Below are positions 1 to 64,000 of a DNA stretch of 64,000 nt, piece by piece (within the stretch, counting starts at the first letter, position 1; each line of letters begins with the position of its first letter). The notes beneath the pieces were generated by a model. It searched no databases, was not told the origin of the DNA, and was given only the letters and a program-made list of their open reading frames with translations. This stretch comes from Lonicera japonica. Taxonomy: Eukaryota > Streptophyta > Magnoliopsida > Dipsacales > Caprifoliaceae. The position numbers and the translations under genes were made by a program. The DNA is taken from contig JAKCWG010000884.1 in assembly GCA_021464415.1 (NCBI GenBank), positions 124,001 to 188,000 on the forward strand. The letters are read 5' to 3'.

Positions 1-98
1 TCTTTTTCTCCTTCGGAAGACTTATATTCGATCTGGCTTCCATTTGGGCCGGAAGAGACATCACTGGTAGATTGGTTCAACCGGATACAACAGCTGAT

Positions 99-1805
99 AT
101 GGAACACCAACAGCCACAAACTTCGAATAGGGTCACTAGAAACTATTTCATTGCAGTGGATCTACCACCGGGTCCTTCCTACCAAAATCAAGGGGTGTCT
201 CAACAGAATATTAATCTTGGAATGCCGCCAGGGCACACTTCTGTGGATCCAACAAACATTGTATTAGGGTCAGATGCTATAACCATACCAACCCCAGAAG
301 AGATGTACCGAATGCTTGGGGACATTAGCAAGAGCCTAGCATTGCTAGTAGATGATCAACGAACCACCAAGGCACGGCTGGAGGAGATAGACAAAGGTTG
401 ATGGGTTATGAATGAGCCAACAAAAGGGACACCTCCTGCACCACCTATGTCGCCATCCATTCATGGTCAACCAGTTGTGAATGAGCCAATAAAAGAGGCC
501 CCGCCTATACCACCCGCGCCGTTATCTATTCACTCTGATATTCCAACTCCTATTGAACCACATAGGCGACCTGATCTAATCGAGAATTGGCTACACCAAG
601 AAGTCCAACCCGAAGGAGCCCAACACGCTCAACAATGGCAACCCCTACATCATCCTTATCATGATCCATACTATGACCTTATTCCGCGTCCGGTGAGTGT
701 GCAGGGTGATGCCAGTCTTCCACAAGAGGTGATTCCAAAAAGGAATGAGGCTTTAAACGAGCTTAAAGAACAATTGAAGGCCTTGACTCAGAAGGTAGCT
801 GAGGGATCAAATGACCTGACACAACTCCAGAGCTATAATCTATACCCAGAAGCTCATTATCCAGTTGGGTTTAAGATGCCCGCAATAGAGAAGTTCACAG
901 GAACAACGCCACCAGAGTTGTACTTAAAATCCTATGTACGGGCGATGAAGATCTATGATATAGGTGAGGCTGAGTTAGCTAACTCTTTTCATTTAACTCT
1001 AGCCGGATCAGCCCAAAGTTGGTTCTTGGGATTAGAGAAACATCAGGTGCAGTGATGGACCAGTATTGTGAATGAGTTTATTGCCCAATAAAAGACAAAC
1101 GAAGAATTAAAGATTACTCGCAAACATCTTGAAATGGCAAAGCAGAAAGAGGATGAAAATTTGAGTGAGTTTGTGACAAGGTGGAGGGCACTCGCTGCAC
1201 AAATGGTGGAACGAATGGATGAAGAGGAGCAATTGGGAATGATCGTCAAGAATCTGAAGGCAGAAATTCGAAATAAGATGGGTCACCAATTCTTTGGCCA
1301 CTTCAAAGCCTTGTTGCATGTAGGAAATGAGATAGAAGAAGAATTGGCTAAACAAGCTGAAGCAAGAAAGTTAAGTGCACAATACAAGAAGGCTTCAACC
1401 CCGGCTGCTAACCAGATTTCGACATACAACCCTTTTGTTCAAAGCAATATTGGCTATTCTGCCAATCCTTTCGCCACAACCACCAACATTCCTCCTTCAG
1501 GATACCAGGATTACAGCAACAATAGGGGGGTAAACCGAGTCAGACACATGAAAAGGGATTTCTCACAACTGCCAGGTCCATTAAGCAAAGTATACAAGGA
1601 ATTGAAGGATGTAGGAATGATCTATCCGCTGAACCCACGACCGATACCCAATCCAGTCCCCACTAATTGGAACCTCAATGAAACATGCGAATACCATCAG
1701 AGTGTGGGACACACGACCGACAATTGCATGGCTCTTCGGCATGCTATTCAGGACCTTATCCAAACAGGAAAGATACCAGATCCGTCTCATCTAAACCATC
1801 AGTGA
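99..1805 (+). pseudogene. gag: Broken gag of Tat-1 (retrotransposon capsid/nucleocapsid)
   Basis: Gag forms the particle that packages element RNA. One reading frame runs through the region with in-frame stops at 399 (TGA), 1053 (TGA) and 1089 (TAA), and it ends with TGA at 1803. The first ATG at 99 aligns with the ATG at 41389 of Tat-2, which is why I chose it. In order I see a proline-rich N-terminal part, a conserved capsid-like block around 850-1330 (for example LANSFHLTLAG), and a C-terminal knuckle at about 1684-1728 of the form C-x2-H-x4-H-x4-C, a variant of the usual CCHC. The Tat-2 copy has Arg, Trp and Tyr codons at the places of the three stops. Roughly 570 codons, near full length for this family. 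The three stops make it a pseudogene. Confidence 0.85.
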
Positions 1806-2965
1806 TTGAAGATTTATCATTTGTCATTTGTAAACATGAACTACGAAGACCTGAGCCCCACATTGAATTTGTTTTTGGAATGTTTTAGGGGATTGGGGAA
1901 CGTAGGCAACCTAAGAAGTGACGTCAGGCCCGGTCTATTCTAATAAAATAATCTCATTCACCCACAATAAGATAATGAAGGATTGGAAGAATAGTTCATT
2001 TAAAGGCACAAGTCAGATCGAAGAGCAATGAAGAATTGGTAAAGAGAAAATCATATGGCAAGGTGTGGAGAAAAGGACAAATCTTGATAAAGGTCTCGAG
2101 CAAATTTATTTTAAGATTTCTCTCAGCTGAAACAAAATAAAATATGAATTATCCGTTATAATTGCCAGATTCTCGGAAAAAGCGATCTTTGCATTTGCAT
2201 TTGCATGGGTCTGAGGGTAAATTACGCATAAAGTATGTTATATAATAACCAATACTTTCATGAATAAAATGCACATTACAAAGCACTAACATTTTCATGA
2301 AATAATATATAAAAATGAGCTTGAAAACACCCATACTACATAAATATAATAATTCCAAGGAAATTTTTCAAAGAAAAACCTGACACATAAGGGGTACGGG
2401 CGCATGAAGTACTCTTGAGGTAGAAGGAGCCAGTGAAGACACTTAAGCTACAAGGTTTCGAGTAAGATTGAGACTCCGAAGGAGATTGCAAAAGAGGGAA
2501 CGAATCACTTTGAATAGGCATTGGAAAAGAAAGTTTCAAATGAGATCAAAGCTCTTACTGAGGATGCAACAGGGGATAAAGATTGGGGAAGATTCTGAAA
2601 CTAATACTTCGATGGATCAATATCAAAACTCTGAATGTGACTGAAAAATGGGGTTAGGACTCTCAGAATTCTAAATATGGAATGGAAGATCCAATATAGA
2701 TACTTTGACGGAATGGCATCTTCAAAGCCTCATCTCATACTCTCATCCAAATGCGGACGCTTAGATGAACTAGTATGGCCAAAAGACTTGTCTTTCATCC
2801 TTACTCGGTCAGTCGTGCAGGCAACAACAATTGACGAATCTCAGACTAATAGAACCAAAGATGCATTGAAGAAAGCTATATCGCATGGAGAAGTTCGTGT
2901 TGAAGTGGAATGAAGACCGGTCATGCAAAGATATCCTTGGTCATCATTATCTCTCATTAGCCTTA

Positions 2966-3185
2966 CGAAGTGAATGAATCATAGTCATCAAGAAGTGGAG
3001 TAATCCAATCAAACCAAAACGTGTTGCACGGATGAAGTTTTTCACTGAGGGTAAATGTACAGATCGATTGATGCATCTGAAGCTTTACAAAGTAAACGAA
3101 TCATAGTCATCAAGATGTGGGATAACCTAATCAAACCAAGATACGTCACATGGATGAAGCCTCTCACCGAGGGTAGAAATACAGT
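2966..3185 (+). repeat. Two degenerate tandem units, about 122 bp apart
   Basis: The words gaatcatagtcatcaaga (about 2974 and 3096), aatccaatcaaacca / aacctaatcaaacca, and the block with ggatgaag then ctcaccgagggtaga / ttcactgagggtaaa recur in the same order. This is a single divergent duplication in the 3' region of Tat-1. Confidence 0.6.
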
Positions 3186-3772
3186 CTGCAATTCTGTGGT
3201 AATTGGGAGAAAATCCAGCATCGGTCGACTTCTAAGATGGGGCGCATGTGTTATTTTCGTATAAAAATTGGGGGTATTTTAAACTGGGGGTGATGTTAAA
3301 ATCTGAAAAATTTACAAAAATATTTTCATAAATCAAAATTGCACAAAAGGCCACCAGACCCACCACATCGCATGCATATCTCATGTTTTCTAGCATAAAC
3401 AACATATTTTTTCTCAAAACGAGAAATTTGAATTGAAACATGCCTGTATACGTCGGAGAATCTTGTGCGCCAAAGACTCCATTATACACCACGAATGACC
3501 TTCCAATAACGGCCACCCTGCTATCTGATGATACATCAATCTTTATCAAATCCATTTTACCCCAGGGGGTCTCTCAAAATCCACACATACCTATTCGTCA
3601 TCAAGAAAGGCGCATCATACAGAAATGGCTATGGCTGATCATCACGAAATGGATGACCGACAAGATTACTAGAAGGTAAATATGTGAGAAAGAAAAAGAT
3701 ATGCTAAGATGAGAATGAAAAGTTTGAAAGTTTAAATAGAAAAAGGTGACATTTTTGTTGCCCAGCTCACTC

Positions 3773-3842
3773 TGTCGTTTGGGCACTTGTTGTATGACAA
3801 GTTCCTTGTCATACAGCAAGTGGGGGGTAATCCCAAACGACA
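3773..3842. other. Long imperfect hairpin (70 nt)
   Basis: The outer arms TGTCGTTTGGG (3773-3783) and CCCAAACGACA (3832-3842) are exact inverse complements. The inner arms at 3784-3801 and 3805-3822 pair at 17 of 18 positions around a 3-nt loop (TTC). A 9-nt bulge (3823-3831, ggggggtaat region) sits on one side. I do not see a counterpart in Tat-2. Confidence 0.75.
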
Positions 3843-4054
3843 AAACCAACAAAGGTTTGACAAAATTTTGGAAAATTAACTCCTTGGACGTCTGAAAGAC
3901 TTTCTGGTTAGTTTTCTAAGATGAACAGACTGAGAACCACTGACACAAGCATGACGAAGTAAGATACAAAGCCTAAAAGCTAAATTTTGAGATCTGTGGT
4001 GGAGTCGATCTTTGAGGAATGATTAGTCCTAGACACAGTTCAAATCTGGCAAAA

Positions 4055-4560
4055 GAGGAAGGTGTAAAAGAGGAATCGGGTATAAGAAAAAATTGAAAAA
4101 GTAGAGAAGAGGAAAATTCTGTTGGTCCAAGTGAGGAAAAAAGTGAGAAAAAACAGAAATGAAGGAAAGATCGACAGGGAGAGCCACACTAAGAGTGACA
4201 ACTGTGCCAAAAGGCGGAGGGCTACATCTTAGGTGAGTAAGGCTCCTGTCTGGAAAAAAAAATTAATCCGAAAGCCAAAACAATGGGCCAGATATTATAA
4301 AAAAATTAAATGAAAATGAGGGAGCAATAAGGGCATCAAAAAACAGAAGATGATGCGGACCAACACCTTCCTCTGATAAGCCAGAGGGTAACTGGAGAAG
4401 GAACTGAGATTTTCGGAAGAGCTTTATTCCCACGTTCAAAAAAGTAAAGCCAGAAGATAGAGTTGAAAACTAAGTCCACTACTACGCACGAAAGTCTAAG
4501 ATTCAAAGAGAACCAACCCAATTTCTTGATGACAGAAGACGAGTCAAACTAAGGGTAAGA
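4055..4560 (+). other. Conserved 3' UTR block shared by Tat-1 and Tat-2
   Basis: This stretch aligns with 54020-54600. The best kept core, gagagccacactaagagtga and onward (4178-4254 versus 54137-54213), is almost identical over about 76 bp although the flanks have drifted and the tandem arrays next to it are unrelated. It has no ORF. Conservation between two decayed copies may mean recent common descent or a cis function in the element RNA. Confidence 0.6.
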
Positions 4561-4815
4561 ACAGGTTTTGAAAAAGGCAACACTTGAACTTTCTATATTC
4601 TCTCTAGCATAACTTTCTTGCCACAAGGTGAGTAGGCATATATGATCAACGGCCAAGAGCAGAGGCAACGACAGGAGAATTGTCAATGGATAAGAGAAAA
4701 TATGGGCTGATATCCTCAAGAATACGTCTCGAATTATGTGATGTGACATAAAGTTAATGGAATAATATGATTCTGAAGAAGACCCTATTGACGGAGTCAA
4801 TCCTAACCTTAGACT

Positions 4816-5600
4816 GTGACAGCAAGACGGTGCGACAGGTGCCGACCCCACCGTTCTTGGCAGTCTTAACATCACATCTTTTGGCTATGTCATCAAGTAC
4901 GAAGTCTTATCATGAAGACCTCTCGCTCTTGGCAGTCACTTACATGTCATACCTTCTGAGGGTGGCCAGGAGCGCCATTTCTTAGAAACCGTCATAAGGG
5001 AATATCTCCCAACGTTCAGCCTTAGACTATGTCAGCAAGATGGTGCGACAGGTGCCGACCCCGCCGCTCTTGGTAGTCTCTAATACAACCCTTTAGGGTG
5101 TGCCAGCAAGATGGTGCGAGTAGTGCAGACCCCCCACTCTTGGCAGTCGCTAACATATCATACCTTTATTTCCCTTTTGGATGCGTTCTATGGGAATTTA
5201 CAAGTCAGCCCAGATTGTGTCAGCAAGATGACGTCCTATCGCGAGGACCAATCACTCTTGGCAATCTTAACTCAACTTTTTCAGGCTGTGCCAGCAAGAT
5301 GGTGCGAGAGGTGCAGACCCCACACTCTTGGCAGTCGCTAATATGACATTCCTTCTGAGGGTGGCTAGGAGTGCCATTTCTTAGAAAACTATCATAAAGG
5401 AATATCTCCTGATAGACAACCTCGGTTATGCCAGCAAGATGGTGCGACAGGTGCCGACCCGACCACTCTTGGTAACCAACAACGTCCTCCCCAGAAGTTA
5501 GGGAGTTTCATCACATCCTCCATGAGATCAGGGAGTTTTGTCACATGGTTATGCTAGCAAGATAGTGCGATAGGAGCAAACCCCACTACTCTTGGTAACC
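4816..5600 (+). repeat. Tandem array in Tat-1 3' UTR (motif gccagcaagatggtgcga)
   Basis: Seven copies of a core like tgccagcaagatggtgcgac followed by aggtgccgacccc and ctcttgg begin near 4816, 5029, 5099, 5217, 5287, 5426 and 5549. Spacing varies from about 70 to 212 bp. A longer segment (cttctgagggtgg ... catttcttagaaa ... ggaatatctcc) occurs twice, at about 4950 and 5350, so there is a second layer of repetition. Confidence 0.8.
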
Positions 5601-5995
5601 ACTTCTTCCCCAGATGAATGGGAAATTACACGATGAAGTCAAGAAGGTGTCATGCTGAAAGAATCTGAGTTCCAAAAACTTTTTCAAAATACATTGCAAA
5701 GAATGAGAAGTATTCATGAGAATAGCCCGGTCAGAGCGTGAATGGTAAGATTGATGCATCCCATAAGCCAAGGGTAAACATCGATAAGTTTGAAAAATCT
5801 AAAGAAAGAGAAAGGTCAACCATGGATCACATTGCCCAAAGAACCACAAAATTCCCCTACCATGAGGGTACATTTCGATTCACATATTTTCATGAATAAA
5901 ACAACCAGTTGAGATTCACGCGAGAGTTGTGAATTGCTGTCTTCTTATTATCGTCCCAGAATCCTTGCAAGCAAGAATCCCGGGACGAGAGGGTC

Positions 5996-7158
5996 TGTGA
6001 ACACCCCAATCCACGACTCCCGTGTGAACCTAACAAGCATTTCGCATCAAGTGTTGAGTCATCATGCATATAGAAGACCATTAGGAAAAATCCTGATTTT
6101 CGAGCGCGTTTGGAATCTACCACAACCTTGTTGCCACTTCGCTTACTAGGACGGGGAACGACCTGTTGGCCATGCCCTAGCCGCACGCCCCCAACCACAC
6201 GGTTGGCTCCCAACCGTACGGTTGGTGCTTACCCTAGCCGCATGGTTGGATCCCAACTGTACGGTTGGCACCTAGCCGCACGTCCCAACCGCATGCCCCA
6301 GCCGCACGCCATGCGGCTACCCCCTGTGGTTGGCCTCCTTTGGAGAGTTTTTGGCGGAATTTTTTGCTATAAATAGGACCCTTGGGATCCCATTTGGGAT
6401 CATGAACACTCAATAGTGTTTTTAAAGAGTAGAAACTCTGTCAAGATCACTACAGAGTTTTAGAGATAGTTTCTAGAGAGAGAAATGAGCAATCAAGGCA
6501 AGGTTCTTATTTCTTCTTCAAAGCGCATTAGGTACGCTTTTCTACAACCTTTCTGAATTTCAATACTACATTTAAATATCATTTTTAATATAGAAAATTA
6601 AATAACTTGCTAAGAAGTCCATTGCTTTCAAAATAAGTCCTTTCTAAGTTTTACAAGAAATCTAAAATCCGTTTTGACACGTTTTCAAAACAAAACTAAA
6701 AATACAAAAACAGTTTCCAAACAAGTGGAACTACGAGACTCTAATTTCATTCTACGAATGAATACGTAGGCGCTCGCAAAGCTCGAGTCTGATTTCAAAA
6801 TACTATTTTAATTTAAATTTATCCGGAAAGGACTATTATAGAAACTATCCAAACTACTTGCAAGATATCTAAAATAGGAATTAAATACATGATCCATTAA
6901 GAGACCGAAAGGGTGAATTGGGTGCCTAACACCTTCCCAATTTGTAACGTAGTTCCTGAACCCTAGCGAGGTAAATTTTTAAATGAATCTCTGGTTTTAA
7001 ACGTATGAACGATAATTCGTCTTCGAATTGTCTTTCGTACGATCTTTTGTTTGTTTTCTCGTAAAACAAACTGGTGACTCTATAAAACACACGTTTTCCT
7101 CAAAACTATTGAAAACCGAGAACGAGGACCTCTCGGGTCAGGGGTCCGGAATCTCACA
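5996..7158 (+). repeat. 3' LTR of Tat-1
   Basis: The LTR begins TGTGAACACCCC and ends GGAATCTCACA; the same termini (TGTGA...TCACA) bound every Tat LTR here. It contains a GC-rich U3 with CCGTACGG-type palindromes (6180-6350), a TATA box (6368-6375), a GAGA-rich stretch after the start region, and an AT-rich U5. Length 1163 bp. The 5 bp that follow are cttat; the matching left TSD is outside the window. Confidence 0.9.
6180..6376 (+). promoter_or_regulatory. U3 core promoter of Tat-1 LTR with palindrome array
   Basis: An exact 16-bp palindrome CCAACCGTACGGTTGG lies at 6210-6225, with weaker copies (for example aactgtacggttgg near 6256) and many CCGCACGCC words. The TATA box TATAAATA (6368-6375) sits in the word TTTTTGCTATAAATAG. 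The same word occurs, reversed, upstream of the antisense ORF of Tat-2 (49799-49806). Confidence 0.75.
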
Positions 7159-7894
7159 CTTATACTTTAGGCTGGGTACATTATATATATGCATTTCACG
7201 AAGGGCTTTTATATGCATTGGCTGCTTCAGAAATGTAATATATATATTTACATTTGTATATATAAAAAAAAATGTGTTTTACCCAGAGGTGATTTATTAC
7301 AGAGAAGTAGCATATAAACTAAATTTACTTTCATCATATTGCATTGAATGGCATGCATTGTTTCCAACCTATTTTCTTATACGAACTCTTATAGTTCCCA
7401 TTGAGCCTATTTGGCTCACTCCCATTTTCCAAACCAGGTTTTGCAGGTGTTCCCTGGGGACGGTGCGCTCACAAAGTCTAGATAGCTCTGAAGATTTGAT
7501 TACCAAAGTTGTTTGGGAAACGACTTATGTCTTCTTTGTTTAAGTATTCATATTATATTGTATTAAACTCTTAAGCCATATATGTAAAATTTTTATGAGA
7601 TTGGAACCTCGTTAGAGGAATTACCTTGTACTAGAATGTTAATTTCTATTTGACAAGGAATTGATAGATGTGGAGATATTATTTTAGTTAAACTTATGTT
7701 TGTTTGACAGGAAATGGTTTTATTGAAAGTACAAACTCCACATTCCAAAATTTTCCAGAATATATAGCTTTATCAGTAATTTTCATTTCTATGAGTTATA
7801 ATTTTATACTATAACCCTCGTTGTCGCGTACGACACTGTGACCAACCAGGTCCTGGAGGCAAAATCCTCTAAACGGGATTTTGGGGCGTCACAC
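7159..7894 (+). repeat. 3' end of a large Gypsy-type LTR, interrupted by Tat-1
   Basis: It carries the family signature gagcctatttggctcactccc ... ttttgcaggtg (around 7402-7450) and a 3' end with accaggtcctggaggcaaaat ... TTTTGGGGCGTCACA. The reverse complement of the left end of the solo LTR at 12033 (ggctcatcccg, ttttgcagg, aaccaggtcccggaggtgaaaat, GGGCATCACA) has the same order of words. Its 5' part should lie beyond Tat-1, left of the window. The short ORFs in it are not genes. Confidence 0.7.
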
Positions 7895-9226
7895 ATACGA
7901 CCTTGCGGTTTCTGGGCTGCCAAAGGAGGTTCGTTCCCGATTCGTCAGTGACATGTCGGCGTTCATAAAAGACCGAGCGCCGATGTTGTACCCGATGTTT
8001 GGGGACATGCCTTTGTTGGAGCGGACGCACTCTTCGACCACCTGTTAGTAAGTACTTGTTTTTTATTCTAGTTAACTTTTTATTTTGCCTTACTAAATAT
8101 TATTTTTATTTGTACTAATATTTCTTCTTGTTTGATTTGTGGGAGAGTTATGACATCGATCCTGTGGATAAGGTGCTTGTCACGTGGATGCAAAAGAAGG
8201 CTGCAGATCGCTTCAGAGATTGGAAGCACAAGATCCACAAAAATTGGCAGATGCACAATGATACTCCCATTCCAGTGGAGTTCACACATCACCCGGACCA
8301 GTGGGAGTGGTTATTCAATCATTTCAAGGCCGAGGCTTTTCAGTTAATTTTTTTTATTTTGTTTCATTTAATTTATATATTTATAAATACTTCAATAAAT
8401 ACAACTGTTTGTATTTTGTAGCAGTTGGGCACGCAAATGGCCCAAATCCGGGCCTCCAAGAATAAGAAGGCCCACAGCGGGGGGGCCAAGGCCTTTGTCT
8501 TCCGGGCTCATGAGATAAAGCATAAGGGAGATCAGGTGCCTCACCTCACTACTTATGTCGAGGTGTACAAGAAGTACGACCCCGACCGCGTGGTAAATCT
8601 TTTTTATACAACACTTTAATTATTATTTTTCATGTTATTATTATTTTGTTCATATTTAATTATAATAACTTATGAAACTTATTGTTACTTGCAGGCGGCC
8701 GTTCAGTCCGCAATGACTGCTGAGGTGGTGGAGAAGATGATAGCCGATCTGCCTCCGATCGATGAAGCGTCGGACGGTACATCACCTGCCAGCGCCCCTG
8801 CCTCGCTCCTCGTCCTCTCTTACGATACCCAGGTCTTTATCCTTGAGACAGCAGTGGGTCCTTCGAGAGGGACGAAGGTGAGGGGCTTAGGGAGCGGCTC
8901 CGCGAAGCTGCCGCAGAAGAGAGGCCTATCATCGCAAATGGATAGTGCCAGATATACGGAGCTTGAGGCTGAAGTCGCCCAGCTTAGGCACAACAAGCTG
9001 CGATAGAAGAGCAGCTTTAGACGGAGAGAGCTCAGCAAGATATGGAGATTCAGAGGGAGAGAGCTGAGAGGGAAAAGGAGCGAGAGAGGGAGAGGGCCGA
9101 GCGAGAGAAAGAAAGAATCGATTTTGAGCACAAGATGCAAGCTCAATTCGAGTATATGTTCAAAGCGACCAGGATTCAACTGTCGAATCCTTCCTCAATT
9201 GGTTCCTCCTCTGCTCCTTTTCCCTA
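7895..9226 (+). pseudogene. CACTA (En/Spm) transposase_24-like gene, 3' part, broken
   Basis: Families of this type encode a DNA-binding accessory transposase. The start is cut off by the LTR ending at 7894. I read: a coding stretch 7896-8048 ending at a donor-like gtaagtac; an exon ending at about 8343 with the segment DRFRDWKHKI and HPDQWEWLFNHF; an exon 8422-8592 (LGTQMAQIRASKNKKAHSGG); and an exon from 8695. Introns at 8593-8694 (GTAAAT...TTGCAG) and 8344-8421 (ends TTTTGTAG) are AT-rich; the latter seems to lack a GT donor (CAG|TTAATT). The last exon runs into TAG at 9004, but the neighbouring frame continues with a strongly charged coiled coil (ERAEREKERERERAEREKER, from 9042) to TAG at 9224, so a frameshift near 9000 is likely. 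The W-x-W-L-x-N motif and the G-S/G-A-K-x-F pattern match the plant transposase_24 family. Confidence 0.75.
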
Positions 9227-9482
9227 GATTTGAGTGTTAGAATGATTTATCTTACTTGCAAAGTTTTTTTTAACATTAATTGTAAAGTATTTCGAATTGT
9301 TTTAATTCTTGAATGGAAAGTTTTGATAGTTTATTTGTATGTAAATTGATTGAATGAGAATAAATGTATGAATGATAAATTGGACAGGTTATATTTGCTA
9401 TAGAATATTGCGCGCAGGTTGTATTGTTATAGATGTGCATGTGTGGGCTGCACACAGAAATAGGCTGTGCTGTGCAGGGTGA

Positions 9483-9980
9483 CTAGCACTTAGGAGACGT
9501 AGGTTAATACCTACGTGGCCTAGGTGTAAACTTAGGAGACGCGGGTTATACCTAGGTGGCCTATGGTTTGAACTTAGGCGACCTAGGTTAATTACTAGGT
9601 GGCCTAGGAGGAAACTTAGGAGACCAAAGTTAATACCTACGTAGCCTAGCTGGACACTTAGGAGACGTAGGTTAATACATAAGTGGCCTAAGCGCTAAAC
9701 TTAGGCGACATAGGTTAATAGATACGTGGCCTAGGTGGAAACTTAAGAGACGTTGTTTAATTTCTACATGGCCTAGGTACGTGGAAACTTAGGCGACATA
9801 GGAAAATACCTGCATGGTCTAAGACCTACTTATGCGATGTAGGTTAATACCTACGCGGCCTAAGACCTTGGGCGACCAAAATTAGGCGACGCATCTTACA
9901 TCACCTTAGATAAGGCAACGTATGGATCCCTCTTAGGCGACGATTATGGTACGTGGCCTAAACCCCCAGCTTAGGTAGTG
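9483..9980. repeat. CACTA subterminal repeat array with palindromic units and element end
   Basis: About ten units of 45-50 bp read roughly cttaggagacgtaggttaat then acctacgtggcctaggtgg. Each holds an inverted repeat ACGTAGGT-TAAT-ACCTACGT (8-bp arms, 4-bp loop) and a reversed CTTAGG/CCTAAG pair. The array ends at gcttaggTAGTG (9980), which reads CACTACCTAAGC on the other strand: a CACTA terminus next to its own subterminal motif. Such arrays are the binding sites of the TNPA-type protein in En/Spm elements. The left terminus is missing. Confidence 0.75.
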
Positions 9981-10869
9981 TTTCAGTCTAAGAGTTTTTC
10001 AAAATGTCATGAATGAGTAAGAGTTATTTGTAATGGTATCAATATTTCATCGAAAGGGAAAAGCAAAATTAATTTATTTTTGATGTTTGTTAAATAACAG
10101 CATAAAAAATGGTAGGAAAGATGGACAAATGTATTTACGAAATAGCTGGGGCATGCGCCCCACAACATTAACATAAAGTAGTCTTTTATATAGCCCATAT
10201 TTTGTTTTAATTTACCGCCCCTTATCTTTTATCAATTTTAGTTTTTTTCCCTAAATTTTGGTATGCTTATATTTCTTTAAGTACCCATCGATAATTTTTT
10301 TCAATCAAACCTTCACTTATTCATATAAAATTTTTCTTGCATATATACTTTACATCACTTAGACGGAATTTAAAAATTTTAATTGTGTTAACTAGTAATT
10401 AATTATTTGTGTTTGGGACGCTAATATGTACAATTGTTTTCTCCAAGTGCTCCACATAGAAAAATTTTCTTACTCTGCCGCTAGAAGTAAAAATAATTGA
10501 TTTGTGTGAAAATCTTAAAAATAAGTTGAGGCATGTGATGAGATTAAGGGATGTGTGTTCAATTCAAATTTTAAAAGAGTTTTATAAACTTTCTAAAATC
10601 CATATTCTTTTAAATTAATAAATTATTACAAATCCATATAGAGTCTAATAGATTTTGAAGCATTGATTTTTAAGGATTTTTATAGATTTTAATAAATCCA
10701 TAGATTATTTAATATATTGTTTTAAAATAATCCAAATGAAATATAATAAAAGAATCTTGATAACGACTTTAAAGTAATGAACAAATTACAAAAAAATGTA
10801 ATTGTGATATGATAATATGACATAGCGTTTGAACATCAATGTGTATACATGTTGAGCATCAATATAGTG
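9981..10869. other. AT-rich stretch, no feature recognised
   Basis: The sequence is about 70% A+T with short poly-T runs and no ORF, RNA gene or repeat that I can support. It is probably old decayed intergenic or element sequence. Confidence 0.5.
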
Positions 10870-11932
10870 ACAAAAAAATTCGTCACCTAAATTACGCTTT
10901 TTGTCACAAAATACCTTTGCTGACAAAAAGATTTTCGTCACAGGATCGTCACCTATTCCGCGTCACTAAATGTTCTGCTTGACAAAAAAGTGGTTTGTCA
11001 CATAATCACTAGATTAAGTGACAAAAAATGAATTTTGTCACAAATAAGTAAGCATTTTCTAGCACAAAATTTTTAATTAATTGTTAAACATTTTTGTCAC
11101 CCATTAACAAATTTTGTCACAAAATCCCTATAGTACATGACAAAAAGGAATTTGGTCACGAATGAATAGGCATTTGTGCCAAAATATTTTGTCAGAATTA
11201 ACTGTTAATATTTTGTCATTAATACTATATTTCTCTAATCCTTGCTATTATAGAGAAATCTTCCTTGCTATTATATTCACCACAATTAATTGAGAAAATT
11301 TTGAGATTAAGATGAATGCTCTACTCATAATTGATTGAGATTCAGATTGATTGAACAAATTTCGATAGCAATTGTGACTGAGGTGAATTTGATTCTAATA
11401 TGAACAAAACGATGAAGAAAATCAAGCTAGGGCATTGTGATTCAATGAAGAAGAGAAGGAAACACTAAATTAGGGCATTACGATTCCGATTTGATTGAAT
11501 TGGAGAAGAAACTAAGCAATTTGAGTGCGAGATTCAAATCTTGAAGTGGAGAAGAAGCGATTTGATTTAATGCTTATTTCTCCTGTGTGTATTGTACGGT
11601 ACGATGGATACAATGTGTGGGATAAAGGAAGATACATTGTGTAAAATTTATGACTAATTAGGATTTTGTTACCTATAAACCCCAAATTTTGTGACAAAAC
11701 CAATTTAGTTTTGTCACTAAAAAGTGGTCCCTATAATTTTTTTCTATGGTAATTAGGAGAAGTATATTTTTTTGGATGATTTGGTGACCAAGTTTTCTGG
11801 TAGGTCACGAATGGCAAGGCTATGGTATATTAACTCACAAATATGAAAAATTGTCACAAATAGTTTATTTTTAATGACAAAAACAAAATTTTCACTAAAA
11901 TTTTTTCACTAATTATATAACTTGTTGTAGTG
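10870..11932. mobile_element. Non-autonomous CACTA-like element (GTGACAAA/TTTGTCAC subterminal repeats)
   Basis: Both ends are packed with short inverted words: gtgacaaaa and ttttgtcac, in alternating orientation (10872-11220 and 11690-11905). A unique AT-rich centre lies at 11230-11690. The right end reads CTTGTTGTAGTG (11921-11932), i.e. CACTACAACAAG on the other strand, a typical CACTA terminus, followed by ata as a possible 3-bp TSD. The left terminus is not recognisable, so the element is probably truncated there. No coding capacity. Confidence 0.7.
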
Positions 11933-14900
11933 ATATACATTTATTTATACTTGTCATATGGTAGATTAGTACTTTCCATTTGTCAAATTGGACATGCATA
12001 TATGGACTACGATACTGGTAGTAATCATGGATTGTGATGCCCTGAATCTCGTTATGAGATTTTCACCTCCGGGACCTGGTTAATCATAGATGCCGTGCGC
12101 GATGGCGGATTTAAAATATAAAAAATCACAACTTTCTAAAAACTTTTCTTAACTACAATGTGATCTTGTTTAAAAGCTCATTTTACAAAATCTCGGCATG
12201 TGGAGTTTATTTAATTAATAAACTGGCCTGTAGGGAACAAAGCCAAATACTTACAAGCCAACATAATCAAACCACACTTCAAATCCAACCCCACATAACT
12301 GAAAACCATTTACACAACCTTTCCGAAAATATATGTTTACAATAAATACAATTTAAATGTCAAATCCAAAATTTATACACAGTATAGCAAAGTCCAACAC
12401 CAAACGGTTAATAAAACATAGTCTTGTTCTTATAGGACTAGACACGGTCTTGTGGACATCAGAGGCTTCTATACACGTACATCACACGCCGCCCGTGATG
12501 TTATGCCTGCAAAACTGTTAGAAGACGGGATGAGCCAAATTCAGGCTCAGTTGGAATTATATAGGTTTTGTATAGAAAATACTTTACTTTAATGTAATAG
12601 TTTGACAACACGCAATGCAATGCAAACCAGAGTGCATGCAAACCCCACTAGAATTCCTATCATCGCCGCAGGAAGCTATCTACCCGACTACCCGATCTCT
12701 CCAATAACTGTTCCATAAGATTAAACTCTGAGAATTCCACAACCCAAGGAGATCGATTGTCTACAGTCACCTCATATCAAGTTATAGCTTCCTAAGGTTC
12801 GACGTGCTACGGATTATCCATTCACAAGTGCAACCCCGTGCTCTACTATGCTATTTAGTCCTTATACTGTAAGACGTAATTATTAGCTAAGTATTTATTA
12901 TTTCCTCTTTAATTATAATTCATTATGGAACCTATACTTAGCCAGCTAATCGGCTTCACCTCAAGATCACCAATCTAAACTGTTATGTATGGCATACTCT
13001 CATTAGGCTATCTCGTTTGTTACGATTTCCTTTTATATTATGAGTATATTATGCATTATAATCTGGCTCGCTATTCTGTAATCCCTATGCGTCTATATAC
13101 CCATACACCATCTCTAAAGTTCAATAGTTATTACTTCTTTCCACTTTATATATATCAATACATTATGGAAGGCTCGACAGTTCTCTATGTGTACCCTGTT
13201 CTGTCTAGATGTGCCCGAATAAGTCTTTACATTATTTACATCATAGCCGAGGCAACATATACAAATCAATATGAGACAAGATACAATACAATAATAATAA
13301 CAACATAATCAAATTCTCACAGCAACTCTCGTATCACGTCTCCAATATAATGCCTCAGTTTCACCCCACGATCAGTACATCCAGGCCCAGAACAACGGAT
13401 CCCGAAGGGTCTAAGGTTCTTATCCATATCTCCTTCGAGTGGAGAGTGGCTCAATGACTTTTTTCTATAAGTAAATCATTCGAAGATAACCCTCAAGACA
13501 TTTTTTCGGGAATAACACTCTGAATAGTTAACAAGGAGAGCGCCTCATACAAACCACACCAACTCTCTGGAAAGAACTACACCAGGCGATACCCTAGCAG
13601 GGTAGTGACCATTAGTAGCCCAACTACTTTCAGAAAAACTTAACATTGGGAAAGTAGTGGCATACGGGACCTGCTCCACTGCTAGGGAAACTCATTTAAC
13701 CCAGAATACATAGTCATGTGGGAAGGTAAGATACATAGAGTGAGCTCTCCTTTGTGGGCAACCACAACAACCGGAGGAGTCACCGAATTCATTTTTCCCG
13801 TGCACGGTTTAAGGATTTTCATCCATGAGTGGCAAATAGGCGGCCCCGTCTTCGAGTCACGGGGAGCTACCCGATGCTCTGTAAATCATATCCAGTCCAT
13901 ACGTGTGATCACAACAATAGGAATATATCGATTCCTCATTCAAGAGCATATATAATCATCAAATCATCCATCACCCGTATGGCTAACAATATATATACAA
14001 TCACACAATCATCATCATTATAGTCATTGTTCACTCATCATTAACACAAGTGTCGTCATCACGCTTATAATCCGTATGCCCATCATCTAGTCACTTTCAC
14101 TTAATATGGCAATTCTCACAATTATGTATCCAATATCATATCATTGCCCAATATTACTCGTAAGCATTAGTATCATTAATTATATAACGCTATGATACTA
14201 TAGTGATCTTACGTCTCATTATCATTGTTATTGATCCAATTACCCGAAACCTTATCGTTTAACTAATGATTCCCATTATTCGACCAATTGACTCATTATC
14301 AATATATTACATCTCATTATGTGTCATATGTATCAAACTATGGCTATAAGTGTTTTATGTAGTTCCCAAGCCTCGTTGCCCAACTAAGCATTAATTATCG
14401 TGCTTCTAGTTCAACAAGTGTACATATGACTCTTCCTAGCCACATACAATTCTAATCAAGGCATCCTATGCTCCATCAAGAATATTTACTACATCACTAG
14501 ATAGTATCTATGTCATATCCTTATTACTAGTGCCTACCATACATCATACAAGGCTCTAAACTCAAGGAATGTTGCGCTTCATTACGCCTTAACGGGTTCT
14601 CGGTTCAACACACATGGATAGAGTTCAACACTCTCAACTATATACGTATACTTGCATATCTGTTCCATATAATCCATAATCAACTATGATTCAAGCATTA
14701 ATCCCGATATCCTCTCTAACCTAGTTCATTCTCTTAGTTACAATGAGGATACAATGTGTACGTGAGAAAACAAGGCTCACAACATGCTAATAAGTGATGA
14801 TACATGACATCTAAGTGATAATCTATCAATTTTAGTTTTGATGAAAATCCCCAATTTGAATTCAAAACTCTAATTCAACGAGTAATAATGTGAAATCAAG

Positions 14901-15222
14901 GGTTTAGTACTAGTGTTCCCACCTTAGAGAAGCAAGATTGAGGAGTTGAGGAAGTGTAGACGTCGTCTAGCCAAAACCCTAGCTCGCCTCCAAGTTCCAC
15001 GCTTGAAGACGAAGGTGGAAGATGATGAATAGTGAAGGAGGAAATGATTTGAGGCTCCAATCTTGTATGAGGATGAAGAAACCTCAAGAATCTCCCACTC
15101 TCTCTCTCTACAACTCTATAGAGTGTGGTGTATGTGTATGGCTCGAAAATAAGGAGTGGTGGGTGTTAAATGGCTAAAATATGGGATTAAAACACTTAAA
15201 AACATGCCATGCCTGAATCATG

Positions 15223-15344
15223 TGTTAGAGTGATATACTAAAAGCCATAATTTTCTTGTTGGTTTGGATATGTTATAAAGTTTGTTTTGCTATTTTAATG
15301 AGAATCTGTATGGGCAATGGTTGCATTATATTATTTATTTAAAT
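15223..15344 (+). repeat. 5' LTR of Copia-A, only first 122 bp recognisable
   Basis: It matches the start of the 3' LTR (20746-20867) almost base for base up to tttaaatattg, then diverges abruptly. The remaining 1.35 kb found in the 3' LTR are absent at this end, and no tRNA-Met type primer site is visible after it. Confidence 0.8.
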
Positions 15345-17063
15345 ATTGATACTGCGTACGGATTGAACTAGCCATGTTGTCTAGTTAAATCTATTAATGC
15401 ATGTTATTGTTGGATAAAACGTAGAACTCGCTAACCTTTGTTTTGCAGTGTTCTTGTCCCGCTATTATGGTCACATAATTATGTTTTATGTGATTGGATC
15501 CCACGATTTTTTTATTCGTGGTTAATTTTAATGTGCATGATGATTTGGGTTTTATTCTTGGTTGTAAATTAAATTTAGATCAGATTTGTGAACTCCTAAA
15601 AAGGAGGCATAGGATCTATGTAATTTTATTTACAGTTTAGATATAATAGTTTATGTGTGAACTCCTTAAATGGAGGTATAGGACCTTTGTATCTAAGATT
15701 GCAGTTTCTTTAACGAAGAACGTTGAAGAAGGCGTTTCCACCAAGGTTGATTCCCGACATAGTCAGTGAAGTGACGACGTAGGTCGTGACAGGTTTTTCA
15801 ACAGACTAGGGATGATGAAGCTGGACCATAATAGCAGGGATTTAATTATTCTTATTATTGAATGGTTTAATGCTTGTGTGATTGTGTGTTGGTCATATGT
15901 GTTTAATTATTAGGTTTCCTTATAATTTTGGACAACATAGTTACATGACCATATTTAGATCACCTTTTATTTTATGTTTACTTCTTGTCAAATTAAAAAA
16001 GGGTATATAAATATAAATTTTGCGTAATTGAAAAATATAAGTTTTTTTTAAAAACAAAAAGCAGCAAAATAATTTTATTACACATGTCTTTTATATTTCA
16101 TACCCTTGTATTTTAGTTGACTAGAATTTAATATAAAATTTTCTTAACCCTCAGAAAATAATGTTTTAAATACTAAGTGGGTGAGGGATTTTTTCACATA
16201 AAAATCCCACGGTCTCCATCATTGGTTTGTAGATGATGTAATTTATTCTTCGTGTGTGTTATAGTGCTCACCTCCATATCGGAAAGAATAGATTGCGGAA
16301 TCATTGTACAAATTTCACTGACTGATAATTTTAAATGATGTGATTTATTTTTCGTGTGGGTTTTAGTGCTCACCTCCATATCGGAGAGAATAAATTTCGG
16401 AATCATTGGACTAAATTAAATGATGGTATACACTTAGATATAAATAATAGTATGCTCTCCAACTAAGTCTCTACTATTATTTGTAGGACCAAAGGAAGTC
16501 GGCTATTTAAATTTTACTTGACAATAAAGGATTGTCTAAGATAGTATTTATTGCTTGACGATAAAGGATTGTCTAGATAGTAAAATTTAATAGGTTTACA
16601 TCTGTCTAAGAAATAATGAATAATAGATGACCTCATTAACGGGGCATATTGTTCAAAGTCTTAGGCTGCTGGCGAACGCTTTTTGAAATGGTAGAGGGTA
16701 CCATATTTAAAATATGTGTTCAAAGTTATTATTGTCCATCATAATTTGTATGTGATTCTCAAGTTTTAAAATGGCAAACTCTTTCAATCCACTTTTAATC
16801 ATTCTCAACTAAAACAAATTGATTGGACCTAATTATATTGACTAAAAAAGGGAACTTGAACATTGTGCTTACTGTTAAAGAGTACAAGTTTGTGCTCACC
16901 GACTCTTTTTCAGCAGAACCTGGTAAGGGGGCGACCGATTAGGAAACCCAGGCTTGCCGGAGGTGAAAAAAGACTGATGAGATGGCGTGGTTTTACATTC
17001 TGGCATTTTTGTCAAATGTGCTACAGCATTAGCATTAGTCTTTTGCCACCGCCTACGACATAA
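15345..17063 (+). other. Copia-A leader region with local duplications
   Basis: No gene is supported. Three local duplications are visible: tgtgaactcctaaaaaggagg... near 15587 and tgtgaactccttaaatggagg... near 15655; a segment with gtgctcacctccatatcgga at 16265 and 16367 (period about 102); and gacaataaaggattgtct / gacgataaaggattgtct near 16520 and 16557. The rest is AT-rich. Confidence 0.55.
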
Positions 17064-17545
17064 TGTTGAACCTCAAAGATATTTTTGGGGATCAGGATCA
17101 TGTCGCAAGGTAGGTTTTGACAAAATGCCTCATGAACACGACTATTACTGAAGGAACCCGAGTTAAAGATCTTGTTTTGAGGATGATCAGTCTTCTGAAT
17201 GAACTAAGAGATCTTTGGAGTTGAAATCGATGGGGAAACTCAGGTCGATATCATTCTCCAGTTGCTGCTAGATTTATTTAAGAGATTCTGACATAATTAC
17301 AACATGAATTAGCTTTATTCGTTGTTGGAACTTCTTAAAGAATTCTAAGTAGTTGAGGAACTCCTTGGTAAGATGGCTAGTACTCGAGTGGCTGAGAAAG
17401 CTTCAACTTCTATGCCCAAAAGCAAGAAACGAAGAAGAAGAATGCATAAGTTGCAGTCCCACAAGGAGCAGTGCGTGCAGCAGTCACTGAACCTCTAGGA
17501 GGAGTGAAAAAGCCTATGGGCTAATGTTTTCACTGTCAGTAGAAA
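17064..17545 (+). pseudogene. gag: Copia-A gag remnant
   Basis: Fragments of a Copia Gag can be read in shifting frames. The clearest is at about 17165-17210 (VKDLVLRMISLLNEL), a segment typical of plant Copia Gag upstream of the zinc knuckle. A knuckle remnant at about 17525-17570 keeps a Cys-His-Cys order followed by HLKKDC. Several frame changes and stops are present. Confidence 0.6.
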
Positions 17546-17945
17546 GTGCATTTAAAGAAAGATTGTCCCTGTTTCCTAAACCGTTATAACAACATATGTA
17601 AATTTCATCTATTTGTTATTGTATATTGTTTAGTGGTCCGATCTACCAGTACCTGGTGTGTAGATTCGGGAGCCACTAATCATGTCTGCAATACTTTGCA
17701 GGGGTTCCAGGAAACCAGACAACTTAAAAATAGAGAAAATTTACATATGGGAAGCTACAAATGTGGTAACAGTTGCAGTAGAAGATATTTATCTTCAGTC
17801 TAGTCAGAATAGGATATTAATGGTTAAGGAATGTCTATATGTATCTTCCATTAGAAGGAATTTGATTTCTATTTCTAGATTGGTTGAGGACAAATATTTT
17901 GTTTATTTTAATGATAAATCAGTTATCATTAGAAAAAATAAATAG
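17546..17945 (+). pseudogene. Copia-A aspartic protease remnant
   Basis: The active-site segment WCVDSGATNHVC (about 17658-17693) holds the D-S-G-A motif of Copia proteases. The frame changes near 17740; the continuation (ECLYVSSIRRNLISISRLVE, about 17829-17888) matches the protease C-terminal region. It precedes integrase as expected in Ty1/Copia. Confidence 0.75.
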
Positions 17946-18067
17946 TTTGTTTGTTCTAGTACATTAGTGATTGATCTTTACATTATTAATCCTGACTTGT
18001 CAGTACTACAACTGAGTGAATTGAATAGCATTAATAGTTTACCAATTAAGATAAAGGAACCTTCAAA

Positions 18068-18850
18068 ATGAACCAAATGTATCTTTGGAACTTACACCTT
18101 GGTCATATTAATCTAAAAAGAATTCAAAAACTGGTTGAAAATGGACCATTAGGTTCATTGGAAGTGGAGGCACTTCCAGTTTGTGAATCCTGTTTAGAAG
18201 GTAAAATGACTAAGAGATCATTCTCGGCAAAAGGCTATAGCGCTAAAGAACAGTTAAAACTGGTTGACTCTAATTTGTATGGTCACATGAATGTCCAGAC
18301 TAGAGGAGGCTTTGAGTATTTCATCACATTAATAGATGATTATTTAAAGTATAGATACATTTACTTAATGCGACGTAAGTCTGAAATCTTTGAGAAATTC
18401 GAAGAATTCAAGACAGAAACGGAGAAGCGTCTAGGAAAATGTATCAAGTCACCACGATCAGATCGTGGTGGTGAATACCTCTTGGGATAGTTCAAGGAAT
18501 ACTTATTAGAGAATGGGATTGCATCCCAGTTGTCTGCACCGAGGATGCCACAGCATGATGGTGTAGCAGAAAGAAGGAATAAGACTCTTATAGAAATGGT
18601 AAAATCTATGACGAGTTATTCAAACTTGCCTGATTCTTTTTGGGGATATGCTTTAGAAATAGCTGTATATATTCTGAACTTGGTACCATCAAAGTCAGTA
18701 CCTACTATACCCATAGAATTGAGGACTGGGCGTAAGCCTAGTCTGCGGCATATTCGGGTATGGGGTAGTCCAGCACATGTGCTGAAAGGTAATGTGGATT
18801 TGTTGGAATCAAGAATAGAAGTGTATTTCTTTGTTACGTATCCAAAATGA
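18068..18850 (+). pseudogene. Copia-A integrase, broken
   Basis: Integrase inserts the DNA copy. The zinc-binding region has H-x3-H (HLGH) and C-x2-C (CESC). The catalytic D-D-E core is recognisable: the second Asp in SDRGGEY and the Glu in GVAERRN remain, but the first Asp position reads DSNLYG, i.e. Asn where family members have Asp. An in-frame TAG at 18488 interrupts the frame. The C-terminal part has the GRKPSLRHIRVWGSPAH segment typical of plant Copia integrases. A dead enzyme on two counts. Confidence 0.85.
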
Positions 18851-19289
18851 ATCAATGGTGGTTTATTTTATAATCCTCGAGAATTTAAGGTTATCGTTAT
18901 CAATGCCAGATTCTTAGAAGATGATTATATCATAGACCATAAGCCCAGAAGTAATGTTATTGTAGTGGAAATAAGAGGAGAGAAAAACAGGGCACAATTC
19001 GTCTATACCTTTAGTACAAAAAGAAATACCACAGTAAATGGATATCGACATTCCATTACCTAGTCGTAGTGGGAGGATTGCCGATACTTGTGCACATCTT
19101 GAACAAATCACTAATACGTAGGTTCTTGAACCAGCATAGCGTGTGGATAGTGAGTTAGTATGTTCAATATTTGCACAATGTACACAAACACAAGTAGTGC
19201 CTCGTTGTAGTGGGAGGGTTGTTCGTTAACCTGGTCGTTTTATGTTCTTGGGAGAGTCTTTTGACAAGGTCCCTGATGAATAAGAAACG

Positions 19290-20730
19290 AACCATATTTA
19301 ACTATAATGAAGTACTTCAAGATAAAGATACAGAAAATGGCAAAGGTTTATGAAATCTGAAATGGAGTCCGTGTACTCTAACAAAGTCTGGGATCTTATA
19401 AAACCACCCGAAGGGATAAAACCTATCGGATGCAAGTGGATATATAAGAGATAGAGAGGATTAGACAGGCTTAAATCAAGGCTTGTTGCTAAAAGGGATC
19501 ATTCAGAAAGAAGGGGATCGATTATGATGAAACCTTTTTGCCGGTAGCCATGCCAAAGTCTATTCAGATTCTCTTATCCATTGCGACTCATCTTAATTAC
19601 GAGATTTGGCAAGCGGATGTCAAGACATATTTCCTTAATAGAAGTCTTGATAAAAGCATCTATGATGCAACCAGAAGGATTCATAGCAAAGGGCCAAGAG
19701 CACATGTTGTGCAAGTTGAAGAAGCCCATTTATGGGCTTAAGTAAGTGTCTGGATCTTGGAACATCTGTTTTGACCATGAAATCAAATCTTTTGGTTTTG
19801 ATCAATGATCAGATGAGTCTTGTGTGTACAAAAGGCGCAGCCGAAGCGCGGTGGTATTCTAGGTATTGTGTGTGGATAATATCTTACTTATTGGAAGCGA
19901 TACGTGAATATTATCTTCAGTGAGGGTATGGTTAACAAGTCAGTTCGATAAGAAGGGCTTAGGAGAAGCCAGTCACATCCATGGTATTAAGCTTATGCGA
20001 GATTGGAAAAATAGGATGTTAGGCTTATCCAAAGTACTTACGTCGATACAATTCTTGGCAGAGTTAGTATACAAGATTCCAAGAAAGGGTTTCTCCCTTT
20101 TTAGGTATGGAATCACTCTATCCAAGATCAATGTCATAAGACACATGATGAGATAGAGAGGATAAGGGGAGTTCTTTATGCTTCGGTAGTGGGAAGCCTC
20201 ATGTATGCTATATTGTGTACTAGACCAGACATCTGCTTTACCGTTGGTATGCAAATATCAGTCTAATCCAGGGAAAGAGCACAAAACTGCGGTAAAACAT
20301 ATACTTAAGTACCTTAAAAGGACTCGAGTTTTTATGTTGGTTTACCACGCAAACAGTCGTACCTGTTGGATACACAGACCAGAATTTTTAGTCAAATGTT
20401 AGGTTTTTAGAAAGTCAACTTTAGGTTATGTGTTTACTCTAGGAGGTGGAGTCATTAGTTGGAGGAGTATCAAGCAGTCAGGCATTGCTGACTCCACCAT
20501 GAAAGCTGAATATGTGGCTGCTTTAAAAGCAGCTAAGGCAGCGGTTTGGCTCAGGAACTTCCATATGAATCTAGATGTGGCACCTTCAGCGTTATAAGCT
20601 ATTTCACTTTATTTTGATAATAGTGAAATGGTTGCGAACTCGAAAGAGCCGAGGATTCATTAGAAGGGAAAACACATAGAGTGTTCACGTTGAGGGAATG
20701 AGAGTGAGATGCATAGCTGCATGGCTTTGA
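19290..20730 (+). pseudogene. Copia-A reverse transcriptase and RNase H, broken
   Basis: RT traces include the Q-x-D-V-K-T-Y/A-F-L segment (about 19604-19640) in frame with SIATHLNYEIWQADVK. The catalytic box at 19869-19880 reads Cys-Val-Asp-Asn instead of Tyr-Val-Asp-Asp. RNase H follows (about 20410-20700) with [14 protein letters not shown] and [11 protein letters not shown], then a stop at 20596. Many frame changes; roughly 1.4 kb of decayed coding sequence ending just before the purine tract. Confidence 0.75.
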
Positions 20731-20745
20731 GTCTAATGGGGAGAT

Positions 20746-22217
20746 TGTTAGAGTGATATACTAAAAGCCATAATTTTCTTGTTGGTTTGGATATGTTATA
20801 AAGTTTGTTTTGCTATTTTAATGAGAATCTGTATGGGCAATTGTTGCATTATATTATTTATTTAAATATTGTGCATGTGTGTCTTTTATTCCATATAGTA
20901 GATGATTTGGTGTGTAGAGTATAGCTTACACACAGAAGATCATATCATTGGTTCTTGTGGAATATAAGTTTAATGGTTCACAATCTTAGATGGAATTGGA
21001 CACCCATCGGTAGGATTGTAGCACAAGTTTTAGTAGTTTATCTTGACTACAGAAAATGGTATAGTTTTAACTCGTTGTGCTAGTACACTTTGTGTGTATT
21101 GAATAGGACCGGTTCGGGTTAATTGTTTTTATACTGACTATATAAAACAATTTAAAATCCCATGATTATTATGATTACTTATGCTCTTAATCTTGAAATA
21201 ATTAATAGGCATATATATGTAGTGTTTGTTGTTTTGACTCATTATGAGTGAGGTTCATTTATGGATCAAATAATCTTCGTGAATTGGATGACGACACTAT
21301 ATGTATGATGAATATTAATTATTGACGGAATCCACGTCCCGGTATAGGGATTGATGATAACCCCTTGAGAAGCTTATAAGTTTTGATCATGTCAAACCCT
21401 GCAGGTGGATTATGTTAATCCAACATGTCAAATAAGTTAAGTGGTAGGCTCAAGGATTAAGAAGTCATTTAAATATAATTGTCAGTAATTTAATTGAAAT
21501 GATGGTTGTCTGTAATCTTAACGTGGGGAGAATAATAAGTATTTAATAATAAGGAGCTCGAAATATAATTTTGAGATAAGGATGGGAGTGCAATTATAAT
21601 TCTTTAGTGGTGTGAATTATAATTTATGGAAGGAACTAATTCAGAGTGGAATTAGGATTCCAACTTTCCATAGGAAGCCCAAACACTTATTTCTCCTTAA
21701 GGTCCCTATCGTAGCCTTATATATACGCCGGCCTAGTCTCTTCTCATAACATAAATAATTCTCATGAGTTAGGATTTGTTCTATTGAGAGAGGAGAAAAT
21801 CTTGGTGATACCATAGCCCACACTTGGTGCAAGATTTGATGGCGAAAGGAATACGATAGAAGATCTTTAGGTTTTTCGGCACAGCAGTCGTAAATCAATC
21901 GTAACTTTTGATCCCACCGTTGGATCGGGCTGATTTTTGGATACGTGGTTCGGAACGCAAAGTTACTATTATGGCGCGGAAAATCAGGACGATCAGAAGT
22001 CGTTTCGGTGGCGAAAAAAATTAATTTTCGCAGCCCAGCGAGAAAAAAAAATATTTGACCAAATCGCAATCTAATGCTTTCAAATCCTAGTCTCCTCATA
22101 TGGATCCTCTACATGATCCACAAAGGTGAAATCCCTTTATTCTTATAGGGTTTTAGCATAAGTTTTTTGTTCAATCTATACGCAATATCAAACGATCCTG
22201 TATTTATGTCTCCATCA
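20746..22217 (+). repeat. 3' LTR of Copia-A (1472 bp)
   Basis: It begins TGTTAGAGTGATATAC, directly after the purine tract taatggggagat, and ends ttatgtctccatca. The whole LTR matches the inverted solo copy at 35307-36749, which confirms both borders. The ORF on the reverse strand (21641-22099) is LTR sequence, not a gene. Confidence 0.92.
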
Positions 22218-22686
22218 TCATGATCGATCATGAACCCTTCTGGAACTTTTCTGGAGGACCATGATCGATCATGGAAGTCACTGCAACAGTAAATGACTTT
22301 CTAAGCCCGAAACGGACCTCAAAATGGCTGAATCTCGACTCGGCCCAAACACGAAAGTTGTAGAGGGAAAAATATTGAAGACGTGGCTGCAAATGGAGAG
22401 TTGTTTTGATATAGAATGAAAAACCTATGGCCTCTCAAAGTTGGCTAGAAATCAACGAATCACGAAAAGTCGAAACACGCGATTTACACCTCAGTTTCAA
22501 TCCGAACCACTCGGATAATGAAACCATTGCTCCCTCAAACTTAATATGTCTAAGATGATATGCTAGAAGTATAGGTTCAAGTTCAAAGGACTCGAAACCC
22601 AATGCTCACTCTCCTACGGAGATTAAGCCGTACCGGGCTTAATAGAAGGTCAATGCGGAAAAAGGAACTCGGGGTATTACATGGAT

Positions 22687-25600
22687 AACTATATTTGGCA
22701 GTGTTGCCTTTGTTCATAATCATGACCCAAAATATTCTAAACTTGATCCAAAGGCACACAAATGTATTTTTGTAGGCTATCCTACAAATCAGAAAGGGTA
22801 TAAATGCTTTGACCCAATTTTCAAAAAATTGTACATCTCTATGGATGTCACCTTTTTTGGGGGAAAATCCTATTACAACGACTCCCATCTTCAGGGGGAG
22901 AGCACGAGTGAAGATGGTGGTTGTGGTTTCAATAATTCGGTAATTGATGTTTTGTATGAACAAGCACTTAATGATTTTAACACACAATCTGGGAAAATAA
23001 ATGAATTAAATATTGAAGATACTGGTGTTGGTAATGGTGAACAACCAGGGCTAGTGTCATCCCAAAATCTGATTACTACCGATGGACCAGAGATGTGTGC
23101 AAAATGGTATAAAGGTCTTGTTTACTCTAGGAAAATTTCAGAACAAGAAAGGAAAGAAACCATCCCTCAACAACCCCAAGAATCCAACCTGGAGGTGGAT
23201 CCTAATACTCATGATGACTCTTCTAAAATACCTGCAGGTAGTTCTTAAAATAATACCGAGTCAACTCAGTCTAATATACTTGATCTTCTTATTGCTCTTA
23301 GAAAAGGAGTAAGAGCGTGCACGAAATCTCCTAAATATCCCATTTTGAACTTTGTGTCATATAAAAATATCTCACCGTCTTATTCTGCATTTATCTCTTG
23401 TGTGTCGAATATAGTTGTTCCTAACAATGTTCAGGAGGCTTTAAATGTTCCGAAATGGAGAAAAGCGGTGTATGAGGAAATGAGAGTGCTGGAGAAGAAT
23501 GCTACTTGGGAGAAAGTAAAACTTCCAGAAGGAAAGACAGTTGTGGGTTGTAAGTGGGTATTCACTGTGAAGTATAACTCAGATGGGTCAGTGGAACGGT
23601 ACAAGGCTCGTCTGGTGGCTAAAGGCTTCACTCAAACGTATGGAGTCGACTACTCCGAAACCTTTTCTCCAGTGGCAAAACTAAATACAGTTCGGGTTCT
23701 TTTATCAGTTGCAGCTAACTTGGACTGGCCTCTGAATCAGTTAGATGTAAAGAATGCCTTCTTGAATGGAGACTTAGAAGAGGAAGTTTATATGGAACCT
23801 CCACCTGGGTTTACTGAGGAATTTAGGACAAAAATTTGCAAGTTAAAGAGGTCTTTGTATGGCCATAAACAATCCCCTAGGGCGTGGTTCGAATGATTAA
23901 CGAAGTTTCTCAAGGGCCAAGGATATAATCAAGGGCAGTCTGATCATACTCTTTCCACAAAGATGTCCACAAGAAACAAACTTTCTGTTCTCATTGTTTA
24001 TATGGATTATATGATTTTGACTGGGGATGATGTTGAAGAAATGAGTCGACTGAAGCAAAATCTTGCCAGAGAATTTGAGATTAAAGATCTTGGTGATCTA
24101 CGGTTGTGAGAATCCGGACCCATACCCCCGTGAGAGGGCGAAGTCTTCCTTTCTCGGTTTTTTCTTATGTTAATGGAAAACGTGTGTTTTGTAGAGTCGC
24201 CAGTTTGTTTTACTAGAAAACAAACAAAAGATCGTACGAAGGACAATTCGGAACGAATTATCGTTCATACGTTGAAAACCAGAGATTCATTTAAAAATTT
24301 ACTTTGCTAGGGTTCGGGAACTACGTTACGAATTGGGAAGGTGTTAGGCACCCAATTCGCCCTTTCGGTCTCTTAATGGATCATGCATTTAATTCCTATT
24401 TTAGATATCTTGCAAGTAGTTTGGATAGTTTTCAGAATAGGTCTTTTCGGATAAATTTAGATTAAAATAATATTTTGAAATCAGACTCGAGCTTTGTGAG
24501 CGCCTACGTATTCATTCATAGAATGAAATCAGAGTCTCGTAGTTCCACTTGTTTGGAGACTGTTTTTTGTATTTTTATTTTGTTTTGAAAACGTGTCAAA
24601 ACGAATTTTAGATTTCTTGTAAAATTTAGAAATGACTCATTTTGAAAGTAATGAACTTCTTTGCAAGTTATCTAATTTTCTATATTAAAACGAATATTTA
24701 AATGCAGTATTGAAATTAGAAGAGTTGTAAAAAAACGTACCTGATGCGCTTTCTCTCTCTAGAGCTTTCTCTCTCTAGACTTTCTCTCTCTAGACTTTCT
24801 CTCTCTAAGATGACTCTCTAAAACTTTCTCTCTCAGAAATCCTCTAAAAATGACTCTCTAGTAATTTTGACAGAATCTCCACTTACTAGAAACACTATTG
24901 CGTGTTGATGCCTTCAAAAGGGATCCCAAGGGTTCTATTTATAGCAAAAATTCCGCCAAAAATGCTCCAAAGGAGGCCAACCGCAGGGGGTAGCCGCATG
25001 GCGTGCGGCTAGGGCGTGCGACTAGGGCGTGCGGTTAGGTGCCAGCCGTACGGTTGGGAGCCAACCGTGCGGCTAGGGGGCGTGCGGCTAGGTGCCAGCC
25101 GTACGGTTGGGAACCAACCGTGCGGCTAGGGGGCGTGCGGCTAGGTGCCAGCCGTACGGTTGGGAGCCAACCGTGCGGCTAGGTGCCAACCGTACGGTTG
25201 GGAGCCGACCGTGCGGTTGGGGGGCGTGCGGCTGGCTATAAAAAAACTTAATTTTTCTCGGTAGATCCCCGTCCTAGTAAGCGAAGTGGCAACAAAGGTT
25301 GCGGTAGATTCTCGGCGCGCTCGAAAAAGAAGGATTTTCTTAATGGTCTTCTATATGCATGATGACTCAAGACTTGATGCGGAATGCTTGTTAGGTTCAC
25401 ACGAGAGTCGTGGATTGGGGTGTTCACAACGGTACTTCCTTGGAATGGAGGTGGCCCACTCAAAGAATGGTATTATAGTCTCACAACGGAAATATATATT
25501 AGATCTGTTATCAGAAACTGGGATGAGTGGGTGTAAGCCATCGGATACTCCCATAGAACTAGGTACCAAGCTAAGAGATGTTAAAGATGGAGTTCTAGTC

Positions 25601-26283
25601 AAAACAGGAAGATACCAAAGGTTAGTTGGGAAACTAATCTACTTGTCTCATACGCGCCCAGACAACGCTTTTGCCGTTAGCATGGTTAGTCAGTTCATGC
25701 ACTCACCGTGTGAAAAACATCTAGAGACTATGTACCGTATTCTTCGTTACCTCAAAGGCTCCCCGGGAAAAGGTCTATTCTTCAGGAAGAACGATAAGAG
25801 AGGGATAGAGGTGTACACCGATGCTGATTGGGATGGATCGGTTACTGATAGATGGTCCACGTCTGGCTACTGTACGTTTCTTTGGGGCAACTTAGTTACA
25901 TGGAGAAGCAAAAAGCAAAGTGTTGTAGCTAGAAGTAGTGCAGAAGCTGAGTTTAGATCAATGGCTCAAGGAGTATGTGAGGTTCTTTGGCTACAAAGGG
26001 TCTTAGAAGAACTCAAAAGGCCAATAAGTCTACCGATGTAGCTATACTGCGATAACAAGGCTGCTATCAGTATTGCCCACAATCTGGTATTACATGATAG
26101 GACAAAACATGTTGAGATTAATAGGCACTTCATCAAAGAGAAGCTTGAGGGTGGAATAATATGTACTCCCTTTGTTCCGTCTAATCAACAAGTTGCAGAT
26201 ATTTTGACAAAGGGAGTGTTAAGACAACCATTCGAATTTCAAGTGAGCAAGTTGGGCATGACGGATATCTTCGCACTAACTTG
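22687..26283 (+). pseudogene. pol: Copia-B pol (integrase end, RT, RNase H), broken
   Basis: One frame carries the integrase tail (KLDPKAHKCIFVGY, about 22741-22782), a linker with TAA at 23246, and RT ([48 protein letters not shown]). TGA at 23894 breaks the frame. The catalytic box at 23999-24010 reads Tyr-Met-Asp-Tyr, so the second Asp is lost. The Tat LTR cuts RT at 24104; coding resumes at 25434 (YFLGMEVAHSKNG) in the same frame if LTR and one TSD are ignored. RNase H follows with DADWDG and SSAEAEFRSMAQG; TAG at 26039 interrupts it, and the normal end is the TGA near 26282. Confidence 0.85.
24105..25428 (-). repeat. Solo LTR of the Tat family in Copia-B, TSD ACGGT
   Basis: On the + strand it reads TGTGAGAATCC...GGGGTGTTCACA, the inverse of the Tat LTRs. 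ACGGT flanks it on both sides (24100-24104 and 25429-25433). The TATA box (reverse strand) is at 24936-24943. Its U3 holds a 53-bp unit repeated from 25039, 25092 and 25145 with a partial fourth at 25184; an exact CCAACCGTACGGTTGG lies at 25186-25201. GAGA/TCTC-rich leader at 24750-24850. No internal element sequence remains, so it arose by LTR-LTR recombination. Confidence 0.93.
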
Positions 26284-26294
26284 AGGGGGAGTAT

Positions 26295-26465
26295 TGATAA
26301 TTCAATATTATTTAGTTTAGTTATTTATTTATGTCATTTTATTTGTGGGTAGAGTCCCACCTTGTTTGGCATTTTAGGTAAGTTAGGATGTTATTCCCTA
26401 TATAATGTGCCTAGTATTCATTCGTTATGATATGGAATAAAAGAATTGTTCTCTCTAAATCATCA
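26295..26465 (+). repeat. 3' LTR of Copia-B (about 171 bp)
   Basis: It follows the purine run gaggggga and starts TGATAATTC; a TATA-like tccctatataatg lies at 26394-26406 and the end is probably aaatcatca at 26465. Short LTRs of this size occur in several plant Copia lineages. The right border is less certain because no second LTR is present. Confidence 0.65.
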
Positions 26466-27200
26466 GATGCTAGCAATTTTTTTTCTTTGTGCACGGTTTA
26501 GAGACTATATGTAAGGTCCAAATTTATGAGTACTTAGTGCATAGTTGGCTTTATTCCGATGCCAAAGAAATTTTCTAATTGAATATTGGTAAGTGTCATT
26601 ACGGATTGGAAGAAGAAATGTTCAAGAGGAATATAGCCACGCTTACCAGAGTTAGAATTAGAATTCTAAATAACAGGATCAAGGTAAGTCATGTAAAGAA
26701 AATGAAAAATAGTGTATTTGGCTGGTGGTTTGTCTTTTAATTTCTACACTACTTTCTAATTACTAATACTTACCAATTACAAAGTAAAAGAAATATATGA
26801 TACATAATCTTCCATATACAGCCATTATTATTAAATAAAAAGAGTAGTTAATGAAAACATAAGTTGTATAATGCGTTGCAAAAAAATAGTGGAATTGTCA
26901 TTTTCTTGAATAAATGTATAACATCAACTGTTATACATGTTATTTAAGAAATTAAAAGTCCATAAAACAAAGAATTTATATTCCCTTAATATGAAATTAA
27001 GTGACTACGGTCTTTTTAAGAAATTTTTGAATTAAGACCACAATTTTCATTATGTGACATTACTAATATAACGAATTTCAGAAAGTAAAGTAGTTACTCT
27101 GTTTATTTTTTTAGTTCAAGGGTTCATCCTCACAGGCTATTCGAGTCACCTTTTTATACGGCACATGCGTCATGTTGGCCTCACTATCTCCTCCGAAAAA
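26466..27200. other. AT-rich stretch without recognised gene
   Basis: No ORF of note and no repeat that I recognise. The right end (about 27120-27206) leads into the promoter of the ankyrin fragment and may be original host upstream sequence. Confidence 0.45.
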
Positions 27201-27207
27201 GAACTAT

Positions 27208-27215
27208 TATAAATA
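27208..27215 (+). promoter_or_regulatory. TATA box of the ankyrin gene fragment
   Basis: TATAAATA lies 69 bp before the ATG at 27277, the usual plant distance for a start site some 30 bp downstream with a short leader. Confidence 0.5.
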
Positions 27216-27276
27216 CTACCACTTTGAATTTTCTTCCAAGTCGCACAAATACAAGACGACTCCTCATTATTTTTCA

Positions 27277-27560
27277 ATGGAGATCAGCTTGATAAGAAAG
27301 AAGAAGCTTTTACGATGCATTGTTTAGAGGTAATATCTAGTCTCTTGACGAGTTACTCAGAGAGGATGAACTCACTCTTAACTACTGTGGAAGGCCATCT
27401 CTATTTGTCTAAATGAAACACCCTTACACATAGCCACTACTCGAGGTCACGTAGACTTTGCAAAAGCTCTTTTGCAACACAAACTGTATCTAGTCAACGA
27501 ATCAGACTATCGGCTTCATTCGCCTCTTCACTTGGCTTCTGCAAATGGCACAATTGGCTT
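27277..27560 (+). pseudogene. 5' fragment of an ankyrin-repeat protein gene, broken
   Basis: Ankyrin repeats are protein-binding modules; plants have a large family of ankyrin membrane proteins. I read an N-terminal helix segment FYDALFRGNI (about 27308-27337), an in-frame TAG at 27338, then SLDELLREDELTLN, and after a frame change near 27405 two repeats: ETPLHIATTRGHVDFAKALL and SPLHLASANG. TPLHIA and G-H-x-x-F-A-x-x-L-L are ankyrin consensus words. At least two frame changes and a stop break it. After 27550 the homology stops and Copia-D material begins at 27691. This is the only host-type gene trace in the window. Confidence 0.75.
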
Positions 27561-27690
27561 TAGGTCTAATTTGGTATTGTAGGATTGTTATAAACACAAA
27601 TGAAAGGCCCAACGGCTGCACATACTCCGCGTCACCCAATATAAGCGATCCACATGTTAGGCTAAAAATTATGCCATACGTGAGGGGGCG

Positions 27691-27835
27691 TGTTGAGACT
27701 ACAAATCCCACATCGGGAAAAAGGATCCTTACAAAGTAATATATAAGATGGAGGGGCTACTCCACCTATTGCCAATTACTTTTGGGTTGGATGCTCCGAA
27801 CTCAAATATTACTAATTTCCCTTATTCTACTCTCA
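27691..27835 (+). repeat. Short Copia LTR (Copia-D) with primer site
   Basis: It begins TGTTGAGACTACAAATCCC and ends tctca, followed by TGGTATTAGAG (27839-27849), one base off the initiator-Met tRNA complement TGGTATCAGAG used by most plant Copia elements. A purine run tgagggggcg stands directly before it (27681-27690), which is the mark of a 3' LTR. Having both marks on one LTR is odd and is listed among the findings. Confidence 0.7.
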
Positions 27836-28348
27836 AGATGGTATTAGAGAGATTACGATCCTTTTTCCCTATAAAATCTACAACCAACTTTCATCTACAA
27901 ACCTCGATTTCAGAGCCATAACCGTGCCTCAATTTTTGAAACAACTCAAAAATATCCATAGAACTCAATTTCTTACACAAACACAGATCTGACTCTATCA
28001 TTCGCGAAACCCTAAGATAACCATATTGCACTGATTGTCTCATCTAGATGATCGTCTATGAAAAAAACCATCCCAAAAGAAGCCCTCACACTCCACCTGT
28101 TTGAAGTCCATTCCGTCACCGTCTCACGTACCGTTGACCTGATGCTGTTAACGGCCGTTACTCAAGCCGTTAGCCGATTTTTTCAGCCAGTTCAACAGAA
28201 GGTTTTATTACTGGTTCAGCCGTTTTTTGACCTGTTCTTGACCATGTTTGACCAGTTTCTAGGGCTTTTGACCATCCTGGTCTCAAATCCAGCCTCCGTT
28301 TTTTCATAATTTTCTTCAATTTTCTAGTTTTAGTAATAATCCTACGTA

Positions 28349-28620
28349 ATGGCTCCTGATCCAACAGTAATTACTAAATCATCGAAGATGGCATCCTCCT
28401 CAATCATCATTTAGACTGACAGTTCTTCATTCAACATCAGGCCAGGTTACATTGGATGAAACTAATTATGATCTATGGTCTCAACTCATGGAGATGCATA
28501 TCGTAAATAAGAAAAAGTTCTCGTTTATTCGCTGTACAACTCCAATTCCAAAAGAATGAACTCCAGAATTTAAAGCGTGGTATCCAACCAATCAGAGGAT
28601 GATGATATAAATGAATGAGA
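28349..28620 (+). pseudogene. gag: Copia-D gag start, broken
   Basis: A frame beginning with ATG at 28349 soon breaks; in the neighbouring frame LDETNYDLWSQLMEMHI (about 28454-28505) matches the N-terminal segment of plant Copia Gag (L-x-x-x-N-Y-x-x-W). TGA at 28557 and further breaks follow, and Copia sequence is lost after about 28620. 27850-28348 is its non-coding leader; the 83-codon ORF there is not convincing as a gene. Confidence 0.65.
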
Positions 28621-28699
28621 AGCACCGGAATAAAAAAGAACTCTAACTCTAGTAGTATAAAGAATAAGGCTACTTTCCATCATGGTATGATCTTCCTGG

Positions 28700-30060
28700 A
28701 TAGATGAAGGCATTAGATTGAAAATTCGGCTACCTTGGTTTCCTTGGCCCTGAGGTTGTGAGAGTCCTGAAAAAGATTGCTACTGAGGTTAACGTGGCTG
28801 GGAATAGTATGATTGAGGAGGGAAATAACTAATCTGATGCTGACTGCCAGTTGCAGGTTGTTCAAACCCCTGATTGACTGATTATGAGGATCGGCCAGAA
28901 GAATGACCCGACTGGCCATGACCTAGATTTCCATTACGACCCCGACCTGAACCTCGAGTGGTACTACTACCTTCTTCTCTGCTACGTCTTCTAGGATGCA
29001 CTCGAGAGTTGTTAGGTTATATCCTTGCCATATGCCCTTGCTGCCCAGAAACGTAATATGGACTAGAGAAATTGCCAGTGATACTACCTCCATCACTAGA
29101 ATAAAGTCCACCAGATGACTCGGAACTAGATTTTGCTTTCTTATTTTCCGCCCAGTTACTTAATACACTTCTCTTCTTCCTTCTATCAGATGAGTTGGAA
29201 ATCGTATCTGAACGACTGGAGAAATTTTATCTACTAGGCTGCACCAACACATAATCTCTCCTAGAGGCGACCTCTACTACTTCCTTGTATGATTGAAAGT
29301 TAAAAGCACTTAGAACGTCTCAAAAATACATTCACAACCTAAAGAAGAAAGTCTCCATTTTCTCCCAATCACTTGGGCGATCCAAGTGCAAACATAAACT
29401 CTCAAATTTCTGATGGTATTTTACCACTGTCATGTCACCCTGTCTGACCATATGAAGTTCTTCTCTCTTTCTTCTTCGACGGGAAATCGAGATAAATTGA
29501 TTCTTAAATCTTCTTCTAAACACTTTCGATGAACTCATCTCTACCATACCACTTTAATTTCTCCACCAGCTATGGGCAAACCCAGTTAACTTAGATGCTG
29601 TTATTCTGGGATGCAATCTATCAGGAACTTCAATATAATCCAATTTATCTTTCATGTTGAATAACCATGATTCGGCTTCTTCGGTCCCTTTTATCTAGTC
29701 AAAACTACTGGGGTCTAACCGATTAAATAACCTCAACAACTTTGCTTGATTATCTCCTTCATTATGTATAGCTATCACCTCTTGATTCCCTTCCTGTTCA
29801 CCATCAACAGGTTCCCTAGTTGTTTGAGGACGGTTTAAATGAGCATCGGAAAGGGAACTAAGTGAAGTTTTGAAAACATCTCTCAATTCCCCCATGAATT
29901 CCTTCATCATCTTTTTCATAGAAGACAAAAAGTTGCGGCTGTTTCCACGGCTATCAGAATCTACTCACTCATCAATGGGAGGATCAACTACGGGCCATTC
30001 TGATTTGAACGTCTCGGCGGCATACTACAAGATGACTAAAGAGGAAATTAGCAAACAACA
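28700..30060 (-). pseudogene. gag: Ty3/Gypsy gag, reverse strand, broken
   Basis: Reading right to left: an N-terminal part (29695-29928, MKKMMKEFMGEL; RLFNRLDPSSFD), then a capsid segment with a W-x-x-N-M-K-D-K pattern, then 29332-29547 with FKNQFISISRRRRKREELH and QGDMTVVKYHQKFESL, the hallmark of the retrotransposon gag family. A serine/glycine-rich tail with a knuckle remnant (GQQGHMARI) follows around 29040. Stops and frame changes are frequent. It lies downstream (reverse strand) of a tRNA-Met type primer site GTTATCAGAGGC at 30340-30351 and of the large LTR at 30475-32420, so it probably belongs to that LTR's element. Confidence 0.75.
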
Positions 30061-30474
30061 ATAATTGCTACAAAAAGGAGGAAAGAAGCCAATAAATACG
30101 TTATGACAAATTCTTAAAACATATGTGGGTCATTAAGTGTAATTCCAACAACTATAGTAGACCGATCCTTTATAAAATAGTCAACCATTGCGCAGGCGAT
30201 TGATTATAGTATAATTCACCTGTCACCTGGGCCTACTTGGAGTATAACTATAATTTACCGACTCAATTACGGTTATGTGCTGAACAAAAAAGAAAGAACC
30301 TAAATACCCATACCCCAGTTAAAAGGAAATTGAACCTATGCCTCTGATAACCCGCCTGTAAAAGCATGTGCTACTAGATGCTGTCCCTATTCAATAGCTA
30401 GTACAAGAAATAATATAATTAAATTTATTATACCAAAGTGTGGTACATCCAACAAAATTTTGGCATAATGTGCG

Positions 30475-32420
30475 TTTGACGCCCTTAATCCCGTTTCCAG
30501 ATTTTCACCTCCAGGGCCCGGTTAATCATGGATGCCTTGCGCGACGACGGTTTTTAAAATGTAAAATCTCAACTTACAAAGACTTTTTCTTTAATAAAGT
30601 ACAATCCATACAAAATCCTATTTTTATAAAATTTCGGCAAGTGGAGTTCGTTTCATTGAAAAACTAACCTATAAGGTTTAAAACCAATTTCATAAGAATA
30701 ATCACATCCAACCTCAATTTCAAATCCACTTCATATATATGAAAACCATTTATACAAGTCTGCTTTAAGACACTGTTTGTACATCAAAGCCAAAGTCCTA
30801 TTCATAAAAGAGAGTTTATATATACATTATGATAAAACAAAAAATCAAATATACAACGTAGTCCTCCTCGAGGACTAGAAAAGGTTCATGGACATCATAG
30901 GCTTTTATACGCAAATACTACGCGCCACCCGAAAGCATACCCTACAAGACTGGTGAAAATAGGGAATGAGCCAAATCCTGGCTTAGTGGGACCTATATAA
31001 GTTTTGTATATAAAGTACACATAGCACACATAAGCACGTGCATCTTTATTTAGAAAGTAAGTAATTTACTTTACTACGATGGTTTGAAAACAGTGCAATG
31101 CAATGCAATCCACACACAAGTGCATGCCGAACCCCACTAGGATTTCCATCCTAGGCACCGAAAGCTCTACCTGACTAACTGACCTTAGCTCTAGCATTCC
31201 ATTAACATTACCTCTCGTTCTTCCATAACACACGAGGGTTATCGGTCTAAAGCCAGTTTTTTGCAATACTAGCTTCTTAAGGTTTATCATGCCACAGTGG
31301 AAGGGTTCTAAAGTATACCGAACATAACTTCATGTTACTCGCACTCACACCCAGAGTCCTTAACTAATAACCAAGCATTTATTGTTTCCTATTAATAGTT
31401 AGTCCATTATGAATGTCCATGCTTGGCCGACTAATAGGCTTTACCTCCCATCGTCCTCCTAAGTTGCTACGTTACAGTGTTTCCTCAATTAGCTATAATA
31501 CCGCTTTAATTATTAATAGATTATGTTCATTATTGTTCCAAGCAACTTTTTATACAATCCACCCGTGTTCTCACACTCATATACTACATCTCTAAGGCTT
31601 AATTTATAGCTATCAATACTTTCCACTTCACATGTCAGTACATTATGAATTGTTAAACACTTTCCTATGTATATTATTATCCATTTAACCGTGTCCACAC
31701 TAATCTCACGCTATACCCAATGCATCCGAGGCATTACATATAAAACAATACATATATGATACAACAATAATAGTAGTAGCATTCAACCACATCACATCAC
31801 ATCGATCCCTATCATATCTCTTACATAATGCCTCAGTTTCACCTCGCAGTAGCCTAGGCCTAGAACAACGAATCCTGAAGGGTCCAAGGCTCTTGTCCAT
31901 GTCTCTTCCAAGCGAGGAGTGGCTCAGGGACTTGGTTCTCCATGTAAATCATTCGGAGATAACCCTCTAGACATTTTTCCAGGAATAACACTCCGAATAG
32001 TTAACGAGGATAACACCTCATACAAGCCACGTCGACACTTTGGAAAGAACTACACCATAAGACACCCTAATAGGGTGATGTCCACTAGTGGTCCAACTAC
32101 TTCCCGGGAAACTCACTAAATGGGATAGTAGTGGTACACGGGACCTACTTCGCTGTCGGGGAAACTCTGTAGCTCGAGGACACATAGTCAGCCAGAAAGT
32201 AAGATGCATAGAGTAGGCTCTCCTTTCGTGAGATTTTAACGACCCAGTGGAGTACACCGATCCTCTTTTTCCGTGCACGATTTAAGGAATTTCACCCAAA
32301 GGCCGCAATTAGGCGGCCCATCTTCGAGCCATGCCAGAGCTACCCGGTGCTCGGTCCATCATATCCAGCCCATACGTGTGATCGCAATAACAAGGATGTC
32401 TCATCCATTCTTATATGAAA
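30475..32420 (-). repeat. Large Gypsy-type LTR, 3' part, reverse strand
   Basis: It shares the order of landmarks with the solo LTR at 12033: cacctccagggcccggttaa near 30508, ggactagaaaaggttcatggac near 30871, gggatagtagtggtacacgg near 32121, and gcccatacgtgtgatcgca near 32367. The left end is near gacgccc at about 30475; 120 bp of unclear sequence separate it from the primer site at 30340-30351. The right end is cut at 32420 by a Reina-like element, and the 5' part of this LTR is not found on the other side. Confidence 0.7.
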
Positions 32421-34492
32421 TGTGATCGTATTTCTATTCAATTAAGATGGATCCGCAACCCTTAAAGTTTGAAGACGCAAGAACCTTGGAATCACAAGAA
32501 GTTGATGGAGGTGGAACCTCAACCCAATTTCCTAGAACGAGAATGAACTTGGTATAGTCGAAGACAAATAATCAATTGATGGATTAATTGACTGCTAAGT
32601 CGAAGAACAACAAGAATCCTAATTCTGGTTGTTTCTAGACGTTCTTAGAACGTAAGAGGTGAAAACACTCAAATCGTATTAATCAAAAGGTTACCTCAAA
32701 CAATAGCATTATCTCCTTTAAATAGGAGAAGAAGAACACAACCTAAACAAACCCTAAAGCGAAATTAACAAAAACAAGCCCAATTCGAAAATAATTAAAC
32801 ATTCTAAACAAACCCAAAAAACTCTCTTAGCAGGCCCATAACTCTAAATACTAATTACCCATAATCCTTGGGCCTAAAACAATGCAAAATAAATAAAACA
32901 ATTAATAAAACGACCTCATTATTCTACGTCTTCTTGGCTAAGAATTATTCTCCATTCTCGTTCTCCATCTCATTGAATGCTTCTCCAAGCTCCAGCTTTA
33001 TTCATCAAATCTTGGACATGGCCATAAGTGCTTCCTTTATCTTCTTGGCTTTAGCTCGGGTGATTGGACCACTTGGAACCCGGATAAGATCTGCATAGCC
33101 TTCACTCCATGATCCATCCCCAGTGCTATCCTTAGGCTCATCATTCCCCTCTTCTTGAAATGGAATTGTCCTCAATTCGTCACCTGCACTAAACGGACTT
33201 AGATCAGCAACATTAAATGTAGCACTCACATTATACTCACATGGAAGATCAAGTTTTTATGCATTGTCATTGATCCTTTGCACAACTTAAAATGGTCCAT
33301 TTCCTCTCGGTAATAGCTTAGAATGCCTTTGAATTAGAAAGCGTTCCTTCCTCAAGTGCAGCCAAACCCAATCTCCCGGTTCAAATACCACCTTCTTCCT
33401 TCCTTTGTTTGCTTGCTGTACATACTACTTAGTTCTTCTCTTAATGTTTTACCTCGCCTTCTCATGAATCTGTCTAATAAACTCAGCCTTCTTTCTGCCA
33501 TCTAGGTTAGCATGCTCAACAGGTGATGGTAATAGATCTAAAGGAGATAACGGATTAAAATCATACACAATCTCAAAAGGAGAAAACTTAGATGGAGAAT
33601 GAACAGATCGATATATGCAAACTCAACATGAGGCAAACATTCTTCCCATTCTTTCCAGTTCTTCTTAATTATAGCATCCAACAAAGTGGATAAAGTTTTA
33701 TTTACTACTTCTATTTGACCATCAGTTTGGGGATGACATGTAGTAAAAAACAATAATTTAGTACCCAACTTTTCCCATAAAGTCTTCCAAAAGTAGCTCA
33801 AAAACTTTGCATCCCTATCAGAAACAATGGTTCTAGGCATGCCATGCAAACACACAATTTCTTTAAAGAAGAAATTCACAATTCGTGGTGCATTATCAGT
33901 TTTATGACAAGCAATGAAATGAACCATTTTAAAAAATTTATCAACTACCACGAAAACAAAATCATTCCAATGTTTAGTCCTAGGCAAACCCAACACAAAA
34001 TCCATAGAAATATTAACGCAAGGGTCACTAGGAATGGGCAATGGAGTATATAAACCATGGGGGTTTAACTTAGACTTTGCTTTCTTACAAGTAACACATC
34101 TCTCACAAATTCTTTCAACATCTCTTTTCATGTAAGGCCAAAAGAAATGTTCTTGCAATACTCCTAAGGTTTTAGTTATACCAAAATGCCCCATTAGATT
34201 CCCACCATGAGCTTCTTTCACAAGTAATTCATGCAATGAACATTTAGGCACACAAAGTTTACTTTCATGCATTAAGAATCCAACATGCCTAAAATACTTA
34301 TCAAACCCCACTTTTACACATGCATTAAAGATATCTCTAAAATCAACATCAACACAATACAAATCCTTGATGTACTCAAATCCAAGCAATTTAGCATCCA
34401 AAGTAGCAATTAAAGCATACCTGCGCGATAAAGCATCTGCTACAGCATTTTCTTTACCTTGCTTGTACTTAATCACATATGGGAAAGTCTTT
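32421..34492 (-). mobile_element. Reina-like Ty3/Gypsy element, 3' part, reverse strand
   Basis: The left border TGTGATCGTATTT (32421) is the inverse of an LTR end. Reverse-strand order from 34492: RNase H end, integrase, C-terminal tail to TAA/TGA near 33005, then an LTR of about 500-560 bp with a TATA-like tcctatttaaagg (32713-32728). The 5' half of the element is missing: at 34493 a large LTR on the + strand cuts it. Confidence 0.7.
33005..34492 (-). pseudogene. pol: Integrase end of pol, chromovirus (Reina-like) type, broken
   Basis: The first residues ([19 protein letters not shown]) are the end of RNase H. The integrase zinc finger H-x-H...C-x2-C is seen as GHFGITKT and [12 protein letters not shown]; the catalytic core shows Asp in SMDFVLGLP, Asp in VSDRDAKF and Glu in DGQIEVVN. 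One frame holds from 34476 to about 33610, then shifts by one; the tail in the new frame has stops and ends at 33005 with PITRAKAKKIKEAL. The words [20 protein letters not shown] are typical of plant Reina-type chromoviruses. I see no clear chromodomain in the tail. Confidence 0.85.
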
Positions 34493-36764
34493 ATATAACA
34501 CCCCGTTCTTCTGTTTCTTTGTAGTTACCTTCATTCGTTCGTAAATTTCACCTCGGGTGGTGAAATTGTGTATTGAAGAGCCTCGTAGTGTTCTAGCACT
34601 CTATATTAGTCATATTAGTCTACCTCCACTCATGTGAGTGATCATTTAGTGATTCGGGTGGTCCGAATCAATATTGGCTCTTAAATTATGAGTTCTGGCC
34701 TTACGCGATTTCTTGTTTTTAGCCGACTTTGGAGCAGCGTAACTTCTTCGTTCCTCACCAGATTTTTAGGCAATCTACAACTTTTGTGTTTTGGCCAAAG
34801 GCAAATTCAGAATCCTACTAGGTTGAAACTGAGCCCGAAATAGGCAAATCGCTAATAGTTGTTCATTCGGTAACATTAACACGCTGACTTCATCGAATTT
34901 CTGGGAATTATCCGTCCATAATTTGAGGAGACTTTCTGTTCGATACTTGTAGAGATTTGAATAAGCTTTCTGTGGACATAAAAATCAACTCAATCAAACT
35001 TTCGAGCAAGAAGTTATGGTTGTTCAAAGCTCAGTGCTGTAGGTCCCAAATAGTGACGCGTGAACAATACTCGGGAGTGGAGAACGGGATTTATATATAT
35101 CGGTTTAACTTCATTTCTTTTTCATTTCATCACTAACATCTGAGAGCTCTTAAGGAGAGATAGAGTGAGGAAATTCTTGATGGTTTTGGTGGATTCTCAT
35201 CTCCAACCAAGAATTAAGCTACAAAACCCCCCACCTTATTTACTATTCATCATCTTCTTCACACTTCTTCCTCCATTAATGCTTGAGAGCTTAGAGAGGG
35301 AGCTATTGATGGAGACATAAATACAGGATCGTTTAATATTGCGTATAGATTGAACAAAATACTTTTGTTAAAACCCTATAAGAATAAAGGAATTTCACCT
35401 TTTTGGATCATGTAGAGGATCTATATGAGGAGACTAGCGTTTGAAACCATCAGATAGCGATTTGGTCAGATTTTTTTAATTCTCGCTGGGCTTCGAAAAT
35501 CAATTATTTTCTCCATCGAATCGACTTTTGATCGTCCTGATTTTTTGTGCAATAATGGTAACTTTGCGTTCCGAACAACATATCCAAAAATCAACCTGAT
35601 CCAACGGTGCGATCAAAAGTTACGATTGATTTACGACTACAGTGCCGAAAACCTAAAGATCTTCTATCGTACTCCTTTCACCATCAAATCCTGCACCAAG
35701 TGTGGGCTACGGTATCACCAAGATTTTCTCCTCTCTCAATAGAACAAACTTTAACTCATGAGAATTATTATTCTTATGAGAATAGACAAGGTCGGCGTAC
35801 ATATAAGGTTATGATAGGGACCTTAAGGAGAAATAAGTATCTGGGCTTCCTATAGAAAGTTGGAATCCTAATTCCACTATGAATTAGTTCATTCCATAAA
35901 TTATAATTCGCACCACTAAAGAATTAGAATTTCACTCCCGTCATTACCTCAAAATTATATTTTGAGCTCCTTGTTATTAAATACTTATTATTCTCCCCAC
36001 GTTAAGATTATAGATAACCGTCATTTAAATTAAATTACTAACAATTATATTTAAATGACTTCTTAATCCTTGAGCCTACCACTTAACTCATTTGACCTAT
36101 CGGATTAACATAATCCACCTGCAGGGTTTAACATGATCGAAACATATAAGCTTCTCAAGGGGTTATCATCAATCCCTATATTGGGACGTGGATTCTGTCA
36201 ATAATTAATATTCATCATATATATAGTGTCGTCATCCAATTCACGAAGATTATTGATCCATAAATGAATCTCATTCTTAATGAGTCAAAACAACAAACAC
36301 TACATATATATGTTTATTAATCATAATAACCATGGGATTTTAAATTGTTTTATATACTAAGTATAAAAACAATTAACCTAAACTGGTCCTATTCAATACA
36401 CACAAAGTGTACTAGCACAACGAGTTAAAACTATACCGTTTCCTGTACTTAAGATAAACTACTAAAACTTGTGCTACAATCCTACCGATGGGTGTCCAAT
36501 TCCATCTAAAACTGTAAACCATTAAACTTATATTCCACAAGAACCAATGATATGATCTTCTATGTGTAAGATATACTCTACACACCAAATCATCTACTAT
36601 ATGGAATAAAAGACACACATGCACAATATTTAAAAAAATAATATAATGCAACCATTGACCATAAAGATTCTCATTAAAATTGCAAAACCAAGTTTATAAC
36701 ATATCTAAATGAACAAGAAAATTATGGCATTTAGTATATCACTCTAACAGCTATAGCAGCCACC
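34493..36764 (+). repeat. Large Gypsy-type LTR, 5' part, split by a Copia-A solo LTR
   Basis: It begins tataacaccccg (probably TGTAACACCCCG with one change), and carries the promoter region atttatatatatcggttt (35089-35106) and a leader with gagagctcttaaggagagatagagtg. At 35306 it is interrupted by the Copia-A solo LTR and resumes for only 15 bp (gctatagcagccacc) before switching into Tat LTR sequence. The part 34990-35306 is duplicated at 37490-37808. Confidence 0.7.
35307..36749 (-). repeat. Solo LTR of the Copia-A family, TSD GCTAT
   Basis: It is the inverse of 20746-22217: on the + strand it starts TGATGGAGACATAAATAC and ends TATATCACTCTAACA. GCTAT flanks both sides (35302-35306, 36750-36754). 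1443 bp against 1472 bp in Copia-A. Confidence 0.93.
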
Positions 36765-37487
36765 AGCCGCAGTCCCCCAACCGCACGGCTACCTGCCAGT
36801 CGTACTGCTGGGACCAACCGCACGCCCCTAACAGCATTCCTGCGGCTACCCCTTGCGACTGGCCTCTTTTGGAGCATTTTTGGCAGAAATATTTCTTTAA
36901 ATAGGATCCTTGGGCTCTCACTTGGGATCATCAACACTCAATAGAGTTTTTAGTAAGGAGTAACTCTGTCAAAATTATTAGAGAGTCTTTTAGAGAGAAA
37001 GTTTTAGATAGAGAAAGTCTTAGAGAGAGTTTTAGAGAGAGAAAGTCTTAAAGAGAGAAAGTCTATAGAGAGAAAGGAGCAAGCAAGCGATCCTCGTTCT
37101 TCTTCAAGCGCATAAGGTACATTTCTCTACAACTCTCCTGAATTTCAATACTGTATTTTAATACGAGTTTTAATACAGAAAGTTAGATAACTTGAAAAGA
37201 AGTCCACTGCTTTCAAAATAAGTCCTTTCTAAATTTTACAAGAAAACTACAATCTGTTTTGACATGTTTTAAAAACAAAACAAAAAAATAACAGTTTCCA
37301 AACAAACAGAACTACGAGACTGATTTCATTCTACGAATAAATACGTAGGCGCTCGCAAAGCTCGAGTCTGATTTCAAAATACAGTTTTAAACTAAAATTA
37401 TCCGGAAAGGGCTATTCTGAAAACTATTCAAACTACTTGCAAGATGTCTAAAATAAGAAACAAATATATGATCCATTAAGAGACCGA
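36765..37487 (+). repeat. Tat LTR fragment (U3 to U5)
   Basis: It starts inside U3 (agccgcagtcccccaaccgc) and ends at gatccattaagagaccgag. It includes a TATA-like tttaaataggatcc (36892-36906), the GAGA-rich leader (36960-37080) and U5 words (ctacgagactgatttcattc). Both LTR ends are missing and no TSD is visible, so this piece was joined to its neighbours by deletion or illegitimate recombination. Confidence 0.8.
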
Positions 37488-39075
37488 GCGAAAAGATCAA
37501 CTTAATCAGACTTCTGAGCGAAAAGTTATGGTCGTTCAAAGTTCAATGCTGCAGCTCCCAAATAGTGACGCGTGAATAGTACCCAGAAGTGGAGAACGGG
37601 ATTTATATATATCGGTTTACGTTTATTTCTCTTTCATTTCATCACCAACATCTGAGAGCTCTTAGAGAGAGATAGAGTGAGGAAATTCTTGAGGGTTTTG
37701 GTGAATTCTCATCTCTAACCAAGAATTAAGCTACAAAACCCCCACCTTATTTACTATTCATAATCTTCTTCACACTTCTTAATCCATTGATGCTTGAGTG
37801 CTTAGAGAGGGAGCTATAGAAGCCACCTTTGGAGCTTTAAACATGTGGTAAATCATCAATAGAGCTGGGAACACTAATAATAAACTTGTTTTTCAAAGTA
37901 TTATGTGTTGATTTAGAGATTTCTATCACAAATGGGTATTTTCTTGAAACCCTAGGTTTGTTTGCATGCTCATGTGGGTTTGGTTGGGTTAGAGTTGAAT
38001 CATTGATGTGTATGAGTAAATTATCATCCAAACATCATGTATTAGTGATTGATTTCTTGTTATAAGCCACAAATTTTCACCTACACATCACACCCACTTG
38101 TTAGCTAGGTGTATGAACCATGAATTGGGGATTTCAGGATTTGTGCGTGATTAAGGGTTTTTTATGGACTATAAACTATAGAGACGCAACATTATGCTAG
38201 TTGATATGTATATAAATAGTCATCCTTGAGAATTGCACAAAGTCCACAACTACACAAGCTAGCTATAGCAAATTTTTGGGATACTTGCACACATGTGTGC
38301 ATTGGACTATAATTTTGTGTCAAACCTTAGATATTACACTCTTATGTGTTGTGAGTATCGATTTGTGGGGTGTAAGCTGCCTTAGTAATAATGGCAGGAG
38401 ATTAATGTACCGTAAACTGACCTGTTAAAGTGAGAATCGTAGGAAATGGTACTTGCGTGGAGTAGGATGTCGTATATGAGCGTCTAAAACTCATAAAGTC
38501 ATATTATTATGCTATAAGGCATAAAATACCGATTGTACATAATTGGCCATAGAGTACGAGCGATGATATCACAATGAGACATCTAGCACCACTAATGAAC
38601 CAATTGGCCGTAAAGTGTGAATTAACAAGTAACGTTAAGATTATGGACATGAAGCATGATAATGACGCTTACTTTGATTATGATGAATGTATAGTGGGTT
38701 GTGATGGATTGTATTTACATATGTGATATGCCATATGTTTGATGTTAATGATGATATTCATTGTGAACGAAAATGATATTCTCGGTTATTGCGATCACAC
38801 ATATGGGCTAGATTATTGGACCGAGCACCGGGTAGCTCCCGCATGACTCAAAGACGGGTCGCCTAATTGCCGCCCATGAGTGAAAATCCCTAAACCATGC
38901 ACGAAAAAGAAGGTGGAGTCCACCTATGGTTGAATTATCCACAAAGTAGAGCCCACTCTTTGTATCTTGCCTTCCAACTGGACTATGTGTTCTTGGTTAG
39001 ACGAGTTTTCCCTGCAAGCGGAGTAGGTCCCGTGTGCCACTACTATCCAATTAGTGAGTTTCCCAGATAGTAGTT

Positions 39076-40253
39076 TGTGAACACCCCAATACACGACTCT
39101 CGTGTGAACGCCGGTTTTCTTAAAACAAGCATCTCGCATCAAGTATTGAGTCATCAGGCATATAGAAGACCATTAGGAAAGACTCCATTTTTCGGCCACG
39201 TTGGGAGTCTACTATACCCTTTGTTGCCTCTTCACTTACTCAGGTCTCGGGGTGCGGGGCAACGCCCCGTTAGAAATTGGGTTTTTTCCCGAGTGTTTCT
39301 GTGCGGTTTTGTGAGCCAGCCGCAGCCCCCAGCCGCATGCCCCAACCGTACAGTAGGCTGCCAGCCGTACGGTTGGCACCCAGCCGCACGCCCCAGCCGC
39401 AAGCACCAACCGCATGCCCCAACCGCACGCACCAACCGCACGCCCCAACCGCATGCCCTAGCCGCACGCCCCAACCGCATGCCCTAGCCGCACGCCTGCA
39501 GCTACCCCCTGCGGTTGGACTCCTTTGGAGCGTTTTTGGCAGAATTTGTGCTATAAATAGGACCCTTGGGCTCTCATTCTAGGCATCAACACCCAATAGT
39601 GTTTCTAGTAAGTGGAGATTCTATCAAAATTATTAGAGAGGTTTTTTGAGGGAATTTCTAGAGAGAGAAAGTTAGTGAGAGAAAGTTTTGGAGAGAGAAA
39701 GTGTTAGAGAGAGAAGGAGGCAAGGAAGGAAAATCAAGGCAAGGTTCTGTTCTATTTTTCAAGCGCATCCGGTATATTTTTCTACAACTTTTCTAATTTC
39801 AATACTGCATTTAAATTTTTGTTTTAATATAGAAATTTAGATAACTTGCAAAGAAGTTCATTGTTTTCAAAATATATCCTTTCTAAATTTTACAAGAAAT
39901 TTAAAATCCGTTTTGACACGTTTTCAAAACAAAATAAAAATACAAAAATAGTTTCCAAACAAGTGGAACTACGAGACTCTGATTTCATTTTACGAATGAA
40001 TACGTAGGCGCTTGTAAAGCTCGAGTCACCTTCCCAATTCGTAACGTAGTTCCCGAACCCTAGCAAAGTAAATTTTTAAACGAATCTCTGGTTTTAAACG
40101 TATGAGCGATAATTCATTTTCGAATTGTCTTTCGTACGATCTTTTCTTGTAAAACAAACTGGCGACTCTACAACACACATTTTCCTTTAAAACCATAAAA
40201 AAAATCGAGAACGGAGGATTCCCTCTCTCGGGTCGGGGGTCCGGATTCTCACA
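39076..40253 (+). repeat. 5' LTR of Tat-2 (1178 bp)
   Basis: It starts TGTGAACACCCC, ends GGATTCTCACA, and is followed directly by the primer site. Compared with the 3' LTR it lacks about 140 bp at 40027/40028 (gctcgagtc joined to accttcccaattcg). The small ORFs at 39077-39582 on both strands are translations of the GC-rich U3 repeats. Confidence 0.93.
39310..39560 (+). promoter_or_regulatory. U3 promoter of the Tat-2 5' LTR
   Basis: A cluster of ccaaccgcacgcc-type words and palindrome variants (gccgtacggttggc at about 39364) leads to the TATA box TATAAATA (39552-39559) in the word GTGCTATAAATAGGACC. GAGA-rich sequence follows the expected start (39640-39715). Confidence 0.75.
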
Positions 40254-40254
40254 G

Positions 40255-40272
40255 TGGCGACTCTGCTGGGGA
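40255..40272 (+). promoter_or_regulatory. Primer binding site of Tat-2
   Basis: TGGCGACTCTGCTGGGGA starts 2 bp after the LTR end. It has the form of the tRNA-Arg type primer sites seen in Tat/Ogre elements; the exact tRNA is inferred, not checked. Confidence 0.75.
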
Positions 40273-41388
40273 CGTCGAGAACTAAGCTCTTATATAATGG
40301 ATCATATATCTAATTTCTATTATTTATTAGGAATAGGTCTTGAAAGCCTTAGTCCTAGGATAACATAGAAGCTATCTAGGTGGATACCTTGATGCCTTTA
40401 TTTGCTAATTATGTGAGGAAAATCTTTTTCATAAATCAAAATTGTGTAAAAACCTGTAACAAATCCTAAAGCATTGATCAATAATGAACCGCCAGATTAT
40501 TATTTTGCACACACTCACGTCTTATCATGCATTTTCGCGAGTGTGAATTTTACCCTATCAACCTCGGGACCAGAGTCGTGACTAGGCCGCGGACTTGCGG
40601 GTCCGCACTAGCCAAAAGCGCCTGGGACCACTCTCCTTGGCCAAGTACTTACCGTGGTATATCGAGTGACGAGAACACTCACGTACCCGGGATGTATATC
40701 AAAAGGTCCTTACAAGTACCTGCGCTCTTAAGGTATATCGTAAGACCTGCCAAATAAGAGGGAGCCTTAAACTTTACCCTATACAACCACGCTTGCATAC
40801 AGGGGAGTCAGCCTAGAACACAAAGATTTTTTAGCGTCGTTTTAATGACCGACAGTCATGAGAATCTGAACCAGCTAAGGCCCTGCCATTTATACTATGA
40901 CGGTTTCGACAGGTACGACCGGAGGCTGTCCGACCTTCGCTGTAAAAATTCACGAGGACTGAATCTTCATAATTTTCCTGATGCTGATTCCATGAATAAA
41001 GCAACTCATGAAGAGAGAACCTCCCGTGATTTTCAAATGATTTTTCTAAAAAGCTCTTTTTTGAAATAGTTTTTCAAAACTATAGACGATCAGGGAACCC
41101 ATGGAATTCTTTTCCTACCCTATCTCTATACGGGGCTCTCAAGTTGTTTCCGTCGGTCTGTTTTTGATCACACGTAAAGAAAATCTTTTGTGTGTTTATT
41201 TTTGTCCCGATCGATGTATTTCTGGATAAAGTCTGGCAAGTTCTAAATGATATATTGTTGTTTTCTGGGGGGGGAATGTGCGCTATCGAATTTGTTCTTT
41301 TTTCCGGCATCAGACATTCACACTGGCCTCTGCGTGGGCCGAAAGAGATAACACCGGTAGACTCATCAGACCAGGCTCAACTGACATT
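40273..41388 (+). other. Tat-2 leader (5' UTR)
   Basis: 1.1 kb between primer site and gag without a supported gene. It would contain the dimerisation and packaging signals of the element RNA, but I cannot point to them. Confidence 0.6.
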
Positions 41389-43199
41389 ATGGATCAGAAT
41401 ACTCCGAACCCGGGAATGACACAGAACAATACCGCTGAGGGTCAGCCACTACATCACACCCCATCTCTCAATGCCGATCCAAACTTACCTAGTACAAGCG
41501 AAAACATGAACGCTCCATTGCCAAACCCTGAGGACATGTATCGGATGTTAATGAACCTGAACCAAAGCATGGCCATGTTGCTAGGTGACAATCAAAACGC
41601 TCGTGCCAAGTTGGACGAGTTGGCTAAAGGCCGCCTGGCAGAACCACCGAGGGAAACTCCGATTATTCCTCCACCACCACCGCCACTCTCAGTTCATACG
41701 GAAGCACCACCCCCGTTCGAACAATTGAACCAACCCAAACACATGCATGATCTAGTTGGCAATTGGTTACACCAAGATCTTATCAATCAAGCCCCTCCAA
41801 AAATGCAACCAGTCCACGAACCTTATCACGATCCATATTATGAACCGATAAAGAGGCCCATGAATGTCCAAGGGGAGGGACCCTCACTAGTGGAAGGTTA
41901 CCGGGGGGACAAAAACTTATCTGAACTTAAGGAACAACTGAAAGCTCTTACCCAGAAGGTCGTTGAAAGTTCAAATGATTTGACCCAGTTACAGAGCTAC
42001 AATTTGTACCCTGTGGCTCATTATCCGGTCGGATTTAAGATGCCTTCAATTCCAAAGTTTACAGGAACTACACTGCCGGAACTCCACCTGAAATCATATG
42101 TCCGCTCCATGAGAATTTATGATGTTGGGGAAGCAGAATTGGCTAATTCTTTTCATCTTACGCTAGCTGGACCGACCCAGAGTTGGTTTTTGAACCTCGA
42201 AAAACATCGGGTTAGATCATGGTCAGCCATCGTCCAAGAGTTTGTGGCGCAATATAAAACTAATGAAGAGCTTAAAGTCACAAGAAAACATTTGGAGATG
42301 GCTAAACAAGGTGGAGAGAATTCGTTACGAGGTGGAGAGAATTGGCTGCCTAAATGGTGGAGCGCCTAGATGAAGAAGAACAATTGGGAATGATAGTGAA
42401 AAATTTGAAACCCAAAATTCGGGTTCAAATGGGTCATCAGTTCTTTAGCAGGTTCAAGGCTCTGCTCCACGTGGGTAACGAAATCGAGGAGGACCTGGCC
42501 AAACAGGCCGAAATCAAGAAGTCTGCCTCTCAATACAAAAAGACTTCTACATCCGCTGTCAATCAAGTAACGTCTTACGGGTCCTATGGTAGAGGATACT
42601 CCAACAACCCTTATGGTCAAAGCTCTGTGAAAAACATTGGGGATTATCCTACACCGGGGTATCGCAACAACAATAATAACAACCCCCGGACGTTTGATCA
42701 GAACCGCTCACAGGATCAACATTTTTCACAATTACCGGGACCGTTGGGAAAGGTTTTTGAGCAACTGAAAGAAGCTGGGATTATGTATCCCATGAATCCG
42801 AGACCTCTACCACAACAAATACCGCCTCATTGGAACATGAATGAGCGGTGCAAATATCACCAAGGGTTTGGGCACACTATTAATAGTTGTATGGCTCTAC
42901 GGCATGCTATCCAAAACCTGATCGATAGAAAGAGAATCCCAGATCCGTCAGCCCCGAATGTTGCCAGGAATCCCCTTCCTAATCACCGAATCAACGCTAT
43001 CGAGGAGGATTTAGACTTACCAGATCCTGTATTCCTGATTAAACCTGTTGCGTATGCAGACAATGTTGAAGTGTTGAAATTTGGCTGTTTAAAGCCTTCA
43101 CCCATAGTCACCGAATACATTCCCCCAAAGTCCCAAAAAATCGCCGGAGATACCGAAGATGAACCGAGGAAATCCGAGGCGACAAGGGCTCGGATATAA
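41389..43199 (+). pseudogene. gag: Broken gag of Tat-2
   Basis: ATG at 41389 opens a proline-rich N-terminal part, followed by the capsid block (GEAELANSFHLTLAGPTQSW, about 42128-42187). Near 42310-42330 a small rearrangement (ggtggagagaatt present twice, 42310 and 42331) shifts the frame and removes a few codons present in Tat-1; TAA at 42351 follows in the new frame. The rest reads through the knuckle CKYHQGFGHTINSC (C-x2-H-x4-H-x4-C, about 42850-42891) to 43199, where another frame change joins it to pol. In this lineage gag and pol are usually one frame, so both breaks are probably decay. Confidence 0.88.
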
Positions 43200-46100
43200 C
43201 CGAGGAAAAGCAGTAAATAGAGACACCCATCAAAGTGCATATTCCTCACAAATAAACATGATCGCTTTTGATTGGAGCAAAGTTTCGCAAACTGAGGAAA
43301 AGTCGCCTCCAACCCCCGTTGAAATAACTGAAAAAGGAAATGATCCAGTTGCAACGTGGGTCCAATAGTTGACCCGTTCTGGGAGAGTTTACCAACCACC
43401 GAGTGCCAAACAATCTACTGATGCCACTACTCCCAAGGAACAGACAAAAGATCCGGAAGAAGGGCGTGTTGTTCAACAGTTGAAGAAAACACAAGCCCAA
43501 ATCTCAATTTGGGGACTCTTAGTAGCTTCTAAACCACATCGGATGGCCCTAATGAAAATGTTAGACCAATCAGTTGTTCCTCTGGAATCCACCCCGAATG
43601 AGTTAACAACAATGATCGCTTCAATGGGGGTACAAAAGCAAGTACTTGGTTTTTCTAATGAAGATCTATCACCGCTCGGTCGGGATCATAATCAAGCCCT
43701 ACACATCACCGTCGTGGCCTGTGGGATGTCTATCCCTTACGTTCTTGTGGATAACGGTTCTACGATTAATGTGTGTCCTCTGAAAACTGATGTTCGTTTG
43801 GGTATCGACTTAACTACATTAGAAGAATCGCCAGTCACGGTTAGGGCATACGACAATACCAAGCGAGAGGTACTGGGTTCCGTCATGCTGAGTATACAAA
43901 TAGGGCCGGCCACGTTTACCACTGAGTTCTAAGTCATTGACATTCTATCAAGCTTCCACTTGTTATTGGGACGAGTTTGGCTACATGAGGTTAGGGCACT
44001 CCCTTTTTCACTTCATCAAAAAATGAAAATACCATTCAACGGCAACATCATTATCATTAAAGGAGATCCTGAAAGGGCAATAATGCCAAAAAATTCGCCT
44101 GTATTGGGAATCGGAAGCCAAGATGTCCAACTCGGGGGATTTTCGTATGAGCCGAAAGTACAAACTCTCACCACCCAAACTGTGAATTATCTACCCCCCA
44201 ATGACATGGCTACCATGAAGGCGCAAGTCGTACAGATGATGAGGAAAATGAAATTCTTACCGAGAATTGGCTTTGGAAAATACAAAGCCGGCATTGCGCA
44301 AATGATTGAACCATACCAACAACCGAGTCCTCTTGCTGGGTTGGGATATACGGGGGATGATGATCGCATAAAAAGTGCCGTATTCACTGACAGATCGTTA
44401 AATGGGTGGTTCGTGAAAGAAGGTGAAGACTTCCCTTACTGCGGATTTCAAGAACCATGGGTAAATGAGGAGGGAAGGCGCCAGCCGGGATTAGAAATCT
44501 TCTTTGAAGAAGACTTGTATGTGAGCGAAGGTTTTACTCATACCTTCTCATCAAAGCTGAAAATAACCAAGCCACCTGCCGAGCCACTGGAAGATGAAGA
44601 TATGTTGGGTGACATGTTTGAGGTTATGGCAATTGAGGAAGAAGACTATCTCGAGGACCCTGTACATCTCATACCTCCCGTTGAAGAGGAAAAGAAGAAA
44701 AAGAGAGAGAAGAATGTTGATAGAAATGTACAAAATTTAGAATGTATGCTATCTATACCAAATGTTGTTTCTATCAATAAAATTGACAATCTTTCCCCTT
44801 ACTTTGATTCTTGTGATGTTGAAGTTATGAACGAAAATTTGAATGATGAACAAAGAATACAACCCATTGAAGGGGACATGATCACAATAAATTTGGGAAC
44901 AACTGATGACAAAAAAGAGATAAAAATTGTGGCCGAGTTAAGCCATGACGAAAAAACAGACTTAGAAAATTTGTTGAAAGAGTTTGTTAGTATTTTCGCT
45001 TGGTCATACGCTAATATGCCGGGTTTAGACGCCAATATTGTGATGCATGAAATACACACTAAACCTGAATGCAAACCTGTCAAGCAAAAGTTAAGAAAAC
45101 TAATACCTGAGTGGTCACTCAAGGTAAAAGAAGAAGTCACAAAACAATTGGATGTCGGATTCATACGGGTCGTTGAATACCCTACTTGGTTGGCCAACGT
45201 AGTGCCAGTACCAAAAGCCAATGGCAAAGTACGGGTTTGTGTCGACTATCGCAATTTAAATGCTGCATGTCCAAAAGATGATTTTCCACTGCCAAACATT
45301 GATCTCATTGTCGACAACACTGCAAATCATGCTTTAAAATCATTCGTTGATGGCTTTGCCGGGTATAATCAAATCAAAATGCATCCTGATCATCAGGAAA
45401 AGACGGCTTTTATCACGCCATGGGGTACTTATTGTTATACTGTCATGCCATTCGGGTTGAAAAATGCAGGGGCCACGTATCAGCGAGCGGCAACTACTTT
45501 ATTTCATGATATGATTCATAAGGAAGTCGAAGTGTATGTTGACGATATGATCATCAAATCATTAGACCGAGCAAGTCATGTGGAAACTCTTCGGGTCTTC
45601 TTTGAACGGCTTATGCAATTTCAAATGCGTTTGAATCCTCATAAATGTGTATTCGGGGTCACCAAAGGCAAGATACTGGGGTATATAGTTAGCAGAAAGG
45701 GAATCGAGGTAGATCCAGCAAAGGTTAAAGCTATTCAAGAAATGCCAGTCCCTAAAACCGAAAAGGAAATACGAGGCTTCCTCGGGAGACTACAGTTCAT
45801 CAGCAGATTCATTTCACAGTTGACTCGAACGTGTGAACCAATTTGTAAGCTACTCCAAAAGAGCTCAGATGGGCAATGGAACGAGCAATGCCAAGAAGCA
45901 TTTGATAAGATTAAACAATATTTGTCCAAGCCGCCAGTCTTAGCATCTCCACAAGTAGGCACTCTGTTGATACTATACATGTCAGTCAACGACTCATCAG
46001 TTGGGGCAATGTTAGCATAACATTTGTTGAAAACAAGAACTGAACAAGCAATATACTACCTCAGCAAAAAGTTTTCTCCAGGGGAACAAAACTATACAGC

Positions 46101-48146
46101 TTTAGAGAAATCGTGTGCCTCGTTGGTTTGGGCCACCCAGAAGTTGCGACATTATATGTTGGTCTTTTCCGTGATCTTAATCTCTCGCATGGATCCTCTG
46201 CGATACTTGTTCGAAAAGCCAGTGTTGACTAATCGAATGGCTAAATGGGTATTTCTACTTTCAGAGTTTGACATTTCTTATGTAACTCAAAAGGCTATCA
46301 AAGGGCAAATCATAGCAGACCACTTAGCGGGTAATCCTATTATTGATACTGACGTACAGGACTTTGGATTTCCTGATGAAGGTATCATGGAAATTACGAA
46401 AGATGATGAATGGAAAATGTATTTTGACGGGGCTTGTAATCGAAATGGGAATGGAATCGGGATCCTGCTAATTTCTCCAGATCAAACCCATGCCCCTATG
46501 TCCTTTCGCCTGGAATTTCCTTGTACCAATAATATCGCGGAATACGAAGCTTGTATTGTCGGATTAGAAATCGCTTGGCGGAGAGGGGTTCACAAGATTT
46601 AAGTGTTCGGAGACTCCGCTCTCATTATTCATCAGATTTTGAAAAAATGGAAGATTAAAGAGGAAAAACTTGTGCCATTTTTAGCCCAACTCGAAGAAAC
46701 TTCTGAAAAATTTGACTGTATTGAGTTCTTCTATATCCCGAGAACACAGAACAACTTTGCTGATGCCTTAGCTACTCTGGCCTCGATGATTGAAATTCCA
46801 GGGGAAAGAGAAGAAATTCAGATTCAGATTCAGAAGCGGATAAATCCAGTATTCTGCCTATCACTCGACGTTGAAAGTGGAAATGAGATTGATAAGAACG
46901 TTTGGTATTATGATATCTGGAAATTGCTCAAGCATGATGAATACCCGCCAAATATCGATAAAACCACTCGGGTTACACTTCGCCGACTCGCATCCCGGTT
47001 TATCATCTGTGCGGGAAAATTATACCGAAGAAATGATGATGGTATACACCTTCAATGTCTTGACGAAGAGAAAGCCCGAGCAATGATGGAACAAATTCAT
47101 AGTGGAGAGTGTGGTCAACATATGAGTGGTCATACATTGGCACGTAAAATAGTGCGACAAGGGTATTACTGGCTAACGATGCAAAAAGATTGTTTTAACT
47201 ACGTCAAAGGATGTCACCAATGCCAAATATACGCCAAGGCACAGAAACTCCCACCAAAAGAGTTATATCCTATGACATCTCCCTAGCCATTTTCCATCTG
47301 GGGTATCGACATAATTGGTAAGATCTCGCCAAAAGGAAGCAACGGGCATGAATATATTCTGGTAGCCATTGATTATTTCACCAAGTGGGTTGAAGCTGAG
47401 TCTTACAAAGATTTGAATGCCCGAAAAGTAGCTCGATTCATCCATCACAACATTATATGCCGATATAGGGTGCCACATGAGATCATATCCGATAATGGGA
47501 CGCATTTTGAGGGTGAAGCCAACGAAATCATGGAAGAATATGGCATCAAACGCCACAAATATTCTCCGTATTGCCCGCAAACTAATGGAGCCATTGAGGC
47601 TACTAATAAGAATTTAAAGAACATCATTAGTAAGATGATCAGATCCGGCAGAGATTGGCCCGAAAAGCTCCTATATGCACTTTGGGGATATCGAACTACT
47701 AAGAGGGTTTCTACGGGATCAACACCTTTTTCCCTCACCTATGGAATGGAAGCAGTCTTACCAGTGGAAATGGAAATACCGTCTTTACGGGTTGTCTTGG
47801 AAAATCAAATCACTGAAAGTGATTGGATAAAGGCGCGGTATGAGGAATTGGCAATGATTGATGAAAACCGTCTGAGGGCTTCATATCAACATCAAGGGTA
47901 TCAAAAACGTGTTGCTAAAGCCTTTAATAAAAAAATCCGAGACAGAAACATCGTAGTTGGGGATTTAGTACTCAAAGAAATTCGCGAACCAGCCCGAGAC
48001 CCACGAGGAAAATTTTCGCCAAAGTGGACAGGCCCCTACATTGTTACCAAAATCCTATCTGGAGGTGTCGTGCTTCTTACCGACATTGATGCCAAGAGTT
48101 AAACTTACCAGTCAACCTTGATCGATTGAAGAAATACTACCAGTAA
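43160..48146 (+). pseudogene. pol: Broken pol of Tat-2: protease, RT, two RNase H, integrase
   Basis: A single frame spans about 5 kb with in-frame stops at 43366, 43930, 46018, 46600 and 47284; a frame change near 48100 hides the likely natural stop at 48144. Domains: protease with D-N-G-S at 43750-43761; a G-patch-like segment (GFGKYKAGI, about 44269); RT 45030-45950 with intact Tyr-Val-Asp-Asp at 45535-45546; RNase H with KAIKGQIIADHLAG near 46285; a second RNase H 46410-46800 with FDGACNRNGNGIG, EYEACIVGLE, GDSALIIHQ and NNFADALATLAS (D-E-D-D residues present); integrase 47080-48100 with its zinc finger (CHQCQ), WGIDIIG, SDNGTHF and GAIEATN (D-D-E present). The two RNase H domains mark the Tat lineage. 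Catalytic residues survive; only stops and frame changes disable it. Confidence 0.92.
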
Positions 48147-48478
48147 GACTGTATTCATGAACTACGAAGACCTGAGCACCCCAAAAAAAATCAAAAAAAA
48201 TAAAATAAAATAAAATTATTATCTGGGGAAACGTAGGCAACCTGAAATTAGGCCCGGTCTATTCATTATAATAATATTCATCCATTTGAAAGCAAAAAGG
48301 GAGACAGAAAGAGATTTTCCATATATATAATCAAAGTCAAGCTACTACATACTCTTCCATGTAAACAAACCTACATACACCAAACTCCTACATACTTTTC
48401 CTACAGACCCGCCTACCTACATACAAAAAGCTTTCATAGAGAAGCAGTATACCAAACATAACCTAAACAAAAAAACCA
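48147..48478. other. Junction between pol and the antisense gene
   Basis: Holds the conserved post-integrase word catgaactacgaagacctgag, an A-rich run (48180-48220) and the 3' flank of the antisense ORF. Pol (+) and the antisense gene (-) converge here, so a terminator or poly(A) region for each is expected; I see no decisive signal. Confidence 0.5.
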
Positions 48479-49711
48479 TCAGTCAGAAGCGGAGTATAAG
48501 ATCCTCTCTCGATCCATGGTCTGATATGAAGCAAGTACTGTCTCCTCCGTCACTTGTGAGTCTGCAAACCTATACCACCTCATCATCATAGGCTCGTGCT
48601 CAATGGTCTGACGAACTCGACGCCAAACATGCAGTACAACGTCAGACCGGGTCACCTGGGTAATGCCGAGCTCTCCTCCATGGAATCGACGAACAAAACG
48701 AGTAGACCAAAGACCTCGTAAAGTCGTCTCCAACCTCGGGGTAATAGGCAGCGCAACCGAAGAAAAATCTCTAAGTGGGAGGGGTATACTCAGAGGAAGG
48801 CCGAACTGTCTAATCAACCGGCTGGGTATGTAGAACGATGTCTCTTGTAAACCACGGAATCGGAGATAGTTCTGCCCACCCATACTCATGATCATGGTCC
48901 TCATGCGCCACCATGGGATATCACAACGAATCGACGAAGAAGACTCAGAAAAACGCACATCCCAGTCGAAGGATGACAAACGATGGATCAGGGCGTAGTC
49001 GGGACGAAGAAAGAAGTGTCGAGCATCCCAGGGAAGTCGAATCCCCAAATATCGAAATCTCTCAATAACCCACATATACAACAGATATGGGCTACCCCGA
49101 AAATGGCTAAGTCGGCACTGAACCACGGCATCCAGAACATTCAGTGTCTCCGCCAGTAAGATGGGAGTCACCAAATGGCCGCATCTAGCCTCAGATACAA
49201 CCCGAATAATAAGAGGATCAACCATAATAGCATCATCAGTAACTAGAAGCATCTGTGAAAAAGTAAAGATCATACAGGCAGTAGTCTGACCTGAAAAATA
49301 AGCCGGATCATCACCATGCTGCAGGAAGAAGTCAGCCAGGCGACGTAAGTGGAGCCGTCTGTCTACAATCATCGACCGACACTCACTCTCCCGCAGTCCC
49401 AAAAACTCCGCCAGCATAACCCGAGGGCTCCTCGCATCCCGCAAAGACGCCAACGGCCATGAGAGAGCCTGGCGCATCAACAAAGTGAACTCCTCGATCG
49501 TCGGGCAGAGCTCGTCTAACCCGATACGGAAGCAATGATCCTCAGCATCCCAGAACTCGGTAAAACCAAGAAGGAACAAATAGTTGATCTCATACGAGCA
49601 CCAACGGTGAAGATGGCTCAGGTCGCCCCAGTTGAGACCGCAGTCGTCCTCGGCCAAAGACACGAAATCAGACAAGAGGGAAAAGGCAGCACTGGTACGA
49701 AAGATAGACAT
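48479..49711 (-). CDS. Antisense cargo ORF of Tat-2, DUF7745-like protein (410 aa)
   Basis: An uninterrupted 410-codon ORF on the strand opposite to pol. ATG at 49711 has A at -3 and lies about 88 bp downstream of a TATA box (49799-49806), which fixes the start. The N-terminal third has W-G-D-L, then LGFTEFWDAEDHCFRIGLDE followed by LCPTIEEF; the middle has SPYLLYMWVIERF and the later part DIPWWRMR and SRLIRQFG. This order (FWD..H.FR.G..ELCPT.EEF, then PWWR.R, then G-R/S-R-LIRQ-G) fits the plant domain of unknown function DUF7745, related in layout to PMD proteins and common in plant retrotransposons. No signal peptide, membrane segment or catalytic motif is evident. The function is unknown. 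Its intact state contrasts with the five stops in pol. Confidence 0.8.
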   Translation of the reverse strand: MSIFRTSAAFSLLSDFVSLAEDDCGLNWGDLSHLHRWCSYEINYLFLLGFTEFWDAEDHCFRIGLDELCPTIEEFTLLMRQALSWPLASLRDARSPRVMLAEFLGLRESECRSMIVDRRLHLRRLADFFLQHGDDPAYFSGQTTACMIFTFSQMLLVTDDAIMVDPLIIRVVSEARCGHLVTPILLAETLNVLDAVVQCRLSHFRGSPYLLYMWVIERFRYLGIRLPWDARHFFLRPDYALIHRLSSFDWDVRFSESSSSIRCDIPWWRMRTMIMSMGGQNYLRFRGLQETSFYIPSRLIRQFGLPLSIPLPLRDFSSVALPITPRLETTLRGLWSTRFVRRFHGGELGITQVTRSDVVLHVWRRVRQTIEHEPMMMRWYRFADSQVTEETVLASYQTMDRERILYSASD

Positions 49712-49774
49712 GTTGACAGAAGAAAGACAATCTACTTTTAGGCTAAAAGGGTAGAGTGAATAGTGATTCTGATG

Positions 49775-49920
49775 GGAAAAAGGGGCAAATTCGTGCTCTA
49801 TTTATAGCAAAAATGCACAAGCCAACCGCACGGCTGGCTGCCAACCATACGGTTGCCTCCCAACCGTACGGCTACCCCTTGTGGGTAGGGCGTGCGGTTG
49901 GCTCTCCCCCTTGCCAAAAA
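49775..49920 (-). promoter_or_regulatory. LTR-like promoter of the antisense DUF7745-like gene
   Basis: On the reverse strand the order is gtagccgtacggttgggagg, aaccgtatggttgg, agccgtgcggttggc, then TTTTTGCTATAAATAG (TATA at 49799-49806). The Tat LTR U3 has the same order of elements, and the 16-bp TATA word is identical to that in the Tat-1 LTR (6361-6376). This looks like a U3 promoter copy placed in reverse inside the element. Confidence 0.75.
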
Positions 49921-50391
49921 TCTCCGTTTTTCCAAATCTTTGTTTCCCAAAATTCTTCTTCACAATAATTGCATGCATATAAATTGAATAATCACTTGCC
50001 AACACGAGTACTTGACCATTTTTGTAATTAAATTCGCATATATTTAATAATTTCGCCAATATATATAATTAATCATTTTTCATTTTAATCAAGTTCATAA
50101 TGATTTTGCCAACACTTGTTATATAACCATTTCTTCCAAATACATTCACAATAATATTATAACATTCACATCACATCACACGCAAACATGTTTTCTGTAA
50201 AAAGCATAAATATTTTATTCATAAAATCAAAACCGGTCACACTAATAAACCAACATTTTTTCCTAACAAAACAAACACATTTAAATTAACCACTAAATTA
50301 ACAAAGTTTTTATTAAAATCAAAACATTACTAAATGAACTACTTAAATTAAAAATATTTTTTCCTAAACAAAACCTAACATCTTCAAACCA
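49921..50391. other. AT-rich spacer between the two antisense genes
   Basis: No ORF of note. It should hold the 3' UTR and poly(A) region of the PMD gene and sequences upstream of the DUF7745-like promoter. Confidence 0.5.
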
Positions 50392-53300
50392 TCAACGCTG
50401 AGGAGAAGGGGGAGGATCCATCGTGCGCGGCCGCTTCGCTTCCGTCTCTCCCGCACCCTCCGCTGGACTCTCCGAGAGCGTACGACCCTCGCCATGAGGA
50501 GAGGGACCAAGACGGGATGTACGCCTCGACTGCTGGACCAACTGAGATGGCGCCGCCGATCGGGACCGCGAGCGTGACGGATGGTAGGTGACAGTCGTAT
50601 CTCCCGCCAAGCGCCTGCTGTACCGCCCCATGTACTCCGTAGGGAAGGGAGCCGCAAACGTCAGTAGTCCGTACATGTTGAAGTAGCTCCTTAGCAACTC
50701 AGCTACCTCGCGGAGTCGGAATAAGCCCATCTGCCACAAAACCAATTTGTTAGTCATCATTCACAATAATTCATTTACTTAACTTTTTAAAAGATAAACA
50801 TACCTCCTCGTCCGAGACGTGCACTAGGGCCCCCATCCGCTCGTCGTCCACAGGCACATCAGGAATCCGGTAGCTCTTATGTAGACGGAGATCCAGGTAA
50901 GGAATGTCCCGCGGGTACTCCGGGATCGAGTAGGACGTCGACGCCCCACCAGCCTGTGACGGACCAGCTCCACCATCGCCGCCCGTCGGGGGTATGTCCT
51001 CCCCGGTATCCTCTCCCATCTTTGACTCGAGCGCCACCGCTTTTCCCTTCCCCTTGTCACCGCCCTCACCGGCCGAAGTCTGGCCGATGCCCGCCTCCAC
51101 TCCCAGCTGGACCTCCCTCTCTCGTAACTCCCGGAAGACTATGCCGCGAGCCGCTCCTGAGGAAGGGGTAGATAAGGAATATGGCCTCAACCCCACTGAT
51201 CCAGCACCCGGCGACCCCACGGGCGTGCGCAGCAAAGGCGAGAATGACACATGCTGGGCCCAATCCATATCTCCGGACCCATAGACGGGCGACGACCCTG
51301 ACATCGACCCACGTCCCTCGGGTGTCTGTACAGCCTTCAGCATCTATCGCATATCCTCCGAAGACAACTGGGTGTCCTCCCTGCCATCGCTGGTGGAATG
51401 GGCGGCCTTGATACGGGACTCCGACCTCCCAACGGACTCCTCCCACCCCTTGTGACCCTACCTCGCCCGGGCGAGACCGCAGCAGTCTGCCCCTCGACCC
51501 CTCCTCTGCCTGACCCAACCGGGGGCAACCCGCCGTTGCTTCCTCCCAAAGGCACCTCCTCCGACCCACCTTCTTCATCCTCCTCCTCCTCCATCTGCTG
51601 CGGCTCCGCGTCCCTCTCACCATGCGGATCTTCATCGTCTGAATCTGCAATCCCCTTTGCCCTCCGGTTCAGCGCAGGAGCGGGCTGATGTGGGACCCTC
51701 TGCGAGATATACAGCTGTCCCTGGATGAACATCGAATCTCCCCCGATGGCAGCGTACCTCGCGTATATCACCCTGCCGCGCACTCCCTTCATCTCCCTCA
51801 TCTCCGTACTCCCCCTCAACCAGGAAGCCCTCCATCGGGATGCCTCCCAAAAACGAGACCCGCTCCTCTGAAGATAGCATAACTGGCCGCCTCATCGCCA
51901 CTGGGGGCCAGGCCGGAACCCTGAAGCCTAACCTGGGGGTGTGCTGCAGCACCACGCGCTCCCCTAGGTAAAAAGCCGCACCATACTCGTGCAAAAATAG
52001 TCGCCTCGAACGAGCCGCCACCAACGCATCCGCATACCCCCACTGCTGCGTCACGAATGCGGGCCATGGGCTCCACTGCACCTGCCACATTGAATATACA
52101 CAAATATTATTTAAATCTCAGTTAAGTCAATCTCATACCCGATCTAGCTGAAGACCTGCGACGTCGCCTGCACTGACGTCCGGGGTTAGATATCGATACA
52201 CCCCAACTATGTTCCCGCTGTAATACCGTCTGAAGAGCGGGAACTCATCTGCGAAGGTCTGGTGCAGATGGATCTGACCAATACCCTGATGGGTATGCGT
52301 AATGAACCACATCTGTTGCAAATTATCACAATTAATAAAATCGTCAGTTTTTAAAATCAGATGCTCTTCTCGTAAAAAGATAAATTGAGATTTAATTTAA
52401 GTAATTACCTCCCAAAGCGTGACCAGTCCGCGATGGTTGAGCTCCATATGACGGCACACCAAATCCATCGACTCGTACAACACTGCCAGTACATAACCTC
52501 CCCAGGCAAATGTGTACAGCTGATCGAAGAACCGCAAGTAAGGCAGCCACCATAGCCGTAGGTTATCGCCGCCCCGTGCGTAGAAGAAGTCGTGTATCAA
52601 TAGCAGTATAAAACACCGAGACAGCTGTCGGACCTTCTGTCGTGTCATCGGTCCGTCCCCAAACCTCTCTCTCTCCGCCTCGATGTGATGAACCATCGCA
52701 GTGTGGGGTATCCCGTCTGCCACAATCCGACTTGGTCTCCAACCTAGTGTCGCTCCCATCCCATCTAGTGTAACTCGCAACCGGGGGTTGGGCGCCAGAG
52801 CTTCTCCTCTAAATGGAAGTCCCGTTAACACGAATACGTCCTTCGGGGTCAGTGTCATCTCTCCCCAACTCCAATGGAAGGTGTGCGTCGTATCCCACCA
52901 TCTCTGTCCCAGTACTGTCGGCAGACTCACCGATCGCTGGAACTCTCCGCCAGGCAACACCTCGATAAATCGTCCGAACGGGGTCGCGCTCAAATAGGCC
53001 CTCACCAACGGGGGTTGCTGATCTCGTAACTCCGGTGCGGCACGAGTGAGACCGCGGCAACGTCCAATCCTCTGATACAATCACATGTTTTAATAAAATT
53101 TAGAAACTCACTATTTCAATTAATATTGGATAATGCATATTTTAAAAATAAACTATGTTAAGTATGTTGATTATGGCAAGTAATTATTAAATTTATCATA
53201 TTTCATGCATATCATGGCATTGCATGTTTTAAAATATCATATGGCATAAAAATCAGTATATACCCGAGTACGGCGACGGATCTCATGTGCCGCAGGCTCC

Positions 53301-53533
53301 ATCAGTAGCCACTCCCGTCACTTTCCCGGTGAGATCAAGGGCACGTCACGATACATCGCTCGCTGTAAAGAGCCGTCTGCCCCCAGTGGCCCCTCCCAGG
53401 CCACACCCTCCCAGTCGTCGTGATGCCTCGCACATACTAGTCGGCCGTCCATCATCACCGTGATAGAATCCATCTCATCGCCAGGCAGTAGCTCCGGCTC
53501 ATCCCCACCCTCCGGTGGGCCCCCCTTCATCAT
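50392..53533 (-). pseudogene. Antisense PMD (plant mobile domain) gene of Tat-2, five exons, broken
   Basis: Inferred exons on the reverse strand: 53533-53264, 53071-52409, 52312-52139, 52081-50804, 50730-50392. All four introns are GT...AG and in phase 0, and every exon length is a multiple of three, which supports the model (about 908 codons). Exon 2 carries the PMD core: RWWDTTHTFHWSWGEMTLTP, then DVFVLTGLPFRGEAL, and later FFYARGGDNLRLWWLPYL. Exon 4 is acidic and low-complexity (DSDDEDPHGERDAEPQQMEE). PMD proteins occur as host MAIN/MAIL-type proteins and inside plant transposons. Breaks: TGA at 53318 in exon 1, TAG at 51344 in exon 4, and two compensating frame changes in exon 4 (about 51800 and 51400). 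The start at 53533 is the first ATG after the promoter; it is less certain than the exon borders. Confidence 0.78.
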
Positions 53534-53659
53534 GAATACGAAAATCGATAGTAGTCTCGCAAATGCTATCACTCACACTCGTGTAAAATACTCACTCAAT
53601 GTTTTTGAAATCAGATATTTATATGCTAGAGAGAGATTGCAAGAAGAAGTGACGAGAAT

Positions 53660-53800
53660 GATCCAAACAGCCGCCTATTTATAGATTTTGGAGGCCAGCC
53701 GCAGGCTAGCCAACCGTACGGCTAGCCCCCAACCGTACGGTTGGCTGCCAGCCGTACGACTGGGGGATCAGGCCTGCGGCTACCTCGTGCGGCTACCCTC
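53660..53800 (-). promoter_or_regulatory. LTR-like promoter of the antisense PMD gene
   Basis: On the reverse strand: agtcgtacggctgg, the exact palindrome CCAACCGTACGGTTGG (53729-53744), tagccgtacggttgg, then tgcggctggcctcc and CTATAAATAGG (TATA at 53676-53683). The LTRs show tgcggttggcctcc followed by TCTATAAATAGG, so this block resembles U3 with about 30 bp less between the two words. Confidence 0.75.
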
Positions 53801-53819
53801 ATTTTTTGACCAGTTTGGT

Positions 53820-54640
53820 TAAAAAAATAAAAATAAGTGAGGGGAACAATGACAAGTTCTGGACCAGTCTTTTCCAACACAAGAAGACCAAGACTCACGC
53901 ACACGCACGAGACGACTGATCAAACCCCAAAGTTTGACACTCCAAAAGTCTGTGGAGGAACCGAAATTCAAAAGGATGGATCCATTATCCGCAAGGCTTG
54001 AATCTGATTGATAAAAAGGGAAGGTGTAAAAGAGGAATTGGGTACCAGAAAAAATTGAAATAGTAGAAAAGGGCAAAATCCCGTTGGTGCAAGAGAGAAA
54101 AAATGGAGAAAAATAGAAACGAAGAAAATCGACAGGGAGAGCCACACTAAGAGTGACAGCTGTGCCAAAAGGCGGAGGGCTACATCTTAGGTCAGTAAGG
54201 CTCCTGTTTTGGAAAAAGCCAAGAAAGAAAAGGGCAAGTAAAATTCGGAAGCCCAAAAAATAAATGGGCCGGATAATCAAAAGAGGGAGCAATAAGGGTA
54301 TCAAAAAACAGAAAAACGATACAGGACCAACATCTTCCTTGTAGAAAAGATCAGAGGGTAGCTTGAGGATGATTGGGAAATCCAAGCGAAATTCTATCCC
54401 CACGACCGAAGAGAGGAAGACTGAGGGTAGAGAACAGTCAGATCCCAAAATCCAGGCACAACGGTCCGAATGTTTTAGGAAAAGTTGATTCAAAATTCTG
54501 ATTCCCGATAAAGCCAAAGGTCAAAACTGAGGGTAGAAAGGAATGGGAAAGAAAAGGCACTCCAACTTGCAAAACAGTTCTCTCTAGCATGTTATTTTTA
54601 ATAAACCAACAAAGCAGTAGCGGAACCATGGCAATGAGAC
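53820..54640 (+). other. Tat-2 3' UTR, block shared with Tat-1
   Basis: 54020-54600 aligns with 4055-4560 of Tat-1, best in the 76-bp core at 54137-54213. The reverse-strand ORFs here (for example 53819-54517) are translations of a purine-rich strand with strongly biased composition and are not supported as genes. Confidence 0.6.
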
Positions 54641-54649
54641 AGGGTTAGT

Positions 54650-55220
54650 GGGAATTTTCTCGGATTCCTCAGAGTTAGGAATTCTTCGCATTCCCCACGA
54701 TGGGAATTTTTCCGAAATCACTTTCCCCACGAAGGGAAATAACGACTCCACGTGTTCCCCACGAAGGGAATTTTCTCAGATTCCTCAGAGTTAGGAATTC
54801 TTCGCATTTCCCACGATGGGAATATTTCCGAAATCACTTTCCCCACGAAGGGAAATAACGACTCCACGTGTTCCCCACGAAGGGAATTTTCTCGGATTCC
54901 TCAGAGTTAGGAATTCTTCGCATTCCCCACGATGGGAATTTCTTCCGATCCCCTTTCCCCACGAAGGGAAATAACCTTTATCACATATTCCCCAAGAAGG
55001 GAATTTTTCCTGGATTCCTCAAGGTAGGAATTCTTCGCATTCCCCACGATGGGAATTTTTTCTCCGATCCCCTTTCCCCACGAAGGGAAATAACCTGTAC
55101 CGTGCTTTCCCCACGAAGGGAACAACTTTATCCCCCACACTCCCCACAATGGGAGTTTTTAAATTTCTCAAAAGATATTGATTTCTTCTTACTCCTGATC
55201 CCCATGAAGGGATATATCAC
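54650..55220 (+). repeat. Tandem array in Tat-2 3' UTR, 116-bp unit
   Basis: The word ttcctcagagttagg (or ttcctcaaggtagg) recurs at 54665, 54781, 54897 and 55015, giving a period of 116-118 bp. Each unit has three or so copies of a sub-motif ttccccacga(a/t)gggaa, whose arms TTCCC and GGGAA form a small hairpin. The array is unrelated to the one at the same place in Tat-1 (4816-5600). Confidence 0.88.
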
Positions 55221-55567
55221 AAAACCGAAAACACTCTTTCACTTTTTGGGAAACCTTTGAAGCACTTTTCCCAACGAATTGTCGAAACTTCTCATGTAAA
55301 GTCTTATACACTGAGGGTGGTGAGCTACTGAGGGTAGCATACCGCTGAGGGTAGACTGATAAAAAGATTGATGTATCGTGTTCCCCGGTCGAAAGAAAAG
55401 GGACGGTCGTGAATTGCATCGCCTTGAAACACAATGAGATCTATAAGCCAGAAAAGGTACATTCCGATTCAATTATCATCATATGGAGATTCACCCGAGA
55501 GTCATGAATCGTTGTATTCTTATCGTCCCTAAATTCTTGCAAGCAAGAATCCCGGGACGAGAGCGTC

Positions 55568-58085
55568 TGTGAACACCCCAATCCACGACTCTGGTGTGAA
55601 CGCCGATTTTCTTAAAACAAGCATCTCGCATCAAGTATTGAGTCATCAGGCATATAAAAGACCATTATGAAAGACTCCGTTTTTCGGCCGCGTTGGGAGT
55701 CTACTATACCCTTTGTTGCCTCTTCGCTTACTCAGGTTGCGGGGTGCGGGGTAACGCCCCGTTTGAAATTGGGGTTTTTCCCGAGTGTTTCTGTGCGGTT
55801 TTGTGAGCCAGCCGCACGCCCCAACCGTACGGTTGGCTGCGAGCCGTACGGTTGGCACCCAGCCGCACGCCCCAACGCACGCACCAACCGCACGCCCCAA
55901 CCGCATGCCCTAGCCGCACGCCCTGCGGCTACCCCCTACGGTTGGCCTCCTTTGGAGCATTTTTGGCGGAATTTGTTCTATAAATAGGACCCTTGGGCTC
56001 TCATTCTAGGCATCAACACCCAATAGTGTTTCTAGTAAATGGAGATTCTGTCAAAATTATTAGAGAGGTTTTTTGAGGGAATTTCTAGAGAGAGAAAGTT
56101 TTGGAGAGAGAAAGTGTTAGAGAGAGAAGGGGGCAAGGAAGGAAAATCAAGGCAATGTTCTGTTCTATTTTTCAAGCGCATCAGGTATATTTTTCTACAA
56201 CTTTTCTAATTTTAATACTGCATTTAAATATTTGTTTTAATATAGAAATTTAGATAACTTGCAAAGAAGTTCATTGTTTTCAAAATATATCCTTTCTAAA
56301 TTTACAAGAAATCTAAAATCCGTTTTGACACGTTTTCAAAACAAAATAAAAATACAAAAACAGTTTCCAAACAAGTGGAACTACGAGACTCTGATTTCAT
56401 TTTATGAATGAATACGTAGGCGCTTGTAAAGCTCGAGTCTGATTTCAAAATATTGTTTTAATCTAAATTTATCGAGAAAGGACTATTGTAGAAACTATCC
56501 AAACTACTTGCAAGATATCTAAGATAGGAATTAAATACATGATCCATTAAGAGACCAAAAGGGCGAATTGGGTGCCTAACACATTCCCAATTCGTAACGT
56601 AGTTCCCGAACCCTAGCAAAGTAAATTTTTAAACGAATCTCTAATTTTGAACGTATGAGCGATAATTCATTTTCGAATTGTCTTTCGTACGATCTTTTTG
56701 TGAGAATCCGGACCCATACCCCGAGAGGAGAGAAAAGAGTCCTTGTTCTCGGTTTTATTTGAAAACGTGTTTTGTAGAGTCGCCAGTTTGTTTTACGAGA
56801 AAACAAACAAAAGATCGTACGAAGGATAATTCGAAAACGAACTATCTCTCATACGTTTGAAACCAGAGATTCATTTTGAAAATTGACTTTGCTAGGGTTC
56901 GGGAACTACGTTACGAATTGGGAAGGTGTTAGGCACCCAATTCGCCCTTTCGGTCTCTTAATGGATCATGTATTTAATTCCTATTTTAGATATCTTGCAA
57001 GTAGTTTGAATAGTTTTCAGAATAGTCCTTTCCGGATAAATTTAGTTTTAAAACAATATTTTGAAATCAGACTCGAGCTTTTCGAGCGCCTACGTATTCA
57101 TTCGAAGAATGAAATCAGAGTCTCGTAGTTCCTTTCTTTTGGAAACTGTTTTTGTATTTTTGTTTGTTTTGAAAACGTGTCAAAACAAGATTTTAGATTT
57201 CTTGTTAAACTTAGAAAGGACTTGTTTTGAAAGCAATGAACTTCTTTGCAAGTTATCTAATTTTCTGTATTAAAAGTGAAATTAAATGCAGTACTGAAAT
57301 TAAGGATTTGGTAGAAAGTTATACCTGCTGCGCTTGAAGAAGATAGGAGGACTTTGCCTTGACTTCCTTCTCTCTCTAGAGCTTTCTCTCTCTAAAGCTT
57401 TCTCTCACTAGCCTTCTCTCTCAGAATTTCTCTAAAAATGACTTTCTAGAGACTTTGACAAAGCTCCTACTTACCCAAAATACTATTCAATGTTGATGAT
57501 CCCAAAATGGGATCCCAAGGGTCCTATTTATAGGAAAAATCTCGCCAAAAACGCTCCAAAGGAGGCCAACCGCAGGGGGTAGCCGCATGGCGTGCGATAA
57601 GGGTGTGCCAACCGTACGGTTGGCAGGTAGCCGTACGGTTGGGTGTGCGACAGGCGGCGGCGGTATGTGCCAACCGTACGGTTGGGAGCCAACCGTGCGG
57701 TTGGGGGTCGTGCGGTATGTGCCAACCGTACGGTTGGGAGCCGACCATGCGGTTGGGGGGCGTGCGGCTGGCTATCAAAAAAACCTAATTTCAGGTCGAT
57801 CCCCGTCCTAGTAAGCGAAGTGGCAACAAAGGTTGCGGTATATTCCTAACGCGCTCAAAAATCAGGATTTTTCCTAACGATCTCTCGTATGCATGATGAC
57901 TCAAGACTTGATGCAGAATGCTTGTTAGGTTCACGCGAGAGTCGCGGATTGGGGTGTTCACACTTTTGTTTGTTTTCTCGTAAAACAAACTGGCGACTCT
58001 ACAATACACATTTTCCTTTAAAACCATAAAAAAAAACCGAGAACGGAGGATTCCCTCTCTCGGGTCGGGGGTCCGGATTCTCACA
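55568..58085 (+). repeat. 3' LTR of Tat-2, split by a Tat solo LTR
   Basis: It starts TGTGAACACCCC (55568), runs to 56698, is interrupted by the inverted LTR at 56699-57962, and resumes at 57968-58085 ending GGATTCTCACA. Its own length is about 1.25 kb. TATAAATA lies at 55979-55986 and an exact CCAACCGTACGGTTGG at 55821-55836. It matches the 5' LTR including the ends of U5 (accataaaaaaaa...gagaacggagg). Confidence 0.92.
56699..57962 (-). repeat. Solo LTR of the Tat family inside the Tat-2 3' LTR, TSD CTTTT
   Basis: On the + strand TGTGAGAATCC...GGGGTGTTCACA; CTTTT flanks both sides (56694-56698 and 57963-57967). It holds three exact CCAACCGTACGGTTGG palindromes (57608-57623, 57670-57685, 57722-57737) and a reverse TATA box near 57525. 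Together with the host LTR half (55568-56698) it forms a long inverted repeat. Confidence 0.93.
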
Positions 58086-58532
58086 TAGTTGGACTACTAA
58101 TGGACACCACCCTGCTGTGGGTCTCCTAGTGTAGTTCTTTCCAAAGTGTCGATGTGGCTTGTATGAGGTGTTCTCCTCGTTAACTATTCGGAGTGTCGTC
58201 CTTGAAAAAGTGTCCTGCGTGAGTTATCTCCGAATGACTTACTTGGAGAACCAACTCCCTAAGCCACTCCCCACTCGGAGGAGACATGGACAACAGCCTT
58301 CAGGATTTGTTTTTCTGGGCCTAGAAGACCACGGGGTGAAACTGAGACATTATGCAAGAGATATGATACTGACCAATGTGATGTGTTTGTATATTATTAT
58401 TATTGTTATTGTTGTTGTATCATATCTATGTTGTTTATGTATATAATGCCTCAGATGTGATGGGAATAACATTATTTGGATCGGACAGGATTGGACGGAT
58501 CGTAATACACATAGGAAAACAATGGCTACCCA

Positions 58533-60558
58533 TGTAACACCTCCGCTTTAATCTACAGGACAACACCCGTAATTAAGACCTGGAGTGCTACTAACCCATC
58601 TTAGATTAACTAAAATGGGTATATATATAAATGTATAAAGAAATCCAAGTAGTAATATAATGCGTGTCAAACAACAACTTCGTAATATTATACAAACCAA
58701 CTAAGTAAAGTTAAGATAATATACAATACTTTGGGCTAGCCGTGGCTTCCCGAGATAACATATACACAACAAAAATGAATCCGTAACAGAGCCTTCTATA
58801 TCGATCCCGAACCCACCATCCTGTTAACATCACACGTCCCCTATGTACCTGTAATATTATAGAAAACAGGGAGAGCTCACAACCCAGTAAGGGGAAAATA
58901 TAGGGGATAACGTGTTTAAAAAGCATAATCATTAGTTTCGATAATAGTTTATACTTCACCAATCAATCCATGAAATAATGCAATTTGATGATAATATACT
59001 CCTTACCCATCAGTCCAATTAAATAACATGATTTCACATATAAATAATGCATGCTCATGCATATGTAGGTTACCTCCCTTTTTGTCAACCATTACATTGA
59101 ATCACTAGAATATGGATGAGCCAAGATAGAAAATGATACAAGTCTGCCTGCCCAAGACCATAGCCGGTCCTTATCAGGAGATATAACTGGACTGAATCAT
59201 AACTGTAACAATGACCGTGGACCCAACCATCCCACTAGAAGATCTATCCATGAGCATTCATAACATGGGCCTGACCGCCCTCAAGAGACATAAGATCGAG
59301 ATCATACCATGGCCTCTCTGTCTCGGTTGATTATCAACATATAATAACAATTAAGACCATAGTCCACCATATCACATCAACGGCTCATTTCCATATCAAC
59401 CAGAATATTAGTGTCTTGTCGTTGTCTAGATTTTCAAACTACTCACTGTTGGCTGTAGACTGTCGACGACGTGATAATCCCCCTGGAAGTTTAGGGCTTT
59501 TCAACCTAAGGGCAGCAGGCCTTGCCTATTTTTCATACCGGCAAACACTAACCACAATTATTCTCCTTCACCAACGGAAGGCCCAAACATAGATACTGAT
59601 AACTGTGGGCAACATCCCACCATATAACATAACCGAGAATATATCCAGATATGAGTGAAGAACTCCCGAAGATAGATAATCAAATATTCAAGAATGTCAT
59701 ATGAGCATAGAAATCCATCCACAACATGGATACGAGATATAATTCTCGCAAGAGACAATTTTCGCACCATATGTCATAAGAATGCTATGAACTTTCCATG
59801 ACATGATCAAGATGCCAGGTTGACACAATAATGATGCATAGCGTGCCATTCATGCTCTAAATATAAACTAGAAACAACATATGCCATATAAACCTCATAA
59901 CATCATACTTGTCCCTTGGTTCATACCAAAATCATTTATTAGTTTAATCATATCAACTTAACACATATACACCCGAGAGACATCCCATAGATATCAATAC
60001 TATGTGAATATCGAGTTTATATGACATACCTCACTTCACTTTACGAAATTCATAGCTCAATCATGCACAATGTATGGATATTAAATGATATGATCAACAT
60101 GTTAACATTCATGTATAAAATCATCCATGTATAATCAATAACAAGAGATATGTAGTTAATATATCACGTATATGTATATCATCCATTTCTTTTTGAATAA
60201 AATCATATTATCAAGCTTAGAGAAGATATAACCCCTACCTCAAGTTTGTAGACCAAAAGAAAGAAGAAAGATGTAAATCGAAGCCCTGTTCGGTGAAATA
60301 CTCAAGCTCTTGCGTCAACACGTTCCTAGCGTAGCAAAATCCCCGAATCAATGATGTATGAACCCAATCCATGTAGCCAAAGCTCACGCTTGAGCTTTTA
60401 TAGAAGAAAATCAAGGTAAAAGATGATGAATAGTACCTTAGAGATGGGTTTGGATGATTTCAAGCTTGAATCCTCGATTCAAACGGATAGCATGGGATAG
60501 CATTAAGTCGGTTTAGCATACTTTAGAACCCTTCCACTATAGTATGGCGAACCAATAG
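58533..60558 (-). repeat. Another large Gypsy-type LTR, 3' part, reverse strand
   Basis: On the + strand it starts TGTAACACCTCCGC (58533), the inverse of an LTR end GCGGAGGTGTTACA. It includes acctgtaatattatagaaaac ... gagctcacaacccagtaagg (58848-58890), the conserved ttacagg / ggttgtgagctc pattern of these LTRs. It is cut at 60558 by Copia-C; the rest must lie right of the window. No gene is seen in these 2 kb. Confidence 0.65.
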
Positions 60559-61288
60559 TGTTGGAAATATACAAGTATGCATACCTGTATACGTAGCGAA
60601 AATAATATTGGATCTTGTAAAATTGGCCTTACGGTACTCACATTTGCGTAGTGTTACTCGAATAGCTAACACTATGTCCACAGCTTCAAGTGCTTTCTAC
60701 GAGGAACCCTAGAATGTGCTTGAGAACAGATGACGGCTGCCTCTAATTTTGTTGTGTATTGTGTAAAATTATTTAGGTTTAAAGACCCTTTCGCCCTCAT
60801 ATCACTTAGATTATATTCAATTGCTTTCCCAACGATGTCCCTTTAGGCCGCATCAGTCTTAGCCATATGATACACATCAAAGTAGCATACACTAAACTTC
60901 CTCTTCATGATACAATCAAAAGTCACATAGGGAAAAAAAAGTATAGGATCATGCACATCGTATTAATCCTTAAGGACTCACACAGTTAAAAAGAAGGGAT
61001 ATTCTTTCGCTTTCTTATATAGGTCGCCAAGCACATGTAGTATGACTTACATGTTATGGTGGAGTTCTCTTTCAATAAAGAGCGTATGTCACTACCAAAC
61101 ACCGTACAGATCTTAGTTCACTCACTGTGAAGCGCCTAACCCAAAAAATCTACTTGCTCGTTCGTCTCAACGCCTAGTTGAAATTTTGCATCCAGCTATT
61201 CACATGTTATATATGGATAGTGGGTTATCCATATTCAGTCTTCGAAAGACTCTAACTGTTGACATACTCATACCATGATATCCCAACA
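60559..61288 (-). repeat. 3' LTR of Copia-C (about 730 bp)
   Basis: On the + strand it reads TGTTGGAAATATAC...ATCCCAACA, so the termini TGTTGG/CCAACA are inverted repeats. The sequence before it (reverse strand, ...tactttacccat) is not a clear purine tract, so the inner border is less sure than the outer one. Confidence 0.65.
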
Positions 61289-61411
61289 ATGGGTAAAGTA
61301 TGTGCTAGCAGTTATATTAAAACAATAACATAAGAGCAATAAATTCTAAAAAATATTATTAATAATAATATAAACGACATCAAATATCCTCTATGGTCAG
61401 GAAGCAAACAA

Positions 61412-64000
61412 TCACAACCTACGTAACCCTAGAATCCTAACATGAGCCTGGTAAATGTCTCTAACTATAGGCTTAGTCAAGGGGTTCGCAACCATTCGAC
61501 TAGTAGAGATATGCTTAAGGACCACTTCCTTTTGCGCAACCATGTCACGAATGAAATGGTATCTAATGTCTATGTGTTTGGTTTTCCCATGATACTTAGG
61601 ATCCTTGGAGTATACAAGAGCTGCCAAGCTATCACAATATATCGTAACCTTCTCTGAAGCGTTTTTAACAATGCCAAACTCTCAAAGGAATCTTCTCAAC
61701 CAAACACATTCTTGAACAGCAGCCGAACAAGCAACGTACTCTGCCTCCATTGTAGATAGTGCAATACAAGTCTGCTTCTTGCTGCACCATGATATTGCTC
61801 CATCGTTGAGCAAGAAAGCATAGCCTGACATCGATTTGTGTCCGTTTGGGTCACCTCCCCAGTCAGCATTGGTGTATCCAACCATACGCAAATCCGATGC
61901 TTGATATCAAAGCATATAAGCAGCTATCCCTTTTAGATATCAGAGTATTCTCTTCACTGCTTTCCAATAAGCAATGCTAGGATTCCCTTAGAAGCTACTG
62001 ACAAGACCAACTGCATAGCAAATGTCGGGCCGTGTACACATCATCGCATACATCAGCGTTAGCATACGGAACACGAGCCATCTTCTCCTTGTCATCAGGA
62101 GTCTTAGGACACATATCTAGACTTAAGGTATTACCCTTCTCAACAAGAGTGTCAATGGGTTTATAAGCTTGCATCTGAAAACGCTCAAGTACATTTCTTA
62201 TGTAAGTCTCTTGAGACAAACCAAGAACTTTCCTTGATCGATCTCTTAGGATCTTAACTCCGAGCACATAGCTTACCTCTCTCATGTCTTTTATTTCAAA
62301 ATTTGAAGACAACCATGTTTGTATGGCGACAACTATCTCCTTGTTGTTTCCAGCAAATAGTATGCCGTCTACATACAAAAAGAGAATCAAGAAACTATTC
62401 CCAGAACGTTTAACGTACACACAGTGGTCCTCCTCGATCATCATAAACCCATTTGAAGAAATGGCTCGATGGAATCTTAGGTACCATTGTCTAGATGACT
62501 ACTTCAACCCATAAATGGATCGTTTAAGCTTATAAACTTTGCGCTCTTTCCCGCTAGCTATAAAACCAACAGGTTGGTCCATATAGATTTCCTCATCTAG
62601 TTCTCCATTGAGAAATGCAGTTTTAACATCTATCTAAAAAAGTTCTAAATCCATATGAGCGATAATAGCTAGAATGAGGTGGATTGAGGCAAACCTCACT
62701 ACCAGTGAGAAGGTTTCCTCATAGTCAACGCATTCCTTTTGGGTGTAGCCTTTCGCCACAAGGCGAGTTTCATACCTATCAATGGAACTATTTGCCTTGA
62801 GTTTGACTTTTAGAACCCATTTGTTTTCAATAGTCTTTCGCCCCGACGGAAGATCTACTAAGTCCCAGACATTATTCTTCCTAATAAACTCCATCTCATC
62901 AATCATTGCAACTTTCCATTTAGCCGAAGCAGGGGATGTGATAGCCTTCTGATAATTTCTAGGCTCATCTACATCTTGCGGCGTAAATATGAAAGCTGCC
63001 CCCTCAATCTCAAAACGACGATGTGGGATACTCTCACGATTGCTCCTACGCAAGTGTGGACTTTGGGAATCAGTCTCTAATGGAGGGACACTCCCATTAA
63101 GAGGTCGCACACTCCCACTAGGAAGCGAGTCGCTCTCAACATCCTCATTCAGATTTGAAACACCTTCGTTCGATTCAACCATTTTAATCAACTAAATGTT
63201 TCTGTCCACATCCCCTCTCTCGGGGAATTCCTTCTCTAGAAAATCCACATCTCATGACTCAATCTCACAAACAGTTCCATCTTCTTGTTCACCAAGCATC
63301 ACATATCCTTTAGATTCCTCAGAATATCTAATGAATATACACTTATGCGCCCTAGGGCCTAGTTTCCCATGCGAATGAGAACTAGTGTGAATATATCCCG
63401 CCGCACCCCATGGGCACAAATGGCTTAAGTTAGGCTTCATGCCCGTCCAAAGCTCACAAGGCATTGATGAAACATATTTAGAAGGCACACAGTTGAGGAT
63501 CTAGACCGCAGCTAAGATAGCATCCCCCCAGAAAGATATTGGGAGGTTAGCTTGCGCCATCATCGATCTAACCATATCGAAAAGGGTTTTATTCCTTCTC
63601 TCCGCTACACCATTTTGCTGCGAAGTATATGGAGCAGTTAACTGCCTCTGAATACCTTTTTCATCACATAGCTATTTAAATAACTCAAATAAATACTCAC
63701 GTCCATTATCAGTACGGATAGTCTTAATGGTCCTCCTACTTTGATTCTCAACCAACCTCATAAATTGTTTAAAGCAATCTAATCCTTCAGACTTATGGGA
63801 GATCAAATGTATAAAATCGTAATGTGTGTAATCATCTATAAATGTGATGAAATAGCTAGCACCATGCCTTGCCCTCAGACTAAGTGGGCCACAAATGTCT
63901 GAATGTACTAATTGCAAAGGAAAATATGCTATAGTGGCTTTTCCAAACGATTTTCTAGTTGACTTTCCTACTAACCAATGCTCACAATTGGGCAAACTAA
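61412..64000 (-). pseudogene. pol: Copia-C pol: integrase, RT, RNase H, broken
   Basis: Integrase 63995-63250 retains Asp in LVHSDICGPLS, Asp in RTDNGREY and Glu in GVAERRN, with in-frame stops after 63672 and near 63501. RT follows (63191-61995) with NVWDLVDLPSGRKTIENKWV and DVKTAFLNGELDEEIYM; a stop lies at 62634 and another near 62510. The catalytic box at 62364-62375 reads Tyr-Val-Asp-Gly instead of Tyr-Val-Asp-Asp. RNase H (61891-61412) has TNADWGGD, AISWCSKKQTCIALSTMEAE and KHIDIRYHFIRD. Order PR-INT-RT-RH is as in Ty1/Copia; the protease lies outside the window. Confidence 0.88.

Follow-up and report, generated by a model that had tools for sequence, protein, structure and literature searches.

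Why should two genes that run opposite to pol inside a retrotransposon each be preceded by a promoter resembling the U3 region of the element's own LTR, and what could act on all three of these promoters? This question is raised by a locus of Lonicera japonica, for which an earlier note, written from the letters of the DNA, had proposed that the element duplicated its U3 in reverse to drive the two genes, or that a single regulator serves the three promoters. That Tat elements have antisense genes has long been known, and the available parts of the literature call the roles of these genes undetermined. Previous work has also described an antisense promoter inside an element (that of Grande gene23) and the occurrence of PMD in Ogre; among the open-licence PMC papers considered, no title or abstract describes promoter motifs that are shared, or that change jointly, in LTR elements.

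Results

A Tat-type element with two antisense genes

The window, by which we mean the whole 64-kb stretch of DNA that was analysed, holds a complete Tat-type Ty3/gypsy LTR retrotransposon, which belongs to what we call family A (Table 1). Its profile matches follow each other in the order RVT_1, RT_RNaseH, Integrase_H2C2 and rve (RT, RNase H, integrase), and an additional RNase H lies between RT_RNaseH and Integrase_H2C2 as a split RVT_3 match (46021-46602, E 2.1e-4; 46603-47286, E 1.6e-8). According to the available part of PMC6317226, an additional RNase H between RNase H and integrase marks the Tat elements of angiosperms (Ogre, Retand), and PMD is found in 57% of Ogre elements, which is why the PMD extra ORF is suggestive of the Ogre subclade, though not diagnostic. 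For the Retand marker TRP28 (PF04195), a scan of five antisense ORFs yielded no hit at E<=0.1. The 5' and 3' LTRs differ by substitutions at approximately 4% of their aligned sites, and the 3' LTR (55568-58085 as a whole) is interrupted by a nested LTR in the opposite orientation (56699-57962). This nested LTR is solo-like, comes from a related subfamily, has the target site CTTTT (by eye) and carries 13 matches of the motif described below in its own U3. The family-A element furthermore contains tandem repeat units of approximately 116 bp at 54650-55094, downstream of the antisense genes, as well as a region upstream of P2 (53830-54500) that holds no known gene, yet is 87% identical among four subfamilies, like coding exons.

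Table 1. Features of the family-A element, in window coordinates
Feature	Position	Strand	Basis
Tat-type LTR retrotransposon, family A	39076-58085	+	LTR ends, domain order, TSD TAGTT by eye
5' LTR	39076-40253	+	
Motif array in U3 of 5' LTR, 11 matches, followed by CTATAAATAG at 39551	39331-39494	+	
gag-pol region (gag, RT, RNase H, second RNase H, integrase), in several open pieces	41251-48102	+	
Antisense DUF7745 gene, open, 410 aa	48479-49711	-	ORF, profile matches, dN/dS
P1, TATA box and motif array of the DUF7745 gene, 6 matches	49796-49910	-	
Antisense PMD gene, five predicted exons, broken in the window copy	50392-53533	-	
Predicted PMD exons	53533-53264, 53071-52409, 52312-52139, 52081-50804, 50730-50392	-	
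P2, TATA box and motif array of the PMD gene, 6 matches	53675-53805	-	
3' LTR, first part, with U3 array at 55810-55920 (9 matches) and TATA at 55978	55568-56698	+	
3' LTR, second part, past the nested LTR and its target-site copy	57968-58085	+	

The DUF7745-like ORF and the PMD gene, which the earlier note had placed opposite to pol, are both antisense, as profile matches and the gene model confirm. The five exons proposed for the PMD gene fit a GT-AG model, but the window copy is broken, with a stop in exon 1 and a loss of frame in exon 4. Pfam matches on the antisense ORFs comprised DUF7745, PMD and one weak match to Hormone_recep. The DUF7745 ORF of the window scores 25.0 bits against Pfam DUF7745 (cutoff 26; E 1.2e-5). 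Among 12 aligned relatives that include this copy, the DUF7745 profile matches 11 and the PMD profile all 12 (E<=0.01); the best E against Pfam PMD is 3e-9, while the window copy reaches 22.9 bits and stays below the PMD cutoff of 34.9. PMD exon 2 matches Pfam PMD with an E of 1.2e-21, and a direct profile comparison between DUF7745 and PMD exon 2 (hhalign) was not significant (Prob 0.1, E 0.72). By their matches to the Pfam PMD profile, both antisense proteins are predicted members of the PMD superfamily.

PMD exons 1-3 are present in six of six family-A elements examined, with stops in some copies. Between four subfamilies (the window element and L031-L033), dN/dS amounts to 0.07-0.18 for DUF7745 and, for the PMD exons compared (1, 2, 3 and 5), to 0.05-0.16 in exon 1, 0.03-0.09 in exons 2 and 3 and 0.10-0.18 in exon 5, with dS of up to 1.06; from this range of 0.03-0.18 it follows that DUF7745 and PMD are genes under purifying selection. 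When the assembly (886 Mb, 967 contigs) was searched with the DUF7745 query, 4170 first-look candidates were obtained, 102 of which were scored, and no relatives of DUF7745 or PMD were confirmed in viral contigs. AlphaFold2 models of DUF7745 (pLDDT 36 for the sequence alone, 41 with 12 sequences) were too poor to demonstrate a DNA-binding fold.

Motif arrays at three promoters

As the earlier note had seen, CTATAAATAG and CCGTACGG both occur upstream of each antisense gene on the minus strand (CTATAAATAG at 49798 and 53675; CCGTACGG at 49864, 53714 and 53733). The CpG palindrome of family A can be written as RCCGYRCGGY and is found, together with half-sites, in three blocks upstream of TATA boxes, namely U3, P1 and P2. 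The pattern [AC][AG]CCG[CT][AG][CT]G has 79 matches in the window, as compared with a mean of 6.85 in whole-window mononucleotide shuffles, and 78 of these matches fall into eight clusters, which are the U3s of six LTRs (one of them partial) and the two antisense promoters. In seven family-A elements (that of the window and L031-L036), U3, P1 and P2 contain 159 matches in 4290 bp (37.06 per kb), versus 6 in the remaining 51510 bp (0.116 per kb). Block edges were set from TATA positions, or by hand for P1 of L032 and L036, where the TATA word is altered, and for U3 of L031, which has none.

The motif was drawn from the same data; two further tests, with 8-mers and with whole blocks, are independent of it. 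The 25 commonest U3 8-mers, counted in six of the elements (L031 left out), occur 282 times in U3, 195 times in P1, 235 times in P2 and 13 times elsewhere. In comparisons of P1 or P2 with every 200-bp window of the element it comes from, the other two blocks ranked above all remaining windows in 13 of 14 cases, the exception being P2 of L031, for which U3 scored 21 and the best other window 22. A motif pattern with fixed spacing gave no matches, the spacing chosen not being suited to these arrays.

All seven elements have all three arrays, though the U3 array is thin in some (9 matches in the window element, 3 in L031, 8 in L032, 2 in L033, 10 in L034, 4 in L035 and 11 in L036). In L031, the 3' LTR (7887-8400 in element orientation) has a rearranged array in its U3 and no TATA word. 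The idea that L031 represents a young subfamily without a U3 array was rejected, because five of six further copies of its subfamily have 10-14 matches and the TATA word; the sixth is truncated and has 4 matches. U3 arrays consist of tandem repeats with units of 13, 19 and 53 bp, which turn over. Across four subfamilies, identity is 90% in the P1 array and 68-71% in the regions flanking it, whereas the P2 array, at 86%, is not better kept than its own upstream flank (87%). Within P1, motif columns are slightly better kept than spacers, a difference that 5 of 91 circular shifts reach and for which the choice of columns is biased. Of 36 copies, that of the window included, 34 have a P1 array with at least 4 matches; L011 and L014 have lost theirs through rearrangement (by eye).

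The family-A array is also carried by a gag-only element, L037 (G000:C266:121919-131158, i.e., window positions 1-7158 and 2082 bases upstream), which has a gag-like region (57% at the amino acid level) and LTRs that are 93.7% identical. The array is found in both of its U3s, and the element gave no match to the RT, integrase, DUF7745 and PMD queries.

A second family with another palindrome

A second family in the same genome, family B, was found via P0005, a protein of Lonicera macranthoides, and has the same antisense layout; the search gave 5142 candidates, and the 93 that were scored all match at 95-98% identity. Relative to family A, its proteins are 42% (DUF7745) and 46-53% (PMD exon 2) identical. 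In both elements tested, the family-B LTR recurs at the 5' end with 98.3% identity, and the motif is present in both copies.

The family-A motif does not occur in any of three family-B elements. Instead, all three carry TGTCGCGCGACA, with three copies each in P1 and P2 and four to six in U3. Outside U3, P1 and P2, GTCGCGCGA is missing from three 9.5-kb stretches of family B, nor does it occur anywhere in the window or in any of the seven family-A elements. The commonest U3 8-mers of family B give, for the three elements, counts of 53/49/67 in U3, 26/26/24 in P1, 25/24/23 in P2 and 2/2/1 elsewhere. Furthermore, GTCGYRCGA has 2-6 matches, and the family-A motif none, in each of 17 out of 17 additional P1 regions, which all belong to family B (75-91% to P0005 where aligned). 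Thus, the three promoters agree within a family, and all of them differ in motif between the families, which, with two families sampled in one genome, amounts to one single difference to explain.

No similarity is seen between the U3s of the two families, whose score is equalled or exceeded by 138 of 200 shuffles, while weak likeness exists between the P1 regions (score 18), between the P2 regions (19) and between P2 of A and U3 of B (18), each reached by none of 200 mononucleotide shuffles. Both palindromes have a CG-YR-CG core in common and differ in their flanks (RCCG..CGGY in A versus GTCG..CGAC in B). The earlier note had named the same genes behind unrelated upstream sequence as evidence against its reading, and family B is largely such a case; yet it counts as support for a shared regulator, because the U3 of family B differs in the same way.

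Two side observations concern the sequences of these families. Some family-A U3s, among them that of L032 (7301-7448 in element orientation), contain CTGTCGCACG words that come near the family-B motif and might reflect an intermediate specificity. The family-B element L046 has tandem repeats at 4380-5220 and 6795-7344, with units of approximately 68 bp between PMD exon 2 and exon 1 and units of approximately 45 bp before the LTR.

Likeness of the antisense promoters to U3

P1 and P2 do align to U3: against the U3 of the 5' LTR they reach local scores of 34 and 33, whereas the best of 200 dinucleotide shuffles reached 19 and 18. On the opposite strand, the scores are 29 and 37, so that orientation is uninformative, and the arrays being palindromic, their order on the strands tells little. 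In family A, the likeness extends to the TATA side, where an alignment by eye, anchored on the TATA word, shows that P2 and U3 have CCTGCGGYTGGCCTCC in common and P1 and U3 GYGCATTTTTG..CTATAAATAG; it therefore exceeds the palindromes. Family-B promoters, in contrast, are alike mainly at the palindromes. The proposal that U3 was duplicated in reverse is partly supported by the family-A likeness beside the TATA box, the order on the strands carrying little weight, and a literal reverse duplication of U3 is no more than weakly supported by these comparisons.

Discussion

Any explanation has to accommodate three arrays with a near absence of the motif elsewhere, selection on both antisense genes, and a joint difference of the arrays between families. 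Of the two proposals made at the outset, that of one regulator for three promoters is well supported, as U3, P1 and P2 of family B together carry another palindrome. It is likely that a single shared trans factor acts on U3, P1 and P2 in each family. That this factor is encoded by the element itself is less certain, though somewhat probable, and we favour it over a host factor because two conserved, diverging genes sit under these promoters inside the element. The palindromes are what one would expect as targets of related dimeric DNA-binding proteins with diverged specificity. We infer one factor per family, which would be element-encoded and may act as an activator or anti-silencer, though on sequence grounds a repressor would be conceivable too.

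The reading that we prefer, with a probability of roughly 0.55, is that the element carries a cis/trans regulatory circuit in which its three promoters would be tuned by a palindrome-recognising factor. In such a circuit, family-specific palindrome arrays would serve three TATA-type promoters from just upstream, that of the sense U3 and those of the two antisense genes. A sequence-specific factor would recognise the palindrome and set the activity of all three, be it by activation, by relief of silencing, or by both. Most likely, this factor would be one of the antisense proteins (DUF7745, PMD) or both together, in which case the element would control its own LTR as well as the genes of its own regulator, in a manner comparable to VANC and its target repeats in the DNA transposons of the VANDAL group. 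The suggestion of the earlier note that the gene pair forms a regulatory or anti-silencing module is plausible in this light. A more specific version remains tentative, and we would put it a little short of even odds: the antisense PMD-superfamily proteins would be an autoregulated transactivator or anti-silencer whose specificity diverges between families jointly with all target arrays, in a VANC-like arms race that arose independently in LTR retrotransposons. Points against the circuit are that two families in one genome yield a single difference, the broken PMD gene in the window copy and the stops in some others, the U3 of L031, the P2 array when compared with its flank, the small margin of motif columns over spacers in P1, the low pLDDT values, and the profile comparison that gave no link between DUF7745 and PMD.

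Next to the circuit, one has to consider that host transcription factors recognise the palindromes, be it a separate one for each element family or relatives within one host family, that each element family tuned its three promoters to the host factor it exploited, and that the antisense proteins do something else. This would explain three equal promoters without an element-encoded DNA-binding protein, as well as the retention of arrays in both LTRs of L037, which is devoid of matches to pol or the antisense proteins. Sites with a GTAC core are, as we presume, reminiscent of SPL factors and would fit a host factor, but many sites are without GTAC, such that SPL sites are unlikely to be the entire explanation. 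Since the three promoters differ jointly between two families that face the same host factors in one genome, we regard control by host factors as rather unlikely.

A second alternative is common descent or copying, by which U3 or one array would have been copied to the antisense promoters once, or repeatedly through template switching or gene conversion, so that the likeness would be mainly a matter of history. The family-A likeness beside the TATA box and the build-up of U3 arrays from tandem units with turnover would argue in favour of this. However, the spacers of family B differ among P1, P2 and U3 while the palindromes are identical, variant U3 words of L032 such as CTGTCGCACG were not seen in its P1 or P2 (by eye), and P1 is conserved as P1 across subfamilies, so that recent copying cannot have been frequent. 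A mainly historical origin of the likeness is distinctly improbable on these grounds. We give very little credence to a reading in which no specific activator is involved and the palindromic CpG arrays act through their structure, as boundaries or as targets of silencing, for although every site is a CpG-rich palindrome and tandem repeats are frequent silencing targets according to the available part of PMC5735166, the words are specific and family-exclusive, and the paired family-B palindrome has 3121 and 3169 matches on the two strands genome-wide, wherever located, versus 0 for a backward control.

With one motif at exactly three promoters, and another in its place at all three in the other family, the circuit becomes a concrete and falsifiable hypothesis, by which each antisense protein is expected to favour the palindrome of its own family. 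Should it hold, self-encoded control of a sequence-specific kind would reach beyond DNA transposons to the LTR elements that fill plant genomes, and the antisense PMD-superfamily proteins would supply the missing function of the Tat antisense ORFs. Non-autonomous elements that keep only the LTR array would then be parasites of the antisense-encoded factor. L037 is possibly such a parasite, though a host factor would explain its retention of the array too. The circuit would also be relevant to how MAIN, MAIL1 and other PMD proteins related to TEs acquired their roles in transcription and silencing.

Comparison with known systems

The host PMD proteins MAIN and MAIL1 are required for the expression of genes with the promoter motif DOWN, as reported in the available parts of PMC7156037 and PMC9899485. 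They resemble the present case in that PMD proteins are linked to a promoter motif, a link that is made there through the expression requirement and not through binding. We rejected the possibility that DOWN is the same motif, since the DOWN site of the MORC1 promoter given there, CATGCAGTTT, is unlike both palindromes.

Among retrotransposons, Ogre elements have the PMD domain in common with our element, and Grande gene23 is likewise an antisense gene with its own promoter, being transcribed from an internal one (PMC7264820); unlike here, the available part of that source reports no likeness of this promoter to U3. The Tat/Retand elements carry antisense ORFs with a TRP28 domain, for which a regulatory role has been suggested, and tandem repeats in the same region (PMC11963269, as far as available). 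Both the position of the antisense genes between pol and the 3' LTR and the tandem repeats in that region are thus paralleled here. In contrast, the domain is TRP28 (PF04195) there and PMD/DUF7745 here, and a common promoter motif is not described in the available part of that paper.

A mechanistic parallel is offered by the VANC anti-silencing proteins and their target repeats in the VANDAL transposons of Arabidopsis (PMC5735166, PMC10398659), where, according to the available parts of these sources, tandemly arrayed short motifs are bound by VANC proteins, which evolve together with them (PMC5735166). VANDAL elements are DNA transposons, and both binding and hypomethylation were shown there, whereas our case is built from sequence comparison; moreover, ours is an LTR element, with arrays at its U3 and at both antisense promoters, and the proteins match PMD and DUF7745. 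We do not class the element as a VANC system, but it may work like one: as in VANDAL, dense arrays of short motifs lie in noncoding parts, are family-specific and differ between related families, and a conserved element-encoded protein is the candidate reader.
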